A stretch of 64,000 nt of DNA. It comes from Arenicola marina. Lineage: Eukaryota; Annelida; Polychaeta; Arenicolidae. Below are positions 1-64,000 of this stretch, one piece after another; within the stretch, counting starts at the first letter, position 1; each line of letters starts with the position of its first letter. Below the pieces are notes generated by a model. That model did no database searches. It was given only the letters and a program-made list of their open reading frames with translations, and had not been told where the DNA came from. A program made the position numbers and the translations under genes. Location: NCBI GenBank assembly GCA_964019135.1, contig OZ025253.1:37622548-37686547 (forward strand), written 5' to 3'.

Positions 1-600
1 GTTGAAGGTCCGGACCTACAGTTGTAGGTCCGGCCCTCGTCTTTAGCTAGAGGTCAGGGTCCTTGCCAACTCCGGCGGGTAGGGGGAGAGGGTGGAGGTA
101 GTCGCGCACCCTACAGCGTGTGGTGTGGGCCCGTCCTGGCCAAGCCAGGCGGTCATGAGAGAGGGCGCGGGGAGTGGGGAGGTAGTCGCGCAGACTACAG
201 CGTGCGGGACCCACGACTGTGGGTCCGTCCTGGCCCAGCCAGGCGGGTGAGGGAGGAGGGGGGAGTAGTCGCGCAGACTACAGCGTGCGGGACCCACAAC
301 TGTGGGTCCGTCCTGGCCAAGCCGGGCGGGTATGAGTGGGGGGGTGGAATGTGTCCCACCCCGGCCACTGGGAGCCGGACCTCAAACTAGAGGTCCGGAC
401 CTCAAAGTAGAGGTCCGTCCTGGCCAAGCCAGGCGGGTATGAGTGAGGGGGTGGAATGTGTCCCACCCCAGCCACTGGGAGCCGGACCTCAAACTAAAGG
501 TCCGGACCTCAAAGTAGAGGTCCGTCCTGGCCAAGCCAGGCGGGTATGAGGGAGGGAACGGGGGTCTGTCCCACCTACCCCAGCCAGCCCTAGCTGGACT
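1..600. repeat. GC-rich complex tandem repeat
   Basis: The block gtcctggccaagccaggcgg recurs near 133, 230, 310, 416 and 526 with spacing of 80-111 bases, separated by palindromic aggtccggacct blocks and g-rich spacers. Open frames here on both strands reflect the repeat. The left end is cut by the window. Confidence 0.8.
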
Positions 601-2386
601 CACCACAATACTGTGACATATCGTGTCGTACTTAGCGGTGTACCCACGTACCAATATGACAGCGTTATATGGCCTCGCTTATTTATCGCCAAAAGACTAT
701 TTATTACGGTATTTATAACCCCTATCGGATACAGACAAGAATGATACGGATTTCAGTAGATAATGTATAAGTTTTGATTGCAACTGATATTGAAGTCAAT
801 GCAAGCCATTTTTAGCAATAAAAAGACATTGGGTTTCTGACTGCCAGATAATGCAGTTTCTTTTGGAGGAATCCAAAAACCGATTAACGCATCCAAAAAC
901 CGATTAACGCATACCTTCTATAAAGCTATAGCCGTAGATTCCACAAGCAATGCTACATAGCAAAGCAATATGTTACAAATGGCTTGCAATAATAAATGGT
1001 AGAAGACCCCCCACTGCTCCACTGCACTCTGGCCAGTCCAGCAACGCACACTATACCCGTCTCCATCCCACCCATCTCTCCTCATATTACCGCGGTATTA
1101 ACGTAGTTCTATGTAAAGAGCAAGGCTTCGTTACAGATTACACGTATTGAAATGACTGTGAAGATGCAGTTGGGACTTGCACAGCGGTGTGACTTGCACA
1201 GGAACATTCGACAGCAGGGGTGTGTGCAGGTGTGCAGGAATTCTTGAAAGGGGGGGCACCTTTTTTTTCCTAAAAAACATAAAAAAGGCATGTACTAGCA
1301 TAACACGTAGGTGACCGTGGTGCACGTTACGTATTATTTGAACACTATAATCGTTGGTAAGATAAAGAAAGAACACAAACTACTAAGGAGAGGCCAGGGG
1401 GCACATAACTTGAAAGGGGAAGGGGAGGGGGGAGAGGCACGCGCCCCCTGTGTCCCCACCCCCTGGACACGCATATGGACAAAAATCACGTCATTCAGAG
1501 GGGGCTTTCTGGATTTCCACATCAGATTGAAGATCATTTAATTAAGGCAGCATATGGAACATAGAAATTTGCTACGTAGACACACATTAAACTTGTTCGG
1601 GAGGAGTGAAATGTGACGGCATATCAAGGCATGACGTTCTGTAATACGCATCGACACTTGATCATATGTTCACATTTCTCCGCAAAAAACAAGGTCTAAT
1701 TATCTAACGATAATTTCAATATTAAATTCCACTTTGGCTGACCGTAGTATAAGGCAAGCCTGCATCTTATGGATTCAAATGTAATATGTCGTGCCAAAGA
1801 ATATGGAGGCAGTCATGAGAAGAAGTCAATGTTTTATTTATCAAACAAAATAACAGCAGGTTTCCCCGCCGTTTTAAGAGTGGACGATACATTGGTCAAT
1901 ATAGACCAGCGGTCTGTTTACGACAGGCAGGCTGATTCCCAACGAACGGGTGAAGCGCGGAACAAGCGACCTCTGCTGGGAGATTATCTGACGCTATTAA
2001 AAGAAATGTAGGCGGCGGCGGTTCAAATTCAGTAACACGGTTGTTCCTGATAGCCTGCGATTATAGATGTATATATATATATATACATATATATATAGGT
2101 CTAGCATATATCATACTTGCTTATCAATTATAGTCCTGACATTGATCACCTGAGATCTTTGAGACCAACTTGTCTCAAATCGAGCTCATTGGGTTTTTTT
2201 TCTCAAAAATCTGCGCTCCGTCTATGTCGATCCCCGCGTCACTAAGACGATCAAGTGCTAGTGACACCTTTGCGTGTACCTTCAATGCTACTCCACGTCA
2301 CTCACCTGTCAAGCATGTCCCCATTCTTCATTAGTTAGTCACGACAGTTACTTCCTTGTTGTGCAGTACGATAAAGGATTATTGTG
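601..2386. other. No gene seen
   Basis: Unique-looking AT-rich DNA with a small tandem duplication (883-910, aaccgattaacgcat), G- and C-rich patches near 1245 and 1420-1460, and a (TA)n run at 2071-2097. Open frames are short and without recognisable domains. Confidence 0.5.
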
Positions 2387-2555
2387 CAGGGGCGAATCCA
2401 GTGGGGGCCCAGGCCCCCCCTTTTAGGACCGAAATTTATACAATTTATACCATTTAACATATGAAAACCAAAGCCACACCCCCCCCCCTATCCAGCATAT
2501 CTGGATCCTACCCTGAAACCTGCCCCCCTATTCAGATTTTCTAGATCCGCCCCTA
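2387..2555. mobile_element. Small inverted-repeat transposon (CAGGGGCGGATC type)
   Basis: Ends read caggggcgaatccag and ctagatccgcccct, an imperfect terminal inverted repeat of the kind seen in hAT-type non-autonomous elements. An internal stretch (tataccatttaacatatgaa) recurs inverted at 4540-4585 and 53890-53920, so these are one family. Confidence 0.6.
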
Positions 2556-3823
2556 GCTGTTGTAAGCTATGTACTGGGGGAATCCCCCTCTTAATCGCGA
2601 ATCCCCAAACCCAAGTTGACGACTGTTCAAGGCGGGGCGCGAAAAACACCTTCAAAAGTGATATCGCGAATATCGAAGAATTCACAGACTGCTATAACGT
2701 ACGGATCGCGGTAAATAGGAAAAGGGTCTCGCGTTGAACCAGGAATTGCACGGATAACGATCCCCCTGAATTGCCAACAGTTAATCGCGAATCTCCAAGA
2801 ATTCCTGGATGCCAATCACGGACATCGGAAAATGTATTTCCTCCCCTCTATGCTGCTTTATCTACTGTGGCCCGTAGATACAAAGTAGCTGCGCCCTGCA
2901 AATCAGAGCTGCGCCCTGCAAATCAGGGCCGGGCCCTGCAATACACGGGTTTACACTTTACCTATAAAGAAGTCGAGCGGCCGAATCAGAACTAGGTTTG
3001 ACCCAATTGTGAGTAAACAGCCCGCACGAGCTACAAGCAGTAGGCTTGAGCCCGGGGCAACAGCATGCGTTATCAAAGTTGTTTATGGCACAACCACACA
3101 TAGCATTAAGTCACAAAGTATTAAAATGTCTCGTTAGTAGATTAGTTGAAGGGGGGGGGGGGATCCTTTACGGGCGTAAGTGACCACCGGATCAGAAGAG
3201 TTGTTCTTCGAATTGCCCCACCCCCGCCTTGACTAAATGGTGACCCCCACCCACGTTGACGAAATGGTCATCGTCCGTCGCCCCCCCTCCCCCCTCTCCC
3301 TTCGTCCTTGGCGATATCCTGGACCATGCAGGCCTATACCGCTTTGGAGGCAACAAAGCTGTCGCCCGAAGGCGGGGGTTGTACGGCCCTTTTACACTAT
3401 GTATTGTAAGGGGTTATAGCCAGTTTGCTGGAATTATCGTCTTCCCAAAAAATGAAGGCTCAAAAACCAAATGCATATACGTTTTATTTTAAAATCACAT
3501 TTATAAGCAAGAGTAGGCCTATAGGTCTGAAAAAAATTCACAAAAGATAAAAAGAAACAGTAACATAAGACAAATGAACAAGTGACAAATAATTTGATAC
3601 TTTATCATTATATACTACCTATAATTACTCTACTGCAGTAGTTACTTAAATGGATTTTATAATACAAACATACATATGAACTTATGCAGTGTAGTTCACA
3701 TAGCAAACAAGGCATCTACTGCAACAATAAACCAACCCAGATTTAGTATACATAAATTGTAAAGGAAAACACAGCTATAGTGTGTGTATATTGTGCATAT
3801 ATTGACACATATTTTACCACATA
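2556..3823. other. No gene seen
   Basis: Contains a 21-base tandem duplication (2887-2930, gctgcgccctgcaaatcag), a G tract near 3151 and AT-rich DNA. No conserved coding signal. Confidence 0.5.
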
Positions 3824-3982
3824 CAAGGGCGGATCCGGGGGGGGGGTTAGGGGGGTTGTACCCCCCCCCGTTGGGAGCTTGCACATACACTGTTAAAGTC
3901 GGGTACTACGAGCACATCCCCCCCGGTCGCAAGTTTTCAGAGAGGACCCCCCCCCCTTTGCAAAGTCCTAGATCCGCTCCTG
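3824..3982. mobile_element. Small inverted-repeat transposon
   Basis: Ends caagggcggatcc and gatccgctcctg form a terminal inverted repeat. Internal matches (ggtcgcaagttttcagagag, inverted) link it to the element at 18815-19071. Confidence 0.6.
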
Positions 3983-4475
3983 ACATATGTATTTTCCATG
4001 AAGTTGACACTATTTTTAATAATATTAAAGATATAGAATTAATAAATTGTTCCGGTACTTGATATTTCATGTGTCTTTGCAAAACTTTACTATTTTTGGA
4101 TACATGAAAGTTGCAACCCCATCCAGATTTTCTGGATCCGTCTGCAAAATAGCTTTCACATTGCAACATTAATTTGCCCTATGTGAAGTAGATATCAATG
4201 TATACAGGTGTATAAGATTGGAATGCCTTTAACGTCAGCTTGTAAAATCAGCGATGCTGAGGGTATTTTACACTCCCTGTCATGCAGTGATATATAGCTT
4301 CGCGAGACCGTTTCCTGAGTAGGTCTCCCGCGGCTAACACTGCCTTCATAACTCCAAATTAAATCTTAAAAATAGATAGATGGCTGCATATCCGGTCTGA
4401 AACCATTGGCAATACATTTCAAACACTAATTGTTCAAATAATGCAAAAGTAAGTCACCTAGCTTAAGCTTAACAG

Positions 4476-4625
4476 GGCGGATCCAGAAAATCGGGATATG
4501 GGGGCCGGTTTCAGGGCCGGATCCAGATATGCTGGATAGGGGGGGGGCCGGTTTTGATTTTCATATGTTAAATGGTATAAATTATATAAATGTCGGCCCT
4601 AAGAAGGGGGCCGGGGCCGCAAGTA
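4476..4625. mobile_element. Small transposon fragment(s), family of 2387
   Basis: Two starts (agggcggatccag and cagggccggatccag) lie 37 bases apart, followed by the family's internal ttcatatgttaaatggtata. It looks like a partly duplicated or nested copy. The right end is unclear. Confidence 0.5.
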
Positions 4626-5686
4626 TGCTGAAGAATTCCAAATACAGCACCTCCCTAAATGGTTGCAGGTAAGTACATTTTGGAAAATAGACGATCATGT
4701 TGTAAGCTAATATAATTACCTTATTTCATATATGGCCTAGAACTTGATGATTTGAAGCAAAAGTATTTCTAAAATTCTAAAAAAAACAATCAGGATTATA
4801 CATAACGTCTTTCGGGCCGGGGAGATTCAGGGCCGGCCCGGAAGACGGGGGGTTGGCGATATCAAGGTCTGGATAGGAGTTACTACAGAATTCTGCATCT
4901 GGTGGTATCTACTGAATGTAGCCAAGTAATAAGTGTTGTCACAAGCATAGTGGGGACTGGCCCTTCTTCAGCATCAGGTTGCTGCTCCCGGACAGCGGTA
5001 GGCTTCTTTATTCTCGGGGGCTAAACCTGTCGGTGGGGGGATTTCTGCGGCTTGACCAGGGTGTGTGTGTTGGGGGGGGGGGGGGGGCTATAGCCGCAGT
5101 AGCCCCCCTCCACTGGATCCGCCGCTGGATTATATAGCGCCATGTGTATTCCATTATACAAGATCGATATATGCCGGCCGGGCCACATCAATAATTTAAT
5201 TCAGAGTAAATTTCAAAAAAGAAAATATGTTTGGCGGAAAATCACCGTGAGCAGCTTCAATTAATTGACTTGTTGTTGTGGTCTCTGGTATAAGCCGTAA
5301 ACTATATAGTAAGTTCATATGCGAAACTGAAATTGAAATGGCACACAACATATTAAGCCATTTTCTTCCGTTACGGCGCCGCATACATAGCTCCTTTGAA
5401 GTTGCCCAACCCCTTTTGCACGCCATCTGGCGAGTGGTAAATATGTAACACACTCCACGAGTGGCTTATACCTCAGTGGTTAGCCAATGAAATTTGTCGT
5501 AACAGTATCTGCGCAAATAGTGTCAACATAGCGATAGGTGTGTCGCTAGTGTGCAGTGTGGCACCTGATGCTGGTACACGGAGACAACATAGAACTTGCT
5601 TTGCCTTACCTTTAATTTTATATTTAGTTGTAAATAGACCACAATCACGTTTCAGTTTTATTTCTCACAGGTAAGCATCGGCCATC
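4626..5686. other. No gene seen
   Basis: AT-rich with a long G tract near 5072-5088 and a transposon-like end (ctggatccgccgctgg) near 5112. No convincing exon. Confidence 0.45.
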
Positions 5687-5694
5687 ATTGCACG

Positions 5695-6126
5695 CACGGG
5701 CACTCGGTTCGTGAGATGGAAGTCCTACGGCCTGTGTATACCTAGCCTGAATGTTCAGACGTTACAGTCTTGACACTTGTTCTTGTGACAGTCACAAGAA
5801 CAAGTGTCAAGACTGTAACGTCTGAACATTCAGGCTAGTGTATACCCTATATATAACAAGAGGGTGAGCAAGCTCTGAGGCTCAAACCAAAACACCAAAA
5901 TATTAAAGGCTTATTTTAGTCTTACATGATGCTGTCACAATAAAACCTGGATTTTTTCAGATGCTACACAGTCAAGTATTTATAAATAAATACTTTTTAT
6001 CCATATCCATATGCCATTAATAAAGAATCAAGGATCTTTTGGTCAAACTTTTGGACAAATATAGGGGGGCGTATATAGGGTATACACAGGCCGTAGGACT
6101 TCCATCTCACGAACCGAGTGCCCGTG
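5695..6126. mobile_element. Inverted-repeat transposon with 8-bp target duplication
   Basis: Terminal inverted repeats of 55 bases (begin CACGGGCACTCGGTTCG, end CGAACCGAGTGCCCGTG) flanked by ATTGCACG on both sides (5687-5694, 6127-6134). An 8-bp target duplication and a CA...TG end suit hAT-like elements. The left repeat is split by a second insertion at 5743-5837, while the right repeat (6072-6126) is intact. No transposase is encoded. Confidence 0.88.
5743..5837. mobile_element. 95-bp near-perfect palindromic insertion
   Basis: Arms of 47 bases around a single central base (5790) are perfect reverse complements (start TAGCCTGAATGTTCAGACG). The insertion is flanked by GTGTATACC on both sides (5734-5742 and 5838-5846). 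Removing it restores the left terminal repeat of the host transposon exactly, which proves insertion. A 9-bp duplication is typical of Mutator-like elements. Confidence 0.88.
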
Positions 6127-6134
6127 ATTGCACG

Positions 6135-8314
6135 TATAAGCTTACATAGACCTCGTCAAAGTTAGATGTAAAAAAAAAGCTTGCACGGCTGCATTAGTGC
6201 ATAAACTTGATAAAGCCCAAATTGCACAACACACCAAAAATCCTCCACCACCATGCCATTGCACCAGTCCCCCGGCGGCCAAATGAATCGGTGGCCACGG
6301 TACAGGTACACAGTCTTTACTACCCCCACCATTTCTGGCTGTTTGTTATGTTTCAGCCTAGGCCTAGTTTGTGTCTTTTACCACTGCTTACCCGCCTGCC
6401 ACGGGCACAACACCAATTTTTCATTGCTTGCATGGAATGTTAGTTTGTTACTCATTTATTACAATGATGGAATAAACTAACCCTAGCACATGCATGAACA
6501 AGCCTGTTTCTTCACTGTTGTCTGTTCACTTCAAGTTCAGATGGCCTCAGTGCGCTCAGAAGTTCAGTGGCAGAAGACAGTGTTACTGAGAAGTCACAGG
6601 CACTGTAATACGATGGAGGGTGGGGTCGGTATAGCAATGGGTTGGTGCGGTACATCGTTATAGCGGAACCGAGTGAAAAGTAGCGGAACCGGGCGCAAAT
6701 TACCAGTTAGACAAGGAGTAGGAAGTTCAGTTTTGCTTAAAAGTATACTTATCAATGCTTCTGTTATATTCGTATAATATTTACGTAGAAATGTGAAGGT
6801 ATTGTCTAGTAACAGAAGGATTTGTCTCTGAGTGCTGAGCCCAGTGCCAAGCCGCCATTTTGGGTGTTGTCGTAGTAAGACTCTTAGAGTCAACACTTGG
6901 CTACGCCACCGGCGCCGACTAAACCCTGAACATTGACGCCCGTGATCAAGTTGTGGGTGGGGCAGAAGAATATATTCCCCAAAATCAAAAACAACCCTAA
7001 TGCAAGAAAATAACAAGTGGAACAATTTATTATTTGGCAAAAAACGCTCGTCAATGTACATATGGCCTTTGACAACAAACATTAGTCAGGAAGCTATTTG
7101 CTAGTATAAGAGACATTGTCGTTGGTGTAAACATGGTAAATGCGTAAATACGGGCAATGGTTACCAGTGGCAGTGGTAGGCACACATTGTAGTAATGATA
7201 GAGATACTTCAACATGCTACCGAAACTAACACCAAAGGTGCCACTTATATACTGCTCACGTCTAAATATTTCTTTAAATTATATAGCTATGATAGTATGT
7301 AGCAAATTCAATTGAGTTTTGTAAACATGATATGCGACCTAGGCGAGTGGGAGTATACTGAGGCATATGCGCCCACTGAATATAAATATGGCAGCAGTGA
7401 TTAAATCCACGTCTCTCTTCCCACCTGATATATCAATCCACCAGATATACTTACTCTGGTGTGGGATGCCCAGAGTGGGGAAGGCAGAGGGCCCAGGGTC
7501 AGATTACCTGCAGCAAGAATCCAGCATTTAAGAAGACATGATCATGATGATGACCGGGTGACATTTATGTAAGACTACATTTTGTATAATTGTTTTTATT
7601 TTTCATGGTCTGTAAACGTTTTAAACCTATTGTAAACTTTTAATTAACACATATAACTGTCATGACATCGAAGAGGAGGTGACTTGCAAATATCATTTGA
7701 CAGGAGTTTATTTACCCAAACTGAATCATACATATTCCCCAGTGATAATTAATAATTCATTTGGTGATCATTTAAGCTGAAGTACTGGTACTAACATACC
7801 ATTAAGCTTGAAAGTCACAAGGGGTTATAGCACATTTTATTTTAAAATTGCATACAGAGCCAAACCATGTTGTAGGCCTTTTGACTTTATTTACTGTATG
7901 ACAAACTGTCTCTTGTGATGTAAAGTTCAGCTTGTTTAGAAAGCATGTCCGCTCACTGCTGAAAAGAGATCTGATTCAGGGGCATAGAAATATATTATAT
8001 ATTTAGGTGGGGAAACAAGTCACAGGCATACATGACCAGGACTAGTGCTGTATAGCCCTATTGCTTCAAATGTGTTTGGCTACAGTTTTCTAGTAAGCAC
8101 AATATTACAGGGTATATTAGCAGCTAGTTATAATATAAATATGATACAATTAACTGCACAACTGTCCCAGTAAGTTTTGTCTCATGTAAATTATAGCTAA
8201 AACCATAATGAAAGAATGAAACTCTTGCACCAAACCACAGATAACATACAACTTTCTCTCTGATGCACTACTCATAATGCCATAGATGGTATATATAGGT
8301 TAACACTGGTTGTT
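6135..8314. other. No gene seen
   Basis: AT-rich intergenic DNA. The longest open frame (6594-7082, - strand) shows no domain, biased start or splice context and is not called. An untranslated first exon of PLSCR could lie here but cannot be recognised. Confidence 0.45.
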
Positions 8315-8329
8315 CCTATTCAGGCAGGT

Positions 8330-8586
8330 TGGTTGGTTGGTTATTCAGGGCGCTTTAACCACTTTTAGTCATATCGCATCAATGGGAGAAGGAAGGGAGA
8401 GTGGAGCCATGTCCCCTGGGGTAACCCCCCACTCTTTATGAAGAAAGACATGGTATCTTTATCCTGCGACCCCACAGACATGGCCATAGCAGGGCTCGAA
8501 CCATCTATCCACATGCCGTTTGGCTCTCAGGTGACCAGAGCATTCAATGGGAGCGCTCTAGCCCACTGAGCTGTCACACCGGCCCC
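8330..8586 (-). mobile_element. tRNA-derived SINE, family A, with target duplication
   Basis: Read on the - strand it starts ggccggtgtgacagctcagt, has a tRNA-like B box (ggttcgagccc) and ends in an aaccaaccaacc tail. A perfect 15-base target duplication (cctattcaggcaggt) lies at 8315-8329 and 8587-8601. Other family copies are at 13910, 18606, 28662, 55780 and 56156. Confidence 0.9.
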
Positions 8587-8879
8587 CCTATTCAGGCAGG
8601 TGTCTGCTACAGATTATGACTTAAGTTCTAGTTCTCAGCAAGGGACAATTTCAGGACTCCTACTTGTGGGATCAGCAGTCAGTGGTCGAATTGACTGTGG
8701 AAGGTGATGTAAGACATTGCATGCCAAAGGCAGTTTATGGAGTCATCTGTTTGAAATAAATTTATTTAGATTGTTCTGTGGGATTGGGGCATTGTTTGGG
8801 TATTCACACACATTAACTACTCAGCAAGATATTTGTATCATCCATATCCAACAAAATATGGGGTGTTTAGGTTTCACTG

Positions 8880-9260
8880 TACTGCATGGTGTACATAGTA
8901 TCTGAGGGTTCTACTATACTATGTGACGTAAATGTTATCTCCTGTACACGTTCTCCTGTAGTACATGGTGTAAATAGTATCTGAGGGTTCTACTATACTA
9001 TGTAATGTAAATGTTATCTCCTGTACACATTCTCCTGTAGTACATGGTGTAAATAGTATCTGAGGGTTCTACTATGCTATGTGATGTAAATGTTATCTCC
9101 TGTACACATTCTCCTGTAGTACATGGTGTAAATAGTATCTGAGGGTTCTACTATACTATGTGACGTAAATGTTATCTCCTGTACACATTCTCCTGTAGTA
9201 CATGGTGTAGATGGTATCTCAAGCGTTCTATTGTAGCACATAGTACAAATAATACTGGAG
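8880..9260. repeat. 79-bp tandem array, about 4.5 copies
   Basis: ctgagggttctactatacta starts at 8902, 8981, 9060 and 9139, exactly 79 bases apart, then decays. It lies just upstream of the first coding PLSCR exon. Confidence 0.9.
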
Positions 9261-9377
9261 GGTCCTATTCTACTAGCTGCTACATATTGTTCTGTGTAAA
9301 TGATCTTTCAGGGGGTGTAATGTTGTTTATGTCATCACTGCTCTTTCTGTTTGTTTCAGCGAATACTCACTTGAAAG

Positions 9378-9432
9378 ATGCAGTCTGCAAACCATGGCCA
9401 AGGCGTAGCAAACCCCAGCTACAATGCTCAAG
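9378..9432 (+). CDS. PLSCR: PLSCR first coding exon, variant 1
   Basis: An acceptor (tttgtttcag, ending 9359) precedes a short untranslated stretch and the ATG at 9378, so at least one untranslated exon lies further upstream. It encodes [18 protein letters not shown] plus one base of Gly, and ends phase 1 at a gtactg donor. The sequence is low complexity and polar, as expected for scramblase N-termini. The call rests on phase agreement with the next Gly/Pro/Tyr-rich exon. The 25-bp satellite starts about 28 bases after the donor. Confidence 0.75.
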
Positions 9433-12400
9433 GTACTGTTATGTGTATTTTTGACATATTTGACAGGTTAACAATATTTCACACTTGACAGGTTAACAAT
9501 ATTTCACACTTGACAGGTTAATAGTATTTCACACTTGGCAGGTTAACAATATTTCACACTTGACAGGTTAACAGTATTTCACACTTGACAGGTTAACAAT
9601 ATTTCACACTTGACAGGTTAACAATATTTCACACTTGACAGGTTAACAATATATAACACTTGACATGTTAACAGTATTTCAAACTTGACAGGTTAACAAT
9701 GTTTCACATTTGACAGGTTAACAGTATTTCACACTTGACAGGTTAACAATATTTCACACTTGACAGGTTAACAGTATTTCACACTTGGCAGGTTAACAAT
9801 ATTTCACACTTGACAGGTTAACAATATATAACACTTGACATGTTAACAGTATTTCAAACTTGACAGGTTAACAATGTTTCACATTTGACAGGTTAACAGT
9901 ATTTCACACTTGGCAGGTTAACAATATTTAACACTTGACAGGTTAACAGTATTTCACACTTGGCAGGTTAACAATGTTTCACACTTGACAGGTTAACAGT
10001 ATTTCACACTTGATGGGTTAACATTATTTCACACTTGGCAGGTTAACAATATTTCACACTTGACATGTTAACAGTATTTCAAACTTGACAGGTTAACAGT
10101 ATTTTACACTTGGCAGGTTAACAATATTTAACACTTGACAGGTTAACAGTATTTCACACTTTGCAGGTTAACAATGTTTCACACTTGACAGGTGAACAAT
10201 ATTTCACACTTGATGGGTTAATAGTATTTCACACTTGGCAGGTTAACAATATTTCACACTTGACAGGTTAACAATATATAACACTTGACATGTTAACAGT
10301 ATTTCAAACTTGACAGGTTAACAATGTTTCACACTTGACAGGTTAACAGTATTTCACCCTTGGCAGGTTAACAATATTTAACACTTGACAGGTTAACAGT
10401 ATTTCACACTTGGCAGGTTAACAATGTTTCACACTTGACAGGTTAACAATATTTCACACTTGACAGGTTAACAATATTTCACACTTGATGGGTTAACAGG
10501 ATTTCACACTTGGCAGGTTAACAATATTTCACAATTGACAGGTTAACAATATATAACACTTGACATGTTAACAGTATTTCAAACTTGACAGGTTAACAAT
10601 GTTTCACACTTGACAGGTTAACAGTATTTCACACTTGGCAGGTTAACAATGTTTCACACTTGACAGGTTAACAATATTTCACACTTGACAGGTTAACAAT
10701 ATTTCACACTTGATGGGTTAACAGGATTTCACACTTGGCAGGTTAACAATATTTCACAATTGACAGGTTAACAATATATAACACTTGACATGTTAACAGT
10801 ATTTCAAACTTGACAGGTTAACAGTGTTTCATACTTGACAGGTTACCAGTGTTGTACAACTACACGTATCTCTGACATCCACCATGTTTTCCCGTAGTTG
10901 GCCTTCCATGCGCTAGTTTCCTTTCATTACACTGCTCCCTGGTGTTTATCTTACGTTCCCGCCATCTGAAACAATATACACCTGATATATATATATATAT
11001 ATATACTTCTATTCAGAGGTACTGTTTTAATATGTTATACTTGTTTTACCCTGGTTGAATAGGGCAGTACGCATAACATTATATGTTAATTTGTATAGTT
11101 ATACCCTGAGGCAATCCACAATGAGATTACCCACCCCTACCTGTGGTGGGGATGGAGTCTGTGGCTCCATTGATTGCACACGCACCCCTTGGTCAATATA
11201 CCTGTGTTTGATTGTCAATTATGCTCAGCATCTGTATCTGGAGAGTGTTTCACATATCAGCTATGAATGAAAAACACTTTTTTTTTTTTCGTTATCGTTC
11301 ATAAAAAAAAAACTGTCAGCTGGCCGCTGCCGAAAATCTGAAAGAATGTTGATAGCGAGCTGTCCAGTGATCCTACATTTTGGTTTCCGTCCTATTTCTC
11401 CTACCTTTTTTTCTTCAAAATACCTACTTTTTTGCTATACCATGCAGGAGAAATTTCCAAATGCTGTGAATTGCAAAAAAGTGTGCATTTCGCTTTTATT
11501 ATAGTCAATAGCCAGAGGAATTTAGTTTCTGCGTTATGATATATCTGTGGAATCAACATTGGTCTCTGTCAAGTTTTAATGACGAAAAGACAAGTACAGC
11601 TGGGTCCTACTTTTTCATAAGGGTGTGCTGGACAGCATGTGATTGGTGAAACGGGGCTTCCGGATGTCATTCATCCATGTTATGGCTGACCTTTGTCTCA
11701 ACATATCTCACGTATGACTCACGCCTACTATTTACTATATAAGAATCCATTTCGTGGTTCCTAAAACGGAAAAGGGTCTCGGACCTTGTGTGATACATGC
11801 ACGCGGACCACTCGATCGGTTTGACTCGCGTCTCGTACGAAACTTACGATATGGTTGTCGCCGTGGCGTCATTGATCGCGTAGCTTTACATATATACACG
11901 TGGTCGTGAATCTATCAATGTTTATTGTACATGTCCATAGGTATCGCTGGCTCGTTTCAACACTGTGACGACTCTGCATGGAAATGGTTTTTTCTGTATG
12001 CGATATCGATTGATGCTCTGTTGTCACGCAGACTTTTGACTGCTTTGGAGGTCTGTTACAAAAGCAAGCGGAGGAAGAGATATATTGACGACTGAAGTTG
12101 TTTCACAGATATATGTCAGCCCTTACCCTAGCTAAGTCTGTAAGGGTTATATAGAATGGGACGACAGTAGTGTATCGGGGAAAAATGTACTGTGGACCCC
12201 TGCTGTGTTGTAAGGCGCTCGAAAATGTCATTGGTTACGGGATCTGTTTTCCAGACCAAAATCTGACCATTGGTTCGCAATTGGCTCAGGTTTACATTAA
12301 TAGGATACACGTTACCCGGAGGAAAACAATTTAAAGCCGTGGTAGTGAATATAGGTTTCTTTTTTTGAAGAGTGTAAACACAATATTTGTCACGTTGTGA

Positions 12401-15400
12401 AGATGTTAAAATTAGCTCATGTGCATGGTTCGCTGGTCACTCGCAGTGAATGAATCCACTGACCCTGGCCTTCCGTGCCTGACCTTTGTCCATGCGCCTC
12501 CATCGCACATAGTAGTAGCCCCAATGCCGTGAACCATTATTTCGTACTAGGGGTGGGTGGGAGCACATGGATGAAGGGTGGGGGGCGGGGGAGAGGCTGA
12601 AAGACGAGTAAACGTATCTTCACTATGTCCTGCCATTATTGATTATGCGAGCATAGAATACTCTTCATTTTGCAAGCGTTCAGGGCGACATTACTTCATC
12701 GAAAAAAAATCCGTGTATTATTTGGGCCCCGTCCTTAAATGACGCGTGCCTCGCTATACGATAGTGGCGGCAGTGGGCGCGCTAAAACCCACAAGCCCAC
12801 AGGACGGTGATACTCAGTTTAGCCTGGCGGTTACCATCCATAATGTCCCCGACTTACGGCTGGACAAATCGATTGTCCTCACTGTAAGGCCCGGGCCAGT
12901 CGGTCATTCCCGCGACGCATGCGGCCAGAAATCCATGCTAATCAAATGTCAGAATCCATGTGTCTGTCTGTCTGTCTGTATGTGTGTGTGTGTGTGTGTG
13001 TGTGCCCGTACGTCTCTGCACGCCTCACCTCGGTCCGTGTGGCGCCGAGACGTAAACCGTGGAACAGACAGATTTTCAGGACTCAAAAACTCAAAAACTG
13101 AGACCGCGCATCTGAGTTGGTAGCAAACTGGGATTCAGGTCGATGTGGATAGATGTGATTCTCGTTCCTGCACCGGCGTTCTTTCCACATATAGTACATG
13201 AAGAGGGGAGGAGGGGGGGGGGGGGGCAAGGGGTATTTCCGTTCCTTGAGAATAGGCTTTTCATTTCACCGTGAACTGGGAACGAGGACAATAATTCTCC
13301 GTGAACTGGAAATGAGGTATTAGCCGACCGTCGTGATCAAGGGTTTTCAGTAATCGTGAACTGGGAATTTTGATATTAGATAACCGTGAATCGGGAATTC
13401 GAGAAAATCATATCATGTATTCGCCCTTCCTTGGTATACGGGGAGTTCTCGGTTTAGTTCTTCATGACCTGGGAATAAATTTTAAAAAAAATCGTGATTT
13501 AGGAACACGACCCCCCCCCCCCCCCCGCCCCGTACATATCACTCATGCATTCACTTTTTTTACTGAGCGGTCCTGTTTCCCTGCACGTTGTGGACCATTT
13601 CTTGTTGTGTATTTTGTGTTGTTGAGTCCCACCCCCCTCCCCCCCTACCCCGGGTCTCGGGAAGAGTCGTAACTTTTTTCGGAGAGTCCACTCCCTGGAG
13701 CTCACTCCAGCCGCGATGGTCCAGGCTCTCGCGCCCCCATCGCCCAGTGCGTGGGTCGATCCCCGCCAGTGCAAATGAATATGTTTCTGGAGGATAAAGA
13801 TCCCATGTTGCTCTTCGCAAGGGGGTTACAGCCGCAGATATAGCTCTACTCTACAGTGACCCTTCGCATTGTTGCGACATGACTTATTGGGCCTACTTAG
13901 AAGTAATAGGGGCCGCCCCGATAGATCAGCGGGTTACAGCGGTCGCATTGAGCTCTCTGGCGACCGGGGAGTCTAATGGCACGTGCTCTGAGCCCCGCTG
14001 TGGTCATGTCATGCATGTGGTCTCAGGATAAAGGTCACATGTCCTTCTTCGCATAGAGTAGAGGGATACCCCCAGGGACATGGCTAGCAGCCGCAGCCCG
14101 CGCGGGCATGCCCGCCCCGCGCAGATCTCTATTGGCTACGCTCTTCCCTTCCTTCTCCCATTGACGCGATATGACCAGAATTGGTCAAAGCGTCCTGAAT
14201 ATACAACTAAACTTGAAGTAACATACTTAGGCTTGACGCCCATGGTACATACACATACATACAATATCAATTAATTATGATAAGACATTGAGCAAAAGTA
14301 CAACACACATTGCACAGAAGAACCCATTTATGCCAGATTGTATATCTGGCTTCCATCCAGCTGTTTATTTTTAAATTAAGTGAAGCGCTTTGTACACAAA
14401 ACACCTTTTTTTTTAAATTCATATTGCGTGTTTGCTTGCATATATTCGGCGTGATCGACGTGTCTTCCTTGTCTGCCGAGTTCACAACGTCCCACTTCAA
14501 CCAACCGACCGACATAGTCAGCATTCATGCATAATGAAACGACACGTCGATTTAGGCTTATCTAACGACACACGCGTGATGAGTCACGGATGTCTCATCC
14601 GCAACTGACCTCTTTCATCGGTTCATAAACTGACGTCACGCGAGCAGTATAGATCTGAAATTAGTAGCGTAATGCCTGTCATAGGCGGTGAGACGCCGAC
14701 CTCAGGAGGCGGGCGTTGTGTCAATAGACCGATCCAGGCTGTCAATCATTCACTGATGTCCCTGTTATCCCATCATGTGGTGAAAAAGGTCTTCCACGTG
14801 CGTTAGGTCGGACAAACAAAGTAGCATGTTACTTTCTTGGCGGTTTCAGTACTTCTCACTTGTGCCTATACCATCAACTATGGCTGTCAATTTCATACTT
14901 ACGAGACACTCAGTAAGGAAAAAGGACTCAAGCGTGGGCGGGGCTTAGTGTCTGAGCCTGGATCGGTCTATTGATCTGGGCTCGTAAGTTCGAACGGCGG
15001 GGGCAAAATATTTCGCCCCGCTCCATGCTAATGGGGGGGCCTCCCTGGTGTAGTGGTTAGCGCACTAGACCGCAGATCAATAGGTCCTGGGTTCGAATCC
15101 GGGCTCGGGCACCTAATCTGGGGCATGTTTCATTCCTTTATCCTTAATCGTCTCGGGAGGTTCCTTGGCCCAATTTAGCCTGTATGTGCACAAAAGTGGC
15201 CTAAAACACCAACATTCCATTCCATGCTAATGTCCTATTCTAGGGCGAAATATTTGGCCCCGGCCATTTCGAACTTACGGGCCCTGAGCGCCTGTGATGG
15301 CAATAGATGAGAACATCAAGGATATCACTAACCGAGAAAGGACATTGCACGAACTCAAGACAACACAAAACCACCGTGCTGTGGGTAGCAACGACAATAT

Positions 15401-18400
15401 TTGGCCCCATGAAAAAAATCCCTTCGTGTGACTACATGCCATGACGTCCAGGGAGTGACGTATCAACGTGACGTCATTAGAACTTCATGCACGCACATAC
15501 GGTGTCTAGTACTTAGCTTACAAGGCAAGCGCCGCGCAAATGTCAATATCAATTGAGTCATCAAGATTTAGGCGTTGAAGCGAGACCATTTTAAGTACGT
15601 GAGAGTCGTTCGCGACGCATGCTTGGAGGGTTAAACCACTAAGCGCAGCGCACGGACGGCAGCCATGAATAAATTGGGGGCCCCTCCCCCTATCACGTAC
15701 TTACGGCGTGGTGTATACAGTGCATTGGGGGCACCCGTTTTTAGCGGGTCAAATACTTACGCGATGATGTTCATACTGGGAATATATGAGCCAAATATAT
15801 TCGTTGTGTTGGATCAGCTCTCAAAAACTCTCAAAAGGGAATCAGGCGTGGTAGCTATCTAGCATAGAGCTCGGGCAACTCCCAGTCGCTTCGCTGTACA
15901 TGCACTAACCGTAGGGCTATACAGTTCTGTTGACCGGAATTCTAGAATAAAATACATGCCACACACAAAGCGTAACCACTTTAATGAACATGTCATTAGC
16001 CGAAATATTCAATACTTATTCTCGCAAATTGCAAAAGCGTCCACGTTGTTTCTATTGTGGTTGCATTTTATTTGATGATCTAACAGACGCTGTAAGGGGA
16101 GCGCTGGCGCTGTTGATAAGGCACAGGCTTAGCTGCAGGCGAACAGGTCACGGGTTCACGCCCTGGCTCCTGCATGTTTCAAGTTTTATCCAACCACATT
16201 TCACTGTCCTGAGAGGTTTATTGGTCCAATTTAGTCTTTATGTACACAAATGAGGCATGCACACGAATCTTTTTTTTTTTTAGATCAGACGGCATGTGAA
16301 AATTTGCAAATATTATATGTTTTATGAAGGTGAAAAATTGCCTGTATTATCAGCTTAAAGTGGACTGTGAAGTCTTCCCTGGGTTATGTCATGACCCTGT
16401 TATCCGTACCAGAATTTCAGCATACACGGAACCCGTAGAGCTTAAGGCTAACTGCTCCTCGGACCATCACGCTTGTGGCTGATGGCGCAATTTGTAGTTA
16501 TCTTCTATGTTTATTATTAATTTATTAACTTTTCAGGCGGCGCCCCGCCCCCCGGCTATGCTCAACCGGGGCAGCCTGGCTACGGGCAGCCTGGCTACGG
16601 GCAGCCCCCGCCGGGACAACCCCCCCAGCCAGGGTACGGGCAGCCCGCCCAGCCTGGCTTCTACGGACAACCTCCACAGCAAGGTAGGCTGCTGTCTTTA
16701 TCAATGCCTAGTGTTTGTACCCTGTTATATCAACTTTTCCTGATTCAAAATTTCACCCTTTCACCGTGATCGAAGATGGGTCTTCGTATTTCCATTTCAC
16801 ACCCTTCTACCGCTGCATGTTCCGTCCCTGACGCTAAGATAATGTCCAAGATGTATTTTTATACACTGGAGAACTTTAATGGCTGAACACTTTCTGATGG
16901 TGAGAAAAGTTTATGGATAACGATGGAACCCTTCGTATTGTTTCAATGAGTCACCCTGCTCGATGGCAGAATTTCAGAAAAGAATTGAAAAAAAGGTGAA
17001 TTTAATTCCATCGCTTTTCGGATCTAAATTATATTACAGTCGAAATCCGCTTTCGGACGCCCTTGCTACCAAGACCCTTTTTATACTCATGCCTTGTCAT
17101 GCGCTTCACCCACCTATCCTGTTCTTCACCCACCTCTCGTCTCTCTCCGTTACCATGGCTAATGGAGGACAATATGGCGCCCAGCCGGGGTATGGCCAAC
17201 CTCCAGCCTATTACCAGTCGACAGGTAACTCATCACGTGACCCGATCCGATAAGCTTGCTTGGATGGTGCATGTTATTGTTGCTTAAAGCGCCTAACTGA
17301 AGTCCGCCTCGGCCAATAGTTTCATGTTACTATCACAGGGAGAAAAACTGTAAACAGTTACGTGACTGTAAAGGTTTCGTGGTGAGTGCGGCGAGGCGTG
17401 GAGCCGGCTTGGCAGCGGTGTTGAACACGTATGTTGGGTGAACGGGACACGAAGGTAACGCGTCTATGCGCGTCTGGCTCCGCTTGACCGGCACCCGCCA
17501 TATAAACCCCTGGGCTGGTGGCTTGAGACACAATCGACAGAGGAACGCAGCTTGCGGACTGACCCACGCCACACCCCGGGCTGCTGCCAAGCCGGCTCCA
17601 CGCCTCGCCGCACTCACCACGAAACCTTTACAGTCACGTAACTGTTTACAGTTTTTTCTCCCTGTGATATTACCGTTATCCGGCTCACTTTTTGTTGGTA
17701 TTGTAGAATTCTCTTTAACATGACAGCGGGACACGTAACTGACGGCTCTTAACCTATAGGGGTGTCGGGGCAGTAGGCAATAATACACGCCATACAGCTT
17801 GATTAACATGTCTTAATACTACTCTTAACAAGCCGTCATCTTGGACATGATGCTAAGCCAAGTAGAAGACAACGTCAAACAGTGGAATGTTTTTTTGGTT
17901 ACGAAATCAAAAGTACTTATTCAGCATTAGTTGCATGATTTTTTTTGTCAGAACGGCGTTATATAGTTATTCAACCGTGCAACAATAACCTAGGCCCCTC
18001 ACCTCATCCCTGGTTTACCTTGTATTGGATTTCTGCATGCGTGAATGAACGTTTGTGCAATGTATTTCTTCTTTATGTAGCAAGGAAATAATTTTATATG
18101 CCCCCCCCCCTCTGTATCCCCAGTATTGGATTGTGTCCACCAGCCATATACTTACCGGTCAACTAGTGCATAGACTCGGTCACCACCGCTAGGACATCTT
18201 ATTGTGACAGTTTGGTAGCATATTAAATGTGGGTCTGTTACCTGTCCTCCGCATGCAATGTTACAATGTTGTGTAAATTGTGCCATATTTTCTCTTTAAA
18301 CACAGTTTATTAAAAATAATAATAAACAATGATACAAAACTCCATGATTCAAACATCGATAATTTTTTAACCCCTTTTTGACATAATTTTTTCCTTCACC

Positions 18401-21400
18401 CAATTGTCCCAGACAGGGGCCGCCGTGGACGAGTGTGAGCTAGAGTACCCCCCCCCCCCCCCCCCCCTCCACCGACGATAGACAAGTCGTGGCGGGTGTA
18501 TCTGTTCGGCCGTTTCACCCATTTAACCCAGTTTATCCCACGTGTGTGTCCTAAAGTACAAATCCACCAATGTATCTCGTGGCACCTTCCCCAGGTTAGT
18601 TGTATATTCAGGATGCTTTAACCAATTCTGGTCGCATCGCGTCAATGGGAGAAGGATGGGAGGGTGGAGCCATGTCCCCGGGGGTAACCCCCCTACTCTT
18701 TGGGAAGAAAGACCTGGGATCTTTATCCCGCGACCACACAGCTAGACATGACCACAGCAGGGTTCAAACCAGTCCAGTCAAGTCAATGTTTCTCCATGTG
18801 CATAACGTATATATCAGGGGCGGATCTAGGAATTTGCCAAGGGGGGGGGGGGGTTGCTCTCTAAAAAACTTGCGACCGGGGGGGGGGCGGGTCGGCGGGC
18901 ATGCTCTCTGGCTAAAAGTTGCGACCGGGGGGGGTTGCTCTCTGAAAAACTTGCGACCGAGGGGGGGGGGGGTGCTTGGTGGAGCCGACTTTAACAGTGT
19001 ATCTTCAGGTCCCCAAGGGGGAGGGGGGGTTGCAACCCCCCTAACCCCCCCCCCCCCTAGATCCGCCCCTGTATATAACACACATCGCAGAAACAAAACC
19101 ACCGATCCACGTGCCATTAGGCTCTCAAGTAACCAGAGCGCCAGAGCGCTAACCCACTGAGCTATCGAGGCCCCTCTGACGGGGTCAAAGTACGGTGTCT
19201 GAGAGCCACGGATTACCATGCTCGCCTCGGGTACATGAGTTTTTCCCCCAAATGGCACACTGTACTCTCGCAGTCGAGCGGTAGAAGCAATTACTTGCTC
19301 GAGGGACTCGCGGGAATGCGGCCGGGGACAAAAAATTCTTAATATCAGCCGGGTAGTAACGTTGGCAACGGCTTGAGCGAAGCGCTGAAATGTTTTCTGC
19401 GGCGTCCGGGGAAGAGGGTAGGGACCTATCATTATATTTTGTTGAGAGTGGGGGGGGGGGAGGGGGAGCTTGGGTTGCCCTCATTTAGCAGTGTTTCTTC
19501 ATACAAACCCTTTACGTTTATTTCTATATAGCTGTGCGAAATAACCATACGAAGTAACCGTTTAGTGAGCGGCATTTGGATTTTAGTTCCACCGCCAAAC
19601 GCAACACATCTGATGAGCAGGCTGCATGAGCTGCGTGCCATGGGTTCCAACACTGGCAACTGTCTCTGGGGCATATTCCATTCAAATTTCGGTGCGTGGT
19701 TCGAACCCCCACTATGCAAAGATATATGTGTTACCAGGAAGATTCCATTACATTCTTCACATTCAAAGAGTCGAGGTTTCTGCGTGAGACTTGGCTCCTC
19801 TCTACCATGAGACTTACCATTGTCGCGATATGACCCGGCCACTGACGTCCCCGTTTTTGTCAGACGAATTATGACGCTGAGTCGGTGCGGGTAGGGGCAT
19901 AGCCACGAGAGGCGCGAACAATTTGGCTTTTCTGTTTTAAGCTACGTATTTTTAGGGCCGTATAGTGGGACGGGGGGTGAGGGGAGAGGGGGCGGGGGGT
20001 AGGTGGAGGTGTTTGGCCATAGCTTGAGAGACTGATACCGCCCTGGGTTTATAATGCCGAAGCTACACGCAGTACCCAAGCTATGGCTCCAGTAGGGTGT
20101 ACTACTGTCCACATGAATAAAGTCTAAGAACACTGTGTGCTGACAGTAGCCAGTACCGTTCTGAACCATCACTGGCGATGGAGCCTACCCACCACCACCA
20201 TCACCAGTGCCATCACCATTACCACTACCACCACCACCACCACCATCACCAGTGCCATCACCATTACCACTACCACTACCACCACCATCACCACCACCAC
20301 TACCACCATCACCACCAATACTATCACCATCACCACCACCACTACCACCATCACCACCAATACTATCACCATCACCACCACCACTACCACCATCACCACC
20401 AATACTATCACCATCACCACTACCACCTTCACCACCACCATCACCAGTGCCATCACCATTACCACTACCAACACCACCACCACCATCACCAGTGCCATCA
20501 CCATTACCACTACCACCACCACCAATACCATCACTACTATCAACATTACCACCACCGCCACCATCACCACCACCACTACCACCACCACCACCACCAATAC
20601 TATCACCATCACCACCACCACCACCACCAATACTATCACCATCACCACCACCACTACCACCATCACCACCAATACTATCACCATCACCACCACCACTACC
20701 ACCATCACCACCAATACTATCACCGCTACCACCATCACTAATACCATCACCAATACCCCATCACCAATACCACTACAACCACAAGTGCCATCACCACCAA
20801 TACCATAACCAATACCACCATCACCAATACCATCACCAGTACCCGCACCACCACCACCATTACCAATACTACCATCACCACCACCTCCACCATCACCACC
20901 AATACCATCACCACCACCACCACCAATACCCCCAAAGAGCTGTTTGCAACAGTATGCCTTATGTCAACCAACCACAGAAAACAACGACAAAATAGCCCGC
21001 TTCATGACGTCACAGGTCGATGGCACCCACAGTACGTGCAACAATGGTTGCCTGCGTGTGTCTGTGTATTGTAAAGGCGTCCTGCTATATAATCTAGTGA
21101 CACTGGCCACTGCCATTATACCCCCGGTGAAGCGGTTCACCGCACGGTGGAACGCCAAGGTAACGATCGCTGTGGGACCCGCTAGAAGCGACCGCCATGT
21201 TGGACTATACGGCGTCTCTCAGGGTCAGGGGCGCAGTCGATTTGGCTTGGTTGAACTTTGTTCAAGTGTACTGCGGGCATCCGGGGCCGTGTTCATAATC
21301 CCCTAGGAAGTTACGCAAGAAAAGTGCATTTTCGTCTTAGCCTCACCAGCTCGTTGTGGTGGTGCTCATGATTAAGAAATCCTCTTCAATATAATTTTAG

Positions 21401-24400
21401 CACTTTGTTAATTCACGAAATCCACTTCTTGCGTGACTACTTATGCATTTTGGACCAGATCAGCGCTCGACAAATCTTCCACTTATAGCGCTAAGTCTAG
21501 TGGCGTAGCCTAAGTGGCGATTAACAATACGATTCGATTCTGAATACAATCACTATTGCGTCCATAGACTTTAACGCTAAGTGGGGGACGTAGGTATGTC
21601 GAGCGAATGTCTGGTTCAAAATGCATAAGTGGTGACCCACGAGATGGATTTTCTGAATTGAGAAACTGCTGAAATGTTGCCACTCTTATCGCATTCCCCC
21701 CATATGTTGATGTTAGAATAAATGGAAACTGCCGGCAAAAGCCCTGCGTTATCTGTTTACTGGGCCGGTTATAGTTGCATATGATTTCTTGACCATGAGC
21801 ACCACCAGATTGAGCTGGTGAGGCTACTACTGTTCCTGTGTAAGCTTCGTGGGGTCTATGTATTTTGCCCCAGTGCATCAGTATTCCTAATCCCTTATAT
21901 AATTACTACTAAGTATTCTCAGCTTTATAAAACTAAACAAATTGGAAACTGCGTTCCATGAAAAAAAAACTGAAATGAGAAGATTGGTTGTTTTAGGGCC
22001 GTTCTGTGCATACGAGGGTTAAATTAGGCCAAGGAACAATGCACTATTTACATGAAATATGTAAAAACTGAAAATGTGAATTTGCTGGAGTTGGCTCTAC
22101 ACGCCTTGCGCTACAAACCATATACGTGCACCGCTTGCTCTATTAGTATTATTATGTGAATAATACTGTTCATATGGTGAGTTGTCTGCATGTAGGAAAA
22201 AGTGGTGGGAATATTCTTACAGAATACTGGTCGTATATAACCCAGGCGGGGAACTAAATTGACATAAATAGATATACATATAGATTGATTGCAACTTATT
22301 TGCTGCCAAATAGAAGTTGCAATTACGCGGAGTGCACTCTATATACATCTCGTATATCGAATATATATATATGGCTATATTTATATGGCGAACTATTACC
22401 AGGGTCACGACCAATGCCAGCTCCCCCCCTCATTAATATTAACGCCATCAATACACTAACTACAATGGCGAGGCCCGTCCCATATAACTCGCCAGCGATG
22501 AGTGACGAGCGTGGTCCCTTTGCTGGATCGAGGTCTAGGCGGCCGCGGGATTCTTCAATTTGCGTGCCCATAGCGACCGCATCACCCCTAAACACCGTCC
22601 GTCCCTTCGTCAAGCAACCCCATCCCCCCCCCCCGTATACATAGTTTCGCTACGGCTACCCTGGCAGTGAGTGACCTCTTGGTCTTCGTGAGCACGTGTC
22701 TTGCCATTCATTTTCAGCTAAATTATAAGGGTAATCCGGCTGTGCATGTTGCGGCCATTGGTCAGCGTTACTATCGCTGGGTCCGTTCACAATTCCCGGC
22801 GTTGTTACTGAAGATTATGTAGGCGAACAACCAGGAAGAGCGGTCTCCAGTTACCTGTCCAATGGCGGGACTTGCATGGCGTCTTGCCCGGATAGAGAAG
22901 TTGCAGGAGTGTGTTATGTACATAGGCCCATATTGAAAACTTGCGCATCCAGTGCGAAAACGAGGCTAGACGAGTGTGCTTTTCTCCTCTCGGAGTCAGG
23001 GCACAAGTCCCGCGTGTTGTGCAGTGCCAGACTTTAGTGTTCTTTTTAGTGCTATACAAGACTGTGAATCAAGTGGAAAATTAATGTGGTAGCCATGGAT
23101 AGACCCAGTTGCTATACGGCGACATGAAGGACCCTTGGCCGGGGACGCCGCGGTCTTCTAAGACTTTTGTATGAACACGACTCTGAGAAACGCTGGCGAA
23201 AAAACCCGTCTGTTGTGCCACTTGTAGCAATGGATTTCTCCCCACTCCTGCCTGTTCGGCGTGCCTCATGACCGCCATCCTCGCGTGTTAGCTACGCCGC
23301 CGCTCCTGATACCAATTTGATCCGACTTATATAAGTGCTCACTTACATATTTGGATACCTCTCGCTCTGCAGGTACGTGGATGTGTTTCGATGATATCCT
23401 TTAAACCCGCCGTTGCGTTGCGTGATGCGTAGCGGTTGGCAGGTCCCAGGAGGCCGGCCGTCGCTGTACCATAGAACCGCCGTTGCGTTGCGTGATGCGT
23501 AGCGGTTGGCAGGTCCCAGGAGGCCGGCCGTCGCTGTACCATAGAACCGCAGTTGCGTGTTCCTGCGGTGTGCAGTTGCAGGTCACCGGAGTACAATAGA
23601 ACCGCCAGTGCATGCAGAAGCTGTTTTACAACTAACCAAATGGCGGGATTCTGGGTCCTGCATATGCGCAAGGCGTAGATACGCAACGGCGGTTCTACGG
23701 TAGTCTGGGTCTGGCGGTGTAAAGGATATAGAGTGAACGAGAGTGCGTACGACGGAAATATACTGTAAAAATTATTAATATGGGGGAATGGGTAAAACAT
23801 GTGTGGCTGGGTGGGCACGCGAAAGGGAGTCCCGCCATTGTGTACTACGTCATCAAGAGAGTACCGTCCTTGTGTACTACGTCATCGACAGAGTGCCACC
23901 CTTGTGTACTACGTTTTCAAGAGAGTACCGCCTTTGTGTTCTATGTCATCAAGAGAGTACCATCATTGTGTACTACGTCATAGACAGAGTGCCATTCTTG
24001 TGTACTACGTCATCAAGATTGTACAACCCTTGTGTACTACGTCATCACAACACGGATATTGCTGCAATTAATTGCCATGTCAATTTAATGCAATGGCTCA
24101 CAATAAAATTAATCGATACAGATCAAATAATATTTGATGTTAATTTGTTTAAAAAACAATTATGTTTCAAAACGGTTTTTATCGTTGTCAACATGTTGTA
24201 TTAGCAGATAGATTCGGCCATTACCAACGCATCACATGGTTACTCGAAGTATGTATTTTCATACATAATATATGAAATATGTCGTTGTTGGCTGTTGTAT
24301 GTGCTGCAATGATCAGCTGATTTACTGTAATGTGTGGTTTGATTTGTACTTTTCCGATAATAAACCTTAATTAAAGAGAAATTTCAAGGACACATGTTAC

Positions 24401-25295
24401 TCGGTCGAGTATGATATCATGCATGCGTCTAGAACGTGCTTTGGTCTCTTATTGCACTACATTGTGGCTTTCTCGGCCTCGTATCACAGGCGTCCCTATG
24501 CAGCCTATGGCGGGTCAACCTATGGCCGGGCAGCCTATGGCCGGACAGCCTGTGGCGGGGCAGCCTATGGCGGGTCAACCGGGACAGATCCAGTGGATGC
24601 AGCGGCCCGAGGTGCCCGGATGTCCGCCTGGCCTGGAATACCTGACCCAGATTGACCAGATCCTTGTACACCAACAAGTGGAGCTGTTCGAAGGTGAGTG
24701 GGATTAACGTGAAAACAAGGTGGGAATCAAGTCTCAAGCTTAAAGTTACTTGTCGAGCTCTTTATTAAAGAGGTCAAAATAAAAGCAATAATCGCTCCTT
24801 AAATCAGCCAAAATTTCTTTTGTCTATATTTCCCGCATGCCACACTGCCAAATAGTCTCTTTGCCTTGCCCGTGATATCATTTAACCACAGGTTTTCAAT
24901 TTAGTGGTAAACGTCATCAGTTTTGGCGTTTCGCGATGCTCTGTTATAAGTAGCGAGTTCCGCGGTGTCCCGGGAAGGTCACGTTTGCATATCACATCGA
25001 TGTTTATCAGGTTTCTGAACTGATAGAATGAAACAATCGAGTTTTCTGCAAATTGTGATACATATGTCGCCTGGACTTGGCGGGAAAAGCTCGACAATCA
25101 GCCTTAAATGTGTAAATGAAGTCTGTATTCGGTTACTGTGGTGGGGATGATGTCATTTGGTGCTTACACTTTCATTTGAAGCGCGGAATGACCGAGTTCC
25201 CGTATGATGGATTTTGTTTATCACTTAGTTGTGTTATTAGGATGATGATGGTGATTATGATAATGATTATTATTTTTTTTTATTTATTTTTTTTA

Positions 25296-25327
<32 letters not shown>

Positions 25328-28300
25328 GTATTAGTATTCGGGGACCTCCCTGATATAGTGATTAGCGCACAAGGCCGCAGGTGACTAGGTCCTTGGGTTG
25401 GAATCTGGACCTCTGGGCATCTAAAGTGAGGCTTGTTTCATCCATTCATCGTTCCCGGAAGGTTCCTTTGGTTTCCTTCTAACCAGTCCATTGATTCATT
25501 CTCGCGTACGTCACGTATATTTCTAAGTATCTATTTATGTGTGTTCTACCTGTAGCGTTTACCAACTGGGAGACGCAGAACAGATACCAGATCAAGAATT
25601 CCTTGGGTCAGCAAATCTTCTTTGCCCATGAAGGTAGGTGGTCGGACATATCTCCACGTTCATAGCTTATTAATATCAATCAAATTCAACTGTCATAAAA
25701 TGATCTTAGAAAATCTCAAAAAGATAACAAAATGAGAGCCGAACTGATGCTGAACACACACATACTGAAGCAAATTCTAGTAATAAATGGTAAAGACAAA
25801 CAGATAACTTCTGCTTACCTCTGCTTGGCTCTACTCTTCTACTAGTGACATTTACTTGTCATGTGGGATAAGTACTTTCAATGTTTACTTGTTGCATCTC
25901 ATATTTTCTTGTCCTCCCAAATGTACTTTTAATTGCCACTTGTCCCACCTGATATTTACTTGCCCCCCCTCCCTCCCATAAAAAGACACTCTTACTACTT
26001 TTCAGGAACGTTTTCCTGCTCCGTTCATTGTAATCGGATTTAACTAACCGATATCGACCGCGGAACAGTTAATATATTTAATTATAATCCACCACAGGTT
26101 CCTTTAATGCGTCATTTGATGCATGTTTCCACATGGGAAACATCCACACTCCCTCTATGATGCAGATATTGATATCATATAATAACATGGGCTTGTGCAT
26201 GGTTTGAATAAGACTTGACCTTGACCTTGCAGAATCGGACACGTGCCACCGACAGTGCTGCGGCCCGCAGCGGGGTTTCACAATGCACATCACGGACAAT
26301 CTGAACCAGGTGAGTTTCCGGGCACGCGTGACTGTCGAAGTAAAACTGTGAACTGTTGCAAAGTTTCTCGTTTCTCGTTCGTTGCCTGCGTGCCAAGCTA
26401 AGTTGAAAGCCTGCGTGCCACGTATCTCAAAGATATCAGGTTGGTTTTGATGACATTTATTAAAGATGCGATACAAATTGTCCAGTAAATGCAAAATTGT
26501 AACATTATGCTGTGCTAAGATAAAATTCCCGTCAAGGATGTGATTACCATGGCAGGTGTAAGAACTGTAATAGCCATCTCCCTTTCCAATGACGGATTAA
26601 ACACGAAATGACAACAATCAACACCGGCCTCTTTTCTTGTCACATCAAAATCGTTTTCCCGCTCCTCTGCACATGCGCAATATCGCGTCCCGTGATTTAG
26701 TTTACATTCAATCGATTGGTGGCGCCATTTACTACGTCATAGCGTTAACATTCAATACATTACAAATAAGGATATGTTCAATCATGCCATGACAACCTGT
26801 ACACGATATTAAGCAGATGCATCATATGATGCGTTACTATGGTAACGTGTATACTATGGTCTTTGAGTGGTGATACACATTAAAATACCGTGACAGTCTG
26901 AGTGCCACACAAACGGATACATGTCCACCAGTGTTAGGTGCCTTACTTTGATTTGATTTGATTTGGTTTCAACGGCACTTTCAGCATGTAAGGCGCCATA
27001 TCGTGCCACACTGGTTAAGTTCAATCGAAATAAATCAAAAGAGTCGGTATTAAAACCCTGAAAGTATCAATAAATGTGAGCTTGTAGATAAAACTGTGCA
27101 GTTGTCTAGGTTTGTGCGAATAAAGATCCCAGGTCTCTCTTCGCAAAGAGTACGCTACTGGATACGTGGCTCCTTTCTACCTTGACCCTTCCCAACAGTT
27201 CATTTCATTTCCTTGGCCTTAGTCAGCCCCCATGTGCAGCAAAAGCGTCCTAAAACACCAGTTCATTTCATTTCCTTGGCCTAAGTCAGCCCCCATGTGC
27301 GGCAAAAGCGTCCTAAAACACCAGTTCATTTCATTTCCTTGGCCTAAGTCAGCCCCCATGTGCACCAAAAGCGACTTAAAACATTAATTAATTTCCGTTC
27401 CTGGGCCTAGTTCAGGCCTCGTGTGCCCTAAAGCGGCCTCAACTTTGCCAATTGCAATTCGTTTGATGACATTGCAGGAGGTGATGCGCATTGAGCGGCA
27501 GTTCAAGTGCTGCGCCGGGTGGAACTGCTGCGCGGGGTCCGACTGCTGCGCAATGGAGGTGGAGGTCCAGGCCCCCGTGGGCCAGACCGTCGGCTGGGTC
27601 AAGCAGAGGTGAGTAAAGCCCGGGGGCCCCGTCCCTGTGTCTTGGGGTGGGGGGGGGGGGGGGGGAGGGGTCTAAATACATAAGCCAACTTGATATATTT
27701 GGCAAATATTTCAGTGAAATATTTTGCAAATTTGGCGTCGTCGGCATTTCCTTGTTTTGCTTCCCAAATATTATAAGATTCTTCTTCGTGCCTTCGCCTG
27801 CTACTTCTTGGCTTGAACGTCGGGAAGTTCACTCACCCATGAATACGGCTCGCTCACCATACGACAGAAAGATGTCAACCTCAAGTCTCGCGCGCCAGTC
27901 AATAGGTCCTGGGTTCGAATCCTGGCCTGGGCATGTAATCTGGGGCACGTTTCATCCATTCACATCATCATCATTCTTCCTACATCGTCCCGATAGGTTC
28001 CTTGACCCTGTTTAGCCCTCGTGTGCAATAAAGAGCGGCCTCAAATATTCATAAGACAAACATTCATTGTAGTTGGGAAGCAAGCAAGGTTATCATTACG
28101 CCCGCCGCCCATGGTCGGTATATACCACTTTCACCTTACATCTTGCGGAGTGCGACCGGTTAGCGCTAAACCTGTCTGCAATTCATGCCCCACACTGTCT
28201 ATATCTCCGCTGTAGGGTATCAGAATGGGGCGCGCTTTCGGGTCGAACTGTGTATTTGTTTCTACTTGAAATGTTTTTCCGGGTGGTTTGTTTCCTAGGT

Positions 28301-31300
28301 GTACCTTATGACACATGATGAGCTCTATCGTTTACTTTACATTAACTTAGCGTCGCCCAGACGAGTGCAACCCATCGCTATCTCAGTAGCCTCATAAGGC
28401 CTTATGCTAGGGTGTCTACAATCTTCACGTAGGCTACGCGTTTACTTGAACCGGCGATCTACAAAGCGACTACTAAAGCTGAGAGGTAGCTTACTCCGAT
28501 CGCAGATAGCCGGTGGCGGGTTCGAACCCCGCATTTCTCTGAAGGTGTTTCATCCTTTTATCTTGCTTTCCCACGAGGGCTCCTTGGCCCGATGTTGCCA
28601 TTGTGTGTAGCCTAGACACAAAATAGGGATTTTGAACCAATGGGTCATAACATTGAAACCTGGCCGCCCGATGGCTCAGTGGGTTACAGCGCTGGCATTC
28701 AGCGCTCTCTAACCGCTGGCATTCAGCGCTCTCTAACCGCTGGTATTCAGCGCTCTAGCTACCCCGCCATGGCTGTTAGGTCGCAACCAATAGTAGGGGT
28801 TACCCCCGGGGACATGGCTCCGCTCTTCCCTTCCTTCTTCCATTAACGCGATATGACCAGAATTGGGTAAAGCGTCCTGAATATACAACGAACCATGACA
28901 TTGAAAGTGTTACGGGTTAGCGGCCGATTGACAGCGCTGTAGTTTTAAAGACTGCTAGGAAGGGGTGGATATAATAGCTTTGAATAATAACACCTCCAGT
29001 ATATGTCCGCCGATCTATTTATAGATATAAACTGTCTGGCTCTCATATACTCGATCCCGAATCTCTCTAACAGTGTCTATGGCTGTGTCTGTATCCAGGG
29101 CGAGCTGTCTGGCCCCCAAGTACTCGATCCCGAATCCCTCTAACAGTGTCTATGGCTGTGTCTGTATCCAGAGCGAGCTGTCTGGCCCCCAAGTACTCGA
29201 TCCCGAATCTCTCTAACAGTGTCTATGGCTGTGTCTGTATCCAGGGCGAGCTGTCTGGCCCCCAAGTACTCGATCCCGAATCTCTCTAACAGTGTCTATG
29301 GCTGTGTCTGTATCCAGGGCGAGCTGTCTGGCCCCCAAGTACTCGATCCCGAATCTCTCTAACAGTGTATGGCTGTGTCTGTATCCAGGGCGAGCTGTCT
29401 GGCCCTCAAGTACTCGATCCCGAATCTCTCTAACAGTGTCTATGGCTGTGTCTGTATCCAGGGCGAGCTGTCTGGCCCCCAAGTACTCGATCCCGAATCT
29501 CTCTAACAGTGTCTATGGCTGTGTCTGTATCCAGGGCGAGCTGTCTGGCCCCCAAGTACTCGATCCCGAATCTCTCTAACAGTGTCTATGGCTGTGTCTG
29601 TATCCAGGGCGAGCAGTCTGGCCCCCAAGTACTCGATCCCGAATCTCTCTAACAGTGTCTATGGCTGTGTCTGTATCCAGGGCGAGCTGTCTGGCCCCCA
29701 AGTACTCGATCCCGAATCTCTCTAACAGTGTCTATGGCTGTGTCTGTATCCAGGGCGAGCTGTCTGGCCCCCAAGTACTCGATCCCGAATCTCTCTAACA
29801 GTGTCTATGGCTGTGTCTGTATCCAGGGCGAGCTGTCTGGCCCCCAAGTACTCGATCCCGAATCTCTCTAACAGTGTCTATGGCTGTGTCTGTATCCAGG
29901 GCGAGCTGTCTGGCCCCCAAGTACTCGATCCCGAATCTCTCTAACAGTGTCTATGGCTGTGTCTGTATCCAGGGCGAGCTGTCTGGCCCCCAAGTACTCG
30001 ATCCCGAATCTCTCTAACAGTGTCTATGGCTGTGTCTGTATCCAGGGCGAGCTGTCTGGCCCCCAAGTACTCGATCCCGAATCTCTCTAACAGTGTATAT
30101 GGCTGTGTCTGTATCCAGGGCGAGCTGTCTGGCCCCCAAGTACTCGATCCCGAATCTCTCTAACAGTGTCTATGGCTGTGTCTGTATCCAGGGCGAGCTG
30201 TCTGGCCCCCAAGTACTCGATCCCGAATCTCTCTAACAGTGTCTATGGCTGTGTCTGTATCCAGGGCGAGCTGTCTGGCCCCCAAGTACTCGATCCCGAA
30301 TCTCTCTAACAGTGTCTATGGCTGTGTCTGTATCCAGGGCGAGCTGTCTGGCCCCCAAGTACTCGATCCCGAATCTCTCTAACAGTGTCTATGGCTGTGT
30401 CTGTATCCAGGGCGAGCTGTCTGGCCCCCAAGTACTCGATCCCGAATCTCTCTAACAGTGTCTATGGCTGTGTCTGTATCCAGGGCGAGCTGTCTGGCCC
30501 CCCAAGTACTCGATCCCGAATCTCTCTAACAGTGTCTATGGCTGTGTCTGTATGCAGGGCGAGCTGTCTGGCCCCCAAGTACTCGATCCCGAATCTCTCT
30601 AACAGTGTCTATGGCTGTGTCTGTATCCAGGGCGAGCTGTCTGGCCCCCAAGTACTCGATCCCGAATCTCTCTAACAGTGTCTATGGCTGTGTCTGTATC
30701 CAGGGCGAGCTGTCTGGCCCCCAAGTACTCGATCCCGAATCTCTCTAACAGTGTCTATGGCTGTGTCTGTATCCAGGGCGAGCTGTCTGGCCCCCAAGTA
30801 CTCGATCCCGAATCTCTCTAACAGTGTCTATGGCTGTGTCTGTATCCAGGGCGAGCTGTCTGGCCCCCAAGTACTCGATCCCGAATCTCTCTAACAGTGT
30901 CTATGGCTGTGTCTGTATCCAGGGCGAGCTGTCTGGCCCCCAAGTACTCGATCCCGAATCTCTCTAACAGTGTCTATGGCTGTGTCTGTATCCAGGGCGA
31001 GCTGTCTGGCCCCCAAGTACTCGATCCCGAATCTCTCTAACAGTGTCTATGGCTGTGTCTGTATCCAGGGCGAGCTGTCTGGCTCCCAAGTACTCGATCC
31101 CGAATCTCTCTAACAGTGTCTATGGCTGTGTCTGTATCCAGGGCGAGCTGTCTGGCCCCCAAGTACTCGATCCCGAATCTCTCTAACAGTGTCTATGGCT
31201 GTGTCTGTATCCAGGGCGAGCTGTCTGGCTCCCAAGTACTCGATCCCGAATCTCTCTAACAGTGTCTATGGCTGTGTCTGTATCCAGGGCGAGCTGTTTG

Positions 31301-32408
31301 GCCCCCAAGTACTCGATCCCGAATCTCTCTAACAGTGTCTATGGCTGTGTCTGTATCCAGGGCGAGCTGTCTGGCCCCCAAGTACTCGATCCCGAATCTC
31401 TCTAACAGTGTCTATGGCTGTGTCTGTATCCAGGGCGAGCTGTCTGGCCCCCAAGTACTCGATCCCGAATCTCTCTAACAGTGTCTATGGCTGTGTCTGT
31501 ATCCAGGGCGAGCTGTCTGGCCCCCAAGTACTCGATCCCGAATCTCTCTAACAGTGTCTATGGCTGTGTCTGTATCCAGGGCGAGCTGTCTGGCCCCCAA
31601 GTACTCGATCCCGAATCTCTCTAACAGTGTCTATGGCTGTGTCTGTATCCAGGGCGAGCTGTCTGGCCCCCAAGTACTCGATCCCGAATCCCTCTAACAG
31701 TGTCTATGGCTGTGTCTGTATCCAGGGCGAGCTGTCTGGCCCCCAAGTACTCGATCCCGAATCTCTCTAACAGTGTCTATGGCTGTGTCTGTATCCAGGG
31801 CGAGCTGTCTGGCCCCCAAGTACTCGATCCCGAATCTCTCTAACAGTGTCTATGGCTGTGTCTGTATCCAGGGCGAGCTGTCTGGCTCCCAAGTACTCGA
31901 TCCTGGACGCCCAGCAGCAGGAGGTGCTCCAGGTTGAGGGTCCGGTGTGTATCTGCCAGGGACCATGCTGCACCAACGATCAGGAATTCAAGGTAGGACA
32001 ATAAAGTCCATATTCATATATATATATATATGTATATGTTTAATATATGTATTTATATGGTATTTTGTAAATTATTGTGGTTACATTGATCCCTGCATTG
32101 TGTAACTAATTCCATCGTCCATGTTAAAGCCTACGACATGGATTACTGTAGTAAATGGTTAGCGTGAGTAATACGTGAGCAATGCTGGGGCAAGGGTTTG
32201 CCCTATCATGAAAAAACGACGTATATGACCCTCCGGCATATTCGTCTGTCTCACCCGTGGTACTGGAGCGCATATCAATAGGTCACGGGTTCGAATCCCG
32301 GGTAGGGCGCCTAATCTTGGGTTTGTTTCTTCCATTCATACTTGATCGTCCCGGGAGGTGCGTTTTTAGTGATTTTTTTGTTTAGCCCTTGTGTGCTCAA
32401 AAGCGGCT

Positions 32409-32445
<37 letters not shown>

Positions 32446-35400
32446 CATCATTTATTTCGACCAGGAAAGCAACAACAATGCAATACAGCATACAGCAAAA
32501 ACGAACAAAATATAATCCCTGGCCGAGGAGACCACCATTATGACAGTCGCTGGCATGGTGGCCACCTCAAAAGAAAAAAAAAAGACCAAAGAAAAAAAAA
32601 ACCAAAGGAAAAAAAAAAGCGGAGAAAAATACTTTAAAGGACAAATTGGGTAAGCAATTATCGATAGACACCATTAGAATACAATGATATAAATGACATA
32701 TGATATAAAAATAATAATTTGGGGGATTAGATAAAACGCAATATCTCTATAATTCTTTTTGGCAGACATAACAATTAACTTTCAAACAGTCAACACAGTA
32801 TCGTTCATTCACCTATGTGCTCCGTCCCTGGACAAAAGGTCGCATAACGGAGGGAGTCACATTATCGAGGGCTTGTATCAAACATAACGGAGGGTCACAT
32901 TATCGAGGGCTTGTATCAAACATAACGGAGGGTCACATTATCGAGGGCTTGTATCAAACATAACGGAGGGTCACATTATGGAGGGCTTGTATCAAACGTA
33001 ACGGAGGGTCACATTATCGAGGGCTTGTATCAAACATAACGGAGGGTCACATTATGGAGGGCTTGTATCAAACATAACGGAGGGTCACATTATCGAGGGC
33101 TTGTATCAAACATAACGGAGGGTCACATTATCGAGGGCTTGTATCAAACATAACGGAGGGTCACAATATGGAGGGCTTGTATCAAACATAACGGAGGGTC
33201 ACATTATCGAGGGCTTGTATCAAACATAACGGAGGGTCACATTATCGAGGGCTTGTATCAAACCTTGTATTATTAATGCAGATATCTTTGGCATTTGGGT
33301 CTTTCAGATGTAATGATGATCGCGCAACGTTTTTATAATTAATTTTTGCCTTTTCAATCTCCGCCGTTATATTTGGGTTTCGTTAAGTTACGGTGTACGA
33401 TAATATATCATCCAAGTCCAAAACACGATAATTGTAATTTGGTTGGGAATTACAACTTCGAAATGAACTCATTTGTTTGTCAAGTCGGTTTTTATTGTTA
33501 GGAAGTTGAATAGTATAATCACTGACTTTTTCTTCTGGAAATGTCTGGTTTCGTGTTTCACATCGGCATTTTTTGTTTAATCATCATTTATTTCTAAAGT
33601 CTGAGTTGAGTTAAATATGAAGCGACGGGGACCGACGAGAAACTTCGTTAAGTATGAAGCGACGGGGACCGACGAGACTTGTGTACTTCTCTGCAGCTCT
33701 GACTGCTCAGAAGTGGATGCCTTTCTCCCTTTTTTTTCCACTTTCGTGGTATTGTTTGAGAAGGAGATGTAGTTTTTAGCGCCTTGTTTCTCCTTCTTAC
33801 GGGCGAGACACGGGGCGCGACCGCACTGCCACCTGTCGGCTAAATCAACAGGAAACAGACGGCCGCCTTATCACCATGGCAACCACCGTGTATTCCATTT
33901 AAGCAAAATCGCCTTCAGTTCTAGTTCTAGCGGGTGACCTGAGCGAGTCGGGGCTTGGCTGGGCTGGGAAGGCCCCCCGGCTTGCCGCGCGGGAAAAGCG
34001 CGGGAAATGAAAGCGGTGCGGACGCCGCATGACGTCTGCTCCCGAACAGCGCGCGTCCCCACTGTCCGTCTGTCTGTCAGTCTGTCGGGGGGCCCGTGTA
34101 GCCTCCAGTTTCCTATTCCGCTGGTGGCGACGCGGGCAGCTGACTTGTATTTCCTTTGACCAAACGTTATGTATCCATCAACTTACAGGGGTATTTTTCT
34201 GATTAATGTCAAAACGTGTGGGAGGGTTTTCCATCCTTCCTTAATGTGCTTTCGGTATCAAGACACTTATCTTCATTATTCCAGGGAGCGTTTTCTAATA
34301 ATAATAATGAGTTTATTATCATGAAAATGTATATTACGTTATATCAATTTTATTTGACAAGTAATCGCGACAAGAGCCTAAGCCAAAGGGTTATTCTTTC
34401 GATTCAGAAATGGTGTGGTGATCTGCCAAGAATGTAATAATAAATGCAATAATGTAAGCAGACAAACAAGGAATCCCCAAAAGAACAGATGACATATGAC
34501 AACATATAATATGAATTATAACATATATTATCAACTATATTGTTAGCCACAATAATTAGCCCTATAGCTATATATAGTTATATCCAAAGACAATTTGTGT
34601 TATTTATATCTTTTTGGTGGTATTTTAATTAAACTTACACTCCGAGGTGATCGTTTCAACGGGTGCACCAAAATAAACTGTTCTACTTGAGTGTCTAAAT
34701 GGGTGTCGGTGGGACCTGTGAACAACATGTGCACACGTTTATGACGTTTCACCGCAGCCACAAGCTTCGACTCTTGTGGAGGGAAAATTCGAGCATTTGG
34801 ATAGTTTGGGCCAATGGCAGATGTCAGATCCGGAATACCACCGCCAGAAGCGCGTTGCAAGCTATGACGAAAAGCAAGTTTTTCTGTGTGCATAACTTGC
34901 GCTATCTTTACGAATGCAGCGCCCGGTGATTGACAGCTTATGACGCTAATTCCTAGTTCTTCTCCCCACCGCCAGGTGTTCTCCGCGGACATGGCTCATG
35001 ACGTTGGCAAGATCAGCAAGCAATGGAGCGGCTTCGTCAAGGAATACTTCACCAAAGCCGACAACTTCGGCGTGTCCTGTGAGTGCCGCGTATTTAAGCT
35101 ACTTAATATGTAACAACAGGTAAACATTGGACGGGCGGTGCCGCACTTAATATGGAACAACAGGTAAACATTGGACGGGCGGGGCCGCACTTAATATGTA
35201 ACAACAGGTAAACATTGGCGGGCAGGGCCGCACTTAATATGTAACCACAGGTAAACATTGGACGGGCGGGGCCGCACTTAATATGTAACCACAGGTAAAC
35301 ATTGGACAGGCGGGGCCGCACTTAATATGTAACAACAGGTAAACATTGGACGGGCAGGGCCGCACTTAATATGTAACCACAGGTAAACATTGGACGGGCG

Positions 35401-38400
35401 GGGCCGCACTTAATATGTAACCACAGGTAGACATTGGACGGGCGGGGCCGCACTTAATATGTAACCACAGGTAAACATTGGACCGGCGGGGCCGCACTTA
35501 ATATGTAACAACAGGTAAACATTGGACGGGCGGGGCCGCACTTACTATGTAACAACAGGTAAACATTGGACCGGCGGGGCCGCACTTAATATGTCACCAC
35601 AGGTAAACATTGGACGGGCGGGGCCGCACTTACTATGTAACAACAGGTAAACATTGGACCGGCGGGGCCGCACTTAATATGTAACAACAGGTAAACATTG
35701 GACGGGCGGGGCCGCACTTACTATGTAACAACAGGTAAACATTGGACCGGCGGGGCCGCACTTAATATGTAACAACAGGTAAACATTGGACGGGCGGGGC
35801 CGCACTTACTATGTAACAACAGGTAAACATTGGACCGGCGGGGCCGCACTTAATATGTAACAACAGGTAAACATTGGACGGGCGGGGCCGCACTTAATAT
35901 GTAACAACAGGTAAACATTGGACGGGCGGGGCCGCACTTAATATGTAACAACAGGTAAACATTGGACGGGCGGGGCCGCACTTAATATGTAACAACAGGT
36001 AAACATTGGACGCGCGGGGCCGCACTTAATATGTAACAACAGGTAAACATTGGACGGGCGGGGCCGCACTTAATATGTAACAACAGGTAAACATTGGACG
36101 GGCGGGGCCGCACTTAATATGTAACAACAGGTAAACATTGGACCGGCGGGGCCGCACTTAATATGTAACCACAGGTAAACATTGGACGGGCGGGGCGGCA
36201 CTTAATATGTAACAACAGGTAAACATTGGACGCGCGGGGCCGCACTTAATATGTAACAACAGGTGAACATTGGACGCGCGGGGCCGCACTTAATATGTAA
36301 CAACAGGTAAACATTGGACGGGCGGGGCCGCACTTAATATGTAACAACAGGTAAACATTGGACGGGCGGGGCCGCACTTAATATGTAACAACAGGTAAAC
36401 ATTGGACGGGCGGGGCCGCACTTAATATGTAACAACAGGTAAACATTGGACGGGCGGGGCCGCACTTAATATGTAACAACAGATAAACATTGGACGCGCG
36501 GGGCCGCACTTAATATGTAACAACAGGTAAACATTGGACGGGCGGGGCCGCACTTAATATGTAACAACAGGTAAACATTGGACGGGCGGGGCCGCACTTA
36601 ATATGTAACAACAGGTAAACATTGGACGCGCGGGGCCGCACTTAATATGTAACAACAGGTAAACATTGGACGGGCGGGGCCGCACTTAATATGTAACCAC
36701 AGGTAAACATTGGACGGGCGGGGCCGCACTTAATATGTAACCAGAGGTAAACATTGGACGGGCGGGGCCGCACTTAATATGTAACCACAGGTAAACATTG
36801 GACGGGCGGGGCCGCACTTAATATGTAACCAGAGGTAAACATTGGACCGGCGGGGCCGCACTTAATATGTAACCACAGGTAAACATTGGACCGGCGGGGC
36901 CGCACTTAATATGTAACAACAGGTAAACATTGGACGGGCGGGGCCGCACTTAATATGTAACCACAGGTAAACATTGGACGGGCGGGGCCGCACTTAATAT
37001 GTAACCAGAGGTAAACATTGGACGGGCGGGGCCGCACTTAATATGTAACAACAGGTGAACATTGGACGGGCGGGGCCGCACTTAATATGTAACAACAGGT
37101 GAACATTGGACCGGCGGGGCCGCACTTTATATGTAACAACAGGTAAACATTGGACGCGCGGGGCCGCACTTAATATGTAACAACAGGTAAACATTGGACG
37201 GGCGGGGCCGCACTTAATATGTAACCACAGGTAAACATTGGACGGGCGGGGCCGCACTTAATATGTAACCAGAGGTAAACATTGGACGGGCGGGGCCGCA
37301 CTTAATATGTAACAACAGGTGAACATTGGACGGGCGGGGCCGCACTTAATATGTAACAACAGGTAAACATTGGACGGGCGGGGCCGCACTTAATATGTAA
37401 CAACAGGTAAACATTGGACGGGCGGGGCCGCACTTAATATGTAACCACAGGTAAACATTGGACGGGCGGGGCCGCACTTAATATGTAACAACAGGTAAAC
37501 ATTGGACGGGCGGGGCCGCACTTAATATGTAACAACAGGTGAACATTGGACGGGCGGGGCCGCACTTAATATGTAACAACAGGTAAACATTGGACGGGCG
37601 GGGCCGCACTTAATATGTAACAAAAGGTGAACATTGGACGCGCGGGGCCGCACTTAATATGTAACAACAGGTAAACATTGGACGCGCGGGGCCGCACTTA
37701 ATATGTAACAACAGGTAAACATTGGACGGGCGGGGCCGCACTTAATATGTAACAACAGGTAAACATTGGACGGGCGGGGCCGCACTTAATATGTAACAAC
37801 AGGTAAACATTGGACGGGCGGGGCCGCACTTAATATGTAACAACAGGTAAACATTGGACGGGCGGGGCCGCACTTAATATGTAACCACAGGTAAACATTG
37901 GACGGGCGGGGCCGCACTTAATATGTAACAACAGGTAAACATTGGACGGGCGGGGCCGCACTTAATATGTAACAACAGGTGAACATTGGACGGGCGGGGC
38001 CGCACTTAATATGTAACAACAGGTAAACATTGGACGGGCGGGGCCGCACTTAATATGTAACAACAGGTGAACATTGGACGCGCGGGGCCGCACTTAATAT
38101 GTAACAACAGGTGAACATTGGACGCGCGGGGCCGCACTTAATATGTAACAACAGGTAAACATTGGACGGGCGGGGCCGCACTTAATATGTAACAACAGGT
38201 AAACATTGGACGGGCGGGGCCGCACTTAATATGTAACAACAGGTAAACATTGGACGGGCGGGGCCGCACTTAATATGTAACAACAGGTAAACATTGGACG
38301 GGCGGGGCCGCACTTAATATGTAACAACAGGTAAACATTGGACGGGCGGGGCCGCACTTAATATGTAACAACAGGTAAACATTGGACGCGCGGGGCCGCA

Positions 38401-41400
38401 CTTAATATGTAACAACAGGTAAACATTGGACGGGCGGGGCCGCACTTAATATGTAACAACAGGTAAACATTGGACGGGCGGGGCGGCACTTAATATGTAA
38501 CCACAGGTAAACATTGGACCGGCGGGGCCGCACTTAATATGTAACAACAGGTAAACATTGGACGCGCGGGGCCGCACTTAATATGTAACAACAGGTAAAC
38601 ATTGGACGGGCGGGGCCGCACTTAATATGTAACAACAGGTAAACATTGGACGGGCGGGGCCGCACTTAATATGTAACAACAGGTGAACATTGGACGCGCG
38701 GGGCCGCACTTAATATGTAACAACAGGTGAACATTGGACGCGCGGGGCCGCACTTAATATGTAACAACAGGTAAACATTGGACGGGCGGGGCCGCACTTA
38801 ATATGTAACAACAGGTAAACATTGGACGGGCGGGGCCGCACTTAATATGTAACAACAGGTAAACATTGGACGGGCGGGGCCGCACTTAATATGTAACAAC
38901 AGGTAAACATTGGACGGGCGGGGCCGCACTTAATATGTAACAACAGGTAAACATTGGACGGGCGGGGCCGCACTTAATATGTAACCACAGGTAAACATTG
39001 GACGGGCGGGGCCGCACTTAATATGTAACAACAGGTAGACATTGGACGGGCGGGGCCGCACTTAATATGTAACAACAGGTAAACATTGGACCGGCGGGGC
39101 CGCACTTAATATGTAACCACAGGTAAACATTGGACCGGCGGGGCGGCACTTAATATGTAACCACAGGTAAACATTGGACCGGCGGGGCCGCACTTAATAT
39201 GTAACCACAGGTAGACATTGGACGGGCGGGGCCGCACTTAATATGTAACAACAGGTAAACATTGCACGGACAGGGCCGCACTTAATATGTAACCACAGGT
39301 AAACATTGGACGGGCGGGGCCGCACTTAATATGTAACAACAGGTAAACATTGGACGGGCGGGGCCGCACTTAATATGTAACAACAGGTGAACATTGGACG
39401 CGCGGGGCCGCACTTAATATGTAACAACAGGTAAACATTGGACGGGCGGGGCCGCACTTAATATGTAACCACAGGTAAACATTGGACCGGCGGGGCCGCA
39501 CTTAATATGTAACAACAGGTAGACATTGGACCGGCGGGGCCGCACTTAATATGTAACAACAGGTAAACATTGGACGGGCGGGGCCGCACTTAATATGTAA
39601 CAACAGGTAGACATTGGACCGGCAGGGCCGCACTTAATATGTAACAACAGGTAGACATTGGACCGGCGGGGCCGCACTTAATATGTAACAACAGGTAAAC
39701 ATTGGACGGGCGGGGCCGCACTTAATATGTAACAACAGGTAAACATTGGACGCGCGGGGCCGCACTTAATATGTAACAACAGGTAAACATTGGACCGGCG
39801 GGGCCGCACTTAATATGTAACAACAGGTAAACATTGGACGCGCGGGGCCGCACTTAATATGTAACAACAGGTAAACATTGGACCGGCGGGGCCGCACTTT
39901 ATATGTAACAACAGGTAAACATTGGACGGGCGGGGCCGCACTTAATATGGAACAACAGGTAAACATTGGACCGGCGGGGCCGCACTTAATATGGAACAAC
40001 AGGTAAACATTGGACCGGCGGGGCCGCACTTAATATGTAACAACAGGTAAACATTGGACCGGCGGGGCCGCACTTAATATGTAACCACAGGTAAACATTG
40101 GACGGGCGGGGCCGCACTTAATATGTAGCAACAGGTAGACATTGGACCGGCGGGGCCGCACTTAATATGTAACCACAGGTAAACATTGGACGGGCGGGGC
40201 CGCACTTAATATGTAACCACAGGTAAACATTGGACGGGCGGGGCCGCACTTAATATGTAACCACAGGTAAACATTGGACCGGCGGGGCCGCACATATTTG
40301 GCGGGATGGATTTCAGGAGTTCCGAAACAAACGCCACCACTCCGTAGGAATCCCGGGCAGTTCACCCCCCTGTAGAATAGCGTGCTTTTATGCGTTCAAT
40401 TCCCGATGGTGGCACTTTTTTTTACAAATTTTAAATATTGATATTCCACATTTATCTCTCAACTCAAGCAATATTTGCGACATGTGTAAGTCTCTCGAAT
40501 GCACCATGTTGACGTGTGGAAGCGGGGGAGGATGAGAGTCCAACCCTGGCCCGTAATCCAGTGATGTTCACTCCTATATATAAAGCATACATGTCCTCGT
40601 TGGTTACTGCATCGTTAACTCCTGTAAGTTGTGATGTGCGCGCCTGTCTCTGATCGCTTTGACTTCCCGCAGTCCCCATGGACCTGGATGTGAAGATCAA
40701 GTCCGTCATGCTGGGCGCAGTATTCCTCATTGTAAGTAGAACCGATCAACCGGATATGGAATCTTTACCTCTTGTTGAAAGCATTCGTACATATATATAT
40801 ATAAAGATTGATATGTATGTACACACAGTCGTGCATACATACCTGCTGAGGCACGTTCGGGTTGCGTATAACGGTAGCCATTGTAAGTTTTGAAAACGAA
40901 AGGATGGATTTGGCTTCAAGGTGGTATCCATGCCATTTTGAATGAACAATTGCCAATACGTATTTCTTTGACGTCGACATTAATATCCGTCAATGCTAAT
41001 TCAATGAGTGCTGGTGACGTCATGTACCTCAAACGTCCGTTGATGGAGGTATATACGCGCTCACTGTACGTTGACTTACCTGATTGGTCGTTAATGATGA
41101 GTTAATGATGATGAGCGCCACCCCCCACACCCGCCCCCCCTCCCCGACACTCCCCCCCCCCCCGCACCCCCATCCGCCATGATAATTGATGACGTAAGCA
41201 GCGTATTAGCGTGGTTATTATGAGCTCTGCATGACCGCTCATCGTGACGTCATCTGCGATGACGTCACGTCAGCGCCATGCTTTGCGTAGTTCATAATCG
41301 ATTTTCGTTTAATAATGAGACTGATTGACAGTGTTATCATTGTGGTGGACGCAGCGGTCCCGCGTAAAACCTGGGTGTCTCAGCGTGCGTGATACAGGCG

Positions 41401-44400
41401 CACGCTGAGACACGCTATATACCAGCATGCCCCTCTCCAACCCACCTTCTCCACCCTCCCTGGCGGGCACTAACCAAGATAGTTCATGGTCAATGACACG
41501 TGGAGATGGGCAAGCATTTTGAAGCAAATATTACAGTTCGGTTAAATGTTCTATCATTAATAAATAATCAATAGACATATTGTTTTTCTTAGAATGTCCG
41601 CTGTATAGTGAATTAAGAAGCACAATGTTACCAAAATATTATTTGCAAAAGACCTGACCATACGAAATATATAGCCCTTATGACGACGACAAATTCAACA
41701 GTATTAAATAAGGTAGCAGAATTTGTGTACAGGTAAGAGATATAACTGAATACGATTTTATTGTGTGCCGTGTATGTTATCTGTCAACACGAGGGACTCG
41801 GGCCTATTGTTGACCTGAAATAAACCATTCATATTTTTAAAAAAATTAACATTCGACATTGACCCCCGAATTCCAACACTGAGAATCTGAAAACCATTCG
41901 ACACTGAGAATTTTCAAAAATCCACCCTGGACACTGGACACCCCTCTTCCAGACCCCGTAAAGTGTGTCACCCCCAGGAATGAGCGCAACTAACACTGCT
42001 GTATAGGTGTAGAAACACGCTTTCTCCCCACAATCCCGTTTCTCTTACGATCTGGTTCCGTTGTCTATTTCACCGGCGTCTGATGTTGCTGTGCGATTTT
42101 CGCTTTCTGTTGCAGGATTTCATGTTTTTCGAGCAGAAGCAAGATGACAAAAATAATAGGCACTACTGATGTCTGAAGGTGACCTTTACAGGGACGCCTG
42201 TTCTGGGGTGTGCGTCGTCGTTTTGATTTATAGTTAACAGTTCACAGTATGCGACAAGGTTACCAGCGACTGGGTCTTCACACGACCTATAGTACAAACT
42301 ACAGTACGCGCAGTGATTCTGATAGGTTTACCAGAAGAAGGTGGATGGGTCCCAGCTTCCCAGTATTATGGAATACCCCCACAATGCCCCCCGATTCCGC
42401 CCTAAAACAGTAGATTTAGCCTGTATGCTACTTAATTTAATGGAAACCTCGGAAACCTCTTGTTGAATAATCACATTCAACTGATCTTGGATTGGATTGT
42501 AATGAAGGCTGCGGCAATCAGTGCTGTGCTAATATTGATATATATTGATATTTACAATGCGTCCCCATGTCTCCCCGCAGCGCAATGAAATGCGTCATTC
42601 GAACTTATGGCGCGACAAATGACTCCTGGACGCTTAACCAATCAGAATGACTCCTGGACGCTTAACCAATCAGAATGACTCCTGGACGCTTAACCAATCA
42701 GAATGACTCCTGGACGCTTAACCAACCAGAATGACTCCTGGACGCTTAACCAATCAGAATGACTCCTGGACGCTTAACCAATCAGAATGACTCCTGGACG
42801 CTTAACCAATCAGAATGACTCCTGGACGCCTAACCAATCAGAATGACTCCTGGACGCTTAACCAATCAGAATGACTGCTAGACGGTTAACCAATCAGAAT
42901 GACTCCTGGACGCTTAACCAATCAGAATGACTCCTGGACGCTTAACCAATCAGAATGACTCCTGGACGCTTAACCAATCAGAATGACTCCTAGACGCTTA
43001 ACCAATCAGAATGACTCCTGGACGCTTAACCAATCAGAATGACTGCTAGACGGTTAACCAATCAGAATGACTCCTGGACGCTTAACCAATCAGAATGACT
43101 CCTGGACGCTTAACCAATCAGAATGACTCCTGGACGCTTAACCAATCAGAATGACTCCTAGACGCTTAACCAATCAGAATGACTCCTGGACGCTTAACCA
43201 ATCAGAATCGCCGTACTCGTCACACTGTTCTGGCTTAACGCCGCCAACCGCGTTTTGCTTGCTTTTTTAAGCTCTCCATTTAGTAAATCATGGAAGGAAA
43301 AGTATTGGGTGATGATCTACGCTTCGAAATATATTCCCAATCATGGTGGGCAATGTGCGTTCGCCGCAGATAAGTATTCCCTTAACTACAATGTCGCTGA
43401 GACTGTCGCATACAGTGGACTTCGGGAATCAGCCGTGCTTGGTCGATTGCCATTCTATTTGATATGGCGCAATGTCGTGTTAGGAATGAAAACAATATTG
43501 TGCATGCCCCTCCCCTGCCTTTCCCGCCCCTCCACTCCCTCCCCCTCCCCTCCCCTCCCCTACCCTCCCCTCCCCTCCAACGGTCATGCAGTTAATCTTC
43601 TCCCGTCTCTGTTTTGTTTGCATGTAGAAAAACAGCCCGTGTGATACTGGCCCTCTAGCTACCTGGTCTGAATTGTAGGATTTGACATAAGCAACATGGG
43701 TGGTTAGCATAACATAAGCTTGTGATATCCACTTGAAGTAGACAAAGCATAAGCTTGTGATGTCCACTTGAAGTAGAAAGAGCATAAGCTTGTGACATCC
43801 ACTTGAAGTAGACAGACCATAAGCTTGTGATATCCACTTGAAGTAGACAGACCATAAGCTTGTGATATCCACTTGAAGTAGACAGCATAAGGTTGTGATA
43901 TCCACTTGAAGTAGACAGCATAAGGTTGTGACACCCACTTGAAGTAGACAGACCATAAGCTTGTGATATCCACTTGAAGTAGACAAAGCATAAGCTTGTG
44001 ATGTCCATTTGAAGTAGAAAGAGCATAAGGTTGTGACATCCACTTGAAGTAGACAGACCATAAGCTTGTGATATCCACTTGAAGTAGACAGACCATAAGC
44101 TTGTGATATCCACTTGAAGTAGACAGCATAAGGTTGTGATATCCACTTGAAGTAGACAAAGAATAAGCTTGTGATATCCACTTGAAGTAGACAGAGCATA
44201 AGGTTGTGATATCCACTTGAAGTAGACAGAGCATAAGGTTGTGACATTCACATGAAGTAGACAGATCATAAGCTTGTGATATCCACTTGAAGTAGACAGA
44301 CCATAAGCTTGTGATATCCACTTGAAGTAGACAGAGCATAAGGTTGTGATATCCACTTGAAGTAGACAGACCATAAGCTTGTGATATCCACTTGAAGTAG

Positions 44401-47400
44401 ACAGAGCATAAGCTTGTGATATCCACTTAAAGTAGACAGAGCATAAGGTTGTGATATCCACTTGAAGTAGACAGAGCATAAGGTTGTGACATTCACATGA
44501 AGTGGACAGATCATAAGCTTGTGATGTCCACTTGAAGTAGACAGAGCATAAGCTTGTGATATCCACTTGAAGTAGACAGAGCATGAGGTTGTGATATCCA
44601 CTTGAAGTAGACAGACCATAAGCTTGTGATATCCATTTGAAGTAGACAGAGCATAAGCTTGTAATATCCACTTGAAGTAGACAGAGCATAAGCTTGTGAT
44701 ATCCACTTGAAGTAGACAGAGCCTAAGGTTGTGACATCCACTTGAAGTAGACAGAGCATAAGCTGGTGATATCCACTTGAAGTAGACAGAGCATAAGCTT
44801 GTGATATCCACTTGAAGTAGACAAAGAATAAGCTTGTGATATCCACTTGAAGTAGACAGAGCATAAAGTTGTGATATCCACTTGAAGTAGACAGAGCATA
44901 AGGTTGTGAATTCCACTTGAAGTAGACAGATCATAAGGTTGTGATATCCACTTGAAGTAGACAGATCATAAGCTTGTGATATCCACTTGCAGTAGACCGA
45001 GCATAAGCTTGTGATATCCACTTGAAGTAGACAGAGCATAAGGTTGTGACATCCACTTGAAGTAGACAGAGCTTGTGATATCCACTTGAAGTAGACAGCA
45101 TAAGCTTGTGATATCCACTTGAAGTAGACAGAGCATAAGGTTGTGATATCCACTTGAAGTAGACAGCATAAGGTTGTGATATCCACTTGAAGTAGACAGA
45201 GCATAAGGTTGTGACACCCACTTGAAGTAGACAGAGCATAAGATTGTGACACCCACTTGAAGTAGACAGACCATAAGCTTGTGATATCCACTTGAAGTAG
45301 ACAGAGCATAAGGTTGTGATATCCACTTGAAGTAGACAGACCATAAGCTTGTGATATCCACTTGAAGTAGACAGCATAAGGTTGTGATATCCACTTGAAG
45401 TAGACAAAGAATAAGCTTGTGATATCCACTTGAAGTAGACAGAGCATAATTTTGTGATATCCACTTGAAGTAGACAGAGCATAAGGTTGTGACATTCACA
45501 TGAAGTAGACAGATCATAAGCTTGTGATATCCACTTGAAGTAGACAGACCATAAGCTTGTGATATCCACTTGAAGTAGACAGAGCATAAGGTTGTGATAT
45601 CCACTTGAAGTAGACAGACCATAAGCTTGTGATATCCACTTGAAGTAGACAGAGCATAGGCTTGTGATATCCACTTAAAGTAGACAGAGCATAAGGTTGT
45701 GATATCCACTTGAAGTAGACAGAGCATAAGGTTGTGACATTCACATGAAGTAGACAGATCATAAGCTTGTGATGTCCACTTGAAGTAGACAGAGCATAAG
45801 CTTGTGATATCCACTTGAAGTAGACAGAGCATGAGGTTGTGATATCCACTTGAAGTAGACAGACCATAAGCTTGTGATATCCATTTGAAGTAGAAAGAGC
45901 ATAAGCTTGTAATATCCACTTGAAGTAGACAGAGCATAAGCTTGTGATATCCACTTGAAGTAGACAGAGCCTAAGGTTGTGACATCCACTTGAAGTAGAC
46001 AGACCATAAGCTTGTGATATCCACTTGAAGTAGACAGAGCATAAGCTTGTGATATCCACTTGAAGTAGACAAAGAATAAGCTTGTGATATCCACTTGAAG
46101 TAGACAGAGCATAAAGTTGTGATATCCACTTGAAGTAGACAGAGCATAAGGTTGTGACATCCACTTGAAGTAGACAGATCATAAGCTTGTGATATCCACT
46201 TGAAGTAGACAGAGCATAAGCTTGTGATATCCACTTGAAGTAGACCGAGCATAAGCTTGTGATATCCACTTGAAGTAGACAGAGCATAAGGTTGTGACAT
46301 CCACTTGAAGTAGACAGAGCTTGTGATATCCACTTGAAGTAGACAGCATAAGCTTGTGATATCCACTTGAAGTAGACAGAGCATAAGGTTGTGATATCCA
46401 CTTGAAGTAGACAGCATAAGCTTGTGATATCCACTTGAAGTAGACAGAGCATAAGGTTGTGATATCCACTTGAAGTAGACAGAGCATAAGCTTGTGATAT
46501 CCATTTGAAGTAGACAGAGCATAAGCTTGTGATATCCACTTGAAGTAGACAGAGCATAAGGTTGTGATATCCACTTGAAGTAGACAGAGCATAAGCTTGT
46601 GATATCCACTTGAAGTAGACAGAGCATAAGGTTGTGATATCCACTTGAAGTAAACAGCATAAGCTTGTGATATCCACTTGAAGTAGACAGAGCATAAAGT
46701 TGTGACATCCACTTGAAGTAGACAGCATAAGCTTGTGATATCCACTTGAAGTAGACAGAGCATAAGATTGTGATATCCACTTGAAGTAGACAGCATAAGC
46801 TTGTGATATCCACTTGAAGTAGACAGAGCATAAGCTTGTGATATCCACTTGAAGTAGACAGAGCATAAGCTTGTGATATCCATTTGAAGTAGACAGAGCA
46901 TAAGCTTGTGATATCCACTTGAAGTAGACAGAGCATAAGGTGGTGATATCCACTTGAAGTAGACAGAGCATAAGCTTGTGATATCCACTTGAAGTAGACA
47001 GAGCATAAGGTTGTGATATCCACTTGAAGTAAACAGCATAAGCTTGTGATATCCACTTGAAGTAGACAGAGCATAAGGTTGTGACATCCACTTGAAGTAG
47101 ACAGCATAAGCTTGTGATATCCACTTGAAGTAGACAGATCATAAGCTTGTGATATCCACTTGAAGTAGACAGAGCATAAGCTTGTGATATCCACTTGAAG
47201 TAGACAGAGCATAAGGTTGTGACATCCACTTGAAGTAGACAGCATAAGGTTGTGACACCCACTTGAAGTAGACAGAGCATAAGGTTGTGATATCCACTTG
47301 AAGTAGACAGAGCATAAGGTTGTGATATCCACTTGAAGTAGACAGAGCATAAGGTTGTGACACCCACTTGAAGTAGACAAAGCATGAAGCCTGCATTACC

Positions 47401-50400
47401 AGCATGTGTGATCTGATTGTCTATGTCGTTTCGCATGGTTGTAGCATTGACATCGGGGTTTGTAATTGAATGCAGGGATTATTAAGCAGGTCAGATATCA
47501 AACAGGTCAGAGATATCAAGCTGGCCAGATATTAAACAGGTCAAAGATATCAAACTGACGAAATATTAAAACAGATCAGAGATATCAAATAGCAGACAGG
47601 CAAGATATATCAAACAGTTGGGGATATCAAGCAGGTCAGAAATATGAAACATGTCAGAAACACCATGCAGGCCAAGTGAAGGTAGGTATCGTGCCTTGAC
47701 TCTGGCCGTGGCTGAGAATAGCGAAGGGTATAGGTACGATAGGAAAGATACCCAATCCTAAACCTTCAACTATCAAGGCCACCCATTGTAAGTAAGGCTA
47801 TCGTCGTCTAGGGAGATGACCGATCATTTGTTCGTCGTTTTTTTTGCGATCTCCGACTACAAGTTGAGATCGCGCAGATGTCTCTCCGAAGATCATAGAT
47901 CTCGACTTGTACTCGGGTGAGCAAACTATGTTTTGTTATGATTCGTATCGATAGGTTGGTGGCATCTGAGAGACAGAACGTTTAGAAATCCGCGACGTTG
48001 AGACAGAACATTCATAAATCAGCGACATTGAGAGGCAGCGTTCAGAAATCAGCGACATTGAGACAGAGCGTTTAGAAATCAGCGACATTGAGACAGAGCG
48101 TTTAGAAATCAGCGACATTGAGACAGAACGTTTAGATATCAGCGACATTGAGAGGCAGAAGGTTCAGAAATTAACGACATTGAGAAACAGAACGTTCAGA
48201 AATCAGCGACATTGAGACAGAACGTTCAGAAATCAGCGACATTGAGAGGCAGAAGGTTCAGAAATTAAGGACATTGAGAAACAGAACGTTCAGAAATCAG
48301 CGACAGTGAGACAGAACGTTCAGAAATCAGCGACATTGACAGACAAAGCTATCAGCATTCAGCGACATTGACAGACAAAGCTATCAGCATTCAGCGACAT
48401 TGAGAAACTGAACGTTCAGCATTCAGCGACATAGTGTCGCCGATCGCGAACAGTAAGCACACTCGACTTGTAGTCGGGATCGCCACAACATCTGCTGGAT
48501 AAAGTCTGCTCGTGTCATCCAGACTTCACTTCTCAGGCCATATGTACTACTACAGAGACTTACAGAGTAGGGAGGTGGTCGGGTTATAGACTACTGTCGC
48601 AATGCTAAGACATAGGCCAATCATCGGGACTGCAAAAAAATCGATCGAGTTAGGGAGGCGATCGGGTTAGGGAGGTGGTCGGGTTAGGGAGGTGGTCGGG
48701 CAGGGAGGTTTTACTGTACTACGGTATTTAAGGACCATCGGTAGCTGTAGATCACCAGCACTACACGTACGTGGTATCAAGGTGTCTGTGCTTCGTGCGG
48801 TAAGGTGGTAGCAAGTTACGTTATAGTGTGGAGTATGGTAGCAAAGCACACACTACGTTGTGGATGATGGTATTCATGAGATAAAATGATTTCCATGTTT
48901 GCGTTCGGTGTGTAATGTGATATTCGTGTAGCCGTCTTTACTCGCTGAATATGGTATCAATGCACGCGCATATTTTTGAACGAAATATAAACATGTTTTG
49001 TGCATGCCCCGTGAAAAGGTTATTTAGTTAGAGATGGATCAGTGGCTTCGATGTGTGAGAGGGGGGACAAGATAGGGATAGATTGCCCCCAACATGTCGC
49101 CACAAATGTGTCTTTGCTTGCCAAGCAAATTGCGTTCCCCATCTGGAAGTATCGAAGAGTATTTTAGGCCAGCTTTGTGCACGCGTATAAATAAGGGAAG
49201 AACAATTGCCAGAGTGTACGTCATTACGCCCCGGGGGCCATCCCGCCCCGGGGGGCCATCCCGCCCCGGGGGGCCATCCCGCCCCGGGGGGCCATCCCGC
49301 CCCGGGGGGCCATCGCGCCCCGGGGGGTCATCCCCCCCCCGGGGGGCCATCCCGCCCCGGGGAGTCATCGCGCCCCGGGGGGCCATCCCGCCCCGGGGAG
49401 CCATCCCGCCCCGGGGGGCCATCCCGCCCCGGGGGGCCATCCCGCCCCGGGGGGCCATCACGCCCCGGGGAGCCATCCCGCCCCGGGGGGCCATTCCACC
49501 CCGGGGGGCCATCGCGCCCCGGGGGCCATCCCGCCCCGGGGGGTCATCCCCCTCCCGGGGGGCCATCGCGCCCCGGGGGGCCATCCCGCCCCGGGGGGCC
49601 ATCCGGCCATCCCGCCCCGGGGAGTCATCCCGCCCCGGGGGGCCATCGCGCGTTCCACCATTGTCGAGTACGCTCTGCTGGGCCAGCCCCAGCGGCCGGT
49701 GCGTGGTTCAAATCCCACCTGTGCTAATGCGTATGATTGTCCAAGATAAAGCTCAGAGGTCTGTCTTCGCAAAGAGTACGGCGGTTACTCTCTTAAACAT
49801 GGCTCCTCTTGCTTAAACCCTTCCCATTATCGCGACATGACCTATTGAACTTGTTGCCTTCTACTTAAATCAAGCCAAACTTTCTCCCCATTGGAATCAA
49901 GGTTCGTCCGGACTAACGCGACAACATATCCTTCTAACTATTGCATGTTTATACTGTCATTGCTCTCATCAGTAACCGTGTATATATGTGTATGGTGCCA
50001 GAGCGGCTGGTCAATGAGGCATGATGTGTGTGTATGTCTATAACCCATTGCCAGTTTCCGCACAATTTTTTTTGAAATCAAGTGCATGTTTTACTCGATA
50101 CCCCATCCGTATTCAATGCATACTCCCGTTTAATGAGTAATCCGTATTTATATCGGGATCCATGTTTAAATAATTTATATTCTATATTTAATTCAAGTTC
50201 ACGTTTTATTATTAGATAGCATGCGTCATTTCAATTAACATTTGGATTAGTAGATTCGTGGACTATTTACTTTCAGGTTTTCTACTAGGCAGAATTATAT
50301 AAATATTGATTACTGTCTGTTCTCGCGTCGTCACCATTATGGTGCGAGTGCCTACAATTTGAAAATAAACCAGTGGAAATGTACGGCTAATTTTAGCGGC

Positions 50401-50509
50401 TTATCAATACAAATATTTTGGCAGCTTGATAAGCTCGTTTGTTTCTCATTTGTTACAGGATTTCCAGTTCTTCGAGAACCAGAACAGGAATAATAATAAT
50501 CATTACTAA
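9378..50509 (+). CDS. PLSCR: Phospholipid scramblase gene (whole locus, multi-exon)
   Basis: Coding exons are 9378-9432, 16537-16683, 24490-24693, 25556-25633, 26233-26309, 27478-27608, 31872-31992, 34976-35078, 40673-40731, then 42116-42169 or 50459-50509; 17155-17224 is an alternative first exon. All junctions are GT-AG and phases fit, giving 342, 341 or about 298 residues, close to vertebrate PLSCR1 (about 318). Seen in order (342-residue form): a Gly/Pro/Gln/Tyr-rich N-terminus with PPxY, the family block [19 protein letters not shown], a cysteine cluster at 198-211 (palmitoylation site in the family), GKISKQW, the Ca2+-loop region ADNFGVSFPMD, and a single C-terminal hydrophobic segment about 312-330. 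The family comprises membrane-anchored proteins linked to Ca2+-dependent phospholipid movement between bilayer leaflets; some also act in the nucleus. Position 1 of the Ca2+ loop is Lys rather than Asp. A 5' untranslated exon upstream of 9360 is likely but was not identified. Confidence 0.93.
9460..10860. repeat. 25-bp minisatellite, 56 copies
   Basis: The unit contains cacttgacaggttaacaa. From the first tgacaggtta (9461) to the last (10836) is 1375 bases, exactly 55 units, so copies differ by substitutions only. The atataacact variant recurs at 9651, 9826, 10276, 10551 and 10776, all multiples of 25 apart, which shows higher-order block duplication. It lies in PLSCR intron 1, 28 bases after the donor. 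Confidence 0.97.
10861..12958. other. Intron 1, no gene seen
   Basis: Contains an (AT)n run near 10986-11004 and T/A runs near 11280-11310. No exon recognised. Confidence 0.5.
12959..13005. repeat. (TCTG)n(TG)n microsatellite
   Basis: A tctg run grading into a tg run. Confidence 0.95.
13206..13346. repeat. Dispersed repeat, copy 1
   Basis: A G tract followed by caaggggtatttccgttcct and, later, gaccgtcgtgatcaa. The same order occurs at 61321-61447. Possibly a degraded transposon family; no ends recognised. Confidence 0.7.
13690..13893 (+). mobile_element. SINE family A, degenerate copy
   Basis: Shows gtgggtcgatccccgccagt (B-box region), aggataaagatcccatg and cgacatgacttattg in family order, but diverged. 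Confidence 0.55.
13910..14210 (+). mobile_element. SINE family A, full copy
   Basis: Starts ggggccgccccgatagatca and contains aggataaaggtcacatgtcc and ttgacgcgatatgaccagaa. An extra segment (about 14085-14135, gccgcagcccgcgcgggcat) is not present in the other copies. Confidence 0.85.
14721..14974. mobile_element. Element with 20-bp perfect inverted repeat
   Basis: tcaatagaccgatccaggct at 14721-14740 is the exact reverse complement of 14955-14974. Likely a small non-autonomous DNA transposon; target duplication not resolved. Confidence 0.5.
14975..15290. mobile_element. Palindromic element split by a SINE
   Basis: gctcgtaagttcgaa...aaaatatttcgcccc on the left and gggcgaaatatttggcccc...ttcgaacttacggg on the right are inverted copies. 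The SINE at 15034-15221 sits between them. Confidence 0.7.
15034..15221 (+). mobile_element. tRNA-derived SINE, family B, full copy
   Basis: Begins with a tRNA-like head (cctccctggtgtagtggtta, B box ggttcgaatcc) and then a body with ctaatctggggcatgtttca and gaggttccttggccc. It is flanked by the 11-base duplication CCATGCTAATG (15023-15033, 15222-15232). It resembles Glu/Asp-type tRNA, but its stem ends do not pair well, so it is not a functional tRNA gene. Confidence 0.9.
16094..16260 (+). mobile_element. SINE family B, diverged copy
   Basis: B box region cacgggttcacgccctgg, then catgtttcaagttttatcca and gagaggtttattggtccaat in family order. The rest of 15291-16536 shows nothing else. Confidence 0.65.
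16537..16683 (+). CDS. PLSCR: PLSCR proline-rich exon 2
   Basis: This is a phase 1-1 exon between tttcag and gtaggc. It encodes a Gly-Tyr-Gly-Gln-Pro repeat region (residues 19-67), including a PPGY motif at 23-26. PPxY motifs bind WW domains such as those of Nedd4-type ligases, and comparable proline-rich N-termini are typical of PLSCR1 orthologues. Because the exon is symmetrical it can be skipped without changing frame. Confidence 0.85.
17155..17224 (+). CDS. PLSCR: PLSCR alternative first coding exon
   Basis: The ATG sits in a strong start context (taccATGgc). The exon encodes [20 protein letters not shown] followed by Gln-Ser-Thr and one base of Gly, ending phase 1 at gtaact, so it joins the exon at 24490 in frame. 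No AG acceptor lies just upstream; the nearest (ending 17039) would give the wrong frame from exon 2, so I read this as an alternative start rather than an internal exon. It has its own PPAY motif. A weak TTTATA lies at 17079-17084. The resulting protein would be about 298 residues. Confidence 0.7.
17331..17669. mobile_element. 339-bp transposon with about 86-bp terminal inverted repeats
   Basis: tatcacagggagaaaaactg through gccggcttggcagc (17331-17416) is repeated inverted at 17583-17669 with a 2-base length difference. Ends are flanked by TA, as for TA-targeting elements. Apparent open frames on both strands (17333-17809) come from this symmetry. It lies 110 bases after the alternative first PLSCR exon. 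Confidence 0.88.
17670..18605. other. Intron, no gene seen
   Basis: AT-rich with a C tract near 18450-18470. Confidence 0.5.
18606..19173 (-). mobile_element. SINE family A interrupted by a transposon
   Basis: The 3' part (18606-18775: ttctggtcgcatcgcgtcaa, tttatcccgcgaccacaca) and the head (19100-19173: ccacgtgccattaggctctc, gagctatcgaggcccc) are separated by the element at 18815-19071 and short extra flanks. Confidence 0.8.
18815..19071. mobile_element. Inverted-repeat transposon inside a SINE
   Basis: Ends caggggcggatctagg and cctagatccgcccctg are perfect inverted repeats. The interior has three copies of a g-tract/ttgctctctgaaaaacttgcga block. TATAT occurs on both flanks, so a short target duplication is possible. 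Confidence 0.85.
19560..19845 (+). mobile_element. SINE-like fragment
   Basis: Contains cgtggttcgaaccccca (B-box-like) and cattgtcgcgatatgacccg, which resembles the family A 3' end. Boundaries uncertain. Confidence 0.4.
20185..20935. repeat. (CCA/CAT)-rich microsatellite, about 750 bp
   Basis: Almost only A, C and T in trinucleotide order (caccatcaccaccaccacta), with 42-base sub-blocks. It generates spurious Thr-, His-, Pro- and Val-rich open frames on both strands. Confidence 0.97.
21341..21826. mobile_element. Degenerate foldback (long inverted repeat)
   Basis: Left arm landmarks agcctcaccagctc, ggtggtgctcatg, cttatgcattttg and cgctcgaca return in inverse order on the right as tgtcgagcg, caaaatgcataag, catgagcaccacc and gagctggtgaggct. 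Probably an old DNA transposon. Confidence 0.7.
21827..23400. other. Intron, no gene seen
   Basis: Unique-looking sequence with a short (TA) run near 22360 and a C tract near 22625. Confidence 0.5.
23405..23600. repeat. 70-bp tandem duplication plus a decayed copy
   Basis: cgccgttgcgttgcgtgatg begins at 23408 and 23478, with identical units ending ccatagaac. A third start at 23548 diverges after a few bases. Confidence 0.92.
23825..24050. repeat. 32-bp tandem array, 7 copies
   Basis: ttgtgtactacgtcatc starts at 23838, 23870, 23902, 23934, 23966, 23998 and 24030, exactly 32 bases apart. Confidence 0.95.
24490..24693 (+). CDS. PLSCR: PLSCR exon with PMAGQ repeats and scramblase signature
   Basis: A phase 1-1 exon of 204 bases. 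The first half encodes five near-perfect PMAGQ pentapeptides, a coding minisatellite of 15-base units. The second half encodes [19 protein letters not shown] and then [16 protein letters not shown], which aligns without gaps to the start of the conserved scramblase domain in human PLSCR1 ([19 protein letters not shown]). The donor is gtgagt. Confidence 0.95.
24755..25096. mobile_element. TIR transposon (TCGAGCTCTTT family), copy 1
   Basis: Ends tgtcgagctcttta and cgggaaaagctcgaca. The interior (tttcttttgtctatat, aacgtcatcagttt, gatgtttatcaggtttctga, gaatgaaacaatcgagtttt) matches 59199-59592 in the same order. Non-coding. Confidence 0.88.
25297..25328. repeat. (TTA)n microsatellite
   Basis: About ten ATT/TTA units within a T-rich stretch. 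Confidence 0.95.
25341..25505 (+). mobile_element. SINE family B copy
   Basis: Head acctccctgatatagtgatt, then gcgcacaaggccgcaggtga, body gaggcttgtttcatccattc and ggaaggttcctttgg, ending 50 bases before a PLSCR exon. Confidence 0.75.
25556..25633 (+). CDS. PLSCR: PLSCR core-domain exon ([15 protein letters not shown])
   Basis: A phase 1-1 exon between ctgtag and gtaggt. It encodes [20 protein letters not shown] and then IFFAHE, matching the human block LTGFETNNKYEIKNSFGQRV. It forms part of the scramblase beta-barrel-like domain. A SINE (25341-25505) lies just upstream in the intron. Confidence 0.95.
26233..26309 (+). CDS. PLSCR: PLSCR core-domain exon ([15 protein letters not shown])
   Basis: Starts phase 1 and ends phase 0 at gtgagt. 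It encodes [20 protein letters not shown] followed by DNLNQ, matching human [20 protein letters not shown]. The paired cysteines before Gly-Pro are conserved in the family. Confidence 0.95.
26310..27100. other. Intron, no gene seen
   Basis: A short (TTTGA)n stretch lies near 26950. Otherwise unique. Confidence 0.5.
27105..27195 (+). mobile_element. SINE family A 3' fragment
   Basis: gaataaagatcccaggtctc and ttcgcaaagagtacgctact in family order; the head is missing. Confidence 0.6.
27196..27440 (+). repeat. 63-bp tandem repeat made of SINE B tails
   Basis: cagttcatttcatttccttg starts at 27196, 27259 and 27322, with a fourth diverged copy. Each unit is the SINE B 3' end (ttccttggcctaagtcagcc...gcgtcctaaaacacc). 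It ends 37 bases before a PLSCR exon. Confidence 0.88.
27478..27608 (+). CDS. PLSCR: PLSCR cysteine-cluster exon
   Basis: Starts phase 0 after attgcag and ends phase 2 at gtgagt. It encodes [20 protein letters not shown], then [20 protein letters not shown] and VKQ. The three Cys-Cys pairs (residues 198-211) sit where PLSCR1 has its multiply palmitoylated CCCPCC motif, which decides plasma-membrane versus nuclear location. Here the pairs are spread out by AGWN and AGSD. The next stretch matches human EIQAPPGVPIGYV. Confidence 0.95.
27885..28045 (+). mobile_element. SINE family B, head-truncated copy
   Basis: ggtcctgggttcgaatcctg, then taatctggggcacgtttcat and gataggttccttgaccc. Confidence 0.75.
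28460..28625 (+). mobile_element. SINE family B-like copy
   Basis: ggtggcgggttcgaaccccg followed by aaggtgtttcatccttttat and agggctccttggcccgat. The tRNA-like head differs, so it may be a subfamily. Confidence 0.6.
28662..28892 (+). mobile_element. SINE family A with internal triplication
   Basis: Head ggccgcccgatggctcagtg, then a 24-base segment (ctggcattcagcgctctcta...) three times in tandem before the B-box region. The body (ttacccccggggacatggct, cgatatgaccagaattgggt) is typical. Confidence 0.85.
29033..31903. repeat. 73-bp minisatellite spanning a PLSCR intron-exon junction
   Basis: Each unit holds, in order, the exon start ggcgagctgtctggccccca, then agtactcgatcccgaatctc, a branch-point-like tctctaac, and gtctgtatccag. 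Acceptors run from 29098 to 31871: 2773 bases = 38 units with one 2-base deletion (near 29370) and one 1-base insertion (near 30500). That gives 39 acceptors, plus a partial copy at the 5' end. The last copy runs into the real exon, which shares the unit's first 32 bases. Confidence 0.98.
31872..31992 (+). CDS. PLSCR: PLSCR exon that ends the 73-bp satellite
   Basis: The acceptor is tgtatccag at 31871. The exon completes Arg231 and encodes [20 protein letters not shown], then [20 protein letters not shown], ending phase 0 at gtagga. It matches human HPCLPKFTIQNEKREDVLKI and SGPCVVCSCC. The first 32 bases (31872-31903) are also part of the 73-bp repeat unit, so the exon's 5' end and its acceptor are the last of about 39 copies. 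Only this copy continues into the rest of the domain. Confidence 0.95.
32004..32250. other. Intron, no gene seen
   Basis: Includes (TA)n at about 32017-32030. No exon. Confidence 0.5.
32250..32416 (+). mobile_element. SINE family B copy
   Basis: aataggtcacgggttcgaat, then cctaatcttgggtttgtttc, tcgtcccgggaggtgcg and tgtgctcaaaagcggcttaa. Followed by (GA)n. Confidence 0.75.
32415..32443. repeat. (GA)n microsatellite
   Basis: About 14 GA units at a SINE tail. A-rich DNA follows at 32565-32635. Confidence 0.95.
32841..33264. repeat. 38-bp tandem array, 11 copies
   Basis: cataacggagggtcacatta starts every 38 bases; the first copy has a small insertion. A tcgagg/tggagg alternation marks variant units. 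Confidence 0.95.
33265..34975. other. Intron, no gene seen
   Basis: Holds a 37-base duplication (33610-33680, tatgaagcgacggggaccga). The GC-rich stretch 33780-34130 looks CpG-rich but shows no exon. Confidence 0.45.
34976..35078 (+). CDS. PLSCR: PLSCR exon with GKISKQW and Ca2+-loop start
   Basis: Starts phase 0 after gccag and ends phase 1 at gtgagt. It encodes [20 protein letters not shown], then [21 protein letters not shown] corresponds to the PLSCR1 GKISKHW segment that serves as a non-classical nuclear localisation signal in that protein. The Ca2+-binding loop starts here, but its first ligand position is Lys298 (Asp in human PLSCR1). The 44-bp satellite starts within about 10 bases of the donor. 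Confidence 0.95.
35087..40293. repeat. 44-bp minisatellite, about 118 copies (5.2 kb)
   Basis: The unit holds ggccgcacttaatatgtaac, aacaggtaaacattgg and acgggcgg. From 35183 to 40286 is 5103 bases = 116 units less one base, so register is kept. Variants affect few positions (gacgggcgg, gaccggcgg, gacgcgcgg; aacaac or aaccac). The first partial copy starts within 10 bases of the PLSCR donor at 35079. Confidence 0.98.
40294..40672. other. Intron, no gene seen
   Basis: Unique sequence leading to the PLSCR exon at 40673. Confidence 0.5.
40673..40731 (+). CDS. PLSCR: PLSCR transmembrane-segment exon
   Basis: Starts phase 1 after cccgcag and ends phase 0 at gtaagt. It completes Phe306 and encodes [19 protein letters not shown], matching human PLDLDVKMKAVMIGACFLI almost residue for residue. 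It supplies the end of the Ca2+ loop (Asp309) and the C-terminal membrane helix. The preceding intron holds the 5.2-kb 44-bp array. Confidence 0.96.
41015..41267. promoter_or_regulatory. Cluster of three perfect CRE octamers
   Basis: TGACGTCA occurs at 41015, 41245 and 41260, with a related TGACGTAA near 41190, all in the intron between 40731 and 42116. The octamer is the full-length CREB/ATF site. Regulatory use is inferred only from clustering. Confidence 0.35.
41375..41413. other. Perfect 15-bp hairpin
   Basis: gtgtctcagcgtgcg and cgcacgctgagacac around a 9-base loop. Could form a stem in RNA or be a transposon relic. Confidence 0.6.
42116..42169 (+). CDS. PLSCR: PLSCR terminal exon, version 1
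   Basis: Phase 0 after ttgcag. Encodes [17 protein letters not shown] and TGA. DFMFFE is identical to human PLSCR1 after the membrane helix. No AATAAA was seen within about 400 bases downstream. The homologous exon at 50459 ends in a similar Asn-rich His-Tyr tail, so these behave as alternative last exons. Confidence 0.93.
   Translation, partial: DFMFFEQKQDDKNNRHY
42621..43208. repeat. 28-bp minisatellite, 21 copies, with CCAAT boxes
   Basis: gactcctggacgcttaacca starts at 42621 and last at 43181, exactly 20 units apart. Each unit carries AACCAATCAG, a strong NF-Y/CCAAT-box match (one unit has CCAACCAG). It lies between the two PLSCR terminal exons. Confidence 0.97.
43209..43690. other. No gene seen
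   Basis: Contains a C/T-rich tract (43525-43580, ctcccctcccc). The open frame at 43255-43644 has no recognisable domain or splice support. Confidence 0.45.
43700..47385. repeat. 35-bp minisatellite, about 105 copies, with 1248-bp higher-order repeat
   Basis: The unit holds cataagcttgtgatatccac and ttgaagtagacagag; some units lack two bases (cagcat for cagagcat). Long blocks recur at an offset of exactly 1248 bases: frames ending at 44247/45495, 44426/45674 and 44689/45937 (- strand) are near-identical. Each common unit has a HindIII site (aagctt). Open frames up to 640 codons on the - strand are artefacts. Confidence 0.97.
47485..47665. repeat. Degenerate 25-30-bp tandem repeat
   Basis: aacaggtcagagatatcaa-like units repeat about seven times with many changes. 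Confidence 0.75.
47955..48432. repeat. 30-bp tandem array, about 15 copies
   Basis: attgagacagagcgtttaga followed by aatcagcgac repeats; units vary (gttcag, gaggcag, gacagacaaagctatcagc). Confidence 0.92.
48648..48712. repeat. 17-bp tandem repeat
   Basis: gttagggaggtggtcgg about four times. The rest of 48433-49215 shows nothing recognisable. Confidence 0.85.
49220..49650. repeat. 18-bp GC-rich array, about 24 copies
   Basis: ccatcccgccccgggggg repeats with small changes. Because 18 is divisible by 3, several frames on both strands are open and give hexapeptide repeats; I do not regard them as genes. The ccccgggg core is self-complementary. Confidence 0.96.
49655..49857 (+). mobile_element. 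SINE family A-like diverged copy
   Basis: tgcgtggttcaaatcccacc, ccaagataaagctcagaggt, ttcgcaaagagtacggcggt and attatcgcgacatgacctat in family order. Confidence 0.65.
49858..50458. other. Intron before the second terminal exon, nothing else seen
   Basis: AT-rich DNA ending in a pyrimidine-rich acceptor (tttctcatttgttacag). Confidence 0.5.
50459..50509 (+). CDS. PLSCR: PLSCR terminal exon, version 2 (duplicated)
   Basis: Phase 0 after tgttacag. Encodes [16 protein letters not shown] and TAA. It is clearly related to the exon at 42116 (shared DF-FFE start and HY end) and is preceded by a good pyrimidine tract, so it can replace that exon in frame. An ATTAAA at 51184-51189 followed by a GT-rich stretch is a possible poly(A) signal. 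It could instead be the last exon of a partial tandem gene copy, but no other duplicated scramblase exons lie between the two. Confidence 0.85.
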   Translation, partial: DFQFFENQNRNNNNHY

Positions 50510-50529
50510 TACCCGGTGAAGCTCTCCGT

Positions 50530-50860
50530 GACCGCTGGCAGTCCTTGACCTTTGGCAGTCCTTGACCTCTGGCAGTCCTTGACCTGTGGCAGTTCTTGAC
50601 CTCTGGCAGTCCTTGACCTCTGGCAGTCCTGGCCCTCTGGCAATCCTTGACCTCTGGCAATCCTTGACCTCTGGCAGTCCTTGATCGCTGGATGTCCCTG
50701 ATCGCTGGATGTCCTTGATTGCTGGCTGTCATTGATCTCTGGCTATCCTTGGCCGGTGACTACCGGAGACCTTTGGCTGTCAGTGACCCCTGGCTGTCCT
50801 TGGCATATGGATGTCCTGGACCTCAAGCTGTCCTTGACCTCTGGTTGGCCTTGGCCCCTC
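50530..50860. repeat. 17-bp tandem array in the probable PLSCR 3' UTR
   Basis: gtccttgacctctggca repeats at 17-base spacing (50541, 50558, 50575 ...) and grades into variants (gatcgctggatgtccct). It starts about 20 bases after the stop of the second terminal exon. Confidence 0.9.
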
Positions 50861-53815
50861 TCAACCGTGTGGCTTGTGTCAAGCTGGAAGAAGACGGCCG
50901 GGCCGCCTGGAGCGGCAAGGAGCCTCTATGGAACCATTTGTTTTGGCGTCTGGATTACTCACTGGACTTCAAGAGACGACTAGAAGCCAACGTGGATACC
51001 AAACCCCCAGTGCTGCCCTCAGCCACTGAGGTATTCAGTCTCAGAAGAAAAAAAAAGTGGCTGAAATAATGTCTACACGCACGTGTTGTATGGAAACTCC
51101 TTAAACAGAAAGCAGCACTAAAGTAAGGAATAGGATGGCGTGCTGCGGGACGCGCCAGCTGATGCGTCTTTTACGAAAAACAGATTAAATGGTTGTTGCC
51201 ACCCCCGCCCCCCCCCCTCCCTCATTTTGCTAGCAATATGATAGACGAAAGTGAAGTCAAATAAGCGACTTCTGAAATACTCGGATTTCTTATCTATCGA
51301 TATATCTATTTGCAGCAAATTGTTCGCCAGCGTACTTACAATAGATGTATTTTCGAGGAACGTTGAGCTATCTTGCTTCCCTCTCGCAGGCGTGCTTTGC
51401 CGGCGAAGTCACTTTATGCCTGAACTCCTGTCTATTGAAATAGTTTCAACTTTGATATGTGTTCGTCACGTTGGTTTAACCGACGGCAAATTGAAACCAA
51501 CGTCTGAGATGGGTTCATATTTGTTCAGGGTTTAAAGGGCGCCATGTATGTTTCAATTGTACAAATTGAAATATGTACTGTAATGTCCATTTGAATGATA
51601 TGCTTGTGGCATTGGTTCGAGTGCGAGATTGGTTTATCTCAGCACAATTTTCCCATATTCTGTCCCAACCTTTAGAGGAGGATAGGATAGCAGGTGTGCG
51701 CTGAGATGAACCCATCTCGCATGAGAAGCAATGTCATAGACATTTTTCATATTTCAAATTCCACCCTAAGAGGTGAAAGTTCGGACTTTTTTTATTTACC
51801 CCGTCGCACAGCGCGAGATGGGTTTACCCTTGATATGGGCCGCAGCCATGTGAGTGCGAGAAAAAATGGTATTATCCATAGATAGCTAAGAGACGAACTG
51901 GGAACTGCACCGCAATTCTGTTTGCCAAGAAGGATAACGCATATATATTACGTGGTCAGTAATTTCACGTTTAAACCAGCTCGGTCCAAAGAAACCTGTA
52001 GATATGTTGAATTATGTTTATTTCAAATTCTACTAAAAAATTATTATACGTGACTGTGTCATTTAAAACGTTATTTGAAGTGGTAAGTTAAGAAGAAATC
52101 CGATTTTGATCGATGAAATTGATTCAAATTTAATCATAAATTGGTCCCTGTCACTTAGATAGATGCCAAACTGAAGGATCAAATTTGAGTTTATTTCAAT
52201 GATATAATATAGTCCCTCTTGTTTTAACAACATTTTATGTGTGAATACAGTACATACGTTATGTATATAATGTGCCCTAATGCTTCTGGTGGTCGAGATG
52301 ATAGTGGTGTTCACCCTCTTTGCTTCTGTTCCTGTTTGTAATCAGTGATCGATGCATAACTGTAGATATCACTTTGTAGCTTTTCTTTACTGCGTCTTTT
52401 ATAAAATCTTCTTCATCCAATGCATTTGAAGAAAATACTCCACCCTCATCCTATGTTATACATTAAATCAACACTCATCTGTCAGTCAGACTTATCCTTA
52501 TGAAAAGATGCCTTTTCGTTCTGCGTCAACCATCTCGGCTGATACGTTGCCATCATTGCATTAATACTCTTGCATCTGAATTACCTATAAGGCATGGTTT
52601 GATCCATGGTCAGTTTTATTTGCACCGAATTTGTCAACTATTTTGTTATTATATTGAATGTACTCACGGCGTAGGTATGCGGCTAAGGATAGATAGACCC
52701 CCTGTATTCTTATTTTTACTTAATTTTGTAGTACTTTAAATACTGATGACCGAGGAAAAGTTATGTATTTTGCAACATACTGCAAAAAACTATTTTCGAT
52801 TTTTGATGTCTGGACTCAAGTCGTCAAAGTTTAAAACTGTGTTCTGTCAATATTATAGCATGTTTGATTAGAACTATTTTTGCAAGTTAAAAGCTTCAAC
52901 ATGACTAAAATAAAGGGTTGTACTCTTAACATTACAAGAACATGTTCATTTATATCTATACATAATATGATCATCGATCTGTCTTGCTTAACATGATGCG
53001 AATTATGCACAAAGCCTGATTTGTGTGGGTTTTAAGGGGTTTTGATATCCGTGAAAGTGTGCATCGTCAACATGATTCTCTTAATAAAGTCATTGATACT
53101 GTACGCTTACCTACTTCTCAGCTTGGCTTTATCAGCTTACCCTGTCTATGATGTGTCCAACTGTATCTTCAATGCGTTAAATGAATATTATCCTTTGGGG
53201 AAGAATATACATAAAATGTGTAGAACGTTAGTAAAACTATACTTATGGAGTAAGGAAATATCACCTACTATACAAACTGATGTTGCAGTATTTTCATCAT
53301 GTATGTTTTCCATGTACGTTCTTTCGGATTTACTATAATCGCTTTATAAATCTTTTACCAACCAAAAATCTTCTTTTCTTCTATCTTTAATGTGTAACAT
53401 GATGCAAGTATCCCTCACTTGTCTTGAATATATATTATATTCATCAAAATCGATTCCTTGGATTGGTACTCACATTGGTCTATGTCAAGGTTGTCTCAGA
53501 TATATAATTACAATAAAGTGTAGTATTATATCAAGCTTTGCATGGGTTTGATGTGTATGTCCATGTTGTTTTTTTTCGTTGATAGCTTTCGAAATTCCGT
53601 TCAGGAACCATCTTTAGAAGGTTCTAGCGCAAAAAAAAGCCTTGCAAACAAAATAAAGAGATCGTTCATATTCTGACCCTTTATGTGATTGTTATATAGA
53701 TATGTATTTATATATACATATTACTGGCGTATGTTTGGAAATTGTTTCTTGCTCCGAGTATAGTCGACATATGTACTCTACGTAGATCTGTCAGGTCATG
53801 CTTTGGGCGACAGAC
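50861..53815. other. 3' flank, no gene seen
   Basis: Includes scattered inverted gagatgggttcat / atgaacccatctc motifs (51505-51835) that may be an old transposon. The open frame 53042-53338 is hydrophobic but unrecognised and lies in AT-rich DNA. Confidence 0.4.
51184..51189 (+). terminator. Candidate poly(A) signal after the second PLSCR terminal exon
   Basis: ATTAAA followed by atggttgttg, a GT-rich element, about 675 bases after the stop at 50509. Later AATAAA hexamers (first at 52909) are alternatives. Confidence 0.25.
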
Positions 53816-53817
53816 CC

Positions 53818-53985
53818 GTCTGGGTGGGATCCATATATGCTGGAAAAGGGTGGGCCGGTTTCGAGTAATGGCCTAGCTCCTTGCATGGTTTTCACGTGTT
53901 AAATGGTAATAAATTACGGTCCTTGAAGGGGAGGGGGGGCGGGCCGGGTCGTCCCCCCCCCCTCCCTGAGTCCGCCTCTGCCCGC
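53818..53985. mobile_element. Small transposon, family of 2387 and 4476
   Basis: Starts ctgggtgggatccatatatg and has the family's cacgtgttaaatggtaataa interior and a ctgagtccgcctctg end. Diverged. Confidence 0.55.
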
Positions 53986-55050
53986 GAGTATACTGTTCAA
54001 GAGTGACTTGCATATTTCACATGAAGGAGTCTTGGGTTTCTGACAGACAGGCCTGCAGAAAAATCCGAGTTTCTTTTCGATGATTTTTCTGCCTCGTCGC
54101 AACAAAAAGCCGGTATCACCGCTAAGAAAAGGTCCTTTGATCAAACGTATGATACATGCGTTACCCTGGTGACGGATATGATGCTATGTTTCTATGTAGG
54201 ACTTTTCTGTACCAGCGTTTTTATTCGTGTATCTCATGTAATAGGTAAATCTATGTTTAACGTCTCACGTATTAATCAACTTCGGGATAACTAACAAAAG
54301 ACGTCACCCAAATTCAAAATGCCAGCCAATTTCACGAAAAGAGTGAAAATGTAACGCCGTAACGTTATTATCTTAACGAGATTATCTGGATTGAAAGGAC
54401 CCATGTCTCCATAGCTACACTCGCTCCGGCTGAACGACAACGACGATGTGTATAAATCGATTCAGTTGTAAGCGAAATGAAGACGAATAAACGTTGACGT
54501 TATTCTTTATTAACCAATATGATTCGCTTTTATTTATTGAAAGGAGTTTGTCCTTCGTTGACGGATTTATAGTATGGCTGCGATGTTAATGATAAAGAGT
54601 CCATCCTTCCGAACTCTCAGTATATGCACATTTAATGTAAATCACCTTCTCGAAACTAAGGAGGACTAGACAATTAATGTCGCCTACCAACTAGACTAAT
54701 AATAATTGATAATTTGCTATTTTACGCGCTTGAATTTAATCTGTCTGAAAGAGCCGCCTTATCGCATCACAACTTTTGCCCGAGGGGTCAGACGTATGCC
54801 TCTTGTGGGGCTAGCTGACTGAATTGGAATAGGAATTGCTTAAAGGAAGCCGAATTACAGCATTTTCCGTCCTGTCTGTAGCTCCCTATCAAATTTAAAA
54901 GTGACCGCCAGCCGCGATTTCGCCGCTTAACCAGGCGGCAACCCTTTTTGAGGGTGTGTCCGCGATTGACCAACCGGGATGCGATACTCTAATTATATTC
55001 AAACCGGAAATGACGCCTACTGTGTGAGCAAAATGAGAGCGCGTGATTAT
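53986..55050. other. No gene seen
   Basis: AT-rich, no repeat structure or exon recognised. Confidence 0.45.
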
Positions 55051-55056
55051 CGCTAA

Positions 55057-55064
55057 TATAAATA
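55057..55064 (+). promoter_or_regulatory. Possible TATA box before the THAP fragment
   Basis: TATAAATA about 108 bases before the first copy of the THAP ATG (55165). Position and sequence fit a core promoter, but transcription is not shown. Confidence 0.3.
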
Positions 55065-55160
55065 GCTGCGATTCTAACTCCAATCATGGCTTTCTTACGG
55101 AGACATTCGTCGCGAGGCGTATATCAATTTGCTTCGACGCTATTTTCCATGAAACATTAA

Positions 55161-55242
55161 GATCATGGTCTACTGCGCGGCTTGCAACTGCCGCAATCCA
55201 TGATCATGGTCTACTGCGCGGCTTGCAACTGCCGCAATCCAT
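55161..55242. repeat. 41-bp tandem duplication across the THAP start
   Basis: gatcatggtctactgcgcgg begins at 55161 and 55202, and the units are identical. It duplicates the ATG and first 12 codons of the THAP-like frame. Confidence 0.95.
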
Positions 55243-55328
55243 CCGTAAATCGCGGCACTGATCTCTCTTTTCACGCGTTTCCCCTCCAATGTGAAGAGTT
55301 CCCTCCGCGAGACAACTTCCAGTTATAA
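55206..55328 (+). pseudogene. THAP-type zinc finger N-terminal fragment
   Basis: The open frame begins MVYCAACNCRNPSVNRGTDL and continues SFHAFPLQCEEF before a stop after 41 residues. A Met-Val start, C-x-x-C...C spacing and the S-F-H-x-F-P block are the hallmark of the THAP DNA-binding domain, whose usual length is about 80-90 residues. The rest (the tryptophan region and C-x-x-H pair) was not found downstream. A 41-bp tandem duplication (55161-55242) places a second ATG upstream that reads only 12 codons to a stop. A TATAAATA lies at 55057-55064. It could be a first exon with a weak donor at gtgaag (55291), or a relic of a THAP gene or P-element/Kolobok-type transposon. Confidence 0.5.
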
Positions 55329-55779
55329 CGTAAGGCGGCGCAACATTAAGGGTCACAATATACGTCACTTGCTCCGGCAAAATGGCGCGCTTCTCGGAAT
55401 TGATGGGGGCGGGTTGCCTTAATTTTTTTTCTCCTTACCAGTCGGTCCAATCGAAGCGTTAACACTCGCCAATTTAATTTTAAAATGTAAACTGTCGGTG
55501 CATATCTCGATTAGATTAGGTTGAACACCCGCTATAAGCTATAGGACGCTCGCACTTGTTTTATGCCGCGGACGAAGGTACAAAAAGATAACCCTAAACA
55601 TATTTAGAGCATGTTTCTGTATTTGACTATTTTAAATAAAATGTTAGTCTGAGTGTCCACTGAACCACATGAACTCAATTAGATTCAACTCTGATTGGAG
55701 CTCGCCGTTCGTAAGCCACTGTTTAGCCTCCTTCCCTGGTCATATACATCACTTGGGCTGCAGAACCAAGCACCCAGGG

Positions 55780-56040
55780 GCCGCCCGATAGCTCGGTGGG
55801 TTAGAGCGCTGGCATTTAGCGCTCTGGCCACCTGCATGAGAGCCTAGCGCACGTGGATCGATGGTTCGAGTCCTACTGTGGTCATGCATTTATGTGTGGT
55901 CCCAGGATAAAGATCACATGTCGTTCGCAAAGAGTATTGGGTTTCCCCGGGCACATGGCTCCGCTCTTCCCTTCATTCTTCCATTGACGCGACATGACCA
56001 GAATAGGTTACAGCGTCCTGAATACTCAATCAATCAAGCA
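55780..56040 (+). mobile_element. SINE family A, full copy
   Basis: Head ggccgcccgatagctcggtg, B box atggttcgagtcc, body ccaggataaagatcacatgt and ttgacgcgacatgaccagaa, tail tcaatcaatcaa. Confidence 0.9.
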
Positions 56041-56155
56041 CCCATACGGTTAGCCCTGCCGCCGCCCCCGCCCCGCCCCCTGGCCCCGAGCCTCGTTCCA
56101 CCACTTCCCTCCAGGCCTGTTCGCCGAGCCTTCACCTCGTTCCGCTCCCACCAGG

Positions 56156-56417
56156 GGTCGGCCCGGTAGCTCACTGGGCTAGAGCGCTCGCCTGGAGTGC
56201 TCTGGCCTCCTGAGAGCCTAACGGCACGTGAATCGGTGGTTCGCGCCCCGCTGTGGCCATGTCTGTTTGGTCGCAGGATAAAGATCCTATGTCCTTCTTT
56301 GCAAAGAGTAGGGGGTTACCCCCGGGGACATGGCTCCACTCTTCCTTCCTTCTCCCATTGACGCGATATGACCAAAAGTGGTTAACGCGTCCTGAATATA
56401 CAACCAACAACCAACCG
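56156..56417 (+). mobile_element. SINE family A, full copy
   Basis: Head gtcggcccggtagctcactg, B-box region ggtggttcgcgccccg, body tcgcaggataaagatcctat and ttgacgcgatatgaccaaaa, tail caaccaacaaccaacc. C-rich DNA (56040-56150, 56440-56590) and a G tract (56680-56700) flank it. Confidence 0.9.
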
Positions 56418-57132
56418 CTCCCACCACTCGCCGCCAATACCCTCTACCTCTAAACCAACTAAACCGTGCCCCACCCGTCGGCATCAGCCTTTTTGCAACA
56501 CCCGACCCTGGCCCCCTGTAGCCCCACCCCCATCATCACCCTAATCTCCCTCCACCCCAGCCCCCCGCTCGCCCCCCCCCCCCAACCGTTAAGGTCCACT
56601 AAGGTCGATATTGCATACTGGCCGATGTACTAGTTACGTGTGGATCCTATTATAAGACGACAGGGGGTGGAGTGTGGGCGGGGGGGGGGGGGGGGGGGTG
56701 GTAGGGGCTAGGGAGGGAGCGTCATTACCGCCCACTCAAACAACTACGTAACTATTGATTAAATAAATATCGGTAAACACCTGCTTTAAACAGCACGTCA
56801 AAAACACGAGGAAGCGTGAGCGGTGAGCCATTTCCATGGAAGGATAAAAGTTTATGTAAAACGCGCCGCCACATTTTTATAATTCATATACACGACAGAG
56901 ATTCATCCGACAGAACCTTTCAGGTGTTGCAACAATCTGTATTACAATAGAGGTTAACCCACTCTGTCCCTATCATGCACAGATTGCATGCTGTTACCGC
57001 AATCCCAGTCCTTTCCTGCGTTGCTCTGTGGGGGTTCCGCAAACCAGCTGAAATTATCCACCGTGCCAACTCCACGTCACGGCCTTAAAGCGCTCGGCAA
57101 CGCCTTCGGGGGCTAGCGGCTTATAATCAGAT

Positions 57133-57140
57133 TATATAAA
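57133..57140 (+). promoter_or_regulatory. TATA box of the secreted cysteine-rich gene
   Basis: TATATAAA followed by a GC-rich stretch (ggctggcc). It predicts transcription starting near 57160-57168, giving a 5' leader of about 160 bases before the ATG at 57327 with no need for an upstream exon. Confidence 0.7.
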
Positions 57141-57326
57141 GGCTGGCCACTTCAGACCTGCCACCGTCGTCGAAGAAGCATCAATTCTGCAGACCTAGAA
57201 GCTGTATACATACGGGCTTCGCTGACCAGCTTCTTCGATAATTGTGAGCATCAGTGTGTGGAAATTCAGTCGTCGATCGTGCGAAGGTTGTTCGAAGAGG
57301 AGTGATAAGCAAATATTACAATTAAA

Positions 57327-57428
57327 ATGTCGTGCTCTTCATCGTACAAAAGTTTGCTGTCGGTCATCGGTTGCCTTGTGGTGATTGCCATAGCTACAGC
57401 GTCTGCAGACACCATGAGCTCTGGAACT
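57327..57428 (+). CDS. Secreted protein exon 1 (signal peptide)
   Basis: ATG in the context attaaaATGtc. Encodes the signal peptide and DTMSSGT, ending phase 0 at gtgagt. Separating the signal peptide onto its own exon is common in secreted peptide genes. Confidence 0.85.
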
Positions 57429-60400
57429 GTGAGTACATGTGTAGGCCTATATATATGTATACTATTGTTGATTACAAATGAATGTTATAGTTTCAACATA
57501 TATTATAATTAGAATTGTTTCGGTACGTCGGTCTTTAACGACACGCGTTCGCTCAGTTATTTTGCGCATGTTTGTTGATTACAAATGAATGTTATAATTT
57601 CAACATATACGATACTTAGAATTGTTTATGTACACCGGTCTTTAACGTCACGCTTCCGGTACTATATTGGTACAGATTGCATCTAGATATGTTGTTGTTA
57701 TTTCAACTGAGATACATATTAATTTCAACATATACGATACTTAGAATTGTTTATGTACACCGGTCTTTAACGTCACGCTTCCGGTACTATATTGGTACAG
57801 ATTGCATCTAGATATGTTGTTGTTATTTCAACTGAGATACATATACGCCATGTACACATTTTTGTCAGCGTGCTTTAGCTGCAATTTGCGTATTCTGTAC
57901 TGGATACAATAATACTTGAAAATTGTAGAGGCTCGGACATGCCACATTTCCATAAAAGTTGGTGAACGATAGCTGTTGTCGTTAAGTCAGTAGAGGGTAC
58001 AAACAAAAACAGAAGTGCATAAAGCTTAAGTCTAGTGGGTGCCGGTGGGCGGGGGGGCGGGCCAGTAAAGCCGGAGTCTTTATGAATATCGACGGGGGGT
58101 GGGGCTGCAGGAGTCGGGTGGATGGGTGTGGGGGATGAGCAGAGAAGAGTCCATTAACCCTGGTTGGTGTGGGTGGAATTGGAAACTGCCGTGACTGATG
58201 TTAAGAGCAGCGTATCCGGGGCAGAGTTTCCCGGGCGGAGTTCGTTCTCTTGCTACTAATGGGAAGTTGTGGAAGCGAGACAGTACGGGATTTGTTTGTT
58301 TTGATGACGGTTCGGGCGATAAGGCGTTGGGAGAAATATTATTACTGTTGGCACCAAGCCAGGTAGCCCGCCGCAGGCCAGCGCGGTTGTGTTGACAAAT
58401 GCGATAGCTTTGACACATCTAAGAGCGACGGCTGGATATTAATAGGTTCTCATGGCGTAGGTTCTCAAGGCGGCTGCTGATGCCAATGGGCTCTTGCAGG
58501 CCGCGGCATAGTGGGACAGACAGCTTCATTTTATTAGTATAGATTTATCTATAATAGGGTGCGTAGTCCTAGTTTTATAGTTGTATGACGGGTAAAACTC
58601 GGACGAACCCTTCCATTTTGACGATGTTTAAAAAATATATAAAACTGCGCTTTTGGGGGGGAAAGCGGCTTATTATAAGAGCCATTGTAGCGGCCGTCCC
58701 ATTTTGACGATTTCTTTTCAATAACAAAAATAGCACTTTTAGGCGAAAACGGCTGATTTTTTTTACATATTTGTTCAAAATCGCCCTTTTAACGACATGG
58801 CTGCCTTGTAGCGGCCATCCCATTTTAAGGGGTTCTTTGCAATAACAAAAATAGCGCTTTGGATCCAGAGAGTGGATGCCTTGCCGGAATCACCATGGGG
58901 GTATCCCGCAATAAAAATAGAGTATATCCAGGCAATGATCGGATCCATGAAGTATTACTATAATGGTATAATATATTAAGGTAATTTATGTTGTTATGTC
59001 ATTCTCGGAAGCCTAGATGTAGTTACTGAGAGTAGCCCCTAGCCTACCCGCCTCCACTCCACCCCCTCCACCCCCCCCCCCCACACACACACACAGAATG
59101 TACATATACATGGTATATACATAAAATACATGGTGCCCCACATTCACCCACCCTCGCTATTAGCTATCCCGTCGTTTATCGTGATAGCTAAAATTGCATA
59201 TCGAGCTCTTTCCCGCCAAGACTAAAGAGGTCAAAATACAAATAAGAATCAGTCCTTGAATCATTCAAGATTTCTTTTGTCTATACTCCACGCATGCCAG
59301 GCTGCCAAACGGAGCCTCTTGGCCTTGAACATGATATCAATTTACCACAAGTTTTCATTTTAGTGATAAACGTCATCAGTTTGTGTGCTTCGCCATGCTT
59401 TGTTATAAGTATACTATAGCAGTGCCGAGACAGAGTTCTGTGGTGTCCTGGGATAGACACGTGTGCCGCATCACACCAGAAACGGCGATGTTTATCAGGT
59501 TTCTGAATTTATAGAATGAAACAATCGAGTTTTTACGCAAATTTTGTTATAAATATCGCCTGGGCTTAGTTTTGGCGGGAAAGAGCTCGATAACTTTAAT
59601 TATCCCTTTAATTAAATATGTTTATACTAGATCCATCAACTGAAAGCGTATTATATGCTCTACGTATATGCTTCACCGTTTTCAGCCGAAACGGGATATT
59701 TGTCCGAAGAACATGCCATGCAAGTGGGCGGTGTGCCCGTGGGGACGACAATCCCTGATCCCCAACAAAGAGAGCTGCACAATGATAGTAAACGAGTAAG
59801 TATAATAATGTACTGTTAATATATTACCTGTCTTTCAAATTTGTGACGTCGTAATACAATATATGCAATACCATTAAACATATGGAAGAAAAGTCGGACG
59901 TAATTATATATCAATGATTGAGAAGGGGACGTAATTCTATATCAATGATTGAGTAAGAGGACGTAATTATATATCAATGATTGAGTAAGAAGAGTACGTA
60001 ATTCCATATCAATGATTGAGTAAGAGGACGTAATTCTATATCAATGATTGAGTAAGAAGAGTACGTAATTCCATATCAATGATTGAGTAAGAGGACGTAA
60101 TTCTATATCAATGATTGAGTAAGAGGACGTAATTCTATATCAATGATTGCAATGTGGTAAATAAATGACACCGCGCCATTTGATATGATACACCCATTAT
60201 ACCCAAGTCGTGCATCTGCCTAATGATCATTTTGTTTATTCCAGTACAATAAGAAAAAGTGATCTTAACCGACAATAACATTACGATATATTTATGGTTA
60301 TAAATGATGTATTGTGGCGCTGGGTAAACGAACAGCCGTTTAAAAAAGAACACTTTCCTTCCATTCACCCGTTATAGCATAACCTGCACATCGCATAATG

Positions 60401-60994
60401 GCGCGTCGGGTGCTTTTACTCGTTTTAATGAGACTTGGTTCTATTTGTGGCTATAAGAGATGAACCACTTGATTACTTTAGGAAGGCTATGGTTTTTATC
60501 TAGAGCCCGGATATGTTTTTTTCCTCGAAGTGGAAGAAATATTTTGTTTAATAATGATATAAGAGTAATATCGATTGCAATGTTTATCAGGTGTGTGACT
60601 ATGTTTAATGTGCGGGGGGTGCAGGAGGGGGGGGGGGGGTCGGGGCATTTGTTTTTTGGGGGGTTCAGCAAAAAGAAGAAGTTCAAATCGAAGGCTAGAT
60701 TATTTTTAAAGAGTATATATTATCCATACATGCCCCCCCCCCCACCGCGCCACCCCAGGTATAAAACGGTCAGTTCCTAACGTTGCTGCTGGACGCACGT
60801 GTTTTTGCAGAGCCTGTCGATGCCCCCACGGGTTCACCTGCACCCGAGACCTGATGGAGCCCCTGGCCGCCCAAGGTTCCCCCTTCATTAAGCACGAGTA
60901 CAGATGTTCCATTGCCGTCAACGACGTCAACAGAAACTGGGAATTCGTCGGAGACCAGCGCAAACGATTCGCCAATTTCATGGAGCAGTATTAA
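57327..60994 (+). CDS. Secreted cysteine-rich protein, 3 coding exons, 131 aa
   Basis: Join 57327-57428, 59686-59795 and 60811-60994; junction phases 0 and 2 fit. Residues 1-27 are a signal peptide (hydrophobic core about 10-24, likely cleavage after Ala-Ser-Ala). The mature part has eight cysteines at 40, 46, 51, 65, 73, 75, 81 and 103, with the motif ACRCPHGFTC. Spacing C-x5-C-x4-C and later C-x-C-x5-C, with YRCS after the last cysteine, recalls prokineticin/astakine (colipase-like) proteins lacking their 4th and 6th cysteines; C-x5-C and C-x-C-x5-C also occur in CART peptides. I infer an extracellular disulfide-bonded ligand or effector; function is unknown. Basic sites PKR (35-37) and RKR (121-123) could be processing sites. 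A TATA box and poly(A) signals delimit a compact gene of about 4.1 kb. Confidence 0.85.
57596..57844. repeat. 125-bp tandem duplication in intron 1 of the secreted-protein gene
   Basis: aatttcaacatatacgatac begins at 57596 and 57721, with identical runs through gatatgttgttgttatttca and gagatacatat. A diverged third copy precedes it (57498). Confidence 0.93.
58605..58870. repeat. Degenerate tandem repeat
   Basis: ccattttgacgat, tgtagcggccgtcccatttt and aataacaaaaatagc(g/a)ctttt recur two to three times at spacing of roughly 90-115 bases. Confidence 0.65.
59199..59592. mobile_element. TIR transposon (TCGAGCTCTTT family), copy 2
   Basis: Ends tatcgagctctttcccgcca and ggcgggaaagagctcgata are a clean inverted repeat flanked by TA. 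The interior matches 24755-25096. It lies 93 bases before exon 2 of the secreted-protein gene. Confidence 0.92.
59686..59795 (+). CDS. Secreted protein exon 2 (first four mature Cys)
   Basis: Acceptor ccgttttcag, donor gtaagt. Encodes PKRDICPKNMPCKWAVCPWG and RQSLIPNKESCTMIVN plus two bases of Glu71. It directly follows a transposon copy (59199-59592) in intron 1. Confidence 0.88.
59896..60150. repeat. 31-37-bp tandem array, about 8 copies
   Basis: ggacgtaattctatatcaat followed by gattgagtaaga repeats; some units carry an extra agagta. It starts about 100 bases after exon 2 of the secreted-protein gene. Confidence 0.92.
60151..60810. other. Intron 2 of the secreted-protein gene, nothing else seen
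   Basis: G tract near 60630 and C tract near 60733. No extra exon recognised. Confidence 0.5.
60811..60994 (+). CDS. Secreted protein exon 3 (last four Cys and C-terminus)
   Basis: Acceptor gtttttgcag. Encodes ACRCPHGFTCTRDLMEPLAA, then a stretch ending YRCSIAVNDVNRNWEF and GDQRKRFANFMEQY, stop TAA at 60992. The strong codon preference for C-ending codons (for example ttc, gtc, aac) contrasts with surrounding AT-rich DNA and supports coding. Confidence 0.88.
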
Positions 60995-61234
60995 GCGAAG
61001 AGTGCCTATAGATATATGTCACGTCAAAAACTTCAGTTATTTATCACAACTGCATCGTTTCGTTTATGATGACCATACGGAAAGACTTGGGTTTTTTGTG
61101 CTGTGGGAAACCACGGTGAGCCAATTCGATTCTTGTAAAATAATTGGACAATCTGCCGAGCCGGTCCACATGAATTTTTGAACTGGCTATAGCTATAATT
61201 ATAAGTTCTTTCATCCCTGTAGGGTTGTTTTGGA

Positions 61235-61251
61235 AATAAAAGTGAAATAAA
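61235..61251 (+). terminator. Poly(A) signals of the secreted-protein gene
   Basis: Two overlapping-range AATAAA hexamers (61235-61240 and 61246-61251) about 240 bases after the stop codon. They give a short 3' UTR. Confidence 0.8.
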
Positions 61252-61320
61252 AAATATTCATTACACCAATGTTATGTATATCATTGCTTGGGAACCCTTA
61301 GTAATATTAAGTTAAGTAGG

Positions 61321-61447
61321 GGGGGGGGCGGGGCAAGGGGTATTTCCGTTCCTCGGGAAGGGGTTTTCATTTCACCGCGAACTGGCATTCTGTTAAATAA
61401 TGCTTCGTGAACTGGGAATGGGGTATTAGTCGACCGTCGTGATCAAC
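61321..61447. repeat. Dispersed repeat, copy 2
   Basis: caaggggtatttccgttcct, tttcatttcaccgcgaactg and cgaccgtcgtgatcaa match 13219-13346 in order. Confidence 0.7.
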
Positions 61448-62004
61448 GACACCCCCTTGCCCCTACCCCCCCCCCCCTAAATAATGTCGCCAGTTTTGAC
61501 GAAATGAACAAGATTGATATAATTTATTCATGAACATTGTATTGCAGAGTAAAATTATAATATTGCTATAAAGTGTACCAAGCAACAATATTTATTTTTT
61601 GAATTTAGAATGGCTGGGTCTCTATATTGTCAAAGATATTAGTACACCAAGATAGGTCATACGGCGCGCGCCCATTACAAAATGTGTAATGCGGCGAGTA
61701 GTGGCGGCGCTATGCGGCGAGCGCGTAACGTTGGGCTGCCGTGCACTGCGCTGACGATAACGCAGTCTGCGTGATCATCGGCGCCCTGTAACTAAAATAT
61801 GATGATCGCTATTAATCGAGTTGATATAAAGTATCCTTTCATGCTTTCAGGTATATTTGACATTAATTATGTGTAATTGTTTAGTGTTGATGCGGCAATG
61901 ATTAGGCCTAGCTGTTAGTGCCACCAAGGCGTTATATATATAAGTATATATTTCGAGAACGTCATTCACTGGTAGTCTACTGTTTGTTTTTTTTTGGGGG
62001 GGGG

Positions 62005-62297
62005 AGGGGCTGGTTTTGCTAACTTGCTGATAATTTTGCTGCTTGTTAGCGATTATAATAAGACTGCAACTTCATAATTATTTAGCACAGGTGTCAGTGG
62101 GGGGGGGGGGGGCTGGTTTCCCTAACTTGCTGATAATTTTGCTGCTTGTTAGCGATTATAATAAGACTGCAACTTCATAATTATTTAGCACAGGTGTCAG
62201 TGGGGGGGGGGGGGGCTGGTTTCCCTAACTTGCTGATAATTTGCTGCTTGATAGCGATTATAATAAGACTACAACTTCATATTATTTAGCACAGGTG
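62005..62297. repeat. 103-bp tandem repeat, 2.8 copies
   Basis: ctggttt begins at 62010, 62113 and 62216, followed by taacttgctgataatttt and ttagcacaggtgtcagtggg. Confidence 0.94.
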
Positions 62298-63290
62298 CAC
62301 AGAAAACCAGCGGGGATGGGTTCCTACTGTGTTTCGAATACGCTGTGGGGGACCCCTACCCCCCCCCCCCCTCGTCTGATTTACTTCGCCTGATCGTCGC
62401 TTCGTCGTGGGCGATAATAGAGAATTGTCAGCAGTTGTGGAGGTGATAATCGATGCACCATATCCGTGACTAATAAAACTAAAGCAAGACGCAGGTTTCA
62501 TCTTTATTTTTCCTTGGGGAGTCTGAAAAACGATATTCCTGGACATTTCTGTCGCGAATTCGCGCAATTTATGGCAAAACAAACTTGAAGTTCATGCCTG
62601 TTGACGGTGGCACTGTGCAAAACTACGCGCTCACCGCTTGGCGGCGCCACCGGAGAACGATTACAAGGAAATCGCCGTATGACCTATCTTGTTGTACTAA
62701 TATCTTTGATATTGTAAATTTTTCCCAAGATCAAGCTTGCGATGCATTACATAATTATAAACTTAAATTTAAGTTTGCGAAGATACATGATAATCCAGCC
62801 CCCCAAACGGCAAACCGAGAGCGCGAAAAGCCGGTTCACTATCTAGAATATAAACCCCAATAGATGTGTGTCAAAGGGCACCATGTTCTCGGCTGATCTA
62901 GACGACAGGACCCCCACGTGATGACTGTGGCAAGCTATGTATCCCCACAGGCGCGGATTTTGACAAATAAGGCTGGGGAGGGGCCATTTGGGTATTTGAG
63001 CCCTGGGGGGCGGGGGGTGGGGGGGGGGGGGTGTACTGAACACATCGCCTGGTTTGGGAAGGTTCCGCGGTAAATTTTAAGTCCCCTCCGCCATCCGTCT
63101 TTTTTCACCTCCACAATCCGCGAGGAATGGGTGTCTTTTTGCCATTAACCCACTCTTCGTCGCACTTCCATGTAGGGCGCCGCTTCGTTATCCTCTGTTT
63201 CGGGCAAACCCACTCTACGTACGGATACTGTTGTCTGCCCCCGGGATATGTAGGGGCGGAGCTAGACATTCGGGATAGAGGGCCCCTGAG
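62298..63290. other. No gene seen
   Basis: C and G tracts near 62350 and 63020, and a transposon-like start (taggggcggagctag) near 63250. Open frames lack domains. Confidence 0.45.
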
Positions 63291-63299
63291 GGGGGGTAG

Positions 63300-63490
63300 C
63301 CATGTCGCGTGTCGATTTTAAGAAAAGGTCCATGTCGCGTGTCGATTTTAAGAAAAGGTCCATGTCGCGTGTCGATTTTAAGAAAAGTTCCATGTCGTGT
63401 GTCGCTAAGTCTTACTGTCGCATGTCGATTCTAAGACAACCCCAATGTCGCGTTGTCGATTTTAAAAATCGCCGTGTCGCCGTGTCGGAA
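63300..63490. repeat. 30-bp tandem repeat, 3 clear copies then decay
   Basis: catgtcgcgtgtcgatttta followed by agaaaaggtc begins at 63301, 63331 and 63361, then degenerates. Confidence 0.92.
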
Positions 63491-64000
63491 AAGCCCCTCT
63501 GGGGCCCTGGATAGGAGCAATCGAGCTGTTACCACTTTAATACAACGTTGACGACGCTTAGAAATGGACATCGCTATGAACGACTTGGACTACCTTTCGA
63601 ACTGCGCGTCTAAAAAAAGTTCACAATACCAAGATAAGACCATATACACTTAGTTGCAACCAACAAAGTTGTGTGAGATAGGAGATAGGAGTAACATTGC
63701 TGGATGGGCAGCATTAGGTCACCCTTAGGCGTCACATACAATTCGGGAAAAACGTCGGAAAGGCAGATGAGGCCGGGGGTTGGGGTATGCAAACACCCCA
63801 TTTTAAATCATCTGCACACATGAAATGAAATGTTGGCGTGTTTAGCATGTCTTGTGCAAAAAAAAAGACCCGAATTGGGCCAAGAAACCTCTTGGGAGAT
63901 GATTACGGCAAGCCAATTTCATTGGGTTATTGCAAACAAACGAGTCATGAAAACTGAATACAACAAAAACAAACACAAAGGAGTCATTTAGACATTTGCA
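63491..64000. other. No gene seen
   Basis: Unique-looking; contains a SINE-tail-like aattgggccaagaaacctct (reverse sense) near 63873. Confidence 0.4.

Follow-up and report, generated by a model that had tools for sequence, protein, structure and literature searches.

It has long been asked how the spliceosome chooses a single acceptor when several have the same sequence. The question is raised here by a scramblase gene, PLSCR, in which a single intron holds 39 nearly identical 3' splice sites within the stretch of DNA that we analysed (64,000 nt, called the window below). Which of these sites can serve the gene, by what means would it be picked out, and what kind of sequence is the array that carries them?

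A minisatellite across an intron-exon junction of PLSCR

Nine plus-strand exons, when joined, gave an uninterrupted frame of 298 codons, and the spliced protein matched the Pfam Scramblase domain (PF03803) with an E-value of 4e-83 over residues 65-288. The identity of the exon that terminates the array, which the first-pass annotation had taken for a PLSCR exon, is borne out by this match and by the open nine-exon model. The gene is also matched by a database protein, P0001 (one protein cluster with 1 member sequence and 2 contigs, the longest of 1193 bp), which covers part of exon 2, exons 3 to 8 and the distal one of two possible last exons. The features of the gene and of its array are the following.

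17155..17224, plus strand: putative PLSCR exon 1, with an in-frame ATG and a Pro/Gly-rich start, donor CAG/gtaact, phase 1 into exon 2; outside P0001
24490..24693, plus strand: PLSCR exon 2, containing a 15-bp coding repeat in frame (TRF 24500-24580); gene model, the later part being the P0001 match
25556..25633, plus strand: PLSCR exon 3; gene model and P0001
26233..26309, plus strand: PLSCR exon 4; gene model and P0001
27478..27608, plus strand: PLSCR exon 5, donor GAG/gtgagt, the partner of acceptor 31872; gene model, donor score and P0001
27609..31871, plus strand: intron 5, 4263 nt long, the array taking up 2840 nt; TRF and gene model
29032..31903, plus strand: mirage minisatellite with a 73-bp unit and 39 acceptor copies, across the intron 5/exon 6 junction; TRF and unit alignment
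29032..29057, plus strand: left edge of the array, a diverged partial 26-bp copy of the exon part, with 3 differences from the real exon and 4 from the consensus
31872..31992, plus strand: PLSCR exon 6, authentic acceptor 31872, its first 32 bases being the exon part of the unit; gene model, splicing test and P0001
34976..35078, plus strand: PLSCR exon 7, donor CCT/gtgagt; gene model, donor score and P0001
40673..40731, plus strand: PLSCR exon 8; gene model and P0001
42116..42169, plus strand: candidate PLSCR last exon, version A; reading frame and homology
50459..50509, plus strand: PLSCR last exon, version B, which fits P0001; P0001 match

P0001 fits the last exon at 50459-50509, and with the one at 42116-42169 there is a mismatch at the protein end. 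The coding repeat of exon 2 (24500-24580) is of the AGQPM type; P0001 differs there by one residue, M for V, which is possibly an allele. Upstream of the ATG exon we noticed a possible cassette exon of 147 nt (16537-16683), flanked by AG and GT and containing Pro/Gly-rich repeats.

The 39-copy array at the junction is confirmed as real and lies far beyond chance. TRF placed it at 29032-31903, with a period of 73 bp, 39.4 copies and 98% matches. A 25-base probe of the acceptor core, with up to 4 substitutions permitted, found 39 cores from 29099 to 31872, every match having at most 1 substitution; the spacing between neighbours is 73 bp in 36 of 38 intervals, and 71 and 74 bp in the remaining two. 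Each unit joins 41 nt from the end of intron 5 to 32 nt from the start of exon 6, and it thus runs across an intron-exon boundary, as the unit of a mirage does. Twenty-eight of the 39 units are letter-identical to the consensus, and the other 11 carry one to three changes. In the consensus unit, the A of a CTAAC branch-like site sits 28 nt 5' of the acceptor G, and the sole further AG is found 3 nt 3' of that A. The final unit of the array falls on the authentic intron 5/exon 6 junction, where the repeat stops 32 bases into the exon (31872-31903). This agrees with the first-pass description of a 73-bp junction array in 39 copies, each with a CTAAC branch-point-like site, an acceptor and the first 32 bases of the exon; the branch-point-like site and acceptor were verified in the consensus unit, and the start moved by one base, from 29033 to 29032.

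Only the last acceptor yields the full protein

When exon 5 was spliced in silico to each of the 39 acceptors, the full protein was obtained from 31872 only. With all 38 upstream acceptors the frame closed early, 217 nt or more ahead of the last exon junction (with the last exon at 42116), so the mRNAs joined at these sites are expected to be decayed. The stop was reached at residue 225 in 34 cases, at 201 in one, at 232 in one (the acceptor copy directly before the last) and at 273 and 274 in the other two. Given the open 298-codon frame, exon 6 must start at 31872. The earlier claim that the splicing machinery must use the last acceptor stands in a narrower form, for the complete protein, which 1 of the 39 acceptors provides. 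Use of upstream acceptors at a low level would be invisible to short-read assembly and hidden by decay.

With the last exon taken at 50459, P0001 and the spliced gene agree in 257 of 258 residues, and P0001 passes from exon 5 to exon 6 exactly where the model joins them. From contig size we infer that its source contigs are RNA-derived: a length of at most 1193 bp does not fit genomic DNA in which introns of 4263 and 5594 bp occur, and P0001 is therefore taken as transcript-derived. The array is compatible with normal splicing, in that P0001, which is one protein cluster, spans the junction as spliced; this passage across exons 5 and 6 is the best evidence for use of the last acceptor. The exon start at 31872, on which the first-pass annotation had staked its reading, is upheld at the protein level by P0001 and the open frame.

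We also looked for the products of missplicing. A protein search with the peptide that the array would encode (one reading of the array, against proteins of 0.55-1.75 times 201 residues) returned P0001 itself as the only candidate, with an E-value of 1.6, and none carrying the peptide. Four array-specific words were contained in 0 of the 144 proteins examined.

How the last acceptor would be picked out

The 39 copies have nearly the same local sequence and differ mainly in position, so the choice among them must rest on distance or on exon context. Scored with a simple, crude donor matrix of textbook frequencies, not derived from this species, the best of 273 GTs in the array reached 2.85 bits, and the gene model's own eight in-frame donors 6.8-12.3 bits, a range that leaves out a ninth donor near 16684, scored one base out of register. 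Measured to the donor at 31992, the exon is 121 nt long from 31872, and 194 nt, 267 nt and so on from the preceding acceptors. Exon definition would favour the last acceptor because, of all 39, only 31872 gives an exon as short as 121 nt up to the donor at 31992, and the units are without a good donor. The spliceosome would then prefer this site for its short exon and for the only good donor nearby, and mRNAs joined at upstream acceptors would be lost to nonsense-mediated decay. We infer that exon definition and decay together would spare the last-site mRNA only. First-come co-transcriptional splicing, on the other hand, would predict use of the first acceptor, at 29099, counter to the proposed preference for the last. 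Recursive splicing at the array was rejected, since a search of the 73-bp array for ratchet sites of the AG/GT kind found 0 CAGGT.

Kinship with lancelet mirages and other systems

The first-pass annotation had named a precedent in amphioxus Adh, which proved real and extends to further genes: mirages are reported, in the parts of PMC3087553 and PMC3902484 that describe them, from lancelet (Branchiostoma) Adh3, the globins BflGb6 and BflGb9, TnC and PGBD5. According to the same passages, BflGb6 haplotypes have 6 and 3 units and PGBD5 has 2-7 in two assemblies. The Adh3 mirage is reported to be unstable in length, even somatically; the PLSCR array is represented here by one haplotype. All mirages in the portions of these two papers that we draw upon have cephalochordate hosts.

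Like the lancelet mirages, as far as these accounts go, the PLSCR repeat lies across the border between an intron and an exon, its copies bear splice signals and a normal mRNA is made. Unlike them, it lies in a PLSCR gene and presents 39 acceptors against 2-7 units, a range that comprises the BflGb6 and PGBD5 counts only. Human segmentally duplicated genes also have internal tandem repeats at exon-intron borders that are able to alter splicing, as outlined in PMC2812944; these repeats differ from paralog to paralog and may give rise to novel introns, whereas in PLSCR neither the predicted border nor the predicted protein is altered. The tandem duplication of proto-splice sites, discussed as a form of intron gain in a section of PMC3087553, likewise copies a splice signal, but in the present case there is no new intron, and the array lies inside an existing one and has no good donor. 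A literature search whose coverage excluded most subscription papers found neither a PLSCR mirage nor a bryozoan mirage among the titles and opening lines of abstracts that were listed. The PLSCR array is a mirage minisatellite in a gene for which no such report was found, with more copies than the comparable counted cases.

Proposed origin and homogenisation of the array

Six of 12 aligned scramblases (those of the window, P0001 and four others) share the word SCLAPKY, which is encoded by the exonic bases of the unit, so it is the exon that gave rise to the array. Position 57 of the unit is T in units 28, 30 and 39, the last of which is the real exon, as well as in the partial copy at the left edge, and C elsewhere; this partial copy and the copy in the exon both deviate from the array consensus, both with T57. 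This distribution suggests that T57 is ancestral and that the interior of the array has been homogenised. Array edges also escape homogenisation in the lancelet globin mirage BflGb6 (PMC3087553), and the PLSCR array resembles that mirage, as sketched there, in having a near-identical interior and deviating edges.

We propose that a 73-bp segment, made up of 41 nt of intron 5 with the branch-like site and acceptor and of 32 nt of exon 6, would have been duplicated in tandem, and that the array would then have grown and been homogenised to 39 near-identical copies, presumably by unequal exchange or slippage. Our preferred reading, to which we assign a probability of roughly 85%, is that the array is a mirage minisatellite produced by tandem duplication and homogenisation, that it is a tolerated, near-neutral by-product and not a device, and that the last acceptor is used through exon definition and decay.

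A repeat-rich setting

Tandem repeats make up 31% of the window, in 38 arrays after hand-merging of TRF rows, and within the gene span 17155-42169 those of 200 bp or longer account for 39% of the sequence. When the array mask was rotated, 6.2 of 16 splice junctions were expected to fall inside arrays, and 1 of 16 was observed; 4.6% of the rotations, which are not independent of each other, gave at most one. Contact between an array and a junction is thus less surprising in itself than it looks, and arrays contain, if anything, fewer junctions than expected. With minisatellites as dense as these, mirages may be expected wherever the density is similar, and most of them are presumably removed by selection. 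A self-comparison in which 11 exons, each extended by 60-bp flanks, served as queries and up to 60 matches per query were kept found copies of a splice junction for exon 6 only. The matches of exon 2 were to the repeat inside that exon, and those of exon 5, exon 7 and last exon B were confined to the flanks.

Alternative readings

The array might instead be a regulator, a valve of unproductive splicing in which the share of transcripts destroyed scales with copy number, so that array length sets PLSCR output. Real competition between the acceptors is plausible because their sequences are nearly identical, and a premature stop follows from all 38 that lie upstream. We nevertheless judge such a valve quite improbable. 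The misspliced peptide was found in no protein, though decay would mask it, and lancelet mirages are reported not to disturb splicing in the relevant parts of PMC3087553 and PMC3902484. The presence of junction copies at exon 6 only, among the 11 flanked exons, and the abundance of junction-free arrays give no sign of a designed layout. A wider proposal, also unlikely in our view, is that the 39-fold acceptor array works both as a natural assay of competition and as a length-dependent brake, PLSCR transcripts being always partly lost to upstream acceptors and decay, so that output follows array length, and that junction minisatellites recur in minisatellite-rich animal genomes well beyond lancelets.

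A reading of the array as an incipient gain of an intron or exon, with an internal copy becoming an exon or the exon border shifting, would accord with a model proposed for lancelet mirages in the pertinent section of PMC3087553 and with human paralogs, in which introns form from exon-border repeats according to the account in PMC2812944. No copy is exon-ready now, however, since the units have no good donor (none of the 273 GTs exceeds 2.85 bits), the unit length, 73, is not divisible by three and a stop is met from each of the 38 upstream acceptors; we consider this reading very improbable. We also give very little credence to the copy number being an assembly artefact, by expansion of a few copies or stacking of alleles. 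Units that are 98% identical would suit such an error, and a lancelet globin mirage was apparently mis-assembled in a genome draft, as mentioned in PMC3087553, but several units have private differences, the 71- and 74-bp versions occur at scattered positions and the same window holds further long arrays.

Relationships of the scramblase and range of mirages

In a careful tree of 31 rows, built from the window protein and 30 chosen proteins, the window PLSCR groups with that of the bryozoan Watersipora (bootstrap 99, SH-aLRT 95). A quick tree of 82 rows likewise placed it with Watersipora (SH-aLRT 95). No lancelet was named in the best 120 of 1416 matches to the window protein, many rows being nameless, nor in the best 120 of 773 matches to a hemichordate query (7989 best candidates scored; again many nameless). 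The grouping with Watersipora in two trees and the lack of a named lancelet among the matches listed speak against a lancelet, and the host is probably not one, though the nameless rows could include a lancelet. On these grounds, which come from one protein family, the mirage phenomenon probably extends beyond lancelets; if the host is bryozoan-like, the mirage is not a lancelet peculiarity.

Other sequences in the window

Pfam scanning of 10 further reading frames for other genes gave four weak matches, all under the curated cut-offs. No match to Rfam at gathering scores was found in the window, nor any sequence relative in the PDB at E 0.001, and none of the viral contigs scanned contained 23 bases of the 73-bp unit. 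An open frame at 50719-51066, protein-like to the eye, overlaps and outruns a 17-bp array (VACVKLEEDGRAAWSGKEPLWNHLFW...); it had no Pfam match up to E 0.1.

Large arrays include a 35-bp repeat in 106 copies at 43713-47390 and a 25-bp repeat in 55 copies at 9460-10845. A 44-bp array at 35101-40293 begins 22 bp downstream of exon 7. It has 118 copies, and CAGGTAAAC is present 94 times. It contains 110 sites that score at least 6.5 as donors, and 106 of these reach the 6.79 of the real exon 7 donor. We rejected it as a meaningful second array of splice signals, since chance would already supply such a motif to about 1.7 of the 18 arrays counted. Each CAG/GTAA of the 44-bp array resembles a ratchet site, without a pyrimidine tract.
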